64,000 bases of DNA from NCBI RefSeq assembly GCF_013408175.1, contig NZ_JACBYW010000002.1:62001-126000 (forward strand), given 5' to 3'. The notes under the pieces are model-generated. The model was not told the origin of the DNA and ran no database searches. It saw nothing but the letters and a program-made list of their open reading frames with translations. The position numbers were made by a program, and so were the translations under genes. This stretch comes from Actinopolyspora biskrensis. Lineage in GTDB: Bacteria; Actinomycetota; Actinomycetes; Mycobacteriales; Pseudonocardiaceae. Positions 1 through 64,000 of the stretch are shown one piece after another; within the stretch, counting starts at the first letter, position 1; every line of letters starts with the position of its first letter.

Positions 1-1303
1 CGACGGCCCCTCGGTTGCCGAGGAAGGTGTTGTGGAAAACGCGTACCCGGTCGGCGCTCGATATCTTCACCCCGAGCCCCCGGTTCTCGGCGATCAGGTT
101 CGAGGCGATCAGAGCATCCGAGGAGACCTCGTAGAACAGGCCGTGCTTGACGTTGCCTCGCGTGGTGTTGCCCAGGACCGCGGCGTTCGTGCAGCCCAGA
201 TCGCACCACCAGCCCGCCCCGGTGTTGTCGACGAAGGAGTTCCGCCGGACCACCGGTCGCGCGGTACGGGTGATCTTGACGCCCGCGGCTCCGATGGCGG
301 GCCCGCTCAGGGCGAAGTGCTCGCGATTGTTGCGGGTCACGAGATTCCCGCTCATCCGTATCCCGTCCGCCCTGTTGGCCATCATCCCCACGAGCCCGTT
401 GTCGCTGAAGACGTTGTCGACGACCCTCGCGCCGGGGGCGAACACGGCAGCGCCGCTGGATGCCGCCCAGGAGAAGGCGTTGTTCTCCAGGGTGACCTTC
501 GCGGAGTTGACCACGACCATGGCTCCCTCGCGGCCGTACTCCTGCCGCGAGGCGTAGTGGGCCACGCCGATCCCGCGCAGGCTGCTCCCAGCCGCGCGCG
601 GCCCGTCGAACTGGAGCAGCCAGGAACGGGCGGCGGCCTCGACCGTCCTCCCCTCCGGGTCGTTGCCGATCAGCAGTGTTTCCTCGTCCGGGTCGACGAA
701 GAAGGTCCCCTCCGTCACAGCCGCACGCTCGGCCACCTGGCGCAGCGGTTCACCGTCGAGGAAAACCATGTCGGCAAGCCCGGCGTTCGGGTGTCGCGGA
801 TCGATGATCTCCGGGATGAAGCAGTCCCTGCAGAAGTCCGGACTCCAGCCGTCGTGCATCCAGCCCCGACCCGTGCGCTCCCAGGCGTCGACGACTTCGC
901 TGCCCTTCAGCCAGACCCGTTCACCGGGATAGGACCTGATGTGCAGTCTTTTGCGGACCACCCCGATGCTCTCCCGGTAGGTTCCGGAGCGCAGCACGAT
1001 CGTCGCCGCCGGACTCGCCGTGCGCACGGCCTCACCCAGCGTGCGCAGCGGGTCGGAGCGGGTTCCCCGCGCGCCGTCGGTGCCGGAGGTGGAGACGAAG
1101 AGCGCCCCCTCCGGGGCCGGCGGACCCGTGCCGGGAACTTCCGGCAGCGGCGGCGCCCCGGACGGACGCGTCCGCGTGGTCGTGGATCCCGAGTCGTGCT
1201 GCACCCAGGTCCCGGAGACGAGCACAGCGGCGCAGACGACGAGGACCCCCAGCACACGTGCACCGCGTCGATGACCACCGGAAGGGGGTGTTCGCCCGAA
1301 CAT
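1..1303 (-). CDS. Membrane-anchored or secreted right-handed beta-helix protein (C-terminus cut by window edge)
   Basis: This reading frame runs off the left edge, so only the first 434 residues are visible. It starts with a short basic stretch and one hydrophobic segment (about residues 16-32, signal peptide or anchor), then a Ser/Pro/Thr linker. From about residue 55 comes the entry sequence typical of pectate-lyase-like parallel beta-helix proteins (FVSTSGTDGARGTRSDPLRT, then IVLRSGTYRE). Later repeats carry the Asn-rich turns of such helices (VTLENNAF, ARVVDNVFSDNG, PVVRRNSFVDNTG, ALIASNLIAENRG). Start ATG at 1303 is preceded by GGTGGA at good spacing. The gene lies 72 bp after the cytidylyltransferase on the same strand and probably belongs to that operon. 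A surface polysaccharide-binding or -modifying role is inference; no catalytic residues were identified. Confidence 0.8.
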   Translation of the reverse strand, partial: MFGRTPPSGGHRRGARVLGVLVVCAAVLVSGTWVQHDSGSTTTRTRPSGAPPLPEVPGTGPPAPEGALFVSTSGTDGARGTRSDPLRTLGEAVRTASPAATIVLRSGTYRESIGVVRKRLHIRSYPGERVWLKGSEVVDAWERTGRGWMHDGWSPDFCRDCFIPEIIDPRHPNAGLADMVFLDGEPLRQVAERAAVTEGTFFVDPDEETLLIGNDPEGRTVEAAARSWLLQFDGPRAAGSSLRGIGVAHYASRQEYGREGAMVVVNSAKVTLENNAFSWAASSGAAVFAPGARVVDNVFSDNGLVGMMANRADGIRMSGNLVTRNNREHFALSGPAIGAAGVKITRTARPVVRRNSFVDNTGAGWWCDLGCTNAAVLGNTTRGNVKHGLFYEVSSDALIASNLIAENRGLGVKISSADRVRVFHNTFLGNRGAV

Positions 1304-1375
1304 ACGATTCCACCGTTTCGTCTTCTCGGTGTCCGGTGTGGTCCCCGCGTTCGCAGCGGATCGGACGCTTCTGGG

Positions 1376-1798
1376 TCATTCCGACACGGACAACCTGGTG
1401 CGAAGCAGCGTGGTCGACACGTGCCCCGTGTAGGGAAAGTACACGATTCCGACGCCGACGCTTTCGAGCTTGGACTCCATCTCGCGCGCGCGTTCCGTCC
1501 CCCTCCAGTCGTCGCCCTTGAACAGCACGTGGAATCCGACCCGTTGCCAGGTGAGGTACTTGTCGACGTGCGGATCGGCGATGGCCTGGTCGACGTACCT
1601 GATGCTGGACACGATCTCCAGCCGCTGGTCGAACGGGATCACGGGGTGTTTGGCCTTCGCGCTCAGCACCACTTCGTCGGTGGCCACTCCGGCTACGAGC
1701 AGGTCGCACTCCGAGCGGGCGCGTTCGAGGACCCGCAGGTGCCCTATGTGGAACATGTCGTAGGCACCGGGCGCGTAGCCGACAACGGGCCTGCTCAC
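1376..1798 (-). CDS. Small cytidylyltransferase-family protein (glycerol-3-phosphate or ethanolamine-phosphate cytidylyltransferase-like)
   Basis: This 140-residue protein is a single nucleotidyltransferase domain. It has the HIGH nucleotide-binding motif at residues 17-20 (GAYDMFHIGHLRVLERA) and a C-terminal VSTTLLRTRL, matching the second CTP-binding motif (RTxGISTT-like) of TagD and phosphoethanolamine cytidylyltransferases. Family members make a CDP-activated small alcohol from CTP. The frame is open further upstream, but a GTG at 1798 overlaps the stop of the CDP-alcohol phosphotransferase by 4 bp (GTGA) and gives the expected family length, so that start was chosen. Pairing with a CDP-alcohol phosphotransferase suggests that one makes the CDP-alcohol and the other transfers it. 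The actual alcohol cannot be read from sequence. Confidence 0.85.
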   Translation of the reverse strand: MSRPVVGYAPGAYDMFHIGHLRVLERARSECDLLVAGVATDEVVLSAKAKHPVIPFDQRLEIVSSIRYVDQAIADPHVDKYLTWQRVGFHVLFKGDDWRGTERAREMESKLESVGVGIVYFPYTGHVSTTLLRTRLSVSE

Positions 1799-2577
1799 GG
1801 TTCTCCCCCGTTCGCGGTCAACCGCTTCGCCCGGAGAAACCATCCGGGCAGTGCCGCGCAGGCGAACAACGTCTGGGCCAGGAACAGTGCCGTGTAGACA
1901 GCGGTGAAGGCGAGATGAGCTCCGAACAGCACGAAGGCCAGACACAGGACCCCGTAGTCGGTGGGCGAAACCAGCAGGGAACGCCAGACCGAAGGGGCCG
2001 TGCCGTTCGCGGGTCCAGTGGTGGCGTGCAGCTTCCGGAGCTGTTCGTTGAGGATCATCGTGAAGAAGAGGACGCTCTCCACGACGGTGAAACCGAGGGG
2101 GACCAGTAACCACCAGTCGGGCTGATCACCGAAGCGGTACGCGGAAACCAGCACGGCCGAATGCAGCATCGGGATCTTCGCGCTGTCCACGACGTGATCC
2201 AGCCATTCCCCCGAGGGGTGCCCGCCGCCGCGAAGTCTGGCCAGCTGCCCGTCAGCCGAGTCGAGGGCGTAACCGAGCAGCAGTGCCGCGGCCACCCCCG
2301 CTCCGAGAGCCGAGGAGGGGGGCAGGAGCGCCAGCGCGAGAATTCCGGCGAGGGTGCACAACGCGCTCACGAGGGTGACCTCGTTGGGAGTCCTGCCCGC
2401 GAGGTGGGCGACGGCGGCCAGGTAGCCCCCGGCCCCGCGATTGACGAACCGTGAATACGCGGGCGCGCCCCGCGCCGACTTCTGCGCGGTGGGAAGTCGG
2501 CGAAGTATCGTCCCGAACGTGGGATTCGTGTGATCCGCCTCGGGCGGGGACCCACACCTCGGGGTGGAACCGCGCAC
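1795..2577 (-). CDS. CDP-alcohol phosphatidyltransferase family membrane enzyme
   Basis: This 260-residue membrane protein carries the complete family signature D-x2-DG-x2-AR-x8-G-x3-D-x3-D (from LDSADGQLARLRGG to EWLDHVVD), which binds CDP-alcohol and divalent metal. Several hydrophobic segments precede and follow it (NEVTLVSALCTLAGILALAL, ALGAGVAAALLLGYAL, PLGFTVVESVLFFTMIL, LCLAFVLFGAHLAFTAVYTA). Start GTG 2577 is supported by AAGGAGGT at 2581-2588. It is first in a leftward operon with the cytidylyltransferase, so the product may be an inositol-, glycerol- or ethanolamine-phosphate modified lipid or polysaccharide. It is about as long as phosphatidylinositol-phosphate synthases, but its neighbours argue for an envelope-glycan role rather than core phospholipid synthesis. 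Substrate not determined. Confidence 0.88.
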   Translation of the reverse strand: MRGSTPRCGSPPEADHTNPTFGTILRRLPTAQKSARGAPAYSRFVNRGAGGYLAAVAHLAGRTPNEVTLVSALCTLAGILALALLPPSSALGAGVAAALLLGYALDSADGQLARLRGGGHPSGEWLDHVVDSAKIPMLHSAVLVSAYRFGDQPDWWLLVPLGFTVVESVLFFTMILNEQLRKLHATTGPANGTAPSVWRSLLVSPTDYGVLCLAFVLFGAHLAFTAVYTALFLAQTLFACAALPGWFLRAKRLTANGGEP

Positions 2578-2962
2578 GGAACCTCCTTCGTCGATGGTAC
2601 CTGCGGATGCCCGGAGAGGTATTCATCCCTTCTGGACCGAGCACCGTTGTCGGACCGGTGCTTTCGGTGCCGATCTTTCTCGGACCGCGCCGCTGCGGTG
2701 TTTCGTCCCGTCGGGACGGACAATCCTCGGGAACGAACTCCCGGAGGCGTTCTGGTGATCGTCGAGTGATCGCGGTTCGTTACAGCGTTATCGTAATCGT
2801 CGTGCTCACCCCGGGGATCCGTACCGTGACACGAGCCCTCCGGGCGTGTTCTCCGAGAGGCCGACCGCGGAAGTGCTGTCCCGTCCCGCTCGTCGCGGCC
2901 GGTGACCACCCGACGCCGTCGATCCCGGGGAGCCGGTCGGGACCGTGTCGAATGGAGCTGCG
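2578..2962. other. Divergent intergenic region of the polysaccharide locus
   Basis: 385 bp without a convincing gene lie between the divergently read CDP-alcohol phosphotransferase and the Wzz-like gene, so promoters for both should be here. It holds a short perfect inverted repeat (GTCCC-gtc-GGGAC near 2707-2719) and one locally AT-richer stretch (about 2770-2800, around GTTACAGCGTTATCGTAATC) that could be a promoter or operator. No -35/-10 pair was clear enough to call. Confidence 0.5.
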
Positions 2963-4492
2963 ATGAACGAACTTTTGCCGGCCCCGAACATAGTCGGTGC
3001 GTTGTGGCGGTACCGGTGGAGTTCGCTCGTCGTGGTCGTCGGGACGGTGCTGGTCAGCGTTCTGGTCGCTCTGACGGTGGGCAGTGCCGGCGCCGCCCAG
3101 GCGCGCATCGTGCTCAAGTCCCCCGACTCCGTCGAGGCACTCGGCTACGAGGTGACCAGCGAATCGGGGTTCGTGCGTTACGTGAACCAGCGGGCGCTGT
3201 TCGTGACCTCGGATCGCGTTCTCGAGTCGGCGCGGAAGCGGCTGGAGGCCCCCGAGTCGATCGAGGAGTTACGCGAGGCGGTGGAGGCCGAGGCCTCGGA
3301 CAACGGTGACTCGGTCGTCGTGCGGGTCGACATCGGCGGTGCCGCGCGGTCGGCCGAGATCGCCAATGCGGTCGTGGCCGCCTATCAGCGCGAGTCCGAG
3401 TCCGAAGTGACGAGCGCGGCGGAGAAGGCGCTGGAGAGCCTGCGTTCCCGGCGCGCGGAGCTCGTGGAGGGGAACGGGGACTCCCCCGGGGCGGCGTCCA
3501 GCGGCACCGTCAGCGAGCTGGACCAGCGCATTACCGCGATCAACATATCCGCCGAGCAGTTCGGTGATGGTGTGTCCTTCACGGACAAGGCCGTCACGGA
3601 TTCCTCGGGTGTGCTCACCGTGCTGCTGCGCGACGCGCTCGTCGGGCTGGCCGTCGGCCTGCTGCTGGCCGCCACGGTCGCCTGGGCCCGCGCGGACCGC
3701 AATCGCAGGGTCCGGGACGCGGCCGATCTGACCAGGCTCTCCGACGAGCCGCTTCTCGGGGAGATCGAAGCGCTGGGCGAGGGGGCCTCCGCGCGACTGC
3801 ACAACCTCGTGGTTCCGCCGCTCGGCTCCTACCGCTTGGTGGCTTCGGTGCTGCGGAACACGGTGCGGGGTGGACTGGTGGCCGTTACCGGTGTCTCCAC
3901 CGGGGACGGTGCTACCACCACGGTCCTGCAAGTGGCCGGAGCCGCGGCTCGGGACGGTCTGCGGGTCCTCGTCGTCGACGCGGCGGTGCGGACCAGGGAA
4001 CTCTCGCACAGCGTCGCGCTGCAGAACGACTGGTACGGAATGGCCCCCATAGCCGCCGGAGCGGCCACCGTGCACGCCTCCACGCGGGTGATCGAGGTGG
4101 GGCCGGGAATAGAGTTCCGGGTCGTGCCCGCGGGCCGTGCCGGTGAGGGGGCCCCGGACTACTTCCGGTCCTCCCTGCTGCGGCGGGCGATGGTGGAGGC
4201 GCGCGGCGGATACGACCTCGTGCTCGTCGACCTGCCGCCGCTGGAGAACGCTCCCGAGGTGAGCGCTTTGATACCGGCTGCCGACGGTGTCGTGCTCACC
4301 GTGCGCCGGGAACGGTCGGTGGCCGCCTGGCGCAGGGCGCGGGAGCGGATCGAGCTGCTCGGAGGCAAGGTCGCCGGGCACGTGTTCACCTTCGCCGCGC
4401 ACGGTTCCCCCGATACCTCGGCGGAGAGCGCGCAGAGCGGCGAGTCGCGGGCTCGGGTGGCGGCGCCTCCCATGGGCCGGGGCGACCGGTGA
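2963..4492 (+). CDS. Wzz/chain-length determinant protein fused to a degenerate BY-kinase-like ATPase domain
   Basis: This 509-residue protein has an N-terminal helix (about 20-42), a long extracytoplasmic region with coiled-coil character, a second helix (about 222-244) and a cytoplasmic P-loop-type domain. That is the layout of polysaccharide co-polymerase/BY-kinases that set polymer length. The ATPase half keeps a Walker A' equivalent (LRVLVVDAAVR) and Walker B (DLVLVDLPPL), but Walker A reads GVSTGDGATTT (310-320): the invariant Lys is Ala317. There is no C-terminal Tyr cluster. Catalytic activity is therefore doubtful. ATG 2963 was chosen because GGAG lies 6 bp upstream; a GTG at 2945 in frame has no such site. 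The stop overlaps the start of the flippase gene by 4 bp. Confidence 0.85.
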   Translation: MNELLPAPNIVGALWRYRWSSLVVVVGTVLVSVLVALTVGSAGAAQARIVLKSPDSVEALGYEVTSESGFVRYVNQRALFVTSDRVLESARKRLEAPESIEELREAVEAEASDNGDSVVVRVDIGGAARSAEIANAVVAAYQRESESEVTSAAEKALESLRSRRAELVEGNGDSPGAASSGTVSELDQRITAINISAEQFGDGVSFTDKAVTDSSGVLTVLLRDALVGLAVGLLLAATVAWARADRNRRVRDAADLTRLSDEPLLGEIEALGEGASARLHNLVVPPLGSYRLVASVLRNTVRGGLVAVTGVSTGDGATTTVLQVAGAAARDGLRVLVVDAAVRTRELSHSVALQNDWYGMAPIAAGAATVHASTRVIEVGPGIEFRVVPAGRAGEGAPDYFRSSLLRRAMVEARGGYDLVLVDLPPLENAPEVSALIPAADGVVLTVRRERSVAAWRRARERIELLGGKVAGHVFTFAAHGSPDTSAESAQSGESRARVAAPPMGRGDR

Positions 4493-5745
4493 CTCCCGCG
4501 AGACGTGGCGGAGTGTTCGGGAAGGTCGCGGGTGACGGTGTGGCCGGGATCCTGTCCCAGGCGGCGACCGCGGCCGCGAGCTTCGCGGTGCAGCTGGTGG
4601 CCGCGGGGACCCTGGGGCTCTCCGACTACGGTGTTTTCGCGTTGCTGCTGGCCATGCTGGTCGGAGCCAACGCGCTCCACGTCGGGTTCGTGTGCGACGG
4701 CTTCACCGTCTTCGACCGGCACGACCCCGGTTACCGGTCGAGTCTGGTCACCGGAGCCCTGCTGGTCATGGGAGCGTGCGTGCTCTGTGCCGTGGTGCTC
4801 GCCTCGACCGCGTCACGGGACGGCCCGTGGCTGGTCGCGGTGTACGCGGTGCTGGTGGTCTGCAGGCTGCTCGCGGAGACCGTCCGCAGGATCTTCGTGG
4901 CCAGGGTGAATTTCGGTTCGCTGCTGAGCAACGATCTGTGCTGTCTGTCGGTGACCCTGCTCGCGCTTGCGGTGGCACCAGCGTTGTTCGGGGAGCCGAA
5001 CCCGACGATGCTCTTCGGGGTGATGTGCTGCGGCGCGCTCGCCACGATCCTCACGGGGCTGGTGCAGCTGCCGGGGGAGGAGCGCGGTCGCCTGCGTCCC
5101 GGGGTTCGGGAGTTCCCGAAACTGGCCGGATTCGCGGTGTGGCGTGCGCTGCAGGCGGGACTGCGCCCGATGACCCTGCTGGCGGTGCGGCTGCTGGTGG
5201 CCGGCGCGGTCTCCACGGCCGCTGTCGGCGTGCTCGAACTGGCACGGTTGGTCGTCGCGCCGGTACAGGTGCTGATCAACGGGTCGGGAAGTCTGCTGCT
5301 CGGCAAAATAGCGGCTCGGGAGCGTTCCGGTGACGAGCGTGATCCGGCGGTGCTGGGGAAGGCTTCCCGGGCACTGGTGTTCGCGACTGTCGTCTGTGGA
5401 GGGGTGCTGGGCGGTGTGGCTCTCGTGCTGGTTCCCCCCGTGCTCGGCAAGTCGCTCGATCCGGTGTTGGTCTTCGGGTGGGTGGCCTACCAGGTGACCT
5501 GGGCCGCCGGGCTGCCCTACGTCACCGAGATCGTGGCCCGCCGCGCGTCGCGCCGAGTTTTCCGGATTCGGCTCGTGGACTCGCTGGTGGGGCTGGTCCT
5601 GACGGTCGCGGCGGTGTCGGTGGGGGCGACCGTCGTCGTGCTGCCGTCACTGCTGGCGCTGGGAGGGATCTACACGGTGTACGTGGCGCGTTCCGCGGTG
5701 CTCGGGCAGCGATTCCTGCGCACGGACGAGGTCAGCCGGTGTTGA
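4489..5745 (+). CDS. Polysaccharide/lipid-linked oligosaccharide flippase (Wzx/MATE-like membrane protein)
   Basis: This 418-residue protein is almost entirely hydrophobic, with about 11-12 predicted helices. The N-terminal half (AGILSQAATAAASFAVQLVA, GLSDYGVFALLLAML) resembles polysaccharide biosynthesis flippases of the MOP superfamily, which move undecaprenyl-linked repeat units across the membrane. Start GTG 4489 overlaps the Wzz-like stop (GTGA), so the two are translationally coupled. Wzz plus Wzx side by side is typical of a Wzy-dependent capsule or exopolysaccharide locus. The polymerase and glycosyltransferases are not in the window and may lie left of it. The distinction from a lantibiotic- or teichoic-type flippase cannot be made here. 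Confidence 0.82.
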   Translation: MTPARRGGVFGKVAGDGVAGILSQAATAAASFAVQLVAAGTLGLSDYGVFALLLAMLVGANALHVGFVCDGFTVFDRHDPGYRSSLVTGALLVMGACVLCAVVLASTASRDGPWLVAVYAVLVVCRLLAETVRRIFVARVNFGSLLSNDLCCLSVTLLALAVAPALFGEPNPTMLFGVMCCGALATILTGLVQLPGEERGRLRPGVREFPKLAGFAVWRALQAGLRPMTLLAVRLLVAGAVSTAAVGVLELARLVVAPVQVLINGSGSLLLGKIAARERSGDERDPAVLGKASRALVFATVVCGGVLGGVALVLVPPVLGKSLDPVLVFGWVAYQVTWAAGLPYVTEIVARRASRRVFRIRLVDSLVGLVLTVAAVSVGATVVVLPSLLALGGIYTVYVARSAVLGQRFLRTDEVSRC

Positions 5746-5775
5746 ACCCTCGCGCCCCCGCGGGGCGCCCCGGCG

Positions 5776-5818
5776 GATGGGCCCGTCCCCGGGCTGTTCG
5801 TCCGGGGGCGAGCCCATC
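5776..5818 (+). terminator. Interrupted stem-loop after the flippase gene
   Basis: GATGGGC at 5776-5782 pairs with GCCCATC at 5812-5818, and the inner CCCCGG pairs with CCGGGG, giving a long hairpin with one internal loop about 30 bp after the stop. No T-tract follows, so it may be a weak or factor-assisted terminator or simply GC-rich secondary structure. Confidence 0.4.
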
Positions 5819-5978
5819 GCGAGGCGGTTCGGCCCGGCTCACTGGTGCTTTCCCGTCGTGCGGACGACCGGTGTGGTGCTTCGGCGCCGGTGGCACCGGA
5901 ACGACCACGTCGCCAGCGTGAGCAGGCGGGAGGTTCCGCCGGCCGAACAACCGCGCCGGCCGGAGTGGAAAACCTCGA

Positions 5979-6524
5979 TCAGTGCGCGTAGGTGGGGGTG
6001 ATGATTCCCCGTCCCACGGCGTGGAAGGCGAGCATGAAGTTGACCACGGCCGGAGTCGCGTCCTCGTCGACTCCGAGGTTCTCGCTGTCCACCGCGGTGA
6101 CCGCGAAGTAGTAGCGGTGCGGCCGGTCACCCTCCGGCGGGGCCGCCCCGCCGAAGGCGCGTTCTCCCATGTCGTTGCGTACGTGGAAGGAGCCCGCCGG
6201 GATCCCGTTGCCGCTGCGGTCTCCCGCGCCCGTGGCCAGTTCGGTGACGGAGGCGGGGACGTCGACGAGGACCCAGTGCCAGAACCCGCCCGGAATGGGG
6301 GCGTCCGGGTCGAAGCAGGTCACGACGAAGCTCTTCGTGCTCTCCGGGAAACCGTGCCAGGAAAGCTGCGGCGAGATGTTGCTTCCACCCGCCCCCATGC
6401 CGTCGAAGGCCTGCGCCTTGGACATGGGCCGGCCGTCCGTCACGTCCGTGGAGCTGACCGTGAAGGAGGGTATCTCGGGAAGCAGGCTGTACGGATCGGG
6501 ATCGATGGGACGCTCTAGGCTCAT
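5979..6524 (-). CDS. YbhB/YbcL-family (PEBP, Raf-kinase-inhibitor-like) protein
   Basis: This 181-residue cytosolic protein matches the phosphatidylethanolamine-binding protein fold. The ligand-pocket motif is [14 protein letters not shown] (residues 71-84), with [12 protein letters not shown] before it, a central [16 protein letters not shown] and the later [12 protein letters not shown]. Bacterial members are about 150-180 residues; their function is uncertain (ligand or small-molecule binding). ATG 6524 was preferred over an upstream in-frame start because AGGGGAGGG lies just before it. It stands alone, with a gap of more than 220 bp on each side. Confidence 0.9.
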
Positions 6525-6751
6525 GGACCCTCCCCTTTTCTCGTCGATCGGAGTTCGGTGCGCCTCGGCCGTCCCCCACGTGGAGAGATCGACCGACTCC
6601 ACTCTATTGACGTGTTCCGGGTGCCGTCCTTCGGGGATTCCCAGCCGGTGCCGAGTCCATTCGCGAGCGCACCGCGCCGTGTTCCGGGGGTGTCGCCGTT
6701 CGTGCGGAAAGCTCGGACCCCGGGCGCGCGGAGCGGACCGCGGTCCGGTGC

Positions 6752-7591
6752 TCAGTGGGGCGAGATGGTCACAGCCAGTGCTCCGGGGCCCACGTTGGCT
6801 CCGATGGCGGTGCTCACCTGGGTCTGAACGAACTCCTCACCGCGGGGGAGCTTCCCCCGCAGCGCGGACAGCAGCTCCTCCGCGTCGTTCGGGGCGGCGA
6901 AGTGTTCCACCGCCACGTCCACGGGGGCGTCGCCGGCCAGCTCCACCGCTCGGTCCACCGCCTTCCCCACCGCTCGCTCGGAACCGAGTACTTTGTCCAT
7001 TGGCTCGACCTCGCCGTCACGTACCGTCAACAGCGGCTTGACCGACATCTTGGAGCCGAAGTAGGCGGCGGTCTTGCCGATGTAACCCGCCCTGTGCAGG
7101 TACTCGAGGCTGTCGATGTAGATGATCACCTGGGTCTGCGCGGCACGTTTCTGCGCCGTGGCGCACACCTCGGCGGGAGAGCCCCCCGCCGCGGCCGTCC
7201 GGGCACCGGCAAGCGCCGCGAAGCCGAGGGCCATTCCGGAGGACTGGCTGTCCACGATGTGCACCGGGGTCGGAACGTGGGTCGACGCTTGGAGGGCCGC
7301 TTGGGTGGCGGGGGAGAGCCTGCTGGACAGGTGGAGCGAGACGACGGCGGTCGCCGAGTCGTGCCATGCCTGTTGGTAGGCCTGCAACAGGGCGTCGGGG
7401 GCCGGTGCCTTGGCCTCGACCGGGACTCCGTTCCGCATGGCACGCAACAGCCAGTCGGTGGACACGTGGGTTTCCCGGGTGAGCTCGTCGCCGACTCGCA
7501 GCTGCATGCTGGCCACCGAGATCCCCCAGCGCGCGGCCAGGTCCTGGGGGAGTGATGCCGTCGAGTCGGTCACGATCGCCACATGTTGCAC
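6752..7591 (-). CDS. DegV-family fatty-acid-binding protein
   Basis: This 279-residue protein has the DegV hallmarks: an N-terminal [12 protein letters not shown] (residues 4-15), a central [24 protein letters not shown] and [20 protein letters not shown], with [17 protein letters not shown] in the second domain. DegV proteins bind fatty acids; in Firmicutes the related FakB subunit presents them to the kinase FakA. No FakA-like gene is adjacent, so a FakB role is open. The GTG at 7591 lies 7 nt after TAATCT on the same strand and has no clear Shine-Dalgarno sequence, consistent with a leaderless transcript. Confidence 0.9.
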
Positions 7592-7943
7592 GAGATCCAG
7601 ATTAGCGCCTTGGTCGTCCGATCAGGTGACATAGGGGTGAGAGCCCGGTGGTGGTTCGGTTGCGGCTCCGAACCGTCCGAGGGCGGGTGACCTCCGGGAT
7701 TTCGTTCGCTGCAGGTGGGATCACGCTGCGCTGCCAACGGAAATTCTTTCCACACGATCGGGTGGGAAACGTCCACTTTCGGTTCGCTGTCGCGCTTGGT
7801 TCGCGCACGTCGTGGACACTGTCGACAACAGCCCGGTCACGGGAGAGATCGATACCCAGCAGTCCGCGGTGGACCCCGCGGTGGACGGAGCCTCCCGTTC
7901 GGAAGCTCCGCACCATGGTTGGACGGCGACAGGGAGCTGTGAA
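7592..7943. other. Divergent intergenic region between degV and a secreted protease
   Basis: 352 bp without a supported gene. The left end holds the degV -10 element. The middle holds a short AT-rich inverted repeat, GGAAA-ttc-TTTCC (about 7739-7751), of unknown role. The frame of the protease is open upstream to 7812, but the extra residues look unlike a signal peptide, so this stretch is treated as leader. Confidence 0.5.
7599..7604 (-). promoter_or_regulatory. -10 element (TAATCT) for degV, leaderless start
   Basis: TAATCT on the minus strand ends 7 nt before the GTG start, so transcription would begin at or next to the start codon. No good -35 hexamer was seen. Confidence 0.45.
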
Positions 7944-8753
7944 ATGCGACAACGAGTGTGGCGCAATCGTTCCGCGACATTGCTCATCGTCGCCGCGCTG
8001 TGGGTGCTCCTCGTACCCGCGGGCGCGGTCGCTTCCGAGTCCCAGCCCGCGGCGAGCTCCTCGGCCGCCGCGCCGATCGTGGGCGGTGAACCCGCCGAGG
8101 TGGCCGATCACCCGTGGGTGGTTTACCTGGTCGACACCGCGGGCAAGCAGTTCTGCGGTGGCACCATCGCCGCCCCCGACAAGGTGGTCACCGCGGGCCA
8201 CTGCGTGGCCGACCAGCGACCGGACGGGATCCGGGTGGTGGCTGGGCGCACCGACAAGAACACCCAGGCGGGCACGGTGGCCGGTGTCTCCGACATCTGG
8301 GTGCACCCGGAGTACACGGATCCGTACCGGGGAGCCGACGTAGCGGTGCTGACCCTGCGGGATTCGCTTTCCCGGGCGAGCCTGCCGCTGGCGAGCGCCG
8401 AGGACGACGCGCTGTACCGCCCCGGGACGAGAGCCACCGTCCTCGGCTGGGGCGCCACCTCCGAAGGGGGAGGTCCCTCGGACATCCTGCGGAAGGCGAC
8501 GGTGCCGGTCATCGCGGACTCCGAGTGCCGGGCGACCTACGGGAGCAACTTCGTGGCCGGGGCCATGGTCTGCGCCGGGTACGCCGAAGGAGGCGTGGAC
8601 GGTTGCCAGGGTGACTCGGGAGGTCCGCTGGTGGCCGGGGACAAACTCATCGGCGTGGTCTCCTGGGGAATCGGGTGCGCGCGCCCCGGAAAACCGGGCG
8701 TTTACACCGAGGTCGCGAGCTATGCCGACCAAATTCGCGCCCAGCTCTCCTGA
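7944..8753 (+). CDS. Secreted trypsin-like serine protease (S1 family)
   Basis: This 269-residue precursor has a basic start, a hydrophobic signal segment (residues 11-29, ending AGAVA-SES) and a short Ser/Ala-rich propeptide before the activation junction IVGG (45-48). The mature domain shows the full catalytic triad: His86 in TAGHC, Asp in DVAVLTL, and Ser225 in GDSGGP. Asp six residues before the catalytic Ser (VDGCQGDSGGP) predicts trypsin-like cleavage after Lys/Arg. Paired Cys residues (FCGGT/AGHC, CQGDSGGP/GIGCARP) suggest disulfides. ATG 7944 has AGGGAG 7 bp upstream. A paralog lies at 9833-10669, with a LysE exporter between them. Confidence 0.93.
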   Translation: MRQRVWRNRSATLLIVAALWVLLVPAGAVASESQPAASSSAAAPIVGGEPAEVADHPWVVYLVDTAGKQFCGGTIAAPDKVVTAGHCVADQRPDGIRVVAGRTDKNTQAGTVAGVSDIWVHPEYTDPYRGADVAVLTLRDSLSRASLPLASAEDDALYRPGTRATVLGWGATSEGGGPSDILRKATVPVIADSECRATYGSNFVAGAMVCAGYAEGGVDGCQGDSGGPLVAGDKLIGVVSWGIGCARPGKPGVYTEVASYADQIRAQLS

Positions 8754-8882
8754 TCGAGGTTCTCCCGGGCGGCTGCCGCAGCCGGGGCCGGGTGGTCGTT
8801 TCGGCGCCGCCCGCGCCGGGGAGAAACCCGGCCCGCCGTCGGCTCGAGCGGAGAGCTCCAGCGGGACGAGACCTCGCGTGGT

Positions 8883-9518
8883 TCAACCGGCCACCAGCCC
8901 CACGGAGATCCCGAGGAAGGCGATCGCGCTCACGAGGTCCAGCGAGTTGCGGAAACCGGGCCTGCGCAGTCTGTCCGCTATCCGGGAGGCGGTGAGCACG
9001 ATCGCGAACTCCCAGACGGCGGCCAGCAGGAGGAAGACCGCCCCGAGCGCCGCCAGCTGAATCGCCGGGTTGCTCGCCGAGCCGACGAACTGGGGGAGGA
9101 AGGCCAGGCTGAACAGCAACATCTTCGGATTGGTGATGTTGCTCAGCAATCCCCGCAGGTACGGGTTCGCCTCGGGGCGCACGTTCTCCTCCGGCGCGGA
9201 AGCGCTCGTGACCTCCTTACGGGTGAGCCACAGACCCCGCAGAATGCTGATCGCCAGGTACACCAGGTACGCGGCGCCGACCCATTTCATCACGGAGAGG
9301 ACTTCCGGTCTGCTGGTGATCAGCGCGCCGAGTCCGGAGATCACGACGCTCACCTGTATCAGGCTCGCCGTGTGGATGCCGGCCAGCGCGTGGACTCCGG
9401 GACGGGGGCCGAATCGCACCGAGGTACGCAGCAGCAGGAAGGTGTCCACCCCTGGTGTGAGTATGACCACCGCGCTGGCCAGCACGAAGGCCGGGAGGGT
9501 GCCGACATCCAACAGCAT
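8883..9518 (-). CDS. LysE/RhtB-family amino-acid exporter
   Basis: This 211-residue membrane protein has about six hydrophobic helices. The family start is FVLASAVVILTPGVDTFLLLRTS (the TPGP-like loop), followed by PGVHALAGIHTASLIQVSVV, MKWVGAAYLVYLAISILRG and ITNPKMLLFSLAFLPQFV. LysE/RhtB exporters expel amino acids or their analogues by proton antiport; the substrate is not evident. ATG 9518 was chosen because AAGGA lies 6 bp before it; a GTG 18 bp upstream lacks a site. It is read convergently with the first protease and divergently from the second. Confidence 0.88.
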   Translation of the reverse strand: MLLDVGTLPAFVLASAVVILTPGVDTFLLLRTSVRFGPRPGVHALAGIHTASLIQVSVVISGLGALITSRPEVLSVMKWVGAAYLVYLAISILRGLWLTRKEVTSASAPEENVRPEANPYLRGLLSNITNPKMLLFSLAFLPQFVGSASNPAIQLAALGAVFLLLAAVWEFAIVLTASRIADRLRRPGFRNSLDLVSAIAFLGISVGLVAG

Positions 9519-9832
9519 GGCGTTCCTTTCGTTCACGGCGGGACGCGATTCGAGTACCGGGTCCGGAGGCAGAAGATCACCCGCACGAGGGCGACTTGCT
9601 CACGCGATCGGGTGTTCTTGTGCTCGGCAGGGTCGGGGTTCGTACCGCTGAAGCATGCCCACTGGTAAAGAAAAGGCTTTGTGTGCTCGGTTTAACGGGA
9701 ACTTTTCCGACCAAAGACCATGTTAACGAAAAAAATTGCTGTTCAGCAGTGAGCTGTCCCTCATGTGAGCAGTACGACAGGGGAGCTACAGTCCGCCGTT
9801 GGTACGACACGTCCGGAGTGGGGTGACGGTGG
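9519..9832. other. Intergenic region with an AT-rich island between lysE-like gene and second protease
   Basis: 314 bp without a supported gene. About 9655-9745 is strikingly AT-rich for this genome, with two GTTAAC/GTTTAAC motifs, a run of seven A's near 9730 and the short palindrome TGCTG-tt-CAGCA at 9737-9748. This is a plausible promoter/operator zone for one or both divergent genes. No -35/-10 pair could be fixed. Confidence 0.5.
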
Positions 9833-10669
9833 TTGCGCTTTGGTTGCGAACGGCGACGCGCGGTGTCGAGGGGGCTGCTCCTCCGAGCGGTCGTGCTCGC
9901 CGTCGTCGTCCTGGTGAGCGGAGCGCAGCACGCGGCCGTGGCGGCCGTGTCGGGGACGGAGCACAACGGTCCCCGGGCGCGGGTGGTCGGTGGGGAGACC
10001 ACGAGGCTCGGAGAGGCGCCGTGGGTGGCCGCGCTCACCGATCGCTCGGGAGGACAGTTCTGCGGCGGCACGCTCGTGGCGGCCGACAAGGTCGTGACCG
10101 CGGCGCACTGCACGATGGATCCCGCCAACGAGACCCCCCGCTCGGTTCGGAACCTGCGCGTGGTGCTCGGGAGGAAGGACCTCCGCACCGGAACGGGACG
10201 AGCGGTCGAGGTCGAGCGTGTCTGGCGGCACCCCCGGTACGAGCACTTCACGAGCGGGTTCGACGTGGCCGTGCTGACCCTGAGCCGGGAGGTGGCCACT
10301 CGTCCCGTGGAACTGGTGGAGGCGGGCGAGAAGGCGCCGTACGCCCCCGGAACCACCGGTTCCGTCTACGGCTGGGGGCGCACCGGGGAGTCGGCTCCGG
10401 CCTCGCCGGTGCTGCGTTCGGTACGCCTTCCCGTCATGGAGAACTCCCGCTGTGCGCGGGCGTACGAGTCCTTCGACTCCGGGAAGATGTTCTGCGCCGG
10501 TTATCCGGAAGGTGGCAAGGACGCCTGCGCGGGCGACTCCGGCGGCCCCTTCATCGTGCGGGGCAGACTGGTCGGCGTGGTCTCGTACGGGAACGGTTGC
10601 GCTCGTTCGGGCTTCCCCGGCGTCTACACCAGGCTCGCGCGGTACGTGGACGAGATCGGCGGGGCGTGA
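9833..10669 (+). CDS. Second secreted trypsin-like serine protease (S1 family)
   Basis: This is a paralog of the 7944-8753 protease, 278 residues from a TTG start. It has a basic N-terminus, hydrophobic signal (about 15-30, then AQHAAVAA), propeptide, activation junction VVGG (51-54), His92 in TAAHC, Asp in FDVAVLTL and the Ser in KDACAGDSGGP. The specificity-pocket residue is again Asp, so cleavage after Lys/Arg is expected. The start is uncertain: TTG 9833 keeps a twin-basic N-terminus, while GTG 9863 would start directly before the signal helix (MSRGLLLRAVV); neither has a strong ribosome site. It ends 161 bp before the convergent deaminase gene. Confidence 0.9.
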   Translation: MRFGCERRRAVSRGLLLRAVVLAVVVLVSGAQHAAVAAVSGTEHNGPRARVVGGETTRLGEAPWVAALTDRSGGQFCGGTLVAADKVVTAAHCTMDPANETPRSVRNLRVVLGRKDLRTGTGRAVEVERVWRHPRYEHFTSGFDVAVLTLSREVATRPVELVEAGEKAPYAPGTTGSVYGWGRTGESAPASPVLRSVRLPVMENSRCARAYESFDSGKMFCAGYPEGGKDACAGDSGGPFIVRGRLVGVVSYGNGCARSGFPGVYTRLARYVDEIGGA

Positions 10670-10830
10670 ACGTACGGGCTTCCGGAACCACTGGGAGGTC
10701 GCGCGGCTCGGTTCGCTCGGCGGGGCCGGTTGATCGGGTGGTCACAAGCGGCTGCGCCGCTCGCCCGACGACCGGCCCGGCCGAGCGGGCGCTCGCCCGA
10801 ACAGCGCGGGCGCTGAGCGGAGAACTCCGA

Positions 10831-11832
10831 TCAGCCCGAGTGGACCTCCCCGCGAAGCCGGTCGCGTTCTGACTCGGACAGGAACGCGGCCTCGACCGAA
10901 TTGAGCGCGAGTTCCCGGAGTTCCGGGACGCCGAAACCGAGCTCGTGCTCGATCGCCTCGAAGTTGTCCCCGACGTGACCGCCGAAGTAACTCGGATCGT
11001 CCGAATTGATCGTGGTGCGGACTCCGGCGTCCACCAGACGGGGCAGGCAGTGCTGGGAGAGGGTGTCCACACAACGCAGGCGCACGTTCGACAGCGGGCA
11101 CACCGTCAGGGGCATCCGGTCCCGGGCGAGCCGTTTGACGAGTTCCTCGTCGTCGATCGCCCTGATCCCGTGGTCGACGCGCTCCACGCCGAGCACGTCC
11201 AGCGCCTGCCAGACGTATTCCGCAGGCCCTTCCTCCCCCGCGTGCGCGACCAGGTGCAACCCGGCCTCGCGGGCGCGGGCGAACACGTTCGCGAAGTCCG
11301 CCGGGGGATGTCCCAGCTCGGCCGAGTCGAGCCCGACGCCGATGATGCGGTGTGAGTGTTCGAGCAGCTCGTCGAGCATGCGCTCGGCCTCCTCGGGGCC
11401 GCGGTCCCGGAGGAAGCACGCGATCAGTCCGGTGCTGACGCCGAAACGCTCCCGACTGCTCGACAACGAGGCCTCCAAACCGTCGAGCACGGTTCCGAGG
11501 GAGACTCCCCGCGTCGTGTGCGCCTGTGGGTCGAAGAAGATCTCGGCGTGGCGAACCCCTTGTCGTGCCGCCCTGGCGAGGTAGTCGTCGGCCAGGGCGG
11601 TGAAGTCCTCGGCCTGCCGCAGCACGTTCATACCCGTGTAGTAGAGATCCAGGAACGACTGCAGGTCGCTGAAGTCGTAGCGTCCCCGAAGGTCTTCGAC
11701 ACCGGCGTAGGGCAGGGCGATGCCGTTGCGCCGCGCGCGGTCGAAGGTCAACTCCGGTTCGAGAGCTCCCTCTATGTGTACGTGCAGTTCGGCCTTGGGC
11801 AGCGTCGAGGGCGTCGGTGTTTCGGGAGCCAC
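10831..11832 (-). CDS. Adenine/adenosine deaminase family protein
   Basis: This 333-residue metal-dependent amidohydrolase has the zinc-ligand motif HVH (H17 and H19 in AELHVHIEG), the HAGEE catalytic segment, DHGIRAIDD, and NSDDPSYFGG near the C-terminus. The last motif, with SYFGG rather than the LIFGS-type loop of true adenosine deaminases, matches the adenine deaminase (EC 3.5.4.2) branch, so adenine to hypoxanthine is the likelier reaction. This is inference from one motif. GTG 11832 was selected because GGAAGGAGACGAG immediately precedes it; the frame is open further upstream without a site. Purine salvage role, cytosolic. Confidence 0.88.
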   Translation of the reverse strand: MAPETPTPSTLPKAELHVHIEGALEPELTFDRARRNGIALPYAGVEDLRGRYDFSDLQSFLDLYYTGMNVLRQAEDFTALADDYLARAARQGVRHAEIFFDPQAHTTRGVSLGTVLDGLEASLSSSRERFGVSTGLIACFLRDRGPEEAERMLDELLEHSHRIIGVGLDSAELGHPPADFANVFARAREAGLHLVAHAGEEGPAEYVWQALDVLGVERVDHGIRAIDDEELVKRLARDRMPLTVCPLSNVRLRCVDTLSQHCLPRLVDAGVRTTINSDDPSYFGGHVGDNFEAIEHELGFGVPELRELALNSVEAAFLSESERDRLRGEVHSG

Positions 11833-12003
11833 CTCGTCTCCTTCCTGTGGCGGATCAGCCGAGCGGACAACCATACAGCCGATCCGCCGGGGGTGGACCG
11901 GCAGTGAGTCGAACAGCACTCCGATCGGGGGAGCTCACCCGTGGCGGATCGGAGCCGCGGTGTCCCGGAATCCCCGGGGAGGGGGTGTGATAGGCAGGGA
12001 AGG

Positions 12004-12483
12004 GTGAACCTGCAGCCTCTCGCCACCGCAGTGCACCGTGCCTACACGGCCGATCTGGCCCCCGAGGACTTCTACCGTATGTTGCGGCTGCGGGTGGACG
12101 TGTTCGTCGTCGAACAGCAGTGTCCCTACCCCGAGCTGGACGGGCGCGACCTCGAGACCGCGACCCGGCACTTCTGGATCGACGCCGGGGGAACCCAGGT
12201 GCTCGGGTACCTGCGTCTGCTCGAGGAGCCCGGCGGGACCTACCGGATCGGACGCGTGTGCACGGCCGGGAGCGCTCGCGGGATGGGGCTCGGCAAGAAA
12301 CTCATGCGCGCGGCGGTGGCCGAGGTGCGCAAGTCGCCCACTGCGCTCTCGGCGCAGACCCGGGCCGTCGACTTCTACCGCTCGTTCGGTTTCCTCGAGT
12401 GCGGTGGACCCTACGAGGAGGACGGGATCCCGCACGTCGACATGCACAGGGACCCGGAGAGAGTGACCGGGCTAACGAGATAG
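12004..12483 (+). CDS. ElaA-like GNAT N-acetyltransferase
   Basis: This 159-residue protein matches ElaA-type acetyltransferases: FYRMLRLRVDVFVVEQQCPY (residues 23-42) with ELDGRD following, and the acetyl-CoA loop RVCTAGSARGMGLGKKLM. The tail FYRSFGFLECGGPYEEDGIPHVDM is also typical. The substrate is unknown. The start GTG 12004 gives a length close to E. coli ElaA and lies 7 nt after TAGGCA, a -10-like hexamer; an upstream in-frame GTG at 11941 would add a non-conserved tail. It is divergent from the deaminase and ends just before the first cobalamin riboswitch promoter. Confidence 0.88.
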   Translation: MNLQPLATAVHRAYTADLAPEDFYRMLRLRVDVFVVEQQCPYPELDGRDLETATRHFWIDAGGTQVLGYLRLLEEPGGTYRIGRVCTAGSARGMGLGKKLMRAAVAEVRKSPTALSAQTRAVDFYRSFGFLECGGPYEEDGIPHVDMHRDPERVTGLTR

Positions 12484-12493
12484 CTCACGATGC

Positions 12494-12522
12494 TTGGTCG
12501 CCGAGCGCGCTTCTGCGACCAT
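12494..12522 (+). promoter_or_regulatory. Putative promoter of the first cobalamin riboswitch leader
   Basis: TTGGTC (12494-12499) and GACCAT (12517-12522) are 17 bp apart and would start transcription near 12529, just where the riboswitch begins. The -10 keeps only the A and final T of TAnnnT, so confidence is moderate. Confidence 0.4.
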
Positions 12523-12528
12523 GCACGT

Positions 12529-12700
12529 TGGTCCAAGCGAGCAACGGTCAGGAAGCCGGTGTGAATCCGGCACGGCCGGCGCCACTGTGACCGGGTAGCG
12601 GTTCTCCCGTACGAGTGCCACCGGGGTTTCCCAGGGAAGGCCGGAGGAGCGCGTCGATCCGGGAGTCAGGACACTGCCGTTGCCTCGTTCCGCAACCAGG
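12529..12700 (+). promoter_or_regulatory. Cobalamin (AdoCbl) riboswitch 1, upstream of the chelatase gene
   Basis: The leader holds the conserved cobalamin-aptamer elements in order: GGAAGCCGGTGTGAATCCGG, the B12 box GCCACTGTGA (12581-12590) followed by CCGGG, and the closing GGGAGTCAGGAC (about 12661-12672). It ends about 30 nt before the start codon, whose ribosome site (AGGAAGGA, 12717-12724) could be occluded by the expression platform. Known riboswitches of this class repress when adenosylcobalamin is abundant, so the chelatase-cobO-cobB genes should be off in high B12. Outer boundaries are approximate. Confidence 0.92.
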
Positions 12701-12732
12701 GGCGTCCGAGACCCTAGGAAGGAATACCGGCG

Positions 12733-14922
12733 ATGACCGCTGCCACGTCGACCTCGTCGACCGTGCGTTATCCGTTCTCCGCTGTTGTCGGGCACGACGA
12801 TCTGCGTCTGGGGTTGCTGCTCAACGCGGTCTATCCCCGCATCGGCGGGGTGTTGGTGCGCGGCGAGAAGGGCACGGCCAAGTCCACCATCGTCCGTGCG
12901 CTCGCCTCGCTGCTGCCCGCGGTCGACGTGGTGGAGAACTGCCGGTTCGGTTGTGACCCCTCCGCTCCGGACTCGCGCTGCCCCGACGGGCCGCACGACG
13001 GTGAAGTCGGACGAACGCGGCGTGCCGCCCAACTGGTGGAACTCCCCGTGGGTGCCTCCGAGGACCGGCTGGTCGGGTCGTTGGACGTGGAACGCGCGTT
13101 GACCGAAGGTGTGCGCGCCTACCAGCCCGGCCTGTTGGCGGCGGCGCACCGCGGAGTCCTCTACGTCGACGAAGTGAACCTGCTGCACGACCACCTGGTC
13201 GACCTGTTGCTCGACGCCGCCGCGATGGGGAGGGCCCACGTCGAGCGCGAAGGTGTCTCCCTGTCGCACGCGGCCTCCTTCCTGCTGGTCGGCACCATGA
13301 ACCCGGAGGAGGGGGAGCTGCGTCCCCAGCTGCTGGACCGCTTCGGGCTGACGGTCCAGGTGTCGGCTTCCCGCGAGGTGGAGACACGTACCGAAGTCGT
13401 GCGGAGGCGGCTGCGGTTCGACGCCGATCCGGTCGGTTTCTCCGCGGAGTGGGCGGAGTCCGACGCCGAACTGGCCCGTCGGATCGCGGACGCCCGTTCC
13501 CGGGTGGACTCGGTCGAGCTGCCTTCTTCCGAGGTCAGGCGAATCGCTTCCGTGTGCGCTTCGTTCGAGGTGGACGGAATGCGCGCCGATCTGGTGCTGG
13601 CCCGTGCCGCCGTGGCCCACGCGGCTTGGCGCGGTGTGAACGCGGTCGCCGCGACCGATGTGGAGGCGGCGGCGCGGCTGGCGCTGCCGCACAGGCGCAG
13701 GCGTGACCCGTTCGACGAGCCGGGCATGGACGAGCAGCAGCTTCAGCAGGCCCTGGAGGACGCCGAAGCTGAGGTCGAGGCGGAGGAGACCACCGGAGGG
13801 GAGACCTCCGAGGGCACGGCGGAGAAGACGGCGGATCCGGGAGGTTCGGACGGCGAGTCCGGTTCGGACGGCTCCGACGGAAGCGAGAACCCCGAGGACG
13901 GACCGGAGGACGACGACCCCGGCGGAGGGGTCGGTGGTTCTCCGGACGGGAACGGTCCCGACGGGGGACCGGGCGGAGGCGCGGGCGGAAACGCGCCCTC
14001 GGAAGGCCCGTCCGGGGAGAACGGAACCGGCAACGGGCCCGGCAGTGCTCCCGAGGAGCGCACTTCCGGGGCAACGGAACCGGACTTCCGGGCACGCATG
14101 TTGGAGATCCCCGGTCTGGGCGAGGGGGCTCCGGGACGGCGTTCCAGGTCCCGCTCCCGCACCGGGCAGGTGGTGCGCGCGTCCGCGGTGGACGGACACG
14201 GTGTTCACCTGCAGGCCACTCTGGCCGCCGCGGCCCCCCACCAGTGCGCCCGCGGCAGGAGCGGTCCCGGACTGCGGTTGCGTCCGGAGGACCTGCGGCA
14301 CGGTGTCCGGGAGGGACGTGAGGGCAACCTCGTGCTGTTCGCGGTGGACGCCTCGGGGTCGATGGCCGCCCGGGAACGGATGTCGGCCGTCAGCGGTGCG
14401 GTACTCGCGCTGTTGCGGGACGCCTACCAGCGCAGGGACAAGGTGGGGGTCGTGACCTTTCGGGGGACCTCCGGGGAGGTCGCCCTGCCCCCCACCTCGT
14501 CGGTCGACACCGCCGCCGCGCGCATGCGCAAACTGCCCACCGGCGGAAAGACCCCCCTCGCGGACGGTCTGCTGACCGCGCGCAGGGTGATTCGCACCGA
14601 ACGGATGCGCGATCCGCAACGGCGCCCCCTGCTCGTGGTGCTCACCGACGGGAAGGCCACCGTGGGAGTGGACCCGGGGGGCGAAAGGGCCAACCGTGGC
14701 CGCAAGGCCGTCGACGACGCGCTGCGTTCGGCCGGCCTGCTGGCCGAGCTCGGTGTCGCGTCCGTGGTCGTGGACTGCGAGAGCGGTCCGATCCGGCTCG
14801 GGCTCGCCGACCGGCTCGCTCGGGGACTCGGCGCGCCCAACCTGCAGTTGTCCGAACTCTCGGCCGACAACGTGGCCGGAGTCGTCCGGGCCGCGCGAAC
14901 CGCAGGCCCGGTGCCCGCGTGA
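12733..14922 (+). CDS. Magnesium/cobalt chelatase ChlI-ChlD-like fusion (putative cobaltochelatase AAA+/VWA subunit)
   Basis: This 729-residue protein joins two chelatase modules. The N-terminal AAA+ domain has Walker [10 protein letters not shown] (44-52), Walker [11 protein letters not shown] and sensor region [20 protein letters not shown]. An acidic Gly/Glu/Asp-rich linker (about 335-455) follows. The C-terminal von Willebrand A domain has the MIDAS motif DASGS (539-543) and later [12 protein letters not shown] and VLTDGKA. In many actinobacteria such a ChlID fusion, rather than CobS and CobT, is thought to power the CobN chelatase; cobN lies at 26472-30086. It sits directly behind a cobalamin riboswitch and upstream of cobO and cobB, which supports cobalt insertion over magnesium chelation. 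Confidence 0.9.
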
Positions 14923-15014
14923 TCCTCGACCGGCGCGCGGGCGTCGGCTCACTACGAGCGGACGTGTTTGCTGGTATGGTGAGCGGCGTTCACCTGGCCC
15001 CCAGAGGTGGACCC

Positions 15015-15066
15015 CAGCGCCCTCGCGCTCCCGGCTACCCCAGCCCGGTTGAGTGCGAGGGCGCTG
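15015..15066 (+). promoter_or_regulatory. Long stem-loop between the chelatase gene and cobO
   Basis: A perfect 12-bp stem, CAGCGCCCTCGC (15015-15026) with GCGAGGGCGCTG (15055-15066), encloses a 28-nt loop that can itself pair (CCGGCT with AGCCCGG, one bulge). It lies in the 271-bp gap between the chelatase stop and cobO. It is not followed by a T-tract, so it could be an attenuator, an mRNA-stability or processing element, or an operator rather than a simple terminator. Nothing else was seen in the gap. Confidence 0.55.
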
Positions 15067-15193
15067 TTCGTCCGCGTGCTTATCCCGTCCCGCCCGCTCC
15101 CGGAACGGCCCGGTGCTTCCTCCGGCCGGGACCCGGTGACCGGGCCGTGCCAACGAACTCGAAGACGAGCGCCGATTCTTTGGAGACTCGACA

Positions 15194-15808
15194 ATGCCAC
15201 AGGGGAAACCGAACAGCGTGCCCGACGACGGGCTGACCACACGGCAGCGGCGCAACAGGCCCCTGCTCGCCGTGCACACCGGATCCATGAAGGGCAAATC
15301 CACTTCGGCCTTCGGAATGGCCCTGCGCGGTTGGAACCAGGGGTGGTCCATCGGCGTGTTCCAGTTCGTCAAGTCCGCGAAATGGCGGGTGGGGGAGGAG
15401 TCCGCCTTCCGCGCCCTGGGCAGGCTGCACGAGGAGACCGGCGAGGGCGGTCCCGTCGAGTGGCACAAGATGGGCGAGGGCTGGTCGTGGACGCGCAAGA
15501 AGAGCACGGAGCAGGACCACGCCGCCGCCGCGCTGGAGGGCTGGCAGGAGATCGCGCGGCGGATCGAGCAGCAGCAGCACGATCTGTACGTGCTCGACGA
15601 GTTCAGCTACCCGCTGCACTGGGGCTGGGTCGACGTGGAGGAGGTCGTGCGGACCCTGCGGGACCGCCCCGGCTTCCAGCACGTGATCATCACCGGTCGT
15701 TACGCGCCGCAGCAGCTCGTCGACGCGGCCGACCTGGCGATGGAGACCGGCAAGCTCAAGCACCCGATGGACTCCGGGCAGAAGGGTCAGAAAGGCATCG
15801 AGTGGTGA
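15194..15808 (+). CDS. cobO: Cob(I)yrinic acid a,c-diamide adenosyltransferase
   Basis: This 204-residue protein is a CobO/BtuR-type adenosyltransferase, which transfers the 5'-deoxyadenosyl group of ATP to the cobalt of cob(I)yrinate a,c-diamide. The unusual P-loop GSMKGKSTSA (30-39) follows LLAVHT, and VFQFVKSAKWRVGEE, GEGWSWTRK, LYVLDEFSYPLHWGWVD and VIITGRYAPQQLVDAADLATE-like segments follow in family order. Length is normal (about 200). ATG 15194 has GGAG 8 bp upstream. Its stop overlaps the cobB start by 4 bp, so the two are coupled. It is expected to act after CobN, ChlID and CobB. Confidence 0.95.
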   Translation: MPQGKPNSVPDDGLTTRQRRNRPLLAVHTGSMKGKSTSAFGMALRGWNQGWSIGVFQFVKSAKWRVGEESAFRALGRLHEETGEGGPVEWHKMGEGWSWTRKKSTEQDHAAAALEGWQEIARRIEQQQHDLYVLDEFSYPLHWGWVDVEEVVRTLRDRPGFQHVIITGRYAPQQLVDAADLAMETGKLKHPMDSGQKGQKGIEW

Positions 15809-17211
15809 GCGCTTCGGTCTCGACCGCGGGGGCGGGGTCGGCCTCCCCCCGCCTCGTCGTAGCGGCTCCCGGGTCGGGCCACGGCAAGACGACCGTGGCC
15901 ACCGGGCTGCTGGCGGCGCTGCGCGGGCGTGGGACGGAGGTGGCCGGGTTCAAGGTCGGCCCCGACTACATCGATCCCGGCTACCACACGATCGCTTCGG
16001 GCGGCCCCGGACGCAATCTCGACCCGGTGCTGGTCGGTGAGCGGTCGATAGCACCGTTGTTCGCGCACGGTTCGCGCACCGCCGAGCTGTCGGTGATCGA
16101 AGGTGTCATGGGGCTTTTCGACGGTCGGCTCGGTTCGGCCGACGAGGTCCCGCCCTTCGGATCGACGGCGCACGTCGCCTCCCTGCTGGACGCGCCGGTC
16201 GTGCTCGTGGTCGACGCGAAGGGGCAGAGCCACAGCACGGCGGCGTTGCTGCACGGGTTCCGCTCCTTCCACCCACAGCTGCAACTGGCCGGGGTGATCT
16301 TCAACAGGGTAGGTTCGCAACGGCACGAGCAGGTGTTGCGCGAGGCGGCTCGAGCGGTCGGTATCAGGGTTCTGGGCGTGCTGGGAAGGGCCGATGACGT
16401 CCAGGTGCCCTCCCGGCATCTCGGTCTGATCACCGCCGCCGAACACGGTCCCGCTGCGGTGCGAGCCGTCGAGTCCATGGCCGATGTCGTGGCCGCCGGG
16501 GTCGATCTGGACGCGGTGGCGGCGCTCGCCGGAACGGCTCCGGCGTTGTCCGCGCGACCCTGGTCCCCGGACGAGGCGATCGGGGACGACACCGGGGTTC
16601 CCCGCGGCGGAGGGGCGCGGATCGCGGTGGCGGGAGGTGCCGCGTTCACCTTCGGCTACGCCGAACACGTGGAGCTGCTGCGCGCCGCGGGCGCGGAGGT
16701 GCTGCCCTTCGACCCGTTGAGCGCGGAGAGCCTGCCCGCGGGAACGACGGGGCTGGTGCTGCCCGGTGGTTTCCCCGAGCAGCACGTCGCCGAGCTGTCC
16801 GCCAACGTCGGGCTGCGCGAGCACGTCGCCGAGCTCGTCGCGAGGGGGGCTCCCGTGCACGCGGAGTGCGCCGGGTTGCTGTACCTGGCGCGCAGCTTGG
16901 ACGGATACCCGCTGTGCGGGGTTGTCGACGTCTCGGCGGAGATGTCCCCGAACCTGACCCTGGGGTACCGCGCGGCCGTTGCCGCCACCGACTCCGTGCT
17001 GTTCCGGGAGGGACAGCGCGTGACGGGGCACGAGTTCCACAGGACCGTGTTGCTGGAGTCGGAGGACTCCGCCCCGGCGTGGTACTGGCGTGCGGAGAAG
17101 GTGGTTACCGAAGGATTCGTCAGCGGCGGGGTTCACGCCTCCTACCTGCACACCCATCCGGCGGGCCAGCCCGGGTCGGTGGCCCGGTTCGTGCGGGCCT
17201 GCGTGCCGTAG
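15805..17211 (+). CDS. cobB: Hydrogenobyrinic/cobyrinic acid a,c-diamide synthase
   Basis: This 468-residue enzyme has two domains. The N-terminal ATP-dependent amidoligase has P-loop APGSGHGKTTVATGLLAALR (21-40), then VGPDYIDPGYH and VIEGVMGLFDG. The C-terminal class-I-like glutamine amidotransferase has nucleophile Cys355 in VHAECAGLLYLA and a later GHEFHRT. It amidates the a and c side chains of the corrin ring using glutamine and ATP. With the late-insertion enzymes CobG and CobN in the same region, hydrogenobyrinate is the expected substrate. Start GTG 15805 overlaps the cobO stop (GTGA); the frame stays open far upstream, but that region overlaps cobO and is not protein-like. Confidence 0.95.
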   Translation: MSASVSTAGAGSASPRLVVAAPGSGHGKTTVATGLLAALRGRGTEVAGFKVGPDYIDPGYHTIASGGPGRNLDPVLVGERSIAPLFAHGSRTAELSVIEGVMGLFDGRLGSADEVPPFGSTAHVASLLDAPVVLVVDAKGQSHSTAALLHGFRSFHPQLQLAGVIFNRVGSQRHEQVLREAARAVGIRVLGVLGRADDVQVPSRHLGLITAAEHGPAAVRAVESMADVVAAGVDLDAVAALAGTAPALSARPWSPDEAIGDDTGVPRGGGARIAVAGGAAFTFGYAEHVELLRAAGAEVLPFDPLSAESLPAGTTGLVLPGGFPEQHVAELSANVGLREHVAELVARGAPVHAECAGLLYLARSLDGYPLCGVVDVSAEMSPNLTLGYRAAVAATDSVLFREGQRVTGHEFHRTVLLESEDSAPAWYWRAEKVVTEGFVSGGVHASYLHTHPAGQPGSVARFVRACVP

Positions 17212-17465
17212 CGGTCGGAACCACCGTCCCGCGGGCCCGGGCGTAAGACGGTTGCCGGGAGGTGTCCTCCCGAACACCCGACGCGTCCACCGAACGGCGG
17301 ACCGTGACGGTACGGTCGAGTGGTCGTCCACTCCGGACTCGTCACGTCACGGGCGCGGGTGACGCGGATGCGTCACGCACCGAGCGGGGCGCTCCAGGGG
17401 ACGACCCGTGGCACCGGTTCCAGTGGTATTAGTTGCACCGCGAGGCGGGAGAGGAGAGCGATCGC

Positions 17466-19181
17466 ATGACTCAGGGGACACGTACCGGGGTGGTCTCGTT
17501 CATCGGGGCCGGGCCCGGTGCGGCCGACCTGATGACGCTGCGTGGTGCGCGGCGAATCGCAGAGGCGGACATCGTGCTCTGGACTCCGGGCCTGGTCTCT
17601 CCTGAGTGCGTGCGCGAGCACGTCCGCGAGGACGCGGAGCTGATCGACACCACCGGGTCGAGTTCCCAAGAGGTGCTGGAGATATGTCGCAGGGCCGAGC
17701 GGGAGCGGCTCAGGGTGGCGCGCGTGTACTCGGGCGACGCCGTGCTGTGGAGCGCGGTGCAGCAGCAGTACGACGCCTGCTCCCGCATGGAGCTCGCGGT
17801 TGAGGTGGTGCCCGGGGTGGCCGGGTACTCGGCTGCGGCCGCCTCCGTGGGCAGGGAGCTCACCGGTTCGGCGGAGGAGCACTCCGTCTGGCTGGGGAAG
17901 CCGGACGGGAACTGGAACTCCCCGCCCGGTACGGGAGAAGTGCGCGAATTCGCCGAACACGGCGCGACGATGGCTCTGTCCGTTTCGGCCTCACGTACCG
18001 GACAGCTCGTGGAACGACTGCGTGCGGGAGGCTACGAGGACGACGTCCCGGTCGTGGTCGCCTACAAGGTCACCTGCCCCGACGAGCTGGTGCTGCGGAC
18101 GACCCTCGGGGAGGTGGCCGACCTCGTGAAGCGGCACCGCCTCTGGCGGCACACCCTGTTCCTCGTCGGAAACGCGTTGCAGCCGACCAGCACGCGTTCC
18201 CGCTCGTACGGTTCCGCGGGATCCAGATGGGGGTCCGGCAGTGGGACGGGATCCCCCGCGTCCGCGACTTCCCGGAGGGACGGGTACGGACGTCGTTTCG
18301 CGCGTGGTGACCGGGGCCGGGACGACTCCTCCGCGGAGACCCGGCGAGGCCCCTCCGGGGCCGGATCCGGGGACGACGCCCTGTTGTCGCGGTCGCGTGG
18401 TGACGAGCAGCGCGGTGGTTCCCGCGCCGAGGCGGACGTGGCCTGGTGGGCGGTGCGTGATTGGCAGCGGAACGCACGGGACGGCATCGTCAGGACCGAT
18501 GTTCGGGGGGTGCAAGGTCGGCGGGTGGAACAGGACGCCCAGGCTCCCGACCTGTTCACCACCTCGCAGGATCCGGAAGTGCTCGAGGGATTCCGAACCG
18601 CGCGCACGGGGAGGGACGGTCCCGTTCCGGAAGCGGGGGAGACAGCGGGCGACATCGCGGACCGGGGGTCCCCCGTGCAGGTGAGTTCAGTGGACGATGC
18701 CGCTCCCGCGGAGCAGAATGCGGCGAAAGAGGTATCCGCCGAAACCGTCGCGGAGCAGGATGTCGCTGAGCAGGACCTCGCCGACGGGAACACCGAAACC
18801 GAACCGGCCGCGAGCGAGGCCCCGTCTTCGGACTCCGCGGCAGACTCGACGGACCCGTCCGGTTCGGACAGCACCACAGCGGACTCCAGCGCCGCGGACC
18901 CCGGCACCGCGGATTCCGGCGTCGGGGACTCGGCCACCCGGACCTCGGAGCAGCGGGACTCGGGTGGTTCACGCGCCAAACAGCAGTCCTCCACCAAACA
19001 GCAGACCTCGAAAACGGGGACCAAGACCGGGACGGCCAGGTCCTCCGGCAAGTCCGGGACGAAGACGACGGGCCGGGGCAAGACCCAGCGAAAGACGACG
19101 AACACCTCCTCCGACTCGGAGGAGACTTCCTCCCGGAGCGGACGGTCGTCCCGACGGTCCGGCTCCGGAACTTCCGAATAG
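17466..19181 (+). CDS. Divergent CobM-like (precorrin-4 C11-methyltransferase family) protein with a long disordered C-terminal tail
   Basis: Residues 1 to about 245 are a tetrapyrrole methylase: VSFIGAGPGAADLMTLRGAR, IVLWTPGLVSPEC, RVYSGDAVLWSAV and VVPGVAGYSAAAASVGRELT. It aligns with the canonical CobM at 35935-36678 but differs in the SAM-binding loops (WTPGLV for LYAGSLV; SGDAVLWSA for SGDPSVFSA). About 325 further residues have no recognised fold: a Gly/Ser/Arg-rich linker, a short patch with WWAVRDWQR, an acidic Ser/Asp/Thr stretch of repeated ADS/DSS, and a Lys/Arg/Ser/Thr-rich end. GC-rich third codon positions persist through the tail, so it is probably translated. ATG 17466 has GAGGAGAG upstream. 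It may be redundant, altered in specificity or a scaffold. Confidence 0.8.
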   Translation: MTQGTRTGVVSFIGAGPGAADLMTLRGARRIAEADIVLWTPGLVSPECVREHVREDAELIDTTGSSSQEVLEICRRAERERLRVARVYSGDAVLWSAVQQQYDACSRMELAVEVVPGVAGYSAAAASVGRELTGSAEEHSVWLGKPDGNWNSPPGTGEVREFAEHGATMALSVSASRTGQLVERLRAGGYEDDVPVVVAYKVTCPDELVLRTTLGEVADLVKRHRLWRHTLFLVGNALQPTSTRSRSYGSAGSRWGSGSGTGSPASATSRRDGYGRRFARGDRGRDDSSAETRRGPSGAGSGDDALLSRSRGDEQRGGSRAEADVAWWAVRDWQRNARDGIVRTDVRGVQGRRVEQDAQAPDLFTTSQDPEVLEGFRTARTGRDGPVPEAGETAGDIADRGSPVQVSSVDDAAPAEQNAAKEVSAETVAEQDVAEQDLADGNTETEPAASEAPSSDSAADSTDPSGSDSTTADSSAADPGTADSGVGDSATRTSEQRDSGGSRAKQQSSTKQQTSKTGTKTGTARSSGKSGTKTTGRGKTQRKTTNTSSDSEETSSRSGRSSRRSGSGTSE

Positions 19182-19220
19182 CGGGCCCCGACGTCTCGGC
19201 TCGCGGGGCGCCGCTCGGCC

Positions 19221-19252
19221 CGCTGCCGTGGTGTTCCCGCGGCACGGCAGCG
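19221..19252 (+). terminator. Stem-loop after the CobM-like gene
   Basis: CGCTGCCGTG (19221-19230) pairs with CACGGCAGCG (19243-19252), 10 bp with a 12-nt loop, 40 bp after the stop. A second hairpin, GTCGGCAC (19274-19281) with GTGCCGAC (19289-19296), follows. Neither has a T-tract. The second could instead be an operator for the following gene. Confidence 0.45.
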
Positions 19253-19442
19253 CCGAGAACACCAGTGCCACCGGTCGGCACCGTGATCGTGCCGACGGGG
19301 TGGTTCCGCGCTACGTTGTTCCACGTCGCGGGAGCACCCCGGAGACCGAAGTGGTGAGGTTCCGACGACCTGCGCCCCGCAGGTCCGCGGAAGCCGGACC
19401 CCTGTTTTCGGTAACGACGAGCGCTCGGACGGAGAATGCGAC

Positions 19443-20651
19443 GTGACGGTCACGGTGATCGGAGTCGACGACGGCCCGTTGCCGGAAGGCGCGGCCGAGG
19501 TACTGAACTCCGCGGAACTGGTCGTGGGGTCCCGCGGGCAGCTGCGCACTCATGCGCCGGAGGGGGCGCGAACCGTCGAACTCGGGGCCTTCGGCCCCGC
19601 GTTGAGCGCGCTGTCCGCACTCACCGGTGACGAGACGGGAGTGGTGCTCGCCTCCGGCGATCCGGGTTTTTTCGGAGCTGTCCGGGCGCTGCGGGACAAG
19701 GGGCTGCGGTGCGCCGTGCTGCCCGCCCTGTCCAGCGTTCAGCGGCTCATGGCCCGGGTGGGGCGTTCCTGGGACGACGCCGCGGTCGTCAGCGCACGCG
19801 TGGGGGGCGCACGCCGTGCGCTCAACATGTGCCGGGCCCGTTCCGCCGTTGTGGTGCTGACGACCTCCGGCGCGGGGCCGGCCCAGCTGGGGGCGGGGCT
19901 GCGCGGGTGGCGGCGCACTCTCGTCGTCGGGGAGGACCTCGGCGGAGAGCACGAACGAGTGACGACGGTGGAGCCCGCCGAAGCGGCGGAACGAACCTGG
20001 CTGGAACCCAACGTCGTGTTCTGCGTGACCGATCCCGACGCCGTCCCCGAACGGGGTTGGCACGGTGGCGGCGAACCCGTTCCCCCTCCGGGGTGGGCTC
20101 TGCCGGAGGAGGAGTTCTCCCATCGGGAGGGCACCATCACCGGTTCCGAGGTACGTGCGGTCGCCCTGGCCGGACTGGCGCCGCGACCGGGATGCCTGGT
20201 CTGGGACGTGGGGGCCGGATCGGGATCCGTGGTGGTGGAATGCGCCCGGATGGGGGCTGCCGGCATCGCGGTCGAATCGGACGAGGCCCAGGTCGTTCGA
20301 CTGGTCTCCAACGCGACCGCACACGGGGTGGACGTTCGCGTGGTGGAGGGAGCGGCTCCGGGCGTGTTGCGCGAGTTGCCCAAACCGGACTCCGTTTTCG
20401 TCGGCACCTCCGACCCGGAGGTGCTCACCGCCTGCGCCCACGTGGGGGCCGAGCGTGTGGTGCTCGCCACGAACGAGCTCGATCGGGTGGCGGCCAGCAG
20501 GGGCGTGTTGCGTAACGCCGGGTACCGGGTGGACGGGGTGCAGCTCGCGGCCAACCGGATGTCCGAGGCCGAGGACGGATCCGCGCGGTTGACCGCCCGC
20601 GATCCCGTGGTGCTGCTCCGCGCCTTCCGAGCCGCGGACGAGCAGGTGTGA
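19443..20651 (+). CDS. Second, divergent CbiE-CbiT (CobL-like) fusion protein
   Basis: This 402-residue protein repeats the CobL layout. A CbiE-type methylase domain (residues 1 to about 195: VTVIGVDDGPLPEGAAEVL, VVGSRGQL, VVLASGDPGFFGAV) is followed by a CbiT-type Rossmann methyltransferase/decarboxylase (from about 220: ITGSEVRAVALAGLAPRPGC, VWDVGAGSGSVVVECARMG). The canonical CobL is at 36675-37904. Here the CbiT motif that normally reads FxGG-G is FVGTSDPEVL, and other loops differ, so it is a diverged paralog rather than a recent copy. GTG 19443 has GGAG 8 bp upstream, and its stop overlaps the CbiG-like start. In the canonical pathway CobL methylates C5 and C15 and decarboxylates the C12 acetate; whether this copy does so is unknown. 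Confidence 0.85.
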   Translation: MTVTVIGVDDGPLPEGAAEVLNSAELVVGSRGQLRTHAPEGARTVELGAFGPALSALSALTGDETGVVLASGDPGFFGAVRALRDKGLRCAVLPALSSVQRLMARVGRSWDDAAVVSARVGGARRALNMCRARSAVVVLTTSGAGPAQLGAGLRGWRRTLVVGEDLGGEHERVTTVEPAEAAERTWLEPNVVFCVTDPDAVPERGWHGGGEPVPPPGWALPEEEFSHREGTITGSEVRAVALAGLAPRPGCLVWDVGAGSGSVVVECARMGAAGIAVESDEAQVVRLVSNATAHGVDVRVVEGAAPGVLRELPKPDSVFVGTSDPEVLTACAHVGAERVVLATNELDRVAASRGVLRNAGYRVDGVQLAANRMSEAEDGSARLTARDPVVLLRAFRAADEQV

Positions 20652-21373
20652 GCGAACGCCGTGCGGTTTCCGGAACGCGAACCGGGCTCCTGACGGGGTC
20701 CGGCAGCCTCGCGGGGCCACGTGCACTGGCTGTCTCGCTCGGTGCGGAGGTCGAAGGTGACCTGGACGGGTGCCTCGCGGCTTTCGCGCGTGGTGTCCCG
20801 GTAGCGGTGCACAACCCGGACGGGTACGTGGTGGACCGTTTCGTCCGTGCGGGGGCCGTGGGGCGGGGCGAGGACGCCTCGTGGAACGTGGTGATCTCCG
20901 ACCTCTGCGGGGAGGCCGGGCAGGAACGAACGGTTCGGCTCGTTCCCCGCGGGCTCGTGGTCGGGGTCGGTGCCTCCAGTGGTGTTTCCGCGGACACCGT
21001 GTTGGCCGCGTTGTCCGGTCTGGACAGCTTGCTCGGACCGCATCCCCGAGCGGTTCGTGGAGTGGCCACAGTGGACCGCAGAGCGCGCGAGCCCGGTCTG
21101 GGCACGGCGCTTCGGGAGTACTCCCGTTGTCGGGGAGTCGAGAGCGACCCGCCGTTGTGGGGGTACGCGACCGAGGTGCTGTCCGGTGTCACCGTTCCGA
21201 GCCCGAGCGGTTCCGTGCGGAGCGCGCTCGGCACCGCCAGCGTCGCGGAGGCGGCCGCCCTGCGGGCCGCTTCCGAGCTCGGCGACGGTCGTGCTCGCTT
21301 GGTGTTGCCCAAGACGGTGGTCTCCGGGGTGACGTTGGCCGTCGCGCGAGTTCCCGCTCCGGCCGCCCGCTGA
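20648..21373 (+). CDS. CbiG-like protein lacking the N-terminal domain
   Basis: The last 140 of 241 residues match the C-terminal domain of CbiG (cobalt-precorrin-5A hydrolase): GLVVGVGASSGVSADTVLAA, GVATVDRRAREPGL, VTVPSPSGSVRSALGTASVA and EAAALRAA, ending LVLPKTVVSGVTLAVARV. The preceding 100 residues resemble only the middle of CbiG. The roughly 120-residue N-terminal domain is absent, and the usual GC(K/R)RG-like motif is GASSG. Classical CbiG opens the delta-lactone and releases acetaldehyde in the anaerobic route. Its function beside an oxygen-dependent CobG is unclear. The GTG start overlaps the upstream stop (GTGA), so it is coupled to the CbiE-CbiT gene. Confidence 0.8.
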   Translation: MSERRAVSGTRTGLLTGSGSLAGPRALAVSLGAEVEGDLDGCLAAFARGVPVAVHNPDGYVVDRFVRAGAVGRGEDASWNVVISDLCGEAGQERTVRLVPRGLVVGVGASSGVSADTVLAALSGLDSLLGPHPRAVRGVATVDRRAREPGLGTALREYSRCRGVESDPPLWGYATEVLSGVTVPSPSGSVRSALGTASVAEAAALRAASELGDGRARLVLPKTVVSGVTLAVARVPAPAAR

Positions 21374-21471
21374 GGGCCTGGACATTGGTTCCGGCGCTGA
21401 CCTGCGGCGATGTTCTAACACGTGTGCTCGGTGACGCCCCGCTCGCCCGCTGCCCTGTGACATTCTCAACA

Positions 21472-21504
21472 GTTTCACGAACAGGGTTCGTGGAAACCTT
21501 ATTT
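21472..21504 (+). terminator. Intrinsic terminator closing the first cobalamin gene group
   Basis: GTTTCACGAAC (21472-21482) pairs with GTTCGTGGAAAC (21486-21497), 11 pairs with one bulged G and a 3-nt loop, followed by CTTATTT. It lies about 100 bp after the CbiG-like stop and about 90 bp before the next gene. The symmetric centre could alternatively be an operator for the aminotransferase gene. Confidence 0.6.
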
Positions 21505-21579
21505 CGCCTTACGGAAAGCCTTCTGTGCAGGAGGATCCTCGTCAAGTGGGTGCGGCCCGCTGTGCTGGGCAGGTGTGCC

Positions 21580-21585
21580 TAGGGT
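21580..21585 (+). promoter_or_regulatory. -10 element (TAGGGT), probable leaderless start
   Basis: TAGGGT is 7 nt upstream of the ATG of the class V aminotransferase gene. The intervening GGAAGCC could also act as a weak ribosome site. Confidence 0.45.
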
Positions 21586-21592
21586 GGAAGCC

Positions 21593-22693
21593 ATGGCACT
21601 GGTTGAACGCTCCCTACTAGGCCCGGGGCCGTCGAACACGTACCCGGAGGCCACCGCGGGGCTGGCTGCCCCACTGCTCGGTCACCTGGATCCCGAGTTC
21701 CTGACGCTGCTGGACGAGACCGGGGACCGTCTGCGGACCGTTTGGGGAACAGAGAACCTGCGGACACTGCCCCTCTCCGGAACCGGCTCCATCGGTATGG
21801 AGGCGGCTTTCGTCAACTTCGTGCGTCCCGGTGACGTCGTGGTCGTAGCGGTGAACGGTCTGTTCGGCGAGCGCATGTGCGACGTCGCGTCCCGTTACGG
21901 CGCCGAAGTCGTCCGGGTCGACCACGAGTGGGGCGAGCCCGTGGACATCCAGCGGGTGCTCGACGCGCATCCCGACCCCGCGCTGGTCGCGGCCGTTCAC
22001 GCCGAAACCTCCACCGGGGTGCGCAGCGACATCGCCGGTCTCGGTGCCGCCCTGCGCGCACGCGGTGAGCGCACCCTGCTGCTCGTCGACTGCGTCACCT
22101 CGATCGGTGGCGAGCGGGTCGATCTCGACTCCTGGAACGTGGACATCGCCTACGCGGGCACTCAGAAATGCCTCGGAGTGCCGCCGGGACTGGCTCCGTT
22201 CACCGTTTCCGAGCGCGCCTGGGAACGCAGGGTGGAGAAGCCGACCACCTGGTACCTGGACATGGGGCTGATCGGCAACTACGTGAACGGCGGGAGCTCG
22301 GGCGGCCGTGCCTATCACCACACGGCCCCCACGGCCATGGTCGCCTCCCTGCACGCGGCTCTCGGCCGGATCCTGCAGGAGGGCATGCCGGTGGTGGCCG
22401 AAAGGCACCGAGCCGCTGGTGAAGCACTCCAGGCGGGGCTGCAGGAGATGGGGCTGAGCCTGTTCGCCGCGGAGGGAAGCAGGCTGCACCAGCTCACGAG
22501 CGTGTGGGTCCCCGATGGCGTGGACTCGGCCGGTGTGCGCAAGCAGCTGTTGAACGACTACGGCATCGAGATCGGTGGCGGTGCGGGCAAGTTCGCCAAC
22601 AGCGTGTGGCGGATCGGCCTCATGGGCAACAACGCCCGCCTCGACCGCGTCGAGATGCTCCTGGGCGCGTTGCGCACGGTGCTCGGACGGTGA
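21593..22693 (+). CDS. Class V PLP-dependent aminotransferase (alanine-glyoxylate / serine-pyruvate type)
   Basis: This 366-residue fold-type I PLP enzyme has the N-terminal LGPGPSNTYPEA (9-20), LSGTGSIGMEAAFVNFVRPG, the PLP-aspartate region LLLVDCVTSIGGERVD and the Schiff-base Lys192 in YAGTQKCLGVPPGLAPF. The C-terminal GGGAGKFANSVWRIGLMGNN is also typical of alanine-glyoxylate aminotransferases. The amino donor cannot be decided from sequence; alanine, serine and purine-degradation roles are known in the family. ATG 21593 was chosen over a GTG six codons upstream because of the -10 and GGAAG spacing. It stands alone after the terminator of the cobalamin genes. Confidence 0.88.
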   Translation: MALVERSLLGPGPSNTYPEATAGLAAPLLGHLDPEFLTLLDETGDRLRTVWGTENLRTLPLSGTGSIGMEAAFVNFVRPGDVVVVAVNGLFGERMCDVASRYGAEVVRVDHEWGEPVDIQRVLDAHPDPALVAAVHAETSTGVRSDIAGLGAALRARGERTLLLVDCVTSIGGERVDLDSWNVDIAYAGTQKCLGVPPGLAPFTVSERAWERRVEKPTTWYLDMGLIGNYVNGGSSGGRAYHHTAPTAMVASLHAALGRILQEGMPVVAERHRAAGEALQAGLQEMGLSLFAAEGSRLHQLTSVWVPDGVDSAGVRKQLLNDYGIEIGGGAGKFANSVWRIGLMGNNARLDRVEMLLGALRTVLGR

Positions 22694-22834
22694 GGCTCGG
22701 GTGACCCGGCGGGCCGTGTGCTCGGCCGAAAAAGCGGTGCGAGCGCACGGCCCGGACGGTTGCGGCCCTCTTCACGCGGGGCGCCCGGATGGCGCCCGGC
22801 TGAGACTCCGGAAGTCGGGAGCGGGCGAGAGCAC

Positions 22835-22840
22835 TAGGAT
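22835..22840 (+). promoter_or_regulatory. -10 element (TAGGAT), probable leaderless start
   Basis: TAGGAT ends 7 nt before the ATG of the GNAT gene, with no Shine-Dalgarno sequence between them. Confidence 0.5.
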
Positions 22841-22847
22841 CGCCGCG

Positions 22848-23351
22848 ATGGTGCGTTCCGCGAAGACGTCCGAGCTCCCAACGCTGCGATCCGTCGAACG
22901 AGCGGCCGGCGAGTCCTTCCGCGAACTGGGCATGGACGCCGTCGCCGATGACGACCCGCCCTCCCCGCCGGAACTGCGGCGTTTCGTCGACGCCGGGCAC
23001 GCGTGGGTCGTCGACCGACACGAGCAGGTCGCCGCCTACCTGCTCGCACGGGTCCTCGACGGCTGCGCCCACATCGAGCAGGTCTCGGTCCATCCCCACC
23101 ACGCCCACCAGCGGCTCGGCGCCGCCCTGGTGGAGCACCTCGCCGATCGGGCACGCCGGTGCGGGTTGCCCGCGCTCACCCTGACGACGTTCCGCCACGT
23201 CGACTGGAACGGGCCGTACTACCTCCGGTGCGGATTCCGGTGGCTGTCCGACTCCGAGATCACTCCCGGGCTGCGAGACCTCCGCGCCCACGAAGCCGCC
23301 CGCGGTCTCGACCGGTGGCACCGCGGATGCATGCGACGCGATCTCACCTGA
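22848..23351 (+). CDS. GNAT-family N-acetyltransferase
   Basis: This 167-residue cytosolic acetyltransferase has the acetyl-CoA-binding core HIEQVSVHPHHAHQRLGAAL, with V-x-P and a QRLGAAL loop in the pyrophosphate-binding position, and a terminal YYLRCGFRWLSDSE typical of the GNAT fold. The substrate is unknown. The frame is open upstream through the previous gene's tail, but protein-like sequence begins at MVRSAKTSELPTLRSVERAA, and a -10 hexamer lies 7 nt before this ATG. It lies between the aminotransferase and the second cobalamin riboswitch and shows no evident link to either. Confidence 0.85.
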   Translation: MVRSAKTSELPTLRSVERAAGESFRELGMDAVADDDPPSPPELRRFVDAGHAWVVDRHEQVAAYLLARVLDGCAHIEQVSVHPHHAHQRLGAALVEHLADRARRCGLPALTLTTFRHVDWNGPYYLRCGFRWLSDSEITPGLRDLRAHEAARGLDRWHRGCMRRDLT

Positions 23352-23445
23352 TCGGGATTCCGTCGCACGGCGCGAGCTCGGTGAGCCGAGGATCACGCCG
23401 AACTCCGCGCTGATGCCGCGTATCCGGTGAGGAAGTTCACCGTAA

Positions 23446-23475
23446 TTGACCTCCCGCCCTCGTTCGGGTGAGGAT
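23446..23475 (+). promoter_or_regulatory. Putative promoter of the second cobalamin riboswitch leader
   Basis: TTGACC (23446-23451) and GAGGAT (23470-23475) are 18 bp apart. Transcription would start near 23482, just before the aptamer. Confidence 0.45.
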
Positions 23476-23483
23476 ACTCCGCG

Positions 23484-23615
23484 CCGCACGGCGAGGAACT
23501 CGGTGCGATTCCGAGACGGTCCCGCCACTGTGACCGGGAAGCGGCTCCCACCAGGCCACGGCTCCGACGAGCTGGAAGGCGGGAGTGACGCGTCGATCCG
23601 GAAGTCAGGAGACTC
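23484..23615 (+). promoter_or_regulatory. Cobalamin riboswitch 2, upstream of the cobalt transporter
   Basis: The aptamer signature is clear: GGAACTCGGTGCGATTCCGA, the B12 box GCCACTGTGA (23524-23533) followed by CCGGG, a variable arm, and the closing GGAAGTCAGGAGAC (about 23600-23613). The start codon of the transporter is about 75 nt further. It should lower cobalt import, and probably the downstream CysG-like gene, when adenosylcobalamin is plentiful. Boundaries are approximate. Confidence 0.92.
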
Positions 23616-23689
23616 CCTGCGGCCCGCGCGCCGAACCGCGACGCGCGGAACCGATCCCTCGGGCGAGGAGACCCAGGAGGTCCTCACGC

Positions 23690-24760
23690 ATGACTTCTCC
23701 CGGAACGCCTGTCGCACGAGCCCCCCGCCGCCGGGCCATCGGTCAGCGGGGCAAGGTGGCGCTGGTCTTCCTGGCGCTGGCGTTGCTGCACCTGCTGGGC
23801 TGGGGCGGCTACCTGCTCTACCAGAGCTCACCCGGTGCGGCGGGCGGCCTGGCCGCCGCCGGAACGGCGGCCTACGTGCTCGGGCTGCGACACGGCTTCG
23901 ACGCCGATCACGTCGCCGTGATCGACGACGCGACCCGCCTGCTCATGCAACGCGGTAAACGCCCCGTCTCCACGGGAATGTGGTTCGCCCTGGGGCACTC
24001 CAGCGTGGTGCTGCTGCTCGCCGTGACCGTCGCCTTCGTCGCCGGCGTCACGGCGAAGGGCTGGGCCGAGAGCTTCGGGACGCACACCGCGTTGTTGGTG
24101 GACGTGTTCGTGGTGACCGTGCTGGGCGTGCTCGCGGTGCTCAACGCGCTGGTCCTCAAGGACGCGGTGCGGTTGTTGCGCAGAGCGCGCACATCCGAGG
24201 TCGACGACGCCGAGGTCGAGGAGGTCCTCGGCAGGCGTGGTCTGCTGGCCCGGTTGCTGCGTGGCAGGATGCGCGCGTTCATCGGGAGCTCGTGGCATCT
24301 TTTCGTGGTCGGTCTGTTGTTCGGACTCGGGATGCAGACGGCCACCGAGATCACCGTGCTCGCCCTCGTGACGCCCGCGGAAGTGCCGACTCTGCCCCTG
24401 CTGAGCCTTCCGCTGCTGTTCGCGGCGGGCATGTGCACCGTGGACAGCGTGGACGGGATGCTGATGTCGCGTGCCTACACCTGGTCACTGGCGCGACCGG
24501 TGCGCAGGCTCCGGGTGAACGTCGCCACGACGGCGCTGACCGTGGGCCTGGCCGCGGTGATCGGAGTCGTCGTGCTCGCAGGTGTACTGGCCGAGCTCGG
24601 AGTGTCACCGGCTCGGTTCGTCGCGAGTATCGGTGATCACTTCGAACTTCTCGGGTATCTGACGCTGGCGGCTTTCATGGCAACATGGGGAGGCGCCGCG
24701 CTCTGGTGGAGGCTTTCCGGTACCGGGACACCGCACTCCGCGCGCGCCCGTGCGCGTTGA
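23690..24760 (+). CDS. NiCoT-family cobalt/nickel transporter (HoxN/NixA/NhlF type)
   Basis: This 356-residue membrane protein has about eight helices and the NiCoT signature RHGFDADHVAVIDDATR (67-83). FALGHSSVVLLL follows, as do two further family motifs in variant form: GLGMQTATE (the usual form has Asp where this has Gln216) and GMCTVDSVDG (usually DT-DG). These substitutions may shift metal preference. A cobalamin riboswitch in the leader makes cobalt the likely ion. ATG 23690 has CAGGAGG 9 bp upstream. The CysG-like gene follows after 81 bp and probably shares the transcript, linking cobalt supply to the first committed step of corrin synthesis. Confidence 0.92.
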   Translation: MTSPGTPVARAPRRRAIGQRGKVALVFLALALLHLLGWGGYLLYQSSPGAAGGLAAAGTAAYVLGLRHGFDADHVAVIDDATRLLMQRGKRPVSTGMWFALGHSSVVLLLAVTVAFVAGVTAKGWAESFGTHTALLVDVFVVTVLGVLAVLNALVLKDAVRLLRRARTSEVDDAEVEEVLGRRGLLARLLRGRMRAFIGSSWHLFVVGLLFGLGMQTATEITVLALVTPAEVPTLPLLSLPLLFAAGMCTVDSVDGMLMSRAYTWSLARPVRRLRVNVATTALTVGLAAVIGVVVLAGVLAELGVSPARFVASIGDHFELLGYLTLAAFMATWGGAALWWRLSGTGTPHSARARAR

Positions 24761-24841
24761 CCGAACGCGAACAGCGACAGCTTTGGACCGCGACCCCGCC
24801 GATGTCGCCGGGGGTGCTGATCGACAGGAACGACTACCCAG

Positions 24842-26065
24842 ATGAGCTCGCACAGTCAACATCACTACTTCGCCGGACTGGACCTGCAGGACAAGCGGGT
24901 GGTGGTCGTCGGAGCCGGATCCGTGGCGCAACGCCGCATCCCCCGGTTGCTCAAGGCGGGGGCGCGGATCGAGGTCGTGTCCCCCGAGGCCACACCGGCG
25001 GTCGAGGGCATGGCCGAATCGGGGGAACTGCTGTGGCGCCGCCGTTCCTACGACCGCGGTGACCTGGACGGTGCCTGGTACGTGGTGGCCTGCACCTCGG
25101 ACAGCGAGGTCAACGCACGGGTGGTCGCCGAGGCCGAGCAGGACCGCGTGTTCTGCGTGCGCGCCGACGACGCGGCGAGGGGAACAGCCGTGACACCGGC
25201 GGTGGCCGAGCACAACGGGCTGCTGCTCGGAGTGCTCAGCGGGGGAGACCATCGAAGGTCCGGGGCGGTCAAGGAAGCACTGTCCGAGGCACTGCGCACC
25301 GGCGTGGTCGACGAGCACGTGGAACCGCACGAACCGGGCGTGGCCCTGGTCGGCGGTGGCCCGGGAGATCCGGACCTGATCACGGTTCGCGGACGTCAGC
25401 TGCTCGGGCGGGCCGATGTGGTCATCACCGACAGGCTCGCCCCGAGGGAGCTGCTCGAGGAGCTCGGCCAGCATGTCGAGGTGGTCGACGCCTCCAAGAT
25501 TCCCTACGGACGTGCGGCGAACCAGTCCGTGATCAACGAGATGCTGATCGACAGGGCCAGGGCGGGCAACTTCGTGGTACGCCTCAAGGGCGGGGACCCG
25601 TACGTCTACGGGCGCGGTTTCGAGGAGCTGCTCGCCTGCGTGGAGGCCGGGGTCGCCGTGACCGCCGTGCCGGGGATAACCAGCGCTTTCGCGGCTCCCG
25701 CCATCGGAGACGTCCCCGTGACGCACCGGGGAGTGGCGCACGAGGTGGTCGTGGTTTCCGGGCACGTGGGGCCGCACGACGAGCAGTCGCTGGTCGACTG
25801 GCCCGCGCTGGCCCGGTTGAACGGGACCCTCGTGCTGATGATGGCCGTCAAGCGGATCCGCGAGTTCGCGGACGTGCTGCTCGAGCACGGCAGGGAACCG
25901 AGCACACCGGTCGCGGTGGTGCAGGAAGGCACCATGCAGGGGCAGCAGACGCTGCGCAGCACGTTGGAGGGGGTCGCCGACGCCGTGGAACGGGCGGGGA
26001 CACAGCCTCCCGCCGTCGTCGTCATCGGGGCGGTGGCGGGGCTGGCCCCCGAGCGTTTCGCCTGA
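24842..26065 (+). CDS. cobA: CysG-like fusion: precorrin-2 dehydrogenase domain plus uroporphyrinogen-III C-methyltransferase
   Basis: This 407-residue protein has two parts. The N-terminal Met8-like NAD-binding domain (RVVVVGAGSVAQRRIPRLLK, about 18-38, then YVVACTSDSEVNARV) spans residues 1 to about 155. The C-terminal SUMT has GGGPGDPDLITVRG (171-184), VVITDRLAPRELL, RLKGGDPYVYGRGFEE and AVPGITSAFAAPAIGDVPVTHRG. The SUMT makes precorrin-2 from uroporphyrinogen III, the entry to both siroheme and B12. The dehydrogenase would divert precorrin-2 to sirohydrochlorin, so the protein could serve both routes. No separate ferrochelatase-type SirC domain was seen. It is likely co-transcribed with the NiCoT gene under riboswitch 2. 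Confidence 0.93.
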   Translation: MSSHSQHHYFAGLDLQDKRVVVVGAGSVAQRRIPRLLKAGARIEVVSPEATPAVEGMAESGELLWRRRSYDRGDLDGAWYVVACTSDSEVNARVVAEAEQDRVFCVRADDAARGTAVTPAVAEHNGLLLGVLSGGDHRRSGAVKEALSEALRTGVVDEHVEPHEPGVALVGGGPGDPDLITVRGRQLLGRADVVITDRLAPRELLEELGQHVEVVDASKIPYGRAANQSVINEMLIDRARAGNFVVRLKGGDPYVYGRGFEELLACVEAGVAVTAVPGITSAFAAPAIGDVPVTHRGVAHEVVVVSGHVGPHDEQSLVDWPALARLNGTLVLMMAVKRIREFADVLLEHGREPSTPVAVVQEGTMQGQQTLRSTLEGVADAVERAGTQPPAVVVIGAVAGLAPERFA

Positions 26066-26471
26066 CCTCCCGCGGTTTCGCGTTCGGTCTCGAACGCCTC
26101 CCGCCGCCGGTTCGGCCGTCGGCCGGGTCCCTCGCGCGGACGGCGCTGATGTCGTGCAGGACGCTCCCCGGGGAGCGGGGAGTCCGCGAAACGGGAGAAC
26201 TTCGTCGAACACGCTCCCAGCACGTGGCGATCGTCCGGGGCACGGAACTCCCGGAGCCGGAAGCTGTGGATGCGCGAGCTGCTGTGGATGTCTCCTGCAC
26301 GGCGGAGCAGAGGCGCACGACCCGAGCAACCGGATCCGCCGCGGGGACTCCCGCGAGGACGGTCCCGACGTCGTGTGAACCGCTCCCCGACGTCGGGGCA
26401 CCCGCTCACGGGAGCGCGGCAGGTCCCGCAGAGCGAGTGCCCACGACAGGGGAGAGCGGGGAGAGCCCCAA
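26066..26471. other. Convergent intergenic region with perfect palindromes
   Basis: 406 bp between the convergent cobA and cobN stops. Open frames here lack protein character. Two perfect palindromes stand out: CGCTCCCCGGGGAGCG (26162-26177, 16 bp) and CCCCGACGTCGGGG (26385-26398, 14 bp). Either could help end convergent transcripts or bind a protein. No T-tract accompanies them. Confidence 0.5.
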
Positions 26472-29400
26472 TCAGCTCCCGCCCGGTCCGTCCTCCAGGT
26501 CACCCTCGACCTGCAGGTAGACCTCCCGCAGCCCCTGCAGCGTCTCCGGGTCCGGCTCGGCCCACATCTCACGGTCGGCCGCTTCCAGCAGCCGTTCCGC
26601 GATGCCGTGCAGCGCCCACGGGTTGGACTCGGTGAGGAACTTCTGGTTCTGCTCGTCGAAGACGTAGGTCTCGGCGAGCTTCTCGTACATCCAGTCCCCG
26701 ACGACGCCGGTCGTGGCGTCGTAGCCGAACAGGTAGTCCACCGTGGCCGCGAGCTCGAAAGCGCCCTTGTAGCCGTGCTCGCGCATGGCCGATACCCAGC
26801 GCGGGTTGACCACCCGGGAACGGAAGACCCGTGAGGTCTCCTCGTGCAGCGAACGGGTGCGGATCGAGTCGGGGCGTGAACTGTCCCCGATGTAGGCCGC
26901 GGGGGAGTCACCGGTCAGCGCACGCACGGTGGCCACCATGCCTCCGTGGTACTGGAAGTAGTCGTCGGAGTCGGCGATGTCGTGCTCGCGGGTGTCGGTG
27001 TTCTTCGCGGCGACCGAGATGCGGCGATAGGCGCTTTCCATGTCCTGCCTGGCAGCGACGCCGTCCAGGTCCCGTCCGTAGGCGAACCCGCCCCAGACGG
27101 TGTAGACCTCGGCGAGGTCGGAGTCGTCACGCCAGTTGCGACTGTCGATCAGCGAGAGCATCCCCGCCCCGTAGGCGCCGGGCTTGGAGCCGAAGATCCG
27201 CATGGTCGCGCGCCGCCGGTCCCCGTGCTCGGCGATGTCGGCACGGGTGTGCGCGCGGACGAAGTTCCACTCGTCCGGCTCGTCGAGCTCCGCGACCAGC
27301 TGGAACGCGTCGTCGATCAGGTTGACCACGTGCGGGAAGGCGTCCCGGAAGAACCCGCTGATGCGCACGGTGACGTCCACCCTGGGACGTTCGAGCTCCT
27401 CGAGCGGGATGACCTCGAGCCCGTTGACCCGGCGCGAGGAGTCGTCCCAGGTGGGGCGCACACCGATGAGGGCGAGTATCTCGGCGATGTCGTCGCCGGA
27501 GGTTCGCATCGCACTGGTGCCCCACACGGACAGGCCGACCGATCCGGGCCACTCGCCGTTGTCGGTGCGGTAGCGCTCCAGCAGCGACTCCGCGATGGCG
27601 TATCCGGTGTCCCAGGCCAGCCTGCTCGGAATCCCCTTCGGGTCGACCGAGTAGAAGTTGCGTCCGGTCGGCAGCACGTTGACGAGCCCGCGCAGCGGGG
27701 AACCACTCGGCCCCGAAGGGATGTAGCCCCCCTCGAGCGCGTGCAGGGTGGAACCGATCTCGTCGGTGGTGTCGTTCAACCGCGGGACGATCTCGGAGGC
27801 GGCGAACCGCAGGACCTCGACGACCTGACCGGGAACCTCGCCCAGCACCGAGCGGCACACGGTTTCGGCCGCCTCGGCGTGCCACTCGTGCCGCTCCATG
27901 CCCTCGACCAGAGCTTGGGCGCGGGACTCGACGTCGTCCACGCGCTCCCGCGCCTCCGAACCGTCCTCGGAGAGACCGAGGGCCTCACGAAGCCCGGGCA
28001 CGGCGGCCTGCTGGCCGCCCCACATCTGCCTGGCCCGCAGCATCGCCAGCACCAGGCCGACCCGGGCCTGGCCGGACGGCGGATCCCCGAACACGTGCAG
28101 TCCCTCACGGATCTGGGCGTCCTTGACCTCGCACAGCCAGCCGTCGACCTGCAGCAGGATGTCGTCGAACTCGGCGTCGTGCGGACGTTCCTCCAACCCC
28201 AGGTCGTGGTCGAGCCTGGCCGCCTGCATCAGCGTCCAGATCTGACTGCGGATGGCGGGAAGCTTCGCCGGGTCCATCGCCGTGATGTTGGCGTGCTCGT
28301 CGAGCAGCTGCTCCAGCCGTGCGATGTCGCCGTAGCTCTCCGCGCGCGCCATCGGGGGGACCAGGTGGTCCACCAGCGTCGCGTGAACCCTGCGCTTCGC
28401 CTGGGTCCCCTCACCGGGATCGTTGACCAGGAAGGGGTACACCAGCGGCAGGTCGGCGAGGGCGGCGTCCGGGGCGCAGGAGGCGGACATGCCCGCCGTC
28501 TTGCCCGGCAACCACTCCAGGTTGCCGTGTTTGCCCAGGTGCACCATCGCGTGCGCGTCGAAGTCGTCGGTCAGCCAGTGGTAGGCGGCCAGGTAGTGGT
28601 GGCTGGGCGGAAGGTCCGGATCGTGGTAGATCGCGATCGGGTTCTCCCCGAAGCCCCGCGGGGGCTGGATCATCAGCACGATGTTGCCCGCCCTGATCGC
28701 GGCGAGCACGATCTCGCCCTCGGGATCCCGCGAGCGGTCGACGAACAACTCGCCCGGCGGGGGACCCCAGTGCTGTTCGATGTCGGAGCGCAGGGACTCG
28801 GGCAGGGAGTCGAACCATTCCCGGTACCGCTTGGCCGGTACGCGGATCGGGTTCCCCGCGAGCTGTTCCTCGCTCAGCCAGTCCCTGTCCTGGCCCCCCG
28901 CGGCGATCAGCGCGTGGATCAGCGCGTCACCGTCCTGCGCCGCCACACCGGGGAGCGCGTCCGGCCCCTCCTCGGGGCCGATGTCGTAGCCCGCCTCTCC
29001 GAGCGCGCGCAGCAGCCGCACGGCGGACAGCGGCGTGTCCAGGCCGACCGCGTTCCCCACCCTGGCGTGCTTGGTGGGGTAGGCCGAAAGCATCAGCGCG
29101 AGCCGCTTCCGCTCGGGCGGGACGTGACCGAGCCTGGCGTGCCGCACGGCGATCCCGGCGACCCTGGCCGCGCGCTCCGCGTCGGCCACGTAGACGGGAA
29201 GGCCCTCCGAGTCGTTCTCCTTGAACGAGAACGGAACCGTGATCAGCCTGCCGTCGAACTCCGGAACGGCCACCTGGGTCGCCATGTCCAGCGGGGAGAG
29301 CCCCTCGTCGTTGTCCTCCCAGGCGGAACGGCTGCTGGTCAGGCACATCCCCTGCAGGATCGGGATGTCCAGCTGTGCGAGCGCTCCGACGTCCCACGCC

Positions 29401-30086
29401 TCGTCGTCGCCGCCCGCGGTGGCCACGGCGGGTTTGCTCCCACCCGCGGCCAGCACGGTGACCACGAGCGCGTCCGCCCCGCGCAGTGCTTCGAGCAGCT
29501 CGGGGTCGGGGGTGCGCAACGAGGCGCAGAACAGGGGCATCGCCTGGCCGCCCGCGTTCTCGATCCCCTCGCAGAGGGTGTGCACGAAGGCGGTGTTGCC
29601 CGCCATGTGGTGGGCCCGGTAGTAGAGCACGGCCACGGTGGGGCCGTCCTGCCTGCCGGGGGTGCGTTCCAGCCGCCCCCAGGTCGGGGTCTCGGCGGGC
29701 TGCGCGAAACCGTGGCCGGTCAGCAGGACGGTGTCGGAGAGGAAGTTGTGGAGCTGTTCGAGGTTCTCCGGGCCACCGTGGGCGAGGTAGGCGTGCGCCT
29801 CCGCGCACACGCCGCCGGGGACCGTGGAGCACTCCATGAGCTCGGCGTCGGGCTGCTGCTCGCCGCCGAGCACCACGACGGGACGCGGGCCACCGAGCAG
29901 GAAGTCCAGTCCTTCCTCCCAGGCCCTGCGGCCGCCGAGCAGCCGCACCACCACGAGGTCGACGCCCTCGAGCAGTTCCGGCAGGTCCCGCGCACCGAGC
30001 CTGGCCGGGTTGGCCAGCCGGTAGTCGGCGCCGCTGGACCGCGCACTGAGCAGGTCAGTGTCGGATGTGGACAGAAGCAGGATCAT
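26472..30086 (-). CDS. cobN: Cobaltochelatase large subunit
   Basis: This 1204-residue CobN inserts cobalt into hydrogenobyrinate a,c-diamide with an ATP-driven AAA+ partner; the riboswitch-controlled ChlI/ChlD fusion at 12733-14922 is the likely partner. Conserved CobN/BchH segments include AVLYYRAHHMAGNTAFVHTL, the AHAMVHLGKHGNLEWLPGKT motif, LPTGRNFYSVDPKGIPS, and FGSKPGAYGAGMLSLIDSRN near the C-terminus. Length is normal. The frame is open upstream to 30146, but ATG 30086 follows GAGGAG at good spacing and begins the conserved MILLLSTSDTDLLSARSSG. A cobalamin riboswitch on the same strand lies about 120 nt upstream. Confidence 0.96.
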   Translation of the reverse strand: MILLLSTSDTDLLSARSSGADYRLANPARLGARDLPELLEGVDLVVVRLLGGRRAWEEGLDFLLGGPRPVVVLGGEQQPDAELMECSTVPGGVCAEAHAYLAHGGPENLEQLHNFLSDTVLLTGHGFAQPAETPTWGRLERTPGRQDGPTVAVLYYRAHHMAGNTAFVHTLCEGIENAGGQAMPLFCASLRTPDPELLEALRGADALVVTVLAAGGSKPAVATAGGDDEAWDVGALAQLDIPILQGMCLTSSRSAWEDNDEGLSPLDMATQVAVPEFDGRLITVPFSFKENDSEGLPVYVADAERAARVAGIAVRHARLGHVPPERKRLALMLSAYPTKHARVGNAVGLDTPLSAVRLLRALGEAGYDIGPEEGPDALPGVAAQDGDALIHALIAAGGQDRDWLSEEQLAGNPIRVPAKRYREWFDSLPESLRSDIEQHWGPPPGELFVDRSRDPEGEIVLAAIRAGNIVLMIQPPRGFGENPIAIYHDPDLPPSHHYLAAYHWLTDDFDAHAMVHLGKHGNLEWLPGKTAGMSASCAPDAALADLPLVYPFLVNDPGEGTQAKRRVHATLVDHLVPPMARAESYGDIARLEQLLDEHANITAMDPAKLPAIRSQIWTLMQAARLDHDLGLEERPHDAEFDDILLQVDGWLCEVKDAQIREGLHVFGDPPSGQARVGLVLAMLRARQMWGGQQAAVPGLREALGLSEDGSEARERVDDVESRAQALVEGMERHEWHAEAAETVCRSVLGEVPGQVVEVLRFAASEIVPRLNDTTDEIGSTLHALEGGYIPSGPSGSPLRGLVNVLPTGRNFYSVDPKGIPSRLAWDTGYAIAESLLERYRTDNGEWPGSVGLSVWGTSAMRTSGDDIAEILALIGVRPTWDDSSRRVNGLEVIPLEELERPRVDVTVRISGFFRDAFPHVVNLIDDAFQLVAELDEPDEWNFVRAHTRADIAEHGDRRRATMRIFGSKPGAYGAGMLSLIDSRNWRDDSDLAEVYTVWGGFAYGRDLDGVAARQDMESAYRRISVAAKNTDTREHDIADSDDYFQYHGGMVATVRALTGDSPAAYIGDSSRPDSIRTRSLHEETSRVFRSRVVNPRWVSAMREHGYKGAFELAATVDYLFGYDATTGVVGDWMYEKLAETYVFDEQNQKFLTESNPWALHGIAERLLEAADREMWAEPDPETLQGLREVYLQVEGDLEDGPGGS

Positions 30087-30204
30087 GCGACTCGCTCCTC
30101 GGCGTCGAGAACCGGGGCGGTCGACCAGGACAGGCGCGCGATGCACGCGCGGTCGTACGCTGCATCAGGAACCTTCCCAGGGGTCCTCGCCCCTTTGCTG
30201 ACGG

Positions 30205-30360
30205 TCGCGGCGGCAGGAGTCTCCTGGCTCCCGGATCCTGGCTCCCTCCGGTCTTCCCATCGTCGTTCGACAGTGACCGTGCTTGGAGTTCGCTCCCCGG
30301 TGACAGTGGCGGGACCGCGCCGGATTCACACCGGCTTCCTCCGTCACCGCCGCGGATACG
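30205..30360 (-). promoter_or_regulatory. Cobalamin riboswitch 3, upstream of cobN
   Basis: On the minus strand the aptamer reads GGAAGCCGGTGTGAATCCGG, then the B12 box GCCACTGTCA (30301-30310), a variable arm, and the closing GGGAGCCAGGAGACTCC near 30215-30235. The final G of the box is C here, a tolerated variation because the rest of the core is intact. It should control cobN only; the divergent cobG lies outside it. Confidence 0.9.
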
Positions 30361-30366
30361 TCTTCC

Positions 30367-30396
30367 AGTTTCGGGAACGGGGCGATCTCCAGTCAA
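30367..30396 (-). promoter_or_regulatory. Putative promoter of the cobN riboswitch leader
   Basis: On the minus strand TTGACT (30391-30396) and GAAACT (30367-30372) are 18 bp apart, predicting a start near 30360 at the 5' edge of the riboswitch. Confidence 0.5.
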
Positions 30397-30452
30397 GCTG
30401 ACGTGACGAGACGCGCTCCTCGGCGTGTTTCGTGGCACACCTCCGCGGCCCG

Positions 30453-30458
30453 TAGCAT
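30453..30458 (+). promoter_or_regulatory. -10 element (TAGCAT) for cobG, probable leaderless start
   Basis: TAGCAT ends 7 nt before the cobG ATG. Together with the cobN promoter it makes a compact divergent control region. The cobG transcript would contain no riboswitch. Confidence 0.5.
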
Positions 30459-30465
30459 CGCCGGG

Positions 30466-31845
30466 ATGTCCGAAGGCTTCGCTTCCGAACGTGACAGGCC
30501 GGACGCCTGTCCGGGTGCGCTTCAGGTCCACCCCGCCGCCGACGGCGGTCTCGCGCGGATCCGCGTCCCGGGCGGGATGTTGAGCACCGAGCAGCTGCGA
30601 GTGCTGGTCACGGCCGCGGAGGAGCTGGGCAACTCCACGGTCGAGCTCACCTCGAGGGCCAACCTCCAGCTGCGCGGCGTCGAGTCCCCCGAAGAGCTCG
30701 GACGACGGATCGGCGCGGTGGGACTGCTTCCCTCGCTGACCCACGAACGGGTGCGGAACATAGTGGCCAGTCCCGGTGCAGGGCTGGACGACCCCGGGTG
30801 GTTGTCGGTGCCGCGTGCCGTCCGTGAACTGGACCGGGGGGTCTGCTCCGCTCCGCGGTTGGCAGAGCTGTCCGGACGTTTCCTGTTCACCGTGGACGAC
30901 GGGCGCGGGGACGTTTCGCGGCTGCGCGGTGACGTCGGCCTGCTGCCACTGGACGTGGGCACGGTCGCGGTGCTGCTCGGCGGAAACGATTCGGGAGTGC
31001 GCGTGGGGCCGGCCGACGCCGCGGATGCGGCCGTCGTCGCCGCGGAGGAGTTCCTCGCGGAACGGGACCGCCAAGGGGGCTCGGTCTGGCGAGTGGCCGA
31101 GCTGGACACACCGGGGAACCTCGCGGGCACGCTCCGTGCTCGAACGGGGACGGCGGAGGACACCGTTGTCGAAGTCACACCGCTTTCCGGGGTTCGGCGG
31201 GATCAGCAGGAAAAACCATCGGTGGGCGTCCTCGCGCGAACCCGGGGAGAGGTGGCCCTCGGGCTGGGGGCACCGCTGGGACGCTTGTCCCCAGCGCAGA
31301 TGCATAGCATCATACGAGCGGCCGAAGCCGCGTCCGGTGCCGTTCGACTGACCCCGTGGCGGACAGTGGTCCTACCGGGGGTCGACGAGCACGAGCACCA
31401 ATCGTGGCTTTCCGAACTGCACTCGTGCGGTTTGATCGTCGATCCGTCCTCGCCGTTCAACGGTGTGACCGCCTGCGCGGGCGATCCCGGATGTGCCAAG
31501 TCCCTGGCCGACGTGCACCGGGACGCCGCGTACAGCACGGCCCGCGGTGCGCCTGTCGCTCCGGGGGATCTGCCGGTGCACTGGGTCGGTTGCTCGCGTC
31601 GTTGCGGCCGTCCGCGCGGTCCGGTGGTGGAGGTGCTGGCCGGTTCCTCCGGGTACCGGGTCAGTTCCGGCGCGCGGGGCGACGAGGTGACCAGGGTGCA
31701 CGACGCCGGGGTGGAGACGGTGGCCGAGGCCGTGGAAGACGCGCGGCGTTCCGGTGCCGTGGCTCCCGCCGCGGGATCGCACGGCGGGTTCGGGACGGGC
31801 CACGTGAACAGCGACCAGGAGACGACGAACGAGGACGATCGGTGA
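30466..31845 (+). CDS. cobG: Precorrin-3B synthase (oxygen-dependent)
   Basis: This 459-residue enzyme has the sulfite/nitrite-reductase fold with two half repeats ([19 protein letters not shown] ... [13 protein letters not shown], later [17 protein letters not shown] ... [13 protein letters not shown]). The 4Fe-4S cluster ligands are intact: Cys337 and Cys343 in CAGDPGC, Cys376 and Cys380 in CSRRC. CobG is a mono-oxygenase-type enzyme needing molecular oxygen and makes precorrin-3B, the hallmark of the aerobic B12 route. ATG 30466 is preferred because of the upstream -10; an earlier in-frame start would lie in the divergent promoter. Its stop overlaps cobH by 4 bp (GTGA), starting the cobG-cobH-cobIJ operon. 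Confidence 0.92.
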
Positions 31846-32468
31846 CCGAATACATCCGGGACGGCAAGGAGATCTACCGCCGCTCCTTCGCGACGATACG
31901 CGCGGAAACCGATCTCGACGAGCTGCCTTCCGACATCGCCGGTGTGGCCGTCCGCATGGTCCACTCCTGCGGAATGGTCGACCTGGTCGACGACCTGGCC
32001 TACTCGCCGGGGGTGGTGAGTTCGGCGCGGCAGGCGCTCGCCGCGGGCGCGCCGGTGCTGTGCGACGCGGCGATGGTGGCCGCTGGAGTGACCCGGCGCC
32101 GACTGCCCGCGGACAACGAGATCCTGTGCACGTTGTCGGACCCTCGCGTGCCCGAACTCGCCGCGCGGCTGGAAACCACCCGCAGCGCTGCCGCGATGGA
32201 ACTGTGGCGCGAGCGGCTCGAAGGTGCCGTCGTCGCGATCGGCAACGCTCCGACCAGCCTGTTCCGTCTGCTGGAGCTGGTCGAACAGGGCGCGGGCACT
32301 CCCGCGGCCGTGCTCGGGATCCCGGTCGGTTTCATCGGAGCCGTCGAGTCCAAGCAGGCACTGGTCGCGCATCCGAGCGGCCTGGAACACCTGGTGGTGC
32401 ACGGCAGACGAGGCGGTAGTGCGATGACGGTCGCCGCCATCAACGCGATCGCGAGCGAGGAAGAGTGA
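31842..32468 (+). CDS. cobH: Precorrin-8X methylmutase
   Basis: This 208-residue enzyme moves the methyl group from C11 to C12 to give hydrogenobyrinate. The catalytic His is His41 in [11 protein letters not shown]. Other family segments are [34 protein letters not shown] and [17 protein letters not shown] 31842 overlaps the cobG stop and its own TGA overlaps the cobIJ start, so translation is coupled across three genes. Length matches known CobH and CbiC proteins. Confidence 0.95.
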
Positions 32469-34000
32469 ACAGCGAAGAGAGCAACAACCCCGCGACCGGG
32501 CGCCTGTTCGGAGTGGGGCTCGGTCCCGGCGATCCGGAACTGGTGACGGTCAAGGCCGCGCGGTTGATCGGTGAGGCCGATGTGATCGCCTATCACAGCG
32601 CCAGGCACGGGAACAGCATCGCGCGCTCGGTCGCCCAACCGTACCTGCGGGGCGACCAGACCGAGGAACCGCTGGTGTACCCGGTCACCACCGAGACGAC
32701 CGACCATCCCGGCGGGTACCAGGGCGCCATCGACGAGTTCTACGCCGACTGCGCCGAACGGTTGGCGGCCCACCTGAGCGCGGGACGCGACGTGGTGCTG
32801 CTGGGCGAGGGGGACCCGTTCTTCTACGGCTCCTACATGCACATGCACAAACGTTTGACCGGGCGCTTCGAGACCGTGGTGGTACCGGGGGTGAATTCGG
32901 TGAGCGCGGCCTCGGCCGAGCTGGGACGCCCGCTCGCCGAGCGCGACGAGGTGCTGACCGTGCTTCCGGGCACGCTCGACCCCGACACGCTGGCGCGGAG
33001 GCTGCAGGACACCGACGCGGCGGCCGTGCTCAAACTGGGCCGGACCTTCGAAGGCGTGCGCGAGGCCTTCGACAAGGCCGGTTGCCTCGACGAGGCCCAC
33101 TACGTGGAACGGGCGAGCACCACCAGGCAGCGGGTCGCACCGCTGGCCGAAGTGGACCCGGACAGCGTCCCCTACTTCTCGCTGGCCCTGCTACCCAGCC
33201 GTACCGGTGCGCGAACCCCCGTTCCGGCGACACCGGCGCGTCCGGACGGAACGCACGGCGGGGAGCTCGTCGTGGTGGGGCTGGGCCCGGCCGACAGGGA
33301 ATGGACCACCCCCGAGGCGCAGGCCGCCCTGGCCGCCGCCGACGACCTGGTCGGTTACGGCCCCTACCTCGATCGGATCCAGGCGAACCCGCGGCAGCGC
33401 AAGCACCCGTCCGACAACCGCGTCGAGGCCCAGCGGGCCGAGGACGCCCTCGACCTCGCGGCTTCGGGGCGCAGGGTCGTGGTCGTTTCCTCCGGTGACC
33501 CGGGAGTGTTCGCTATGGGCAGCGCCATCCTGGAGGCTGCCGACGACTCGCGCTACGCGGACGTGGAGGTCCGGGTCCTTCCCGGACTCACCGCGGCGCA
33601 GGCGGTCGCCAGCAGAGCGGGAGCCCCGCTCGGGCACGACTACTGCGTGCTCTCGCTGTCCGACCGGCTCAAACCGTGGGAAGTGATCGAACGCAGGCTG
33701 CGGTCCGCTGCCGGGGCCGACCTCGCGCTGGCGATATACAACCCGGCCTCGCGGAGTCGCCGCTGGCAGGTGGAGGCAGCCAGGGACCTGCTCCTGGAGG
33801 AGCGCGCCGGTGACACACCGGTGGTGATCGGCCGTGACGTCGGTGGACCGGAGGAGGAGGTCACGATCGTCGAACTGCGGGAGCTGGACCCGGAACGGGT
33901 GGACATGCGCTGCCTGCTGCTGGTCGGCTCGTCCACGACCCGGCTCGTCACCAGGGGGGACGAGGTCTCCGTGTTCACACCGCGGCGTTATCCGGCGTGA
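32465..34000 (+). CDS. cobIJ: CobI-CobJ fusion: precorrin-2 C20- and precorrin-3B C17-methyltransferase
   Basis: This 511-residue protein joins two SAM-dependent tetrapyrrole methylases. Residues 1 to about 235 are Cob[54 protein letters not shown] and [16 protein letters not shown]. Residues about 258-511 are Cob[59 protein letters not shown] and [12 protein letters not shown] short Pro/Ala/Thr linker separates them. Mycobacteria carry the same fusion. It methylates C20 before, and C17 during, ring contraction, on either side of the CobG step encoded upstream. The 3' end overlaps the convergent cobK by 13 bp. Confidence 0.95.
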
Positions 34001-34743
34001 AGCCGGTCGACTCGTTCCCGCAGCCAGGCGATCGCGTCGGGCACGCTGTCCACGGTGGGGGCGTGCGGTGGCTGCGGTTGCTCCACCAGCACCACCGGAA
34101 TCCCGAGCTCACGTGCCGCCGCGAGCTTGCCCTCGGTCATCGGGCCCCCGCTGTTCTTGCTCACGAGCACGTCGATGCGCCGCTCCAGAAGCAGCTCGCG
34201 CTCGGCCTCCGTGGTGAACGGACCGCGCGCGGAGATCGTGGTCATGTTGGACGGTAGCGGCGGGTCCGGGGCGTCCACGGTGCGGGCGAGGAACCAGCGG
34301 TCCCGCACCCGCGTGAAGTGGTGCAGCCCCTGCCTGCCCGTGGTGAGCAGCACCCGGCTCCCGAGCCTCCGCGCGGTCTCGGCCGCCTCCGGGAGCGAAC
34401 CGACCCGGTGCCAGTCGTCGCCCGGACCCGGGGTCCAGGGGGCGCGCCGCAGCACGAGCATCTCGACACCGCTGTCGGTGGTGGCGGTCACGGCGTTCTC
34501 GCTGATCCGCGTGGCGAAGGGGTGGGTCGCGTCCACCAGGGCGGTTATCCGTTCGCCGCGCAGGTACTCGGCCATCCCGCACGGGCCGCCGAAACCGCCC
34601 GTGCGGACCTCACCCGCGGGCAGCTTCGGCTCCCGCACGCGTCCGGCCAGCGAGGAGACCACCGGGACCCCGAGCTCGTTAAGCTGGTTCGCGAGGAGCC
34701 GAGCCTGTGCGGTACCCCCGAGGACGAGTACTCGCGCCCCCAT
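33988..34743 (-). CDS. cobK: Precorrin-6A reductase
   Basis: This 251-residue NADPH-dependent enzyme has an N-terminal nucleotide-binding LVLGGTAQARLLANQL (residues 6-21), TALVDATHPFATRISENA, VLLTTGRQGLHHF and the terminal VLVSKNSGGPMTEGKL, all diagnostic of CobK/CbiJ. It reduces precorrin-6A to precorrin-6B, between the C1/C11 methylations and CobL. ATG 34743 follows a GGGGGGTG stretch at suitable distance. The last 13 bp overlap the end of cobIJ on the other strand, so the two transcripts are convergent. It is divergent from cbiD with a gap of only 39 bp. Confidence 0.94.
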   Translation of the reverse strand: MGARVLVLGGTAQARLLANQLNELGVPVVSSLAGRVREPKLPAGEVRTGGFGGPCGMAEYLRGERITALVDATHPFATRISENAVTATTDSGVEMLVLRRAPWTPGPGDDWHRVGSLPEAAETARRLGSRVLLTTGRQGLHHFTRVRDRWFLARTVDAPDPPLPSNMTTISARGPFTTEAERELLLERRIDVLVSKNSGGPMTEGKLAAARELGIPVVLVEQPQPPHAPTVDSVPDAIAWLRERVDRLHAG

Positions 34744-34782
34744 CGGAACACCCCCCGAAACAATGAATCCTGACTCGATGGA

Positions 34783-35898
34783 GTGCATTCTCCCGTGGTG
34801 AACGATCGTGCCGAACAGACGGGTGGGCCGCGTTACGGGTGGACCACAGGGGCGTGCGCCCTCGCCTCGACCGCGGCGGCCTACACCGCCCTGCTCACCG
34901 GACGGTTCCCGGACCCGGTGCGGGTGGAGCTGCCGAAGGGGCACGACCCCTCCTTCGCGCTGGCCCGGGAGCGCTTGGAGGAGGACCGGGCCACGGCCGG
35001 GGTGGTCAAGGACGCGGGCGACGATCCGGACGTGACCCACGGGGCGGTCGTGGGGGTGACCGTCTACCGGGGCGATCCCGGCAGCGGGGTCGCCTTCCGC
35101 GCGGGAAGGGGGGTCGGGACGGTCACCAAACCCGGACTGCCGCTGCCCGTGGGCGAACCCGCCGTCAACCCCGTTCCGCGGCGGCTGATCGGCGAGCTCG
35201 TCTCGGAGATCGCCACGGCCCACGCCGACAGCGGCGATCTGGTCGTGGAGGCGTGGGTGGAGGAGGGCGAGGAACTCGCCCGGCACACCTGGAACCCCCG
35301 CCTCGGGATCGTGGGTGGGTTGTCGATCCTGGGCACGACCGGGGTGGTGATTCCGTACTCGTGCTCTGCCTGGATCGACAGCATCCGCCGCGGAGTGGAC
35401 GTGGCCCGCGCGGAAGGGCTGCGGCACGTGGCCGGCTGCACCGGCAGCACCTCGGAACGCACGGTGACCGAGCTCCACGGCCTACCGGAGGAGGCCCTGC
35501 TGGACATGGGCGACTTCGCCGGAGCGGTGCTGAAGTACCTGCGCAGACATCCGGTCCCCCGGCTGACCATAGCCGGCGGGATCGGGAAGCTGGCCAAGCT
35601 GGCCGACGGTCACCTCGATCTGCACTCCAAGCGCTCGCAGGTGGACTTCGCGTGGTTGTCCGGGCTCGTCGAACGGGCGGGGGGCAGTGCGCGGCTGTCG
35701 GAGCGTGTGGCGCGGGCCAACACGGCGCTGGACGCGCTCGAGGCCTCGGCGGAGGAGGGGATCGCCCTCGGTGATCTGGTCGCGCGGGGGGCGCGGGACG
35801 TCGCCCTGGCGACCCTGGAGGGCGCCCCCATCGAGGTGGAGACCGTCGTGATCGACCGCGCCGGGACGGTCAAGGGGCGTTGTCTCCCCGGGGAATGA
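34783..35898 (+). CDS. cbiD: CbiD-type C1-methyltransferase
   Basis: The protein has up to 371 residues and the full CbiD signature: RYGWTTGACALASTAAAYTA, VVKDAGDDPDVTHGAVV, GVGTVTKPGLPLPVGEPAVN, NPVPRRLIGELVSE, WNPRLGIVGGLSILGTTGVV and IAGGIGKLAKLADGHLDLHS. CbiD methylates C1 in the anaerobic route, the job of CobF in the classical aerobic one. No cobF was found here, so CbiD probably fills that step. The start is uncertain: GTG 34783 is the longest; GTG 34795 and 34798 are also in frame and have GGAG at 34780-34783 about 11-14 nt upstream. The gene is flanked by minus-strand cobK and cobM. Confidence 0.92.
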   Translation: MHSPVVNDRAEQTGGPRYGWTTGACALASTAAAYTALLTGRFPDPVRVELPKGHDPSFALARERLEEDRATAGVVKDAGDDPDVTHGAVVGVTVYRGDPGSGVAFRAGRGVGTVTKPGLPLPVGEPAVNPVPRRLIGELVSEIATAHADSGDLVVEAWVEEGEELARHTWNPRLGIVGGLSILGTTGVVIPYSCSAWIDSIRRGVDVARAEGLRHVAGCTGSTSERTVTELHGLPEEALLDMGDFAGAVLKYLRRHPVPRLTIAGGIGKLAKLADGHLDLHSKRSQVDFAWLSGLVERAGGSARLSERVARANTALDALEASAEEGIALGDLVARGARDVALATLEGAPIEVETVVIDRAGTVKGRCLPGE

Positions 35899-35934
35899 AC
35901 CCACCCGCCGGGAGACCTCCGCAGGAGAACCCCG

Positions 35935-36678
35935 TCAGCTCCGGCAGCGGTTCGCGGAGTACAGGTGGCTGTCCGGGAAGTGCCCCGCCGTGAGCACCTC
36001 GCCGACCACGACCACGGCGGTGCGTTCGATACCCGCGTTCCGGACCAGCCCGGCGATCTCGGAGAGGCTCCCGCGCAGCACCGTCTCGTCCGCCCTGCTG
36101 GCCCCCGCCACCACGGCGACCGGGCAGTCCGGTCCGTAGTTGGGCTCGAGCTGTTCGACGAGCTCCTCGATCCTGTTCACGGCCAGGTGCAGCACCATCG
36201 TGGCCCCGCTGAGCCCCAGCGTGGCGAGGTCCTCGCCCTCCGGCATGGGGGTGGCCCTGGCCGCCGTTCTGGTCAGCAGCACCGTCTGCCCCACACCGGG
36301 CACCGTGAACTCCCGGTTGAGAGCCGCGGCCGCGGCCGAGAACGCGGGAACTCCCGGCACCATCTCGTAGTCGACCCCGGCTTCGTCGAGCCTGCGCATC
36401 TGCTCGGCCACCGCGCTGAACACGGATGGGTCCCCGGAGTGCAACCTGGCGACGTCGAGTCCGCGCCGGTGTGCGTCGAGGATCTCCTCGAGGATCCCGT
36501 CGAGCGTCATGCGGGCCGTGTCGACCAGCCGGGCTCCCTCCGGACAGTGCTCCAGCAGCTCCTCGGGCACGAGGCTTCCCGCGTACAGGCACACCGAGCA
36601 GGAGGCTATGGTGTTCTGCCCGCGAACGGTGATGAGATCGGCCGCTCCCGGTCCGGCTCCGACGAAGTGAACGGTCAA
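35935..36678 (-). CDS. cobM: Precorrin-4 C11-methyltransferase (canonical copy)
   Basis: This 247-residue SAM-dependent methylase has all CobM/CbiF motifs: VHFVGAGPGAADLITVRGQ (3-21), VCLYAGSLVPEELLEHCPEG, RLHSGDPSVFSAVAEQM, VPGVPAFSAAAAALNREFTV and PVAVVAGASRADETVLRGSL. Length is normal, without any tail, unlike the CobM-like protein at 17466-19181. The start is TTG 36678, whose TTGA overlaps the cobL stop, so it is translationally coupled to cobL. It converges with cbiD with 36 bp between stops. Confidence 0.94.
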   Translation of the reverse strand: MTVHFVGAGPGAADLITVRGQNTIASCSVCLYAGSLVPEELLEHCPEGARLVDTARMTLDGILEEILDAHRRGLDVARLHSGDPSVFSAVAEQMRRLDEAGVDYEMVPGVPAFSAAAAALNREFTVPGVGQTVLLTRTAARATPMPEGEDLATLGLSGATMVLHLAVNRIEELVEQLEPNYGPDCPVAVVAGASRADETVLRGSLSEIAGLVRNAGIERTAVVVVGEVLTAGHFPDSHLYSANRCRS

Positions 36679-37904
36679 GGCTTGGTCACCGCCCACTGAG
36701 TCACTCGCATGGCCGGCCGCCAGGCGGTGAAACCGCCGATCGGGCCCGCCTGCTCGATACCGATCCGTACCAGTTCCCCGCCCATGCGGGAATACCATTC
36801 GGTCACTGTCGACTCCGATTCCATCGTCACGGCATTGACCACGAGACGCCCACCGCGCGGCAGCGCGTCCACGCAGGTCTCCAGCACACCGGGAGCACTC
36901 ACGCCTCCGCCGACGAACACGGCGTCCGGCTGTTCCAGGTCCCGCAGCCCCTCCGGGGCGGTTCCGCGCACGATCCGCAGGGAACCGGCCCCGAGCGCGG
37001 TGGCGTTGTTCGCCGTGCGCTCGGCCCGTCGCGGGTCCCGCTCGACGGCGATCGCACGGCAGGAAGCGGCGCTGCGTACCCATTCGATCGCGATGCTGCC
37101 CGAACCGGCCCCCACGTCCCACAGCAGCTCACCGGCACGGGGGGCCAGCCGCGCCAGCGTGCTCGCCCGCACGTCCCGTTTCGTGAGCTGCCCGTCGTGT
37201 TCGAACAGCTCCTCCGACAGCCCCGGGGTCGACGGCAACCGCCCCGTTCGGCGGTCACTCGCGCACTCGACGGCGACGATGTTCAACGCCGCGGTGCTGG
37301 CCCGCAGTTCCGCGGCGGTTTCCCGGAGAGCCCGTTCGTCCCGCCCACCCAGGTTCTCCAGCACCGTCAGCTCACTGGGGCCGAAGCCGTGGGCGGTCAG
37401 CAGTTCGGCCACCGCGGCCGGAGTGGTTCCGTCGGAGCTGAGCACCAGGACGCGCTCGCCCGGCGCGAGTCCCGGCAGCAGGTTCTCGACCGGTCTTCCG
37501 ACGAGGTTGACCACCCGGGCGTCCTGGGCGGGCCAGCCGAGTCGGGCGCAGGCCAGCGAAACCGAGGACGGCTGGGGGAGAACGTCGAGCCGTTCCGGTC
37601 CGAGCACCCTGGCCAGCGTGGCCCCGATCCCGTGGAACATCGGATCGCCGCTGGCCAGCACGCATATCGAACGTCCGGCGTGCTCGGCCAGCAGTCCGGG
37701 GAGCGCGGGTAGCAGCGGGGACGGCCAGGGCACCCGCTCACCGGTGGTCTCCGGGACCAGTGCGAGCTGCCGGTGGCTGCCCATGAGGACTTCGGCGGTC
37801 TCGGCGGTGCGGCGTGCGGCGGGGGAGAGCCCCTCCCAGCCGTCGGCACCGATCCCGACGACGTGCACCCGGTCGGGGTCGCCGCTCGCGGGCTCGTCGC
37901 TCAC
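36675..37904 (-). CDS. cobL: Precorrin-6Y C5,15-methyltransferase (decarboxylating), canonical copy
   Basis: This 409-residue fusion has an N-terminal CbiE methylase (VHVVGIGADGWEGLSPAARR, VLMGSHRQLALVP, CVLASGDPMFHGIGATLAR, VLPQPSSVSLACARLGWPAQ) and a C-terminal CbiT Rossmann domain (LTKRDVRASTLARLAPRAGE, LLWDVGAGSGSIAIEWVRSA, DAVFVGGGVSAPGVLETCVD). It adds methyl groups at C5 and C15 and removes the C12 acetate carboxyl. GTG 37904 is preceded by AGGAGG at 37915-37920. It leads the two-gene cobL-cobM operon. The second, divergent fusion is at 19443-20651. Confidence 0.95.
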   Translation of the reverse strand: MSDEPASGDPDRVHVVGIGADGWEGLSPAARRTAETAEVLMGSHRQLALVPETTGERVPWPSPLLPALPGLLAEHAGRSICVLASGDPMFHGIGATLARVLGPERLDVLPQPSSVSLACARLGWPAQDARVVNLVGRPVENLLPGLAPGERVLVLSSDGTTPAAVAELLTAHGFGPSELTVLENLGGRDERALRETAAELRASTAALNIVAVECASDRRTGRLPSTPGLSEELFEHDGQLTKRDVRASTLARLAPRAGELLWDVGAGSGSIAIEWVRSAASCRAIAVERDPRRAERTANNATALGAGSLRIVRGTAPEGLRDLEQPDAVFVGGGVSAPGVLETCVDALPRGGRLVVNAVTMESESTVTEWYSRMGGELVRIGIEQAGPIGGFTAWRPAMRVTQWAVTKP

Positions 37905-38188
37905 GTTCGGCGTGCCTCCTCGGGGTAGGGTGCGATGCGGGCGGTGCGCGGTTCCGGCGGAGGTGTCTCGGCATCCGGCGGGTGGCTCACCACTGCCCGC
38001 GCGTTCCTCGGGGTCCGCGGCCTCCGCGTCCGGGGAGCCCTTCCCGTCGCGGTTGCCGGCAGGGGTGAGCGGCGGCTTCGGTTCCGGAGGACGAACTCGG
38101 TCCGCCGAAGGCCGGAACGCGAGCTCGTACTCTAGCGCACGCGTCGATCACGCGGGGGTGTTTTCCCGCGGATGGGGGTGAGCTCACA

Positions 38189-38929
38189 TCAGTCGACCAC
38201 GATGTGCAGGCCGCGCGTTCCCGTGCGCTCACAGCGCATTCCGGCCCGCCGGGCGACCTCTTCCACGTCCTCGATCCCCTCGGGTTCGCGTTCGGCCCTG
38301 GCCAGCGCTCTGGCCAGCCTGCCCTTGTGGGCCTTGTTGTGGTGACTGACGGCTTTGCGGGTCCCGGAGGAGTCCTCGGTGACCACCCGCACCTCGATGG
38401 CGTCCGGGAGTTTGGCCAGCGCCGCGTAAGCACCCGAGCGCAGATCCACGACGGGCCCCGGCTGCGCTCCGAGCAGCGGGGTCAGCTCGGGGCGCCACAC
38501 GCCGCGCAGACCGCCGATCCCCGGAACGGTGGACCCGGCCGACAGGCGGTACGCCGGTACGGGATCGCCTCCGCGCACCACTCCGAACAGCGCCGAGACC
38601 ACGGCGAGCCTGGTGTCCGCGCGGGCGCGCTCCGCACCGGACAGGGAACCGACGTCGAGCGCGTCGTAGAGCACCCCCGTGTAGCGCTCCAGGGCGGGCC
38701 TGGTCGGTGAGTCCCAGAGCGCGGCGTTGCGCTCGACCTCGCCGGTCTGCCGTTCGGACAGTCCCAGGGCGGCGAGGCTCGCGGGCAGGTCCTTGCCGAG
38801 CTCCGCGAGCGCCCGGGCCAGCCGTTCCCGCGTGGGGTTGAGCTGTTCGAAGGACAGGGTCTCCAGGCGCAGCGGCGGGCCGTCGCCTCCGCTCGACTTG
38901 GTCTCGGAGGGTGGCAACAGTACGAGCAC
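38189..38929 (-). CDS. yaaA: YaaA-family peroxide-stress protein
   Basis: This 246-residue DUF328 protein has the N-terminal LVLLPPSETKSSGG, central ERYTGVLYDALDVGSLS and VVSALFGVVRGGDPVPAYRL, with VVDLRSGAYAAL and VVTEDSSGTRKAVSHHNKAH later. E. coli YaaA lowers free iron and DNA damage during peroxide stress; direct activity here is inferred from the family. GTG 38929 lies 8 nt after a minus-strand TAGGCT with no Shine-Dalgarno sequence, suggesting a leaderless transcript. The 284 bp to the cobL start hold no convincing gene. Confidence 0.88.
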   Translation of the reverse strand: MLVLLPPSETKSSGGDGPPLRLETLSFEQLNPTRERLARALAELGKDLPASLAALGLSERQTGEVERNAALWDSPTRPALERYTGVLYDALDVGSLSGAERARADTRLAVVSALFGVVRGGDPVPAYRLSAGSTVPGIGGLRGVWRPELTPLLGAQPGPVVDLRSGAYAALAKLPDAIEVRVVTEDSSGTRKAVSHHNKAHKGRLARALARAEREPEGIEDVEEVARRAGMRCERTGTRGLHIVVD

Positions 38930-38937
38930 GTGACGTG

Positions 38938-38943
38938 AGCCTA
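38938..38943 (-). promoter_or_regulatory. -10 element (TAGGCT) for yaaA, leaderless start
   Basis: TAGGCT on the minus strand ends 8 nt before the GTG start. Confidence 0.45.
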
Positions 38944-39055
38944 GGGGACCTGCGGGTTGCCCCGCTCGGCGGGTCGGCTGAGGTCCGCCCCACCCGACCC
39001 GCCGGGCGAACCGACCCGCGCGATCGTCCGGGACGAGTCGTTCCGAGAGGACTCG

Positions 39056-39355
39056 TCAGGAGGAACCGCCGTCCGGCGGGGCCTCGGACGGGGAGTCCGG
39101 TATCTGCTCGTGCACGAGCTCCTCCCAGCAGTCCGGGCAGGTCGGGTGAAGCAGCCACTCGGTGGAACTCACGGGTGCCGGGTCGATGGACGAACCGCAC
39201 AGGGTGTCCTTCGCGCACCAGCCGGTTCCGGGGCCGTTTCCGTGGAAGACGTGGCGTTTCCCGTCGAATCTCCGTGCCGGGTGCCAGAATCGTGTTCGGT
39301 TCTCGTGGTCCTCGGGGTCCATTTCCGTCCGTTTTCCGTGACTCGGTCGCCTCAT
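39056..39355 (-). CDS. Small conserved-looking protein with possible zinc-binding Cys/His residues
   Basis: This is a 99-residue protein of unrecognised family. A central region rich in Trp, His and Cys (FWHPARRFDGKRHVFHGNGP, WCAKDTLCG, WLLHPTCPDCWEEL) includes C-x5-C and C-x2-C spacings that could hold a metal. The N-terminus is charged and the C-terminus is acidic and Pro-rich. The Cys/Trp density and lack of low-complexity repeats argue that it is real. The start is uncertain: ATG 39355 or the internal ATG 39322, which begins just before the conserved-looking part. It is divergent from proS. Function unknown. Confidence 0.6.
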   Translation of the reverse strand: MRRPSHGKRTEMDPEDHENRTRFWHPARRFDGKRHVFHGNGPGTGWCAKDTLCGSSIDPAPVSSTEWLLHPTCPDCWEELVHEQIPDSPSEAPPDGGSS

Positions 39356-39591
39356 CCCGATTGAGCCATATCCATCCGTGGTCGGCCGAACCGCTCGGTT
39401 GGTTTCCTCCGATCGGGAGCCTGCGAGGATGTGCTGGTCGAATCCCTCCCGGCGGTGCGGCCGGATCGGGAGGACAGGGTGTCGTGGCCGTGCGCCCGGG
39501 TGCGGGAGTCACTGATATCGCCGTTCGTATGACCAGCTAGGCTTTCCGGCAATACGCGAGGAAAGCGCGAGGCGTAAAGGAGCGCGCAGCC

Positions 39592-41340
39592 GTGATCACG
39601 AGGATGTCGACGTTGTTCCTGCGTACCCTGCGGGAGGATCCGGCGGATGCGGAGGTGCCGAGTCACCGCCTGCTGGTGCGCGCCGGATACGTGCGCCGGG
39701 TAGCGCCGGGCATCTACTCCTGGCTGCCGCTCGGATTGCGCGTGCTGCGCAACATCGAGCAGGCGGTGCGTGCGGAAATGGACGCCATCGGCGGCCAGGA
39801 GATCCACCTGCCCGCCCTGCTTCCGAAGGAGCCCTACGAGGCGACCGGGCGTTGGACCGAGTACGGCCCGAACATGTTCCGCCTCAAGGACAGGAAGAAG
39901 GCCGACTACCTGCTCGGCCCGACCCACGAGGAGCTGTTCGCGCAGACCGTCAAGGGTGAGTACAACTCCTACCGCGATTTCCCCGTCATCCTCTACCAGG
40001 TCCAGACGAAGTACCGCGACGAGGAGCGTCCCCGGGCGGGGATCCTGCGTGGCAGGGAGTTCGTCATGAAGGACTCGTACTCCTTCGATCTGGACGACGA
40101 GCAGCTCGGGAACTCCTACCGGCTGCACCGGGACGCCTACACGAGGCTTTTCGACCGGCTCGGACTGCGCTACACCGTCGTGGCGGCCACTTCGGGCGCG
40201 ATGGGGGGCTCGGCCTCCGAGGAGTTCCTCGCGGAGTGCCCCACCGGAGAGGACACCTTCGTCCGCAGCAGCGAGTCCGACTACGCGGCCAACGTCGAGG
40301 CCGTGACGACCCCGCCCGCCCCCGAACTGCCCGTGGAAGGGCGTCCGCAGGCCGAAGTGCACCACACTCCGGACACCCCGACCATCGAGAGTCTCGTGGA
40401 GTTCCTGAACGGTGCGGAGTCGGGAAGGAAGTTCACCGCGGCGGACACGCTGAAGAACGTGCTGGTCAAGACGCGGCAACCGGGATCGGAGGAGTGGACG
40501 CTGCTCGCGGTGGGCGTACCCGGCGACCGCGAGGTGGACACGAAGAGGCTGGAAGCCGCGCTGGAACCGACCGAGGTCGCCCTCGTCGACGACGCCGATT
40601 TCGCGGCCAACCCGTTCCTGGTGAAGGGCTACGTGGGGCCCAAGGCCCTGCAGGACAACGGGGTGCGTTATCTCGTCGACCCCCGGGTGGCGAACGGGAC
40701 CGCCTGGGTCACCGGTGCGGACAAGTCCGACCACCACGTCCTCGACCTGGTGTGCGGCCGCGACTTCACCCCGGACGGCACGATCGAGGCAGCCGAGGTG
40801 CGCGAAGGAGACCCCTCCCCCGACGGGCACGGTGTTCTCCAGGCAGCGCGGGGAATCGAGATCGGGCACATCTTCCAGCTCGGGCGCAAGTACACCGACG
40901 CGATCTCCCTGGACGCGCTGGGACAGGACGGCAAGCCCAAACGGGTGACCATGGGTTCCTACGGCGTAGGGGTGTCCCGGCTGGTCGCGGCGATCGCCGA
41001 GCAGCACCACGACGAGCTCGGGCTGGTCTGGCCGCGTGCGGTGGCTCCGGCCGATGTGCACGTGGTGATCGCGGGCAAGGACGAGAGCCTCGGCACCGAG
41101 GCGGAGCGGATCTCGGCTGAGCTGGACGAAGCGGGTGTCCGGGTGCTCCTCGACGACCGGAACGTCTCACCAGGGGTGAAGTTCGCCGACGCGGAGCTGG
41201 TCGGCGTCCCCACGATCCTGGTGGTCGGCAAGGGACTGTCCAGGGGCGTGGTCGAGCTCAAGGACCGCGCAGCGGGGGAGCGGACCGAGGTGGCCGCCGG
41301 CGAGGTGGTCGAGCACCTCGCCGAGCTGGTACGGAGCTGA
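39592..41340 (+). CDS. proS: Prolyl-tRNA synthetase (bacterial type)
   Basis: This 582-residue class II synthetase charges tRNA-Pro. Motif 2 region [20 protein letters not shown] and motif 3 [20 protein letters not shown] are intact. The long insertion between motifs 2 and 3 (about residues 220-400) is the bacterial INS editing domain, and the C-terminal anticodon-binding domain contains [10 protein letters not shown] and [14 protein letters not shown] 39592 has AAAGGAG 8 bp upstream. It stands upstream of the rimP-nusA region, as in mycobacteria, and ends in a strong terminator. Confidence 0.96.
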
Positions 41341-41357
41341 AACGACGACCGCCGACG

Positions 41358-41392
41358 GCGGGCCCGTTCGCGGGAGAGGCGAACGGGCCCGC
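41358..41392. terminator. Bidirectional intrinsic-type terminator between proS and a convergent gene
   Basis: A perfect 14-bp stem, GCGGGCCCGTTCGC (41358-41371) with GCGAACGGGCCCGC (41379-41392), has a 7-nt loop. It lies 17 bp after the proS stop and 95 bp from the end of the convergent membrane-protein gene. There is no T-tract, as is common in high-GC actinobacteria. Confidence 0.75.
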
Positions 41393-41487
41393 GCTCGGGA
41401 GCGGCTTCCGGGCTCCGGCGGTTCCCGCCGGGGTGTCGCCGCGCTCACGGCCTCTCCGACGGGGCACCGCAGCGGATCGGCGGAGCC

Positions 41488-42468
41488 TCACCGGACGGGA
41501 CGGGCGCTGTCCAGCACGCGCGGTACGGTCCGCTCCCCGGGAGCCGACGGCGAGGAAGCCGGACGTTCGCTGTCCGCGCTGACGACCAGCACGACGTAGC
41601 TGTTCTCCGCCCGGACGACCAGGGTGGAGATTTTGGCCTCGGTGGGCAGGCACCGTGATGCTTCCGGCATTTTCACGGTTCCGGAGATCCGGACGGCTTC
41701 GAAGCCCTCGACGTCGGCGTCGCGCGGTTCCTCGGCGTTGACGGAGACCTCTCCGGCCTTCCCCGCGTCGGTGTAGAAATGACGGCCGGACCGCCGGAGG
41801 AACTTCTTCGCCGTCTCGGACATGCTCCTGTCCGGTTTCACCGTTGTGCTGATGGCACGCCCGCCCACGACCTCTTTCCCCCCGCAGTCGTAGTAGGGGC
41901 CGTCGACCAGGCCGTGGAAGGTGATGTCGCCGAGAGCGGGGATGGAGTAATCCTGCCCGGAGTCCAACACGTTCCAGTTCTCGGGAACGTCGTAAGCGAG
42001 CTGGCTCTCGGAGTTGTAGCCGACCTGCCAGCCCTCGATCCGCAGTTCGGGCGCCGCGGGAGGTGTCCAGGTCGGTGAGGTGGTGCGGTTGCCCGCGCCC
42101 GCGCCCGCGCCCGCGGCCTCCTGGCCCCCCGGCTCCGCGGTCCCGTAGTAGATGCCCAGTCCCACCGCGCTTCCGAGCAGGGCGACCACGAGAACGAGGA
42201 CGCCGATCACTCCCCAGCTCGTTTTGCCGGGGGGCTTGCCGCCTCCGGCCGGTTCCTCGAAAGTTCCGAAACCGCGGTAGACGGAACCGTTCGGCGAGTC
42301 GGGCCGCGACGGATCGGTCTGCCAGCCGTACGGGCTGGAGTGCCCTCCTGCCGACCATCCGCCGGAGGGACCGCTCGGGTTCGAGGGCCACTGTGGAGGC
42401 TGTCCGCCCTGCGGGCCGAATCCAGCTCGGCCGGGTGTGTTGTCGTGCCCACCGGATGGCTGTGTCAC
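41488..42468 (-). CDS. Single-pass membrane protein with Gly/Pro-rich cytoplasmic N-terminus and extracellular domain
   Basis: This 326-residue protein has a disordered N-terminus rich in Gly, Pro, Ser and Gln (1-82), one strong transmembrane helix (about 85-108, VIGVLVLVVALLGSAVGLGI), an Ala/Gly/Pro linker and a globular extracytoplasmic domain (about 140-315). That domain has two Cys (YYDCGGKE, SRCLPTE) that may form a disulfide and phrases such as YNSESQLAYDVPENWNVL seen in actinobacterial surface proteins of unknown function. The C-terminal 25 residues are again low-complexity. No enzyme motif was found. GTG 42468 lies 7 nt after a minus-strand TAATCT. Confidence 0.8.
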   Translation of the reverse strand: MTQPSGGHDNTPGRAGFGPQGGQPPQWPSNPSGPSGGWSAGGHSSPYGWQTDPSRPDSPNGSVYRGFGTFEEPAGGGKPPGKTSWGVIGVLVLVVALLGSAVGLGIYYGTAEPGGQEAAGAGAGAGNRTTSPTWTPPAAPELRIEGWQVGYNSESQLAYDVPENWNVLDSGQDYSIPALGDITFHGLVDGPYYDCGGKEVVGGRAISTTVKPDRSMSETAKKFLRRSGRHFYTDAGKAGEVSVNAEEPRDADVEGFEAVRISGTVKMPEASRCLPTEAKISTLVVRAENSYVVLVVSADSERPASSPSAPGERTVPRVLDSARPVR

Positions 42469-42475
42469 GATCTCG

Positions 42476-42481
42476 AGATTA
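42476..42481 (-). promoter_or_regulatory. -10 element (TAATCT) for the membrane protein, leaderless start
   Basis: Minus-strand TAATCT ends 7 nt before the GTG start, the same hexamer and spacing as at degV. Confidence 0.45.
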
Positions 42482-42522
42482 CCGGCCGCGTGCGGACACG
42501 CGGCGGCAGGCGGTTCAACGGG

Positions 42523-42933
42523 TCATCCGGCGAGGAAACTCAGTCGGACCCGGCGCACCTGGTTGTCGGTGTTGGTGTCCACGAGGCACACGGACTGCCA
42601 GGTTCCCAGGGCCATGCTCCCGCCGAGCACCGGCACCGAGACGTGGGGCGGCACCAGGGCGGGAAGCACGTGGTCCCTGCCGTGTCCGGGGGAACCGTGC
42701 CGGTGTCGCCAGCGGTCGTCGGCGGGGAGCAGGTCCCGCAGGGTGGCGAGCAGGTCCTCGTCACTGCCCGCGCCCGTTTCCAGGACCGCTATGCCCGCGG
42801 TGGCGTGCGGTACCCACAGGTGCAGGAGACCCTCGCTGTCGTTCACACCGCGCAGGAACTTCTCGCACTCCGTGTTGAGGTCGCGGACCACCTCGCGGCT
42901 GCCGGTGCGTATCTCGATTTCCTCACTGCGCAT
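42523..42933 (-). CDS. YjbQ/UPF0047-family protein
   Basis: This 136-residue protein matches the YjbQ family. It has an N-terminal IEIRTGSREVVRDLN, a central HLWVPHATAGIAVLETGAGS with the conserved His-Ala-Thr-Ala-Gly core, HGRDHVLPALVPPHVSVPVL, and the terminal GTWQSVCLVDTNTDNQVRRV. Members complement thiamine-phosphate synthase mutants in E. coli ('secondary thiamine-phosphate synthase'), but the physiological role is not settled. ATG 42933 follows a -10 hexamer by 8 nt and lacks a Shine-Dalgarno sequence. It is divergent from the class V PLP enzyme at 43009. Confidence 0.88.
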   Translation of the reverse strand: MRSEEIEIRTGSREVVRDLNTECEKFLRGVNDSEGLLHLWVPHATAGIAVLETGAGSDEDLLATLRDLLPADDRWRHRHGSPGHGRDHVLPALVPPHVSVPVLGGSMALGTWQSVCLVDTNTDNQVRRVRLSFLAG

Positions 42934-42941
42934 GTTTCCCG

Positions 42942-42947
42942 AGTCTA
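42942..42947 (-). promoter_or_regulatory. -10 element (TAGACT) for the yjbQ-like gene, leaderless start
   Basis: Minus-strand TAGACT ends 8 nt before the ATG. A divergent -10 (TAGGAT) lies 50 bp away. Confidence 0.5.
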
Positions 42948-42996
42948 GGAGGGGCGGCGTGGTGACGCGCAGCACGAGGTGAAACCGCTGCTGCCC

Positions 42997-43002
42997 TAGG
43001 AT
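42997..43002 (+). promoter_or_regulatory. -10 element (TAGGAT), leaderless start
   Basis: TAGGAT is followed by six C's and then the ATG at 43009, leaving no room for a ribosome site. This is the clearest leaderless start in the window. Confidence 0.6.
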
Positions 43003-43008
43003 CCCCCC

Positions 43009-44061
43009 ATGCGAGAAGCCTTCGGTGCGAGTTTCGGGGTGGACCCCGGATACCTGAACACGGCCGGCATCGGGGTTCCCCCGGATTTCGTGGCCGACTC
43101 CCTGCACGAGGTGATCACCCGGTGGAGCGAGGGGCGGATCGCGGCCACCGAGTTCGACGAGCCCGTTGCGCGTGCGAAGGAGGGGTTCGCCGACCTCGTA
43201 GGGGTGCCGAGCGACCGCGTGAGCGCGGGGAGCTCGGTCTCCCAGCTGGTCGGGACGGTGGCAGCGGGGGTCCCCGCGGGAAGCAGCGTGCTGGTGGTCG
43301 AACGGGAGTTCACCAGCGTGACCTTCCCGTTCGCGGTGCAGCGTGATCGGGGGGTCCGGGTCACCGAGGTCCCGCCGAACCGGCTGCTCGAAGCCGTACC
43401 CGAGCACGACGTCGTCGCCGTCAGCCTGGTGCAGTCCGCCGACGGAAGGGTGTTCCGTCCGGAGGAGCTGCGTGCCGCCGCCGAACAGCACGGTGTCCGG
43501 GTGCTGCTGGACGTCAGCCAGGCGGCCGGGTGGATGCCGCTGGAGCTGGAGTGGGCGGAGTGGATCGTGGGATGCGGGTACAAGTGGTTGATGACTCCCC
43601 GCGGGGCGGCCTGGCTCGCGACACGTCCCGAGGTGCTGGATCTCCCGCGAGCCCACGGTGCGAACTGGTACGCGGGTCAGGACCCCCGGAACAACCTTTA
43701 CGGGCTGCCGCTGCGGCTGGCCGACGGGGCCGGGGCGTTCGACGCCTCCCCGGACTGGTTCGCCCAGGTGGGGGCGGCGGCCGCGCTCGGCTGGCTGACG
43801 ACCGTCGACCTCGCCTCCGTTCGTGAGCACTGCCTGGAACTGGCCGGGGCGCTGTGCGCCGAACTGGAGGCACCTCCCCCCGAGTCCCCGATAGTCTCGT
43901 TGGACGCGGCCGACGCCGTGGCGGAGCTGCGTGCCGCCGGGGTGCGCTGTACGGCGCGGGACGGCAGGCTGCGACTGGCCTTCCACCTGTACAACACGGA
44001 AGCCGACGTCCGGCTCGTGTCGGACGCGCTGCGGCGGAATCCTTCCGCTCCGTTGCGGTGA
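43009..44061 (+). CDS. Class V aminotransferase-fold PLP enzyme (EgtE/cysteine desulfurase/kynureninase-like)
   Basis: This 350-residue fold-type I PLP protein begins YLNTAGIGVPP, has AGSSVSQLVGTVAAGVPAG, the PLP-binding VLLDVSQAAGWMPLE and the Schiff-base Lys in IVGCGYKWLMTPRGAAWLAT. The GCGYKWL phrase and small C-terminal domain resemble the ergothioneine C-S lyase EgtE and isopenicillin-N-epimerase-like proteins, but no other ergothioneine gene is nearby. The exact reaction is therefore open. The start is fixed by the adjacent -10. The gene ends 44 bp before a single-pass membrane protein gene with its own promoter. Confidence 0.85.
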   Translation: MREAFGASFGVDPGYLNTAGIGVPPDFVADSLHEVITRWSEGRIAATEFDEPVARAKEGFADLVGVPSDRVSAGSSVSQLVGTVAAGVPAGSSVLVVEREFTSVTFPFAVQRDRGVRVTEVPPNRLLEAVPEHDVVAVSLVQSADGRVFRPEELRAAAEQHGVRVLLDVSQAAGWMPLELEWAEWIVGCGYKWLMTPRGAAWLATRPEVLDLPRAHGANWYAGQDPRNNLYGLPLRLADGAGAFDASPDWFAQVGAAAALGWLTTVDLASVREHCLELAGALCAELEAPPPESPIVSLDAADAVAELRAAGVRCTARDGRLRLAFHLYNTEADVRLVSDALRRNPSAPLR

Positions 44062-44091
44062 TGTGCTGTTCTCCACCCGCTCGTTACCCGC

Positions 44092-44097
44092 TACGGT
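44092..44097 (+). promoter_or_regulatory. -10 element (TACGGT), leaderless start
   Basis: TACGGT ends 8 nt before GTG 44106. This favours 44106 over the in-frame GTG at 44100, only 2 nt after the hexamer. Confidence 0.45.
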
Positions 44098-44105
44098 AGG
44101 TGCCC

Positions 44106-45128
44106 GTGTCGGATCACCACGGTGCACCCGAACAGATGACGGGGTCGCAGCAGAACTTCGAGCGCGGGGACACCGCGCCACTCAACGCTGTCCGGGGAGG
44201 CTCCGGTGGTCCACCTGACCGGGTGACGCAGGGCTGGAATCCGGAAGGCGGTGCGGGAGGGGCCGGCGAGGAGCGGACCCGTCCCACGTTCCCGCCACAC
44301 CAGGCGGCGGCCGAGCCCTCGAACATGTCACGGGGTTCGCGGCCACCCGCTGATTCGGCACCCCCGCGCGGAGCGGGCTCTTCCGCTCCCTCACCCGGGG
44401 CCACGTCCGGGCAGCGTCCCGCCGAACGGACGGCCACGGACCGGGGAGCGGTCGGCGGCCCCCCGCACGCCGCAGGTGCCGCGCAGTCCGGTCCCGGTCC
44501 GAGCGGAGCGGGTGAGTCGCGGGCGGGCGCGGGCATCACCCCCACGGGATGGGTGATCCGGGGACTGGTGCTGGTGCTCGTCTCGGTGCTCTCCGGGGTG
44601 CTGTGGCTGGTGGTCAAACCCTCGGACACGCAGTCCGCATCCGAAGATCCGGCCACGCGGCAGGAGGGGCCGAACACCGAGTACGACTTCGAGAAGTACG
44701 CGGGCGACGAGCCGGCGAACTGCGCGGACCACTCGACCATGAAGATCGCCGACTTCTTCGAGGACACCGCCTGCTCGCACATCACCCGCGCTCTTTACAC
44801 GACCCAGCTGCCCAACGGGGAGCGCGTGCTGACCTCCGTGGTCACCGTGCTGATGCCCGACGCCTCCTCCGCGGCCGAGCTGGAGAAGCTGGCGACGAGG
44901 AACGCAACGGGCAACATCGAGGACCTGGTTACGGCGGGAAGCCGGGTCCCCGAGGGGTATCCGGAGCTGACCCACGACTACGGGTACGCCTCGACCCACC
45001 GGGAACGCCTGGTGGTTATCGGGGAGTCCTCCTACTTCCACCGCAGTGGCCGCGACGACGGCAGGCTGAAGCACGTCACTTCGGACGCTTTGCAGCTGGG
45101 GGCGAAGCAGGACCGCGAACCGGGGTAG
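44106..45128 (+). CDS. Single-pass membrane protein with long disordered cytoplasmic N-terminus
   Basis: This 340-residue protein of unknown function has a low-complexity N-terminal part (about 1-145) rich in Gly, Pro, Ala, Ser and Arg, one hydrophobic helix (WVIRGLVLVLVSVLSGVLWL, about 153-172) and an extracytoplasmic domain of about 150 residues. Two Cys (PANCADHS, DTACSHITRA) probably form a disulfide. The domain contains ALYTTQLPNGERVLTSVVTV and is hydrophilic at its end. The layout parallels the protein at 41488-42468 but with no obvious sequence similarity. It converges with the DUF4439 gene, 19 bp between stops. Confidence 0.78.
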   Translation: MSDHHGAPEQMTGSQQNFERGDTAPLNAVRGGSGGPPDRVTQGWNPEGGAGGAGEERTRPTFPPHQAAAEPSNMSRGSRPPADSAPPRGAGSSAPSPGATSGQRPAERTATDRGAVGGPPHAAGAAQSGPGPSGAGESRAGAGITPTGWVIRGLVLVLVSVLSGVLWLVVKPSDTQSASEDPATRQEGPNTEYDFEKYAGDEPANCADHSTMKIADFFEDTACSHITRALYTTQLPNGERVLTSVVTVLMPDASSAAELEKLATRNATGNIEDLVTAGSRVPEGYPELTHDYGYASTHRERLVVIGESSYFHRSGRDDGRLKHVTSDALQLGAKQDREPG

Positions 45129-45147
45129 CCCGCAGGCCCCGGACGGG

Positions 45148-45600
45148 TCACTCCCTGCCGGGGAATGCGGGAGCGCTCGGCCGCTCCCCGGCCTCGAGCC
45201 GCAACGTCGTCGCGCGAGTGGCGGAACCGGTGAGGCAGTCCAGCGCGAGTTCGCTGAGCCGCCTGTTCTCCGAGCGCTCCAGCACGGCCAGCCAGCCGAC
45301 CGAGCAGTCCTGCTCCGCCGCTATCAGCGCGTGAACCGCCGACGCCTGGTCCGTGACGGCCCCGGGAGGCTGATAGGCGGGTTTCGCGGGGGGAGGAGTG
45401 CTGCCGGCCGCACGCAGCAACCGCCTCGTCCGGTCGCGGTGCTCCCGGTGCGCGGAGATCCCCTCGTCGACGGCGGAAATTACTCCGGAGTCGTTGGCGA
45501 AGGCCTTCGCCAACCCGTACAACCAGACCGCGGCGTGCTCGGTCCCGAGAGCCCGTTCCAGAGCGCGTTCGCCGGTTTCGGACAGTTCCGCGGAACTCAT
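45148..45600 (-). CDS. Ferritin-like DUF4439 protein
   Basis: This 150-residue all-alpha protein has helices built around ALGTEHAAVWLYGLAKAFAN, SAHREHRDRTRRLLRAAGS, AVHALIAAEQDCSVGWLAVL and SELALDCLTGSATRATTLR. Glu and His spacing (EHAAVW, HREHRD) recalls ferritin-like superfamily members, but a complete di-iron set is not evident. A DUF4439-type protein in this position (proS to rimP interval) is common in actinobacteria. ATG 45600 overlaps the stop of the upstream lipoprotein gene by 4 bp (ATGA), so they form one coupled operon. Confidence 0.82.
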   Translation of the reverse strand: MSSAELSETGERALERALGTEHAAVWLYGLAKAFANDSGVISAVDEGISAHREHRDRTRRLLRAAGSTPPPAKPAYQPPGAVTDQASAVHALIAAEQDCSVGWLAVLERSENRRLSELALDCLTGSATRATTLRLEAGERPSAPAFPGRE

Positions 45601-46094
45601 CGGACGACCTCCAGCAAACTCGCGCACGCCGCGGATATCGAGCCGACCAGGCCGGCCCGGTAACCGGAGACGCGGGGAACCGTCTCGGCGGTTCGACGCC
45701 GCGCGCTCTCGAGGGCCTCGCGCAGTTTCTCCGCGGCCTCTCCCGGATCGTCGGTGACCTCCGGGGCGGAGCGGTCTTCGCCCGCGGCCGTCCGCTCGTC
45801 GGTGATCCTCGTGATTTCCCGTCGCAGGTTCTTCGCGTGCTCGGTTCGCACCTCGGCGACCGCTCCGGCCCGTTCGGCCAGTTCGGGGTGCTTGTCCGCC
45901 GTGGCCCGGGCGAGTTCCGCGTCCGAGCCCGCGTCGTCGGCGAGGGGGACGAGCAGGTCGGGGTTCTCGTCCGCAGGAGCCGAACAGCTGATCAAGGCTG
46001 ATGCCAGCGGTGCCAGCGCCGAGAGGCGCAGCAGTTCGCGTCTGCCCAGTCGGTGGGGCCGAGAGGTGGAGCCGGTCCTGGAGGGAATATCCAC
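45597..46094 (-). CDS. Tat-type lipoprotein paired with the DUF4439 protein
   Basis: This 165-residue precursor has a twin-arginine signal (LGRRELLRLSALAPLASAL) ending in a lipobox-like ALISCS, so Cys is the probable lipidation site. The mature part is highly charged, Glu/Arg/Ala-rich and largely helical or coiled (EVRTEHAKNLRREITRITDE, EAAEKLREALESARRRTAET). The function is unknown. GTG 46094 was chosen for the upstream TGGAG; an earlier in-frame ATG would add residues before the signal. A membrane-anchored helical partner for the ferritin-like protein is a reasonable guess, not shown. Confidence 0.75.
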   Translation of the reverse strand: MDIPSRTGSTSRPHRLGRRELLRLSALAPLASALISCSAPADENPDLLVPLADDAGSDAELARATADKHPELAERAGAVAEVRTEHAKNLRREITRITDERTAAGEDRSAPEVTDDPGEAAEKLREALESARRRTAETVPRVSGYRAGLVGSISAACASLLEVVR

Positions 46095-46348
46095 GGCTCC
46101 ACATCTTGCCAGCAAGCCCGCGCCGGGACGTGGCTGTGGTGTCTCGCCGGTCCGCGGTCGGCGGAAGGCGTGTGCCGCGCTTTCCGCCGGTGGGACGCGA
46201 TACCCTGGAAGACCACGGTTTTTATCGGTGTACTCGGCCGTGGAGCTTCGCGTCCCCGCGAAGCGGGCGACGTCGGATCACATGAGGTCTTTCGGCGTTG
46301 CCGTGCACCGGACAACTTCAACCGCCGCAGACATTTGGAGTGTAAAAC

Positions 46349-46900
46349 GTGTCCAGCCCGCCGCGGGACGAAATAGTCGCGCGCCTGAGACCCACCGTGG
46401 CGCAGACCGTCGCCGAGGTGGGGTTCGATCTCGAAGAGCTCGATGTGCAGCAGTCCGGTCGTCGACGTCAGCTCAAGGTGGTCATAGACGCCGACGACGG
46501 CGTCGACCTCGACGACATCGCCGACGTCAGCCGAGCCCTGTCCGAGGCGCTGGACGAGTACGACCACGTGCTCGTCGGCTCTTACACTCTGGAGGTCACC
46601 TCACCCGGAGTGGACCGGCCGTTGACCAGGCAACGGCACTGGCGGCGTGCGCGCAACAGGCTCGCGAGGATTCTGCTGACCGACGGTGGTGAATTCCTCG
46701 GCAGAGTGGGGCCGGCCGAGGAGTCCGGCGTGTGGGTTCTCGCCGATGGCCGGGTACGGCGGTTGATTTACGGTGACATCGAGCGCGCGGTGGTCGAGGT
46801 TGAGTTCCAGCAGCCACCGGCGGAGGAACTGGTCAAGCTCGATCGGGCTGCGGACGTCGCCGCCGACGGCGACGGAAATGACACGGAGGAGTCGAGGTGA
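46349..46900 (+). CDS. rimP: Ribosome maturation factor RimP
   Basis: This 183-residue protein helps assemble the 30S subunit. The N-terminal domain has [40 protein letters not shown] and [20 protein letters not shown], the last being the strongest RimP signature; an Sm-like C-terminal domain follows, with an acidic tail. GTG 46349 has GGAG 8 bp upstream. Its stop overlaps nusA (GTGA). It is the first gene of the conserved rimP-nusA-ylxR-infB operon; about 250 bp upstream hold its promoter, not resolved here. Confidence 0.96.
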
Positions 46901-47976
46901 ACGTCGACATCGCCGCGCTGCGGGCGATCGAACGCGACAAGGACATCCCATTCGAAACGGTCCTTCAGGCCATCGAGTCAGCCCTGCTGACAGCATATCG
47001 GCACACCGAAGGACACCAACCGCACGCCAGAGTCGAGGTGGATCGCAAGACCGGCGTGGTGCGTGTGATTGCTCACAGTCTCACTTCCGAGGGTGAGGTC
47101 GCCGAGGAATGGGACGACACCCCCGAGGGATTCGGCAGGATCGCCGCGACCACGGCACGCCAGGTCATTCTGCAGCGGCTGCGTGACGCCGAGCACGAGA
47201 AGACCTTCGGCGAGTTCTCCACCAAGGAGGGCGAGATCCTCGGCGGCGTGATCCAGCGCGACGCCAGGGCGAACTCCCGCGGCATGATCGTGGTGGAGAT
47301 CGGTGACAGCGAAGGAGTCATCCCCGCCGCGGAGCAGGTCCCGGGGGAGCGCTACGAGCACGGCACCAGGATCAAGTCCTACGTCGTCGGTGTTTCCCGG
47401 ACGGTGCGTGGGCCACAGATCACGTTGTCGCGAACGCACCCGAACCTGGTCCGCAGGCTGTTCGCCCTGGAGGTGCCGGAGATCGCCGACGGCACGGTGG
47501 AGATCCCCTCGGTGGCGCGCGAGGCCGGGCACCGGTCCAAGATCGCCGTGCATTCCACGGTGGAGGGGGTCAACGCCAAGGGTGCGTGCATCGGTCCCAT
47601 GGGGGCCAGGGTGCGCAACGTGATGAACGAGCTCGGGCAGGAGAAGATCGACATCATCGACTTCTCGGAGGATCCGGCCACTTTCGTCGGCAACTCCCTG
47701 TCACCGGCTAAGGTAGTATCGGTGGAGGTGGTCGACGAACGCGCCAAGACGGCGCGGGTGATAGTTCCGGACTTCCAGCTTTCGTTGGCGATCGGCAAAG
47801 AAGGACAGAACGCCAGGCTGGCAGCGCGGTTGACCGGGTGGCGCATCGACATCCGCAGCGATGCGGACCCGAGCTCTCCCACGACCACGGCAGGGCACCC
47901 CGATGCCGAACCCCCGGGTGCCGAGGGATTCGTCCCTCCGATGGACGATCTTCCGACCGTGGGTTCGGCTGAGTGA
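46897..47976 (+). CDS. nusA: Transcription termination/antitermination protein NusA
   Basis: This 359-residue protein binds RNA polymerase and nascent RNA. The N-terminal domain ([20 protein letters not shown]) is followed by an S1 domain ([20 protein letters not shown]) and two KH domains ([40 protein letters not shown]). It lacks the C-terminal acidic repeats of E. coli NusA, as is normal in actinobacteria. The last 35 residues are Pro/Gly-rich. It is coupled to rimP by a GTGA overlap; ylxR follows after about 20 bp. Confidence 0.97.
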
Positions 47977-47998
47977 CAGCGGCAGGTTAGAATCACAA

Positions 47999-48388
47999 GT
48001 GGCTCAACGCGAGGGGGCGGGAATCCGTACACGATCAACTGGCGTCCGTGGTGGAACCCACGAGCCGATTCGGACGTGTATAGGGTGTCGAACCCGAACG
48101 TGTGCCTCCGATCTGCTGCGAGTGGTGGCCGAGGACGGTTCGAGGACCGTCCCCGATCCTCGGCGCAGGCGCCCGGGGCGAGGTGCCTGGTTGCACCCCG
48201 ATACCGCGTGCCTGCGTTCGGCCGAGCGGCGTCGGGCCTTTTCACGCGCTCTGCGTGTGCAAGGACAACTCGACAGCACAACAGTGCAGGCCTATGTGGA
48301 GCAGGTTGCTCACGAGCAAGCCGATGCGAGAGTTTCTCGTGCCAGGCAGTTGAAGGAAGCAGGTCGACCCGTCATGAATCAGCCGTGA
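47999..48388 (+). CDS. ylxR: YlxR (DUF448) RNA-binding protein
   Basis: This 129-residue basic protein has the YlxR core PIRTCIGCRTRTCASDLLRV, then DPRRRRPGRGAWLHPDTACL and AFSRALRVQ. YlxR sits between nusA and infB in most bacteria and has been reported to affect RNase P and transcription of sporulation and metabolic genes. The start is uncertain: GTG 47999 is 23 bp after nusA and 5 nt after TAGAAT. No later ATG or GTG lies before the conserved PIRTC, so the start cannot be much further downstream. A basic C-terminal extension ends PVMNQP. Confidence 0.88.
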   Translation: MAQREGAGIRTRSTGVRGGTHEPIRTCIGCRTRTCASDLLRVVAEDGSRTVPDPRRRRPGRGAWLHPDTACLRSAERRRAFSRALRVQGQLDSTTVQAYVEQVAHEQADARVSRARQLKEAGRPVMNQP

Positions 48389-48468
48389 AGCTGAAGCCAT
48401 GAACGCGTACCGGCAGTAGGACGAGGTCGAGCGGGTCTGCCGCCCGACCTCACCAGACGAGGAGAGCA

Positions 48469-51768
<3,300 letters not shown>

Positions 51769-51778
51769 GCACCGCGTC

Positions 51779-51807
51779 GAGGGGGCCGTTGTCACGACGG
51801 CCCCCTC
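51779..51807 (+). terminator. Intrinsic-type terminator after infB
   Basis: GAGGGGGCCGT (51779-51789) pairs with ACGGCCCCCTC (51797-51807), an 11-bp perfect stem with a 7-nt loop, 10 bp after the infB stop. No T-tract. Confidence 0.75.
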
Positions 51808-51841
51808 GATCGTGGGCCCGTCGACGTGGTGCGGTTTGCTG

Positions 51842-52135
51842 ATGTATGTCGGAGCGCTCGAACTGGACGTGCTTCTCGGCGACGTCCATTCGTTGAAGCA
51901 GAAACGTGCGACGGTTCGTCCGCTGGTCTCCGAGTTGCGACGGCGTTTCGAAGTGGCCGTCGCGGAGGTCGGCGGGCGTGATCTCTACCGGCGTACGGTT
52001 ATCGGGGTGTCGGCAGTGTCCGGCGAGGCCGGACAGGTTCGTGAGATTCTCGAAGCCTGTGAACGCAGCGTGGCCGGGTATCCCGAGCTGGAGTTGCTCT
52101 CGGCTCGGCATCGGATGCTCGGGCCGGAGGACTGA
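51842..52135 (+). CDS. DUF503 (YlxP-like) protein
   Basis: This 97-residue protein has the DUF503 start MYVGALELDVLLGDVHSLKQ and KRATVRPLVSELRRRFEVAV, then DLYRRTVIGVSAVSGEA. Such proteins sit between infB and rbfA in many Gram-positive bacteria and may take part in ribosome or RNA metabolism; the exact role is unknown. ATG 51842 begins the conserved sequence; the frame extends upstream into the infB terminator hairpin and is not used. No strong ribosome site was seen. Confidence 0.9.
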   Translation: MYVGALELDVLLGDVHSLKQKRATVRPLVSELRRRFEVAVAEVGGRDLYRRTVIGVSAVSGEAGQVREILEACERSVAGYPELELLSARHRMLGPED

Positions 52136-52270
52136 ACCTGTTCGGCGGTGCGGGCGGTTCGGCACCCCGCCTGCGGCGAACCCGGCCGGGCCGGGTTCGC
52201 GGTGATTTTCGGGTGAGTAGGACGATGGGGACCGCCTCCGGTGGAGGCGGATCAGCAGAGGAGGTGCGCC

Positions 52271-52777
52271 GTGGCTGATACGGCGCGCGCCCGTAGGTTG
52301 GCCAAGCGGATCGCGCAGATCGTGGCGTCCGGGTTGGAACACGAGATCAAAGACCCGCGATTGGCTATGGTGACCATTACCGATGCGCGGCTCACAGCCG
52401 ATCTGCGGGACGCGACGGTCTATTACACGGTTTTCGGGGACGATGTCGACGAGTCGGCCACGGCGGTCGCGTTGAGCAGCGCGACGGGGACACTGCGTTC
52501 CAGGGTCGGGCGGCAGACGGGAGTGCGCTTCACTCCCACGTTGACCTTCGTCGCCGATTCCGTTCCGGCGAACGCTCGTCGTCTGGACGAGGTTCTGGCA
52601 CAGGCGAGGGAAGCCGACGCCGAGGTGGCGAGGTTGGCTTCGGACGCCGTTCCGGCCGGCGAGGTCGATCCGTATCGGAAGGCGGATTCGGCGGATGACT
52701 CGGATGAGGGATCCGAGCAGCAGAGCTCGGAGGATCCGAGCGAGAACGAGGAGGACTCCCGCCCACAGGAGGCGTGA
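52271..52777 (+). CDS. rbfA: Ribosome-binding factor A
   Basis: This 168-residue protein is a KH-fold 30S assembly factor acting on the 5' helix of 16S rRNA. Conserved: [40 protein letters not shown] and [13 protein letters not shown], then [20 protein letters not shown]. The C-terminal 40 residues are an acidic Ser/Asp/Glu tail common in actinobacterial RbfA. GTG 52271 follows AGGAGGT closely. In several actinobacteria the DHH phosphoesterase gene nrnA follows rbfA; it is absent here. Confidence 0.95.
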
Positions 52778-52846
52778 GCCCTCAGACGACCGGTCCACCG
52801 GTGGTTTGGCGCGGAACCGTCCTTTCGGATCCTTTTCGAGAAGCCG

Positions 52847-52860
52847 GTTTCGCGCGAAAC
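52847..52860. promoter_or_regulatory. Perfect 14-bp palindrome resembling a parS core
   Basis: GTTTCGCGCGAAAC is a perfect palindrome in the rbfA-CGNR intergenic gap. It differs from the parS core GTTTCACGTGAAAC only at the two central-flanking positions. It could be a weak ParB site, another operator, or chance. Confidence 0.3.
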
Positions 52861-52913
52861 GTCGCGCGGTCGCGTTGATGGGCCGGGGGCCGTCGACTGT
52901 CGCACTTCGTGGA

Positions 52914-53438
52914 TCAGGAACGTCGGCGCTGTCTGAAAGCGGCCACGTGAACCCGGTTCGCGCAGCGCGCGGAGCAGAACTGCCTGGCCCGGTTGGTGGA
53001 CGTGTCGAGAAAGTAGGTTCCGCAGGCCGGAGCGTCGCATTTCCCCCAGCGCTCGGTGCCGTGTCGAACGATTCCCTGCGCGAGTCCCCAAGCGGCGGCG
53101 GCCGCTATCCCGGCGGCGGGTGGTGTCTCGACATCGGCGATGTGCACGTGCCAATCGCGGTGCTGCTCCGGCTCACCGCGGGACAACCTCGGCCGGGGTG
53201 GATACGTGGCCAACAACCGGTTGACCTCGGCAGTGAGAGCTTCGTGCTCTCCGGAAACGGCTGCCTCGATCGACTGACGCAGGCTTGCCGCGACTGCGCG
53301 CAGCGTCTTCAGGTCCTGCTCGGTCAGCCGGGAGGACCACCACGGTTCGCCGTGCAGTTCCGCCCGGAGCGTCTCCAGGTCGTCCGTGCGCGCGTTCGCG
53401 AGACGAAGCGCACCCGCGATGTAATCGGCGTTGTCCAT
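52914..53438 (-). CDS. CGNR zinc-finger (ABATE domain) transcriptional regulator
   Basis: This 174-residue protein has an N-terminal ABATE-type domain (ADYIAGALRLANARTDDLET, LKTLRAVAASLRQSIEAAV) and a C-terminal CGNR zinc finger: WGKCDAPACGTYFLDTS, ARQFCSARCANRVHVAAFRQ. Four Cys (C-x4-C and C-x3-C) bind zinc, and the basic end probably contacts DNA. Such proteins are putative stress-response regulators in actinobacteria. The ATG start at 53438 is divergent from a MATE transporter gene 68 bp away, so it may control that gene. Confidence 0.88.
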   Translation of the reverse strand: MDNADYIAGALRLANARTDDLETLRAELHGEPWWSSRLTEQDLKTLRAVAASLRQSIEAAVSGEHEALTAEVNRLLATYPPRPRLSRGEPEQHRDWHVHIADVETPPAAGIAAAAAWGLAQGIVRHGTERWGKCDAPACGTYFLDTSTNRARQFCSARCANRVHVAAFRQRRRS

Positions 53439-53506
53439 ACTCGCCCCTTACTGTAGCCTTCACCCGTCAGGGGCGAAACCGGCAACCGTAGCTTACAGGA
53501 GGTCAG

Positions 53507-54847
53507 GTGTCCGAGACGGCGGAACGCGTCCCGGTACGACGGTTGCTCGCACTCGCGATTCCGGCGTTGGGAGTCCTGGCCGCCGAACCGCTGTACGTGC
53601 TGGTGGACACGGCCGTGGTCGGTCATCTGGGGGCTGTTCCGCTGGCCGGACTGGCGCTGGGGGGAACGCTTTTCACGGTCGTTTCCAGCCAGCTGACCTT
53701 CCTCTCCTACGGGACCACCGCCCGCGCGGCGCGGTTGCACGGAGCGGGACGTCGCGAGGACGCGGTCGCCGAAGGTGTGCAGGCCAGCTGGTTGGGCGCG
53801 GGTGTCGGCCTGGCGATTCTGCTGCTGGCGCAGTTGTTCGCCGTGCCCGTCATCCGGGTGATGACCGGCGGTGGCGCCATCGCGGAGACGGCCACGAGTT
53901 GGTTGCGCATCGCGCTGATCGGCGCTCCGATGGTGCTGATCAGCCTGGCCGGGCACGGATGGATGCGCGGGGTGCAGGACACGGTCCGACCGCTGCGCTA
54001 CGTACTGGCCGGAAACGGCGTCTCCCTGGTGCTGTGTCCGCTGCTGGTCTATCCGGTCGGACTGGGGCTGGAGGGCTCGGCGGTGGCCAACGTCGTGGGA
54101 CAGACCGTCGCGGCGGCCCTGTTCGTCCGCGCGCTGCTCGTCGAGCGGGTGCGAACGCGGCCCGACACGCGTGTGATGCGTGCTCAGCTCGTGCTCGGCA
54201 GGGACCTCATCCTGCGGACCCTGGCCTTCCAGGCCTGCTTCCTGTCCGCCACCTCGGTGGCGGCGCGCACCGGGGCGGACACCGCTGCCGCCCACCAGGT
54301 CGTCTGGCAGCTCTGGAGCTTCCTCGCCCTGGTGCTGGACTCGCTGGCCATCGCCGCGCAGTCTCTGGTCGGGGCCGCTCTCGGCAGGGAGTCGGCACGG
54401 GAGGCCAGAAGCATCGGCAGGCAGGTGAGCTGGTACGGACTCGGCTTCGGCATCGTGCTGGGGCTGGTGTTCGCGGCGCTGTCCGGCCCACTGCCCAACG
54501 CCTTCACCGGCGACGCCGCCGTGCTGGCCGAGATTCCGTACGCCTGGTGGTTCTTCGTGGCCCTGCAGCCGATCGCAGGCGTGGTCTTCGCGCTCGACGG
54601 GGTGCTGCTCGGCGCAGGTGACGCGGCCTACCTGCGCACCGCGACGATGATCAGTGCGGCGGTCGGGTACCTGCCGCTGATCTGGTTCTCGCTCGTCTTC
54701 GACTGGGGACTGGCGGGGATCTGGACCGGACTGAGCCTGTTCATGTTCGGCAGGTTGCTCACGCTGCTGCTGCGCGCCCGTTCCGGGCGCTGGGCGGTGG
54801 TCGGTGCCACCCCGGAACACGGCGAATCGGTGTCCCAGAGCTCGTGA
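53507..54847 (+). CDS. MATE-family efflux transporter (DinF-like)
   Basis: This 446-residue protein has about twelve helices in two six-helix halves. The N-terminal ALAIPALGVLAAEPLYVLVD, TAVVGHLGAVPLAGLALGG and the second-half AFQACFLSATSVAARTGADT match DinF-type MATE proteins, cation/drug antiporters. A dinF-like gene near rbfA-truB is also found in mycobacteria. GTG 53507 has AGGAGG at 53497-53502. It converges with def. The substrate is unknown. Confidence 0.9.
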   Translation: MSETAERVPVRRLLALAIPALGVLAAEPLYVLVDTAVVGHLGAVPLAGLALGGTLFTVVSSQLTFLSYGTTARAARLHGAGRREDAVAEGVQASWLGAGVGLAILLLAQLFAVPVIRVMTGGGAIAETATSWLRIALIGAPMVLISLAGHGWMRGVQDTVRPLRYVLAGNGVSLVLCPLLVYPVGLGLEGSAVANVVGQTVAAALFVRALLVERVRTRPDTRVMRAQLVLGRDLILRTLAFQACFLSATSVAARTGADTAAAHQVVWQLWSFLALVLDSLAIAAQSLVGAALGRESAREARSIGRQVSWYGLGFGIVLGLVFAALSGPLPNAFTGDAAVLAEIPYAWWFFVALQPIAGVVFALDGVLLGAGDAAYLRTATMISAAVGYLPLIWFSLVFDWGLAGIWTGLSLFMFGRLLTLLLRARSGRWAVVGATPEHGESVSQSS

Positions 54848-54957
54848 GCTCCGTCCGGTCGGAATCCGCCTGCGTGACTACCCGATGTCGGACACCCGCT
54901 CACGAGTCCGCGGGAGCCCCCGCCTAGCGATCACCTACGACAGGGGGGTGGAAAACC

Positions 54958-55461
54958 TCACTGGCTCCCGTTCCAGAACCAGTCGGTGGACCGGACCTCC
55001 TTCAGCGCGGTGCGCCGCAGATCCTCGTCCAGACGTTGGAGGTAGACGATTCCGTCCAGATGGTCGGTCTCGTGCTGCAGGCAGCGGGCCATCAAGCCCG
55101 ACCCGGAAACAGTGACGGGATCGTTCCGCAGGTCAACGCCGCGTACCACCGCGTGTTCGGCTCGGTGGGTGGGAAAGCTCAGCCCCGGCACCGACAGGCA
55201 GCCCTCCTCACCGTCCTGCTCCCCCGACGTTTCCACCAGCTCGGGGTTGATCACGTAACCGGTTTCGCCGTTCACGCTGTAGCTGAACGCCCGCAGGCTC
55301 ACTCCGATCTGGGGAGCGGCCACTCCGGCGCGCCCGGGTTCGGCGACGGTGTCCAGCAGATCGGAGACCAGCGCGGTGACACTGTCGTCGAACGTGGTGA
55401 CGGGGTCCGCCGCCGTGCGCAGTACGGGGTCGCCGAACCGTCGGATCGGTCTGATCGTCAC
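54958..55461 (-). CDS. def: Peptide deformylase
   Basis: This 167-residue metalloenzyme removes the N-formyl group from new proteins. All three family motifs are intact: GVAAPQIG (46-53), EGCLSVPG (86-93, metal ligand Cys88) and HETDHLDG (130-137, His130 and His134 metal ligands, Glu131 catalytic). GTG 55461 was chosen because GGAGG lies 9 bp before it; an upstream ATG at 55491 would overlap that site. It is divergent from truB and converges with the MATE gene. Confidence 0.95.
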   Translation of the reverse strand: MTIRPIRRFGDPVLRTAADPVTTFDDSVTALVSDLLDTVAEPGRAGVAAPQIGVSLRAFSYSVNGETGYVINPELVETSGEQDGEEGCLSVPGLSFPTHRAEHAVVRGVDLRNDPVTVSGSGLMARCLQHETDHLDGIVYLQRLDEDLRRTALKEVRSTDWFWNGSQ

Positions 55462-55586
55462 CGTGGAAACCTCCTGCTCGTTACGACGCACTACCGTAGC
55501 GATCCCCGTGAGGGCACCCGTCCGGGGGGCGTGGCCTCGGTGGGCGGTTTCGGCCGTGCTTTCGGGATCGGGGATGATGGGGCGCC

Positions 55587-56501
55587 GTGTCGCGACAGAC
55601 CCGAAATTCCTCGAAGCAGCCGGTGCCGGCCGGTTTGCTCGTCATGGACAAGCCGGCCGGGATGACTTCGCACGACGTGGTCGCTCGTGTTCGCCGCATC
55701 ATGGGGACCCGCAAGGTGGGGCACGCGGGCACGCTCGATCCGATGGCCACCGGTGTTCTGGTGCTGGGGCTGGAACGTGCCACCAAGCTGCTCGGTCACC
55801 TAGCCCTGGACACCAAGGCCTATCTCGCCACGATCCGACTCGGTTCGTCCACCAGCACCGACGACGCCGAAGGGGAGCGACTTTCCTCCGCGGACGCCTC
55901 CGGGGTTCCCGACGAGGAACTCTCGGAAGCCGTGGCGGCGTTGACCGGCGAGATAGCACAGGTTCCCAGCGCCGTCAGCGCCGTCAAGGTCAACGGCAGG
56001 CGCGCCTACGAACTCGCCCGCGAGGGTCAACAGGTCGAACTGGAAGCTCGTCCCGTCACCGTCTCGCGCTTCGACCTGCTCGCGGTGCGCCGCGAGGAAG
56101 CGGATGTCGTGGACGTCGACGTGCTGGTGGAGTGCTCCTCCGGGACCTACGTGCGCGCGCTGGCCCGTGACCTGGGGGAGGCTCTCGGTGTCGGAGGGCA
56201 TCTCACGAGGTTGCGCCGGACGAGGGTCGGGCCGTTCGGACTGGCCACGGTACGAACGCTGGAGGCCCTGGAGGAGCGGCCGGAGCTGTCCATGGATCTG
56301 GATCGTGCGGTGGGCACGGCCTTTCCGCGGGTCGACGTCGACGCGGACACGGCGCGTGCCGTGGCGCACGGCCAGGCCGTTTCGAGGTCGGGCCTTTCCG
56401 AGACCTACGGTGTGTTCGCCCCGGACGGGCACGCCGTCGCACTGCTGCGCGACCGGGATCGTACGGCCAAGCCGGTGCTGGTGCTGCGCCCCGCCGGGTG
56501 A
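55587..56501 (+). CDS. truB: tRNA pseudouridine(55) synthase
   Basis: This 304-residue enzyme makes pseudouridine 55 in the T-arm of tRNAs. It has GLLVMDKPAGMTSHDVVARV, the catalytic Asp51 in KVGHAGTLDPMATGVLVLGL, QVPSAVSAVKVNGRRAYELA and SSGTYVRALARDLGEALG. The C-terminal PUA-like extension, as in actinobacteria, includes HGQAVSRSGLSETYGVFAPD. GTG 55587 follows a GATGAT by about 9 nt without a strong ribosome site. It is divergent from def and upstream of the ABC-operon remnant. Confidence 0.95.
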   Translation: MSRQTRNSSKQPVPAGLLVMDKPAGMTSHDVVARVRRIMGTRKVGHAGTLDPMATGVLVLGLERATKLLGHLALDTKAYLATIRLGSSTSTDDAEGERLSSADASGVPDEELSEAVAALTGEIAQVPSAVSAVKVNGRRAYELAREGQQVELEARPVTVSRFDLLAVRREEADVVDVDVLVECSSGTYVRALARDLGEALGVGGHLTRLRRTRVGPFGLATVRTLEALEERPELSMDLDRAVGTAFPRVDVDADTARAVAHGQAVSRSGLSETYGVFAPDGHAVALLRDRDRTAKPVLVLRPAG

Positions 56502-56687
56502 CCTCCTCCAAGCGGGGGGTCGGGTCCGGTCCTCGGGGACTTCCACCGGTGAGCCCGCGCCCTGGAGCCGCGCGGATGGGCCCGTCGTTGCCGGGGTGAA
56601 GCCCGCCAAGATCACACGCCGGTCACCGGGATCATCGTGCTAGCGTCCGCGCCGGTCCGCAGTCTCGGCATCCGAAGGGCAACTACG

Positions 56688-56883
56688 TTGATTACTGTAA
56701 GTGCCGAAGGTGTGGGACACGCGTATCGGGGCCGTGCCGTGCTGCGGGATGTGGACCTGGCGTTGCCGGTGGGTGTGACGGCGTTGCTGGGGCCGAACGG
56801 GGCGGGCAAGAGCACGTTGTTGGGATTGCTGTCGACCGTGTTGTCCCCGCAGCGGGGGCGCGTCGAGTTGAACGGTTTGGATA
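56688..56883 (+). pseudogene. Truncated ABC transporter ATP-binding protein (5' fragment)
   Basis: The first 65 residues of a normal ABC ATPase are present: ITVSAEGVGHAYRGRAVLRD, VDLALPVGVTALLGPNGAGK with the intact Walker A, then STLLGLLSTVLSPQRGRVEL. Just after NGLDT the ABC sequence stops. The Q-loop, LSGGQ signature, Walker B and H-loop are all missing. The frame stays open by chance to 57662, but residues past the break are low-complexity and unrelated. TTG 56688 has GAAGGG 8 bp upstream. Best read as one end of a deletion that removed the rest of the ATPase and most of the next gene. Confidence 0.8.
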
Positions 56884-57057
56884 CTGCACAGGCTCAACCC
56901 CGAGCTGAACACCGAACAGCTCAACCCACCACCCAACCGGGCGAGCGAGGTCGAACAACTGCTGAGCGCTCCGCAGGACGTGCGACAGGCCTGGGTGCGC
57001 GAGGCGATACCGGCCAACAACGACTGCACCACCCCGATGCCGGAACTCCCCGCATGA
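56884..57057 (+). pseudogene. C-terminal remnant of an unidentified protein at the deletion junction
   Basis: In the frame one base ahead of the ABC fragment, 57 codons read as ordinary hydrophilic protein with no start of their own: LHRLNPELNTEQLNPPPNRA, SEVEQLLSAPQDVRQAWVRE and AIPANNDCTTPMPELPA, then a stop that overlaps the next gene's ATG (ATGA). The overlap style and amino-acid composition suggest the authentic 3' end of a gene that once stood between the ATPase and the membrane protein. The family was not recognised; an ABC permease or associated protein is possible by position. Confidence 0.6.
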
Positions 57058-57662
57058 CCCCGCTCCGGTTGCTGCTGCGGGCTCATCGCTGGTTGCCGCA
57101 CACCGCGGGCTGCGCAGCAGTGGCGCTGGTCAACGCTCTCTTCGGCGCCGACCGCCTGCCCGTGCCGGTGCCCAACGTCGGCCAGCTCCACGTGCCGCTG
57201 GGCCTGTTCAGCCCACTGCTGCTGGCCTGCATGATCACGCTGTACCTACGTCCGCCCACCAGGCTCTGGGACACCGCCCCACGCTCTCAAGGTGTGGTCA
57301 GACTCGGATTGCTGACCGCGACTGCGCTCCCGGCCGCGCTGGCCTGCCTGCCGTTGTGGACGCACAGCTCCGAGCTGGCCCTGGCCGGACTGCGCAACCT
57401 GGCCGGCCTCACCGGCATGACCCTGACCACAGCCACGCTCGCAGGGGCCACCCGCGGCTGGGTCACGGCCTTCCCCTACGTGCTGCTGACCCTACTGCTA
57501 GGCACCCACGGCAGCAGCACCACAGGAGGCCACGCCGACCATCCCCGGTGGGCCTTCGTGCTGGAACCGCCGACCAACGTCATCGCCGCCGCGTCGGCCG
57601 CGCTGCTGATGCTCGCCGCGGCCACGGCCCACGCACGCTTCGGGCCCCGGGCCGAGCAGTAG
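57054..57662 (+). CDS. Polytopic membrane protein, likely leftover partner of a deleted ABC transporter
   Basis: This 202-residue protein has about five or six hydrophobic helices (GCAAVALVNALFGADRL, LFSPLLLACMITLYLRP, GLLTATALPAALACLPL, LTGMTLTTATLAGATRGWVT, VIAAASAALLMLAAATA). The N-terminal MTPLRLLLRAHRWLPHT looks like an ABC-2-type permease start. It appears intact, with ATG overlapping the stop of the remnant before it. Without its ATPase it is probably non-functional or decaying, unless a partner is encoded elsewhere. No specific family was recognised. Confidence 0.65.
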   Translation: MTPLRLLLRAHRWLPHTAGCAAVALVNALFGADRLPVPVPNVGQLHVPLGLFSPLLLACMITLYLRPPTRLWDTAPRSQGVVRLGLLTATALPAALACLPLWTHSSELALAGLRNLAGLTGMTLTTATLAGATRGWVTAFPYVLLTLLLGTHGSSTTGGHADHPRWAFVLEPPTNVIAAASAALLMLAAATAHARFGPRAEQ

Positions 57663-57730
57663 AACGCACCGGGCTCGCGGGGGAAGTGGCGACACGCCGA
57701 GGTCCCGGCTGCGTGGCGCGTGCGGATCGA

Positions 57731-57736
57731 TAGGGT
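57731..57736 (+). promoter_or_regulatory. -10 element (TAGGGT) for ribF, probable leaderless start
   Basis: TAGGGT ends 8 nt before GTG 57745. The intervening GGGAAG may also help ribosome binding. Confidence 0.5.
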
Positions 57737-57744
57737 GGGAAGCC

Positions 57745-58722
57745 GTGCAGCGTTGGCGTGGCTTGGAACAGCTTCCCGGTGGATGGGGTCGGTGCGTGGT
57801 CACCATCGGAGTTTTCGACGGTGTGCACCGGGGACATCAGCAACTGATCGATCAAGCCGTGCGGCGGGCGCGACAGCGTGATCTCCCGTGCGTGCTGGTC
57901 ACCTTCGATCCGCATCCTTCCGAGGTGGTGCGTCCCGGGAGTCATCCGGCGCAGTTGACCACTCTGCAGCGACGGGCCGAGCTCGTGGAGGAGCTCGGGG
58001 TGGACGTGTTCTGCGTGCTGCCGTTCACCCCGGAGCTGTCCAAGATGTCACCCGAGGAGTTCGTCCACGAGATCCTCGTGGAACGGCTGCACGCCGCCGC
58101 TGTCGTGGTCGGGGAGAACTTCACCTTCGGGCACAAGGCCGCCGGGAACATCGAGCTGCTGCACACGCTCGGGCGGCGTTTCGGCTTCGAGGTCGAATCG
58201 GCGGATCTGTTGTCCGGCCACACCGACGGGGCCGTTCAGGAGGAGTTCCCGGTCACCTTTTCCTCGACCTTCATTCGTTCCTGCGTCGACGCGGGAGACG
58301 TGGAGGCCGCCTCCGCCGCGCTGGGACGCTGCCACCGGCTGGAGGGGATCGTGGTCCGCGGCATGGGCAGGGGCGGCCGCGAGCTCGGGTATCCGACGGC
58401 CAACCTGTCCATGCCCGAGTTCGCGGCGGTCCCCGCTGACGGTGTGTACGCCTGCTGGTTCACCCACAGGCAGCGGGGTGCCGAGCACCCGGAGAGCACG
58501 TTGCCCGCCGCGGTCTCGGTGGGCAGCAACCCGACGTTCTCCGGCACCGAGCGCACGGTCGAGGCCTTCGTACTGGACGTCGAGCGGGATTTCTACGGCG
58601 AGTACGCCGAGTTGGATTTCGTGCGCAGGTTGCGGGGGATGGTGCGTTTCGACTCCTCCGAGGAGCTGGTGCGCCGGATGGAGCTGGACGTGGCCGAGAC
58701 CCGTTCCTGCCTGGGGGTGTGA
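57745..58722 (+). CDS. ribF: Bifunctional riboflavin kinase / FAD synthetase
   Basis: This 325-residue enzyme converts riboflavin to FMN and then FAD. The N-terminal adenylyltransferase has VVTIGVFDGVHRGHQQLID with the HxGH motif, LVTFDPHPSEVV and VVVGENFTFGHKAAG. The C-terminal kinase domain has GRELGYPTANLSMPE, DGVYACWF, VSVGSNPTFSGTERTVEAFV and the terminal FVRRLRGMVRFDS. Length is normal. The start is supported by the adjacent -10. It follows the truB region and lies upstream of an HTH protein and rpsO, as in other actinobacteria. Confidence 0.95.
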   Translation: MQRWRGLEQLPGGWGRCVVTIGVFDGVHRGHQQLIDQAVRRARQRDLPCVLVTFDPHPSEVVRPGSHPAQLTTLQRRAELVEELGVDVFCVLPFTPELSKMSPEEFVHEILVERLHAAAVVVGENFTFGHKAAGNIELLHTLGRRFGFEVESADLLSGHTDGAVQEEFPVTFSSTFIRSCVDAGDVEAASAALGRCHRLEGIVVRGMGRGGRELGYPTANLSMPEFAAVPADGVYACWFTHRQRGAEHPESTLPAAVSVGSNPTFSGTERTVEAFVLDVERDFYGEYAELDFVRRLRGMVRFDSSEELVRRMELDVAETRSCLGV

Positions 58723-58888
58723 CCGCCCGGACCGAGAGCTCGGTCGGCTCCTCCGGAGCTGTCGAGCCGTTTCGGTATGTCAAGCCGTTATGAACCTTTT
58801 TCCGTTTTTCGGGACTGTCGGGGTCGCTGGCCTGGCAATATTCGGAAGCCGAGAGTTCGTGGTTCGAAACGGCATCCGGGGGCGCCAA

Positions 58889-59383
58889 GTGCAGGAGCGT
58901 GAGATCGTCCAACGGAACCTGGCCCTACAGCGCCAGTGGTACGGGGAGCCGTTGGGTGATCGGGTCCGGCGGTTGGTCGTCGCCTACCGGACCTCGCAGA
59001 CCCAGCTCGCCGAGGTGCTGGGGATCAGCGCCCCCATGCTCAGTCAGGTGATGAGCGGAAGGCGGGCCAAGATCGGCAATCCTTCCGTGCTGGCCAGGCT
59101 GGTGATGCTGGAACGGAAGGTGTTCAATCCGGGGGTGCTCGCCGGTGAGGCCGAATCGGTGAAGCAGGCTCTGCGGGACGTGAAAGCGTCCCATCCTTCG
59201 CTCGGCCGGGACAGCGTGCCGGTCGAGGACGAGACCGACGAGGAGGAGAGCGCCTGGCCGGTGCTGCGGCGGCTGGCCCGGCCGAACGAGCTGCACCGGG
59301 TCGCCGAGCTGCTCGACGAGCAGCACCCCGCGCTGGCCGGGCTGTTGCGGAGAGCGGCCTGCTCGGATACCGGCGCTTCCTGA
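58889..59383 (+). CDS. Helix-turn-helix DNA-binding protein
   Basis: This protein of about 164 residues has a XRE-like HTH near residues 32-60 (VVAYRTSQTQLAEVLGISAP, MLSQVMSGRRAKIGNPSVLA), then a basic/helical stretch, an acidic patch (VEDETDEEESAW) and a C-terminal helix (ELHRVAELLDEQHPALAGLL). The start is uncertain: GTG 58889 begins the charged MQEREIVQRNLALQRQWYGE; an in-frame ATG at 58790 would add a hydrophobic stretch (MNLFPFFGTVGVAGLAIFGS) that could be a membrane anchor. Target genes unknown. Confidence 0.8.
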   Translation: MQEREIVQRNLALQRQWYGEPLGDRVRRLVVAYRTSQTQLAEVLGISAPMLSQVMSGRRAKIGNPSVLARLVMLERKVFNPGVLAGEAESVKQALRDVKASHPSLGRDSVPVEDETDEEESAWPVLRRLARPNELHRVAELLDEQHPALAGLLRRAACSDTGAS

Positions 59384-59442
59384 AGCCCCGTCCGGGGCGT
59401 TCGGCATTTCGGTTCGGAAAGGCCGCGGCGAGGAAGTCCTAC

Positions 59443-59448
59443 TAGCAT
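59443..59448 (+). promoter_or_regulatory. -10 element (TAGCAT) for thpR, probable leaderless start
   Basis: TAGCAT ends 9 nt before ATG 59458. It directly abuts the in-frame GTG 59449, which is therefore unlikely to be used. Confidence 0.45.
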
Positions 59449-59457
59449 GTGACCGTC

Positions 59458-60039
59458 ATGCGTTTGTTCACGGCCCTGTGGCCTTCGGCCGCCGCTGTCG
59501 AGGACCTGTCCACCGTGCTGGGGGAAGAGCCGCCCGGCGACTGGACGGCTGCGGTGGACGAGTTGCGCGGATTCAGGTTCGTTCCCGCCGGGAAGTGGCA
59601 CTCGACGCTGTGCTTCCACGGGGACGAGGCCGATCCGGAGCGAGTGGCAGCGAGCCTCCGGAGCGGCGTGGCCGATCTCCTCCGCGGCGATCCGGGATTC
59701 GTGCCACCCCGGCTGCGTCTCGCCGGGGCCGGCGTCTTCCGCGGAGTGCTCTGGGTGGGAGTGGTTCCGGCCCCGGAAGAGGACGACCGGGGAGCGACGC
59801 TGAGGAACCTGCGGCGACTGGCCGAGGCAGCGGGCGCCGACGGTGGGCGTTTTCGGCCGCACGTTACCGTGGCACGCTGGTCGGGGGGCAGGGTTCGAAC
59901 CGATCGACTCGCCGGGTGGCTGAACGACTACACCGGGCCGGCGTGGTCGGCGGACTCGCTCGACGTGGTCGCCAGTGAGCGGGAGCGGGGCGTGCTGACC
60001 TACCGGACGGTGCACCGGATTCCGCTGACTTCCCCGTGA
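59458..60039 (+). CDS. thpR: RNA 2',3'-cyclic phosphodiesterase (2H family)
   Basis: This 193-residue protein of the 2H phosphoesterase superfamily begins MRLFTALWPSAAAVEDLSTV. It has two catalytic H-x-T/S-x motifs, HSTLCF in VPAGKWHSTLCFHGDEADP and HVTVAR in FRPHVTVARWSGG, and the terminal ASERERGVLTYRTVHRIPL. Members hydrolyse 2',3'-cyclic phosphate on RNA ends or ligate tRNA halves in vitro. In the first motif Ser replaces the usual Ile or Val between His and Thr, which should not affect catalysis. It lies upstream of rpsO with about 210 bp between. Confidence 0.9.
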   Translation: MRLFTALWPSAAAVEDLSTVLGEEPPGDWTAAVDELRGFRFVPAGKWHSTLCFHGDEADPERVAASLRSGVADLLRGDPGFVPPRLRLAGAGVFRGVLWVGVVPAPEEDDRGATLRNLRRLAEAAGADGGRFRPHVTVARWSGGRVRTDRLAGWLNDYTGPAWSADSLDVVASERERGVLTYRTVHRIPLTSP

Positions 60040-60250
60040 CACGCCGCGCGGCGGGTATACCGATTCCATCCGGGCTTGCTGTTATGCTCGGTGGCGAGAT
60101 CCGGCTGCGGTCCGTGGTGGCCGGAGATCAACCCGATGGGTGATCGCCGATTTTGACGAGTCGGTTGTCAGCCCGGCGGTGACGATACGTAATTCGATGT
60201 CGCATTCGAGCGATGTCGGCAACACGGGACACGAATAAGGAGATTCACTC

Positions 60251-60520
60251 GTGGCGTTGTCCACTACCCAGAAGCAGCAGATCCTGTCCGAGTACGGTTT
60301 GCACGAATCGGACACCGGATCGGCGGAAGCTCAAGTCGCCCTGCTGACCCACCGGATCTCGGGACTGACCGAGCACCTCAAGCAGCACAAACACGACCAC
60401 CATTCCCGCCGTGGCCTGCTGCTGATGGTCGGTCGCCGGCGTCGGATGCTCAACTATCTGACGCGGACCGATATCACGCGTTACCGTTCGCTGATCCAGC
60501 GACTGGGACTGCGCCGCTGA
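60251..60520 (+). CDS. rpsO: 30S ribosomal protein S15
   Basis: This 89-residue S15 binds the central domain of 16S rRNA. The full-length family sequence is present: [60 protein letters not shown] and [23 protein letters not shown] 60251 follows AAGGAG at 60238-60243. A strong terminator starts 8 bp after the stop, so rpsO is largely insulated from pnp, as in many bacteria where the two are neighbours. Confidence 0.98.
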
Positions 60521-60527
60521 CAGCTGC

Positions 60528-60558
60528 CGAGGGGAGTGGCCGAGTGCCACTCCCCTCG
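60528..60558 (+). terminator. Intrinsic-type terminator between rpsO and pnp
   Basis: CGAGGGGAGTGGC (60528-60540) pairs with GCCACTCCCCTCG (60546-60558): a perfect 13-bp stem with a 5-nt loop. Confidence 0.8.
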
Positions 60559-60798
60559 CTGTATGGAGTGGGCGTCCGCGAGGACATCTTCAAGCACAAC
60601 AGGCAAGCGAAACGGGCTGCCGACACACAGAGTCCACACCGCTGCTCAGCAGGGGCCTTCGCCGGTCCTCGGTAGTGGCCACAAGGGGTGTCCCGGAGAC
60701 CTCCCTTGGGCTTCGATCGATGACCGGCCCCGTCGGACCACGCTGCGTGCGGTCGTTGTGGCCTCCGCGTTTCGAGCCCATGAGACTAGGAGCTTCAG

Positions 60799-63060
60799 TT
60801 GACCGAGACGCAGTCTTACGACGACGGGGTGTACGAAAGCACCGCCGTTCTGGACAACGGGGAATTCGGCAAGCGCACCGTCCGCTTCGAGACGGGCAGG
60901 ATGGCCAAGCTGGCCGCGGGCAGCGTAACGGCCTACCTGGACGACGAGACCATGCTGCTGTCGGCGACCACCGCCTCCAAGCAGCCCAAGGAGAACCTGG
61001 ACTTCTTCCCGCTGACGGTCGACGTCGAGGAGCGCATGTACGCGGCGGGCCGGATCCCCGGCTCGTTCTTCCGGAGGGAGGGACGTCCCTCCACCGACGC
61101 CATCCTCACGTGCAGGCTGATCGACCGGCCGCTGCGTCCGTCCTTCGTCGAGGGGCTGCGCAACGAGGTGCAGGTCGTGGTCACCGTCATGAGCCTGGAC
61201 CCCGAGGACTCCTACGACGTGCTCGCGATCAACGGTGCCTCGGCCTCCACGCAGCTTTCCGGGCTGCCCTTCTCCGGGCCGGTCGGCGGAACGCGGATGT
61301 CGTTGATCGACGGCCAGTGGGTCGCCTTCCCCACGCACGAGCAGATCAAGCGCTCCGTGTTCAACATGGTCGTCGCGGGCAGGGTCGTCGGTGACGACGT
61401 GGCCATCATGATGGTCGAGGCCGAAGCCAGCGAGGAGACCTCCGACCTGGTGGACGCGGGTGCGCAGGCGCCGACGGAGGAAGTGGTCGCGGGTGGTCTG
61501 GAAGCGGCCAAGCCGTTCATCCGCACGCTCTGTGAGGCGCAGCAAAGGCTGGCGGAGACCGCGCCGCACTCCTCCGGCGAGGAGTACCCGGTGTACCCGG
61601 CTTATGCCGAGGACGCCTACACCGCCGTCGAGCAGGCCGTTTCCGAGGAGCTGGCCGAAGCGCTGGCCATCGGCGGCAAGCAGGAGCGCGAGCAGCGCCT
61701 CGACGAGTTGAAGGAAACGACCCTGCAGCGGGTCGGCGTCGAGGAGGGCGAGCAGTTCGCCGGCCGGGAGAAGGAGATCGGTGCTGCCCTGAAGTCGCTG
61801 ACCAAGAAGCTGGTTCGGCAACGGATCATCCGCGAGCAGATCCGCATCGACGGACGGGGGCTCACCGACATCCGTCAGCTCTCGGCCGAGGTCGGTGTCG
61901 TGCCGAGGGCACACGGTTCGGCGCTGTTCGAGCGCGGCGAGACCCAGATCCTCGGCGTCTCGACGCTGAACATGCTCCGGCTGGAGCAGACGATCGACAG
62001 CCTCGGTCCGGACACCAGCAAGCGCTACATGCACCACTACAACTTCCCGCCCTACTCCACGGGTGAGACCGGGCGAGTGGGTACCCCGAAGCGGCGGGAG
62101 ATCGGTCACGGCGCGCTCGCCGAGCGCGCGCTGGTCCCGGTGCTGCCGAGCAGGGACGACTTCCCCTACGCGCTGCGTCAGGTCTCCGAGGCGCTCGGCT
62201 CCAACGGTTCCACCTCGATGGGATCGGTCTGCGCCTCCACGCTGTCGCTGCTCAACGCGGGCGTTCCGCTCAAGGCCCCGGTGGCGGGTATCGCGATGGG
62301 ACTCGTCTCCGACGAGGTCGACAACCAGACGCGCTACGTCGCCCTGACCGACATCCTCGGGGCCGAGGACGCCTACGGCGACATGGACTTCAAGGTCGCG
62401 GGCACCAAGGACTACATCACCGCGCTGCAGTTGGACACCAAGCTCGACGGCATCCCCTCCGAGGTCCTCGGCCAGGCGCTGAACCAGGCCAAGGACGCCC
62501 GCTTCACCATCCTCGACGTGATGGCCCAGGCGATCGGTTCTCCGGACGAGATGAGCCCGCACGCGCCGCGCGTGACCTCGGTCTCCGTCCCGGTGGACAA
62601 GATCGGCGAGGTCATCGGCCCGAAGGGCAAGATGATCAACACGATCACCGAGGAGACCGGTGCCGAGATCACGATCGAGGACGACGGCACCATCTACGTC
62701 GGGGCTTCGGACGGTCCTTCGGCGGAGGCCGCGATCGAGCGGATCAACGCGATCGCCAACCCGCAGTTGCCCAAGGTCGGTGAGCGGTTCCTCGGGACCG
62801 TGGTCAAGACGGCCGCCTTCGGCGCGTTCGTCTCGCTGATGCCCGGCAAGGACGGGCTGGTGCACATCTCGAAGCTGGGCAACGGCAAACGGATCGGCAA
62901 GGTCGAGGACGTCGTCAACGTGGGGGACAAGCTCCGCGTGGAGATCGCCGACATCGACAGCCGAGGCAAGATCAGCCTGGTTCCGGTGGACGAGGAGTCC
63001 GAGTCGGAACAGACCGCCGAAGAGCAGCCGGAGACGCAGAGCGAGTCCGCGGAGGAGTGA
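60799..63060 (+). CDS. pnp: Polyribonucleotide nucleotidyltransferase (PNPase)
   Basis: This 753-residue enzyme is the 3'-5' phosphorolytic exoribonuclease of RNA decay; in actinobacteria it can also make heteropolymeric tails. It has two RNase PH domains ([20 protein letters not shown]; later [20 protein letters not shown] and [20 protein letters not shown]), a helical linker, a KH domain ([20 protein letters not shown]) and an S1 domain ([34 protein letters not shown]), with an acidic Ser/Glu tail. TTG 60799 has AGGAGC 5 bp upstream. The 240-bp leader holds no supported gene and may carry the autoregulatory or RNase III site known for pnp elsewhere. Confidence 0.97.
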
Positions 63061-63090
63061 GGCCCCGCCTGGTCCTCCGCTGAAACGCGA

Positions 63091-63121
63091 CGGCCCGTCC
63101 GGAGAGTCTTCGGACGGGCCG
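63091..63121 (+). terminator. Intrinsic-type terminator after pnp
   Basis: CGGCCCGTCCG (63091-63101) pairs with CGGACGGGCCG (63111-63121): an 11-bp perfect stem with a 9-nt loop, 30 bp after the pnp stop. Confidence 0.75.
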
Positions 63122-63182
63122 TGCGCAGTTCGTGCCGGGGACGAGTGCGGGGTGATCCGGTGGAACGGGCGGAACCGTGGTC

Positions 63183-63188
63183 TAGGGT
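63183..63188 (+). promoter_or_regulatory. -10 element (TAGGGT) for dapB
   Basis: TAGGGT lies 43 bp before the start codon, leaving room for a leader with the ribosome site GGAGGGA. Unlike several other promoters here this transcript is not leaderless. Confidence 0.4.
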
Positions 63189-63198
63189 CGTGTCCTAA

Positions 63199-63980
<782 letters not shown>

Positions 63981-63981
<1 letters not shown>

Positions 63982-64000
63982 TGTCCGAGGAGACCGGTCG
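63981..64000 (+). CDS. Start of a further gene (cut by the window edge)
   Basis: An ATG overlaps the dapB stop (TGATG) and begins Met-Ser-Glu-Glu-Thr-Gly. Only 20 bases are visible; overlap coupling makes a real gene plausible, but nothing can be said about its product. Confidence 0.4.

Follow-up and report, generated by a model that had tools for sequence, protein, structure and literature searches.

The closest described relatives of the three genes treated here are CobM/CbiF, the precorrin-4 C11-methyltransferase (PDB IDs: 4e16, 1cbf, 3ndc), the CbiE-CbiT fusion CobL (PDB IDs: 3njr, 3e05, 1f38, 2bb3), CobE or the C-terminal domain of CbiG (PDB IDs: 2w6k, 2w6l, 3by5) and, with respect to gene order, the cob operon of the Streptomyces/Micromonospora type, called type B below, whose complete order is chlID-cobO-cobB-cobI-cobM-(cbiD)-cobL-cbiG/cobJ ... 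cobH-cbiX. For CbiT, one structural report (PMC3672029) describes pocket residues including Asn177 and Arg22 of MT0146, and a quaternary arrangement that is conserved among solved homologs. No prior description of reduced second copies such as those reported here was found in the open-access literature, among the matches listed.

The reduced row in the window

The window is a stretch of 64,000 nucleotides from Actinopolyspora biskrensis. An initial annotation had placed in it three consecutive genes related to cobM, cobL and cbiG (the trio), downstream of a chelatase gene preceded by a riboswitch, together with a canonical cobM and cobL elsewhere; all of these are found, the three as plus-strand ORFs of which the last two overlap by 4 bases. 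The features are as follows.

12528..12695, +, cobalamin riboswitch upstream of the chelatase/trio row (Rfam RF00174, 79.5 bits, E 5.9e-18)
12733..14922, +, ChlI-ChlD-type cobaltochelatase subunit, opening the reduced type-B row (TIGR02442, 782.5 bits)
15194..15808, +, cobO, corrinoid adenosyltransferase (TIGR00708, 232.5 bits)
15805..17211, +, cobB, (hydrogeno)byrinic acid a,c-diamide synthase (NF002204, 498.4 bits; TIGR00379, 380.5 bits)
17466..19181, +, CobM-like ORF (CobM')
17466..18230, +, CobM' core, tetrapyrrole methylase domain (PF00590)
18231..19181, +, CobM' C-terminal tail, S/G/A/R/T-rich and basic at its end (no Pfam match at E<=1)
18444..18467, +, tail motif WWAVRDWQ, conserved across Actinopolyspora CobM'
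19443..20651, +, CobL', CbiE-CbiT fusion (TIGR02467/TIGR02469)
20648..21373, +, CobE-like remnant of a CbiG-CobJ fusion, CbiG C-terminal domain (PF01890 only)
35935..36678, -, canonical type-A cobM (TIGR01465, 286.8 bits, above cut-off)
36675..37904, -, canonical type-A cobL (CbiE 175.5 and CbiT 108.7 bits, both above cut-offs)

The riboswitch lies upstream of the row on the same strand, and a single transcript may run from it through the trio. The row shares with the Streptomyces/Micromonospora-type operon the order chlID-cobO-cobB-...-cobM-...-cobL-cbiG and the CobL clade, and by locus comparison the chelatase gene occupies the same position in complete type-B operons; it differs in having no cobI, cbiD, cobJ, cobH or cbiX, although Streptomyces loci likewise show no cbiD in the row. 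A class-V aminotransferase gene (21575-22693) is also kept in Actinopolyspora, in Halosaccharopolyspora lacisalsi and in G151; as a candidate fourth member it was set aside, the matches in three Streptomyces/Kitasatospora loci being only 30-33% identical.

Both putative methyltransferases are diverged, as had been proposed. CobM' shares with CobM/CbiF the tetrapyrrole methylase domain and the GAGPG motif, and its best PDB match is 4e16 (E 6e-37; AF2 model mean pLDDT 76), but it scores 210.7 bits against the TIGR01465 cut-off of 259.65, lacks the TPMP loop (NSPP) and the SHLY end (SRSY), and carries a tail of 316 residues with the motif AWWAVRDWQ. CobL' has the two-domain order, the Rossmann SAM motif and the predicted fold of CobL (AF2 mean pLDDT 84; Foldseek matches 3e05, 3njr and 2bb3). 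Its CbiE domain passes its cut-off (113.5 vs 92.9 bits) but its CbiT domain falls below that of TIGR02469 (63.1 vs 78.3 bits), and the AHGR, GGGG and NP elements are replaced by ARVG, GTSD and DP, the second being the alteration of the CbiT FxGG-G region noted initially (FVGGGG to FVGTSD). At the position equivalent to MT0146 Asn177, RDP stands in place of NP and the pocket Asn is absent; at that of Arg22, EVR is present and the pocket Arg is kept, as is the EVR in 22 of 30 duplicated CobL' copies. The proposed difference in SAM-binding loops was borne out only for the CobM' GDP loop, which reads GDA; the main motifs (DVGAGSG in CobL', GAGPG in CobM') are intact, and the clearest losses are in the loops TPMP, SHLY, AHGR, GGGG and NP.

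The third protein, correctly described as lacking the CbiG N-terminal domain, contains PF01890 (CbiG_C) and no PF11760 (CbiG_N), and is thus CobE-like rather than a full CbiG. Among solved structures it comes closest to CobE (2w6k, E 4e-7), from which it differs by ~100 extra N-terminal residues, by weak constraint and by its ancestry as a cut-down CbiG-CobJ fusion. The type-B relative G015 has the full fusion of four domains (CbiG_N, mid, C and CobJ; 576 aa), G111 has 559 aa, G083 has 429 aa with a CobJ stub, and the window has 241 aa with CbiG_C only.

Ancestry of the trio

The trio consists of CobM, CobL and CbiG orthologs of the type-B operon, whereas the canonical set of the window belongs to another lineage, type A. 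In a CobL tree of 105 rows (SH-aLRT support, a quick method; the tree omits 11 loci that were incomplete or odd, near-identical rows and, from L150 onward, about three quarters of the named loci with complete sets), 12 type-A rows fall on one side (100) and 93 type-B and reduced rows on the other (100). The window CobL' lies in the type-B clade, apart from type-A CobL (100 on both sides), in a supported group made up of 16 reduced rows and 7 complete ones. It does sit inside a canonical clade, as one refuting condition stated initially would have it, but without the conserved motifs of that clade, so that the outcome of this check is divided. The label "reduced" changes 7 times on the tree, 5 of these changes being forced by starred branches, a pattern that suggests several separate reductions of the type-B set. 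Horizontal gain of three odd genes is not favoured, as the tree places the window CobL' among those of Actinopolyspora, Halosaccharopolyspora and Saccharopolyspora.

Among 150 family genomes, sampled automatically, CbiC is of type A in 110, of type B in 26 and of both types in none (types split by score, 221-250 vs 157-205 bits). Type-B CobL, separated from canonical CobL by E-value (G218 and G254 being least clear), is present in 58 of the 110 type-A genomes and was not seen in the other 52, so that co-occurrence with a type-A set, suggested as a check on the trio, is common but not universal. In loci beside type A, cobI, cbiD, cobH and cbiX are gone, while cobM', cobL' and usually part of cbiG remain; chlID, cobO and cobB adjoin the copies in 24 of 30 duplicated loci, and were presumably kept because type A uses them. 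Beyond these, and partly in two hand-chosen genome sets (one of 80 genomes), six genomes keep CobM' or CobL' without CbiC or CbiD: CobL' persists in G141, G174, G149 and G179, which have no canonical CobL either, and CobM' in G141, G158 and G148, the two beyond the four with CobL' having no CobL at all. No cobalamin riboswitch reached the Rfam threshold in seven detached loci.

Loss of conserved motifs and purifying selection

Motifs, named from sequence conservation, were counted in fetched loci of genomes with sole or duplicated copies (CobL, 23 sole and 30 duplicated; CobM, 29 duplicated, a figure that includes G145, read at a separate CobM' locus, as well as G273 and G276, in which CobM' accompanies type A and CobL' is absent; the Kutzneria-like G138, G217 and G126, whose sets are mixed, were tallied separately). 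TPMP is present in 21/23 sole vs 0/29 duplicated CobM copies, and SHLY is near-invariant in sole copies vs 0/29; for CobL the corresponding values are 23/23 vs 0/30 (AHGR), 23/23 vs 4/30 (NP) and 22/23 vs 11/30 (GGGG). The main SAM motifs are retained in both classes (GAGPG, 23/23 vs 28/29; CobL SAM motif, 23/23 vs 30/30), whereas just 19/29 duplicated CobM' copies preserve the GDP loop. TPMP, AHGR and GGGG are all present in each of the 43 named complete loci; Crossiella L122, a named reduced locus that is not part of the counts, has SRLY and GGGG.

Most of the same loops have become variable. Across 28 complete operons TPMP, GGGG and NP lie at the 6th, 1st and 12th percentile of windows ranked by variability, vs the 94th, 89th and 82nd in Actinopolyspora, where DVGAGSG (1st) and GAGPGAADL (4th) remain fixed. 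The CobM' GDP loop is also variable there (71st), and AHGR (64th) and SHLY (37th) are not strikingly so. Nevertheless both proteins are under purifying selection in this genus. Nei-Gojobori dN/dS, calculated on genes whose third positions are strongly GC-biased, is 0.12-0.29 for the CobM' core and 0.10-0.21 for CobL', similar to cobB and chlID, and 0.11 for CobL' between G141 and G174, two of the genomes without CbiC or CbiD. Other reduced groups mostly show 0.2-0.6, vs 0.10-0.30 for complete Saccharopolyspora copies, which fits relaxed constraint. The CobE-like gene is the least constrained of the trio (0.30-0.58 in Actinopolyspora), and its protein may be on the way to loss.

By conservation, the lost motifs probably belong to the active sites, in which case CobM' and CobL' would no longer carry out precorrin-4 C11 or precorrin-6B C5/C15 chemistry. 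A pseudoenzyme is taken here to be a protein that has lost presumed active-site constraint but remains under purifying selection; this describes CobM' and CobL', and the CobE-like protein less well. Of the roles suggested initially, regulatory pseudoenzymes are thus the nearest to the data in their pseudoenzyme part. An alternative ring-contraction or decarboxylation branch is rejected: the same genes serve as the only CobM, CobL and CbiG in complete operons of relatives, and reduced loci have lost cobI, cbiD, cobH and cbiX.

The CobM' tail and the retention of the copies

The trio is what is left of a second, type-B corrin-ring operon, and on balance we judge it probable that CobM' and CobL' are SAM-fold pseudoenzymes kept for a second role. 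Beside type A, cobI, cbiD, cobH and cbiX are absent from the locus and cobM' and cobL' retained, and their retention by selection suggests a second job. For CobM' this role would most likely reside in the long C-terminal tail, a low-complexity region with a conserved motif that the initial annotation had not mentioned. From its composition the tail is probably disordered; no known domain was recognised in it, two tails searched having no Pfam match at E<=1. The motif WWAVRDWQ is unchanged in all 10 Actinopolyspora genomes compared, and a search of 60 family genomes with its pattern gave a single copy in each of 11 (0/60 for the reversed pattern as control). Among 28 duplicated CobM' beside type A (G276, cut by a contig end, was left out), all have a tail of at least 80 aa, vs 5/23 sole copies, and all have a basic tail end; an AWWAVRDWQ-type motif is found in 19, and the other 9 have the basic tail without it. 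Complete Streptomyces-type CobM has no long basic-ended tail. Tail and motif also occur in the complete, presumably active, operons G220, G251 and G151, so neither arose with motif loss. The AWWAVRDWQ motif might serve as a docking site for a partner, and the end rich in Lys and Arg might bind a polyanion, for instance DNA or RNA. A more specific proposal, possible but clearly short of probable, makes CobM' a two-function protein in which a B12 methyltransferase domain is joined to a disordered tail with a job outside B12 synthesis, e.g. SAM-tuned nucleic-acid or scaffold binding, with CobL' perhaps a SAM-binding partner. If true, the tail would account for the persistence of CobM' in repeated lineages after the loss of its catalytic function and even of the entire corrin pathway; G148, however, keeps CobM' with no long tail, and CobL' has no such tail, so its retention is not accounted for in this way. 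Also weighing against the favoured reading are the pocket and SAM elements that depart from the general pattern (EVR, GDP, AHGR and SHLY), the higher dN/dS of other reduced groups, the 52 type-A genomes in which no CobL' was seen and the seven detached loci in which no riboswitch reached the Rfam threshold.

Several other explanations must be weighed. The copies may have been functionless since type A took over and be decaying slowly, their frames remaining open mainly because stop codons are rare in a GC-rich genome. The loss of conserved motifs, the stepwise erosion of CbiG-CobJ (576 to 559 to 429 to 241 aa) and the dN/dS of the CobE-like gene are as expected from this; in genera g5, g56 and g69 the CobL' matches begin only at about residue 80-100, and seven CobL' rows among the matches listed have one stop in the aligned stretch, although at least three of these are sole copies. 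Decay is nonetheless unlikely given that dN/dS of CobM' and CobL' in Actinopolyspora (0.10-0.29) resembles that of cobB and chlID, that the GAGPG and DVGAGSG windows are among the most conserved, that the tail motif is invariant, and that outside the three genera just named most CobL' among the matches listed are near full-length in one frame.

Rather less likely, CobM' and CobL' act as partner subunits that form mixed oligomers with type-A CobM and CobL or pass intermediates, and so regulate or stabilise type A. Their predicted models retain the fold, the CbiT quaternary arrangement is conserved among solved homologs (PMC3672029), and chlID, cobO and cobB stand beside most duplicated copies, the riboswitch search on such rows covering the window; yet CobL' is kept in four genomes without canonical CobL, CbiC or CbiD and CobM' in two more without CobL, and no CobL' is seen in 52 of the 110 genomes with type A. 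We regard as very improbable that the trio are changed enzymes which methylate or decarboxylate another tetrapyrrole (a siroheme derivative, or the modified corrinoid envisaged initially). They keep the SAM motifs, and many of their loci have a CysG-like gene in the neighbourhood, but most of the altered loops differ among species, even within Actinopolyspora, with no new common motif seen, and CysG also adjoins the complete type-B operons G217, G136, G151, G251 and G346. The CysG neighbourhood thus looks like inherited order, and a siroheme link through it was set aside.

Under the pseudoenzyme reading, motif loss apparently in parallel beside a second pathway, with selection persisting, would amount to a natural repeated experiment in the passage from enzyme to pseudoenzyme; attention is also drawn to a motif, as yet uncharacterised, in the tail of an enzyme that is otherwise well known. 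In annotation and flux modelling of these genomes, "second copies" of cobM and cobL should be left out of the B12 capacity. Saccharopolyspora offers complete and reduced states within one genus. Two genera are informative on tail length vs retention of the copies: Saccharopolyspora (g72), with CobL' in 22 of 22 genomes (12 beside type A) and tails in the fetched CobM' loci, and the Pseudonocardia-like g53 (25 genomes), with type-A CobL alone in 19, CobL' alone in 5 (G398 is in neither count) and tails of ~30 aa in the fetched CobM loci.

The trio and its origin in the type-B operon

The three open reading frames named in the initial annotation are present in the window at 17466-21373, preceded on the same strand by chlID (the chelatase), cobO and cobB, with a cobalamin riboswitch ahead of the row. 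As had also been claimed, a canonical set (the type-A lineage) lies beside them, with cobG, cobH, cobIJ, cobK, cbiD, cobM and cobL in the window and cobN adjoining, and the third trio product is truncated. The products, primes marking diverged type-B copies, are:

CobM', 571 aa, tetrapyrrole methylase domain and a 316-residue tail
CobL', 402 aa, CbiE-CbiT
CobE-like protein, 241 aa, CbiG C-terminal domain alone; nearest solved protein CobE

CobL is encoded at two places in this genome, one in the trio and one in the canonical set. A class-V aminotransferase gene (21575-22693) sits 3' of the trio, its nearest models being BhcA and pyridoxamine-pyruvate transaminase at scores far below cut-offs; the gene occupies this place across Actinopolyspora, Halosaccharopolyspora lacisalsi and genome G151 (85-98% identity).

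The trio derives from a type-B (Streptomyces/Micromonospora-type) cob operon. Close CobL' orthologs (E 1e-56 or better) occur in 23 of 121 genomes of the order, including the window's own. In 13 of the loci read (Micromonospora-like and other families) the ortholog is the sole CobL within a complete row, chlID-cobO-cobB-cobI-cobM'-cbiD-cobL'-cbiG-cobJ with cobH, and in 9 of these cobN lies inside the same 20 kb. A scan of named records with gene mapping placed complete rows also in Streptomyces, Micromonospora, Actinomadura, Saccharopolyspora spinosa and others; mapping of the Streptomyces type-B rows found no cbiD. A CobL tree of 105 proteins, built by a quick method, sets 12 type-A rows against 93 type-B and reduced rows (loci stripped of cobI, cbiD, cobH and cbiX) with support of 100 on each side, and the window's CobL' falls in a 23-row set of 16 reduced and 7 complete loci (support 99). 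In one complete operon (G015) CbiG is part of a 576-aa fusion, CbiG_N-mid-CbiG_C-CobJ; the protein measures 559 aa (G111) and 429 aa (G083) in relatives and 241 aa in the window.

The number of independent reductions is read from label changes on this one gene tree, where the reduced label changes seven times and well-supported branches require five of these changes; some may instead reflect complete operons acquired anew by transfer. Genus labels of numbered genomes were assigned by nearness to named records, losses of CobI and CbiX were judged at fetched loci, and genomes without any trio gene enter the counts only as absences. Two contigs titled "Melainabacteria" (L125) and "Rhodococcus rhodnii" (L130) contain Pseudonocardiaceae-type operons, and their record titles look wrong; L130 adjoins Kibdelosporangium in the CobL tree.

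Distribution relative to the type-A pathway

By CbiC, the type-A and type-B pathways are mutually exclusive: in an automatically drawn set of 150 family genomes, CbiC is found in 136, as type A in 110, type B in 26 and both in none, the types being separated by score. In the same genomes CobL' is present in 58 of the 110 type-A and all 26 type-B genomes, and in 6 of the 14 genomes that lack CbiC (among them G131, whose assembly is 74% complete; G254 is ambiguous). The type-B mutase is therefore gone where type A exists, and CobL' persists in roughly half of the cases; the co-occurrence of trio and canonical genes that the initial annotation proposed to look for is common without being universal. 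Of the hand-chosen genomes, 29 have both CobL types; a second CbiC is found in none of these, CbiG_C in 24 and CobM' at E below 1e-50 in 26; in a hand-chosen set of 80 genomes none has two CbiD matches, 48 having one and 32 none. Saccharopolyspora (g72, identified via S. spinosa and S. rosea contigs) divides into 12 genomes with two CobL matches and 10 with CobL' alone; CbiC is type-B-like in all 10 of the latter and type-A-like in all three two-CobL genomes tested.

Pseudonocardia-like genomes (g53) have type-A CobL in 19 of 25 and CobL' in 5 of 25, almost never both (G398 set apart). Type-A genome G124 (locus L114) has the CobE-like gene beside chlID-cobO-cobB, without CobM' and CobL'. In Kutzneria-like locus L204 (G217) a third corrin gene group (8762-14419; CbiC, CobM, CobJ, CysG-like, CbiX) adjoins a type-B operon reduced in part, with a CobM' that has lost TPMP and a sole CobL' that still has GGGG. 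Extra CbiC matches also occur in G138, G170, G197, G233, G248 and G264.

Some genomes keep trio genes without corrin synthesis. CobL' is present, with canonical CobL, CbiC and CbiD absent, in G141, G174, G149 and G179 (CobL' dN/dS 0.11 for G141 vs G174 and 0.32 for G149 vs G179), and CobM' is present in G158 and G148, with CobL, CbiC, CbiD and CbiG_C absent. No cobalamin riboswitch was found at the Rfam threshold in seven no-corrin or relocated loci (135,000 bases). A guanidine-III riboswitch (L084, 6832-6896) lies near CobL' of an Actinophytocola-like genome.

Loss of presumed active-site loops under continued selection

Motifs named from conservation in sole copies are lost from duplicated copies, with the main SAM motifs conserved.

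Motif counts at fetched loci (sole, 23 genomes with type-B CobL only; duplicated, type A also present)
Motif; sole; duplicated
CobM' TPMP; 21/23 (other two TSMP); 0/29
CobM' SHLY; 19/23 (other four SRLY); 0/29
CobM' GAGPG; 23/23; 28/29
CobM' GDP; 21/23; 19/29
CobL' AHGR; 23/23; 0/30
CobL' NP; 23/23; 4/30
CobL' GGGG; 22/23; 11/30
CobL' SAM motif; 23/23; 30/30
CobL' EVR; 22/23; 22/30

TPMP is present in 43/43 named complete loci and in 0/3 no-corrin and 0/3 Kutzneria-like genomes; AHGR is found in 1/4 no-corrin genomes. The NP asparagine occupies the position of Asn177, which the published account of MT0146/CbiT places near the proposed precorrin pocket (PMC3672029). In Actinopolyspora (10 rows; for CobM', nine genomes and A. 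righensis, some partial) the TPMP loop lies at the 94th percentile of variability, GGGG at the 89th, NP 82nd, GDP 71st, AHGR 64th and SHLY 37th, and DVGAGSG (1st) and GAGPGAADL (4th) stay conserved; in 28 complete operons the same loop windows are all at or below the 12th. CobL' matches from the listed genomes of genera g5, g56 and g69 (e.g. L048, L090, L091) are missing the N-terminal half of CbiE, with frames open for ~270 residues or more.

The trio copies are under selection. In Actinopolyspora dN/dS is 0.12-0.29 for CobM', 0.10-0.21 for CobL' and 0.30-0.58 for the CobE-like gene, and 0.15-0.31 for neighbouring cobB, 0.07-0.21 for chlID, 0.06-0.10 for cobN and 0.01-0.11 for cobO. In other reduced groups constraint is relaxed, not neutral (pairs span 0.08-0.58, most of them at 0.2-0.6, against 0.10-0.30 for Saccharopolyspora copies in complete operons); GC-rich third positions probably depress dS and inflate these ratios. 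The canonical cobG (30403-31845) evolves fast in Actinopolyspora (0.20-0.46 vs 0.06-0.10 for cobN and 0.07-0.21 for chlID).

The CobM' tail and a possible mode of action

Tails of 80 aa or more occur in 28/28 duplicated, 5/23 sole, 3/3 Kutzneria-like and 2/3 no-corrin entries of the CobM' table, and in 2 of the 47 named loci from L145 on, both reduced Actinokineospora loci. In all long-tailed entries of the table Lys/Arg exceed Asp/Glu across the last 45 residues. An AWWAVRDWQ-type motif (loose pattern) is found in 19/28 duplicated, 3/23 sole, 2/3 Kutzneria-like and 2/3 no-corrin copies. The stricter W-x(1,2)-V-R-[DE]-W-Q, scanned in six frames of the window and every locus longer than 5,500 bases, occurs 29 times, each inside or just after CobM'. 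Searched as a DNA pattern, WW.VR[DE]WQ turned up in 11 of 60 family genomes, one copy apiece, against 0 for the backward control; all 11 copies lie shortly 3' of CobM' by coordinates. No Pfam family matched the two tails searched.

The data show directly the operon origin, the motif losses beside retained main SAM motifs, the selection and the tail. Going beyond them, CobM' and CobL' have probably lost their activity, CobM' may work via its tail and CobL' may serve as a SAM-binding partner. AF2 models keep the fold of both proteins: for CobL' mean pLDDT is 84, and the best Foldseek matches are CbiT structures, with CbiE 2bb3 at rank 13; for CobM' it is 76, lowest in the core at residues 131-150, adjoining the altered loop.
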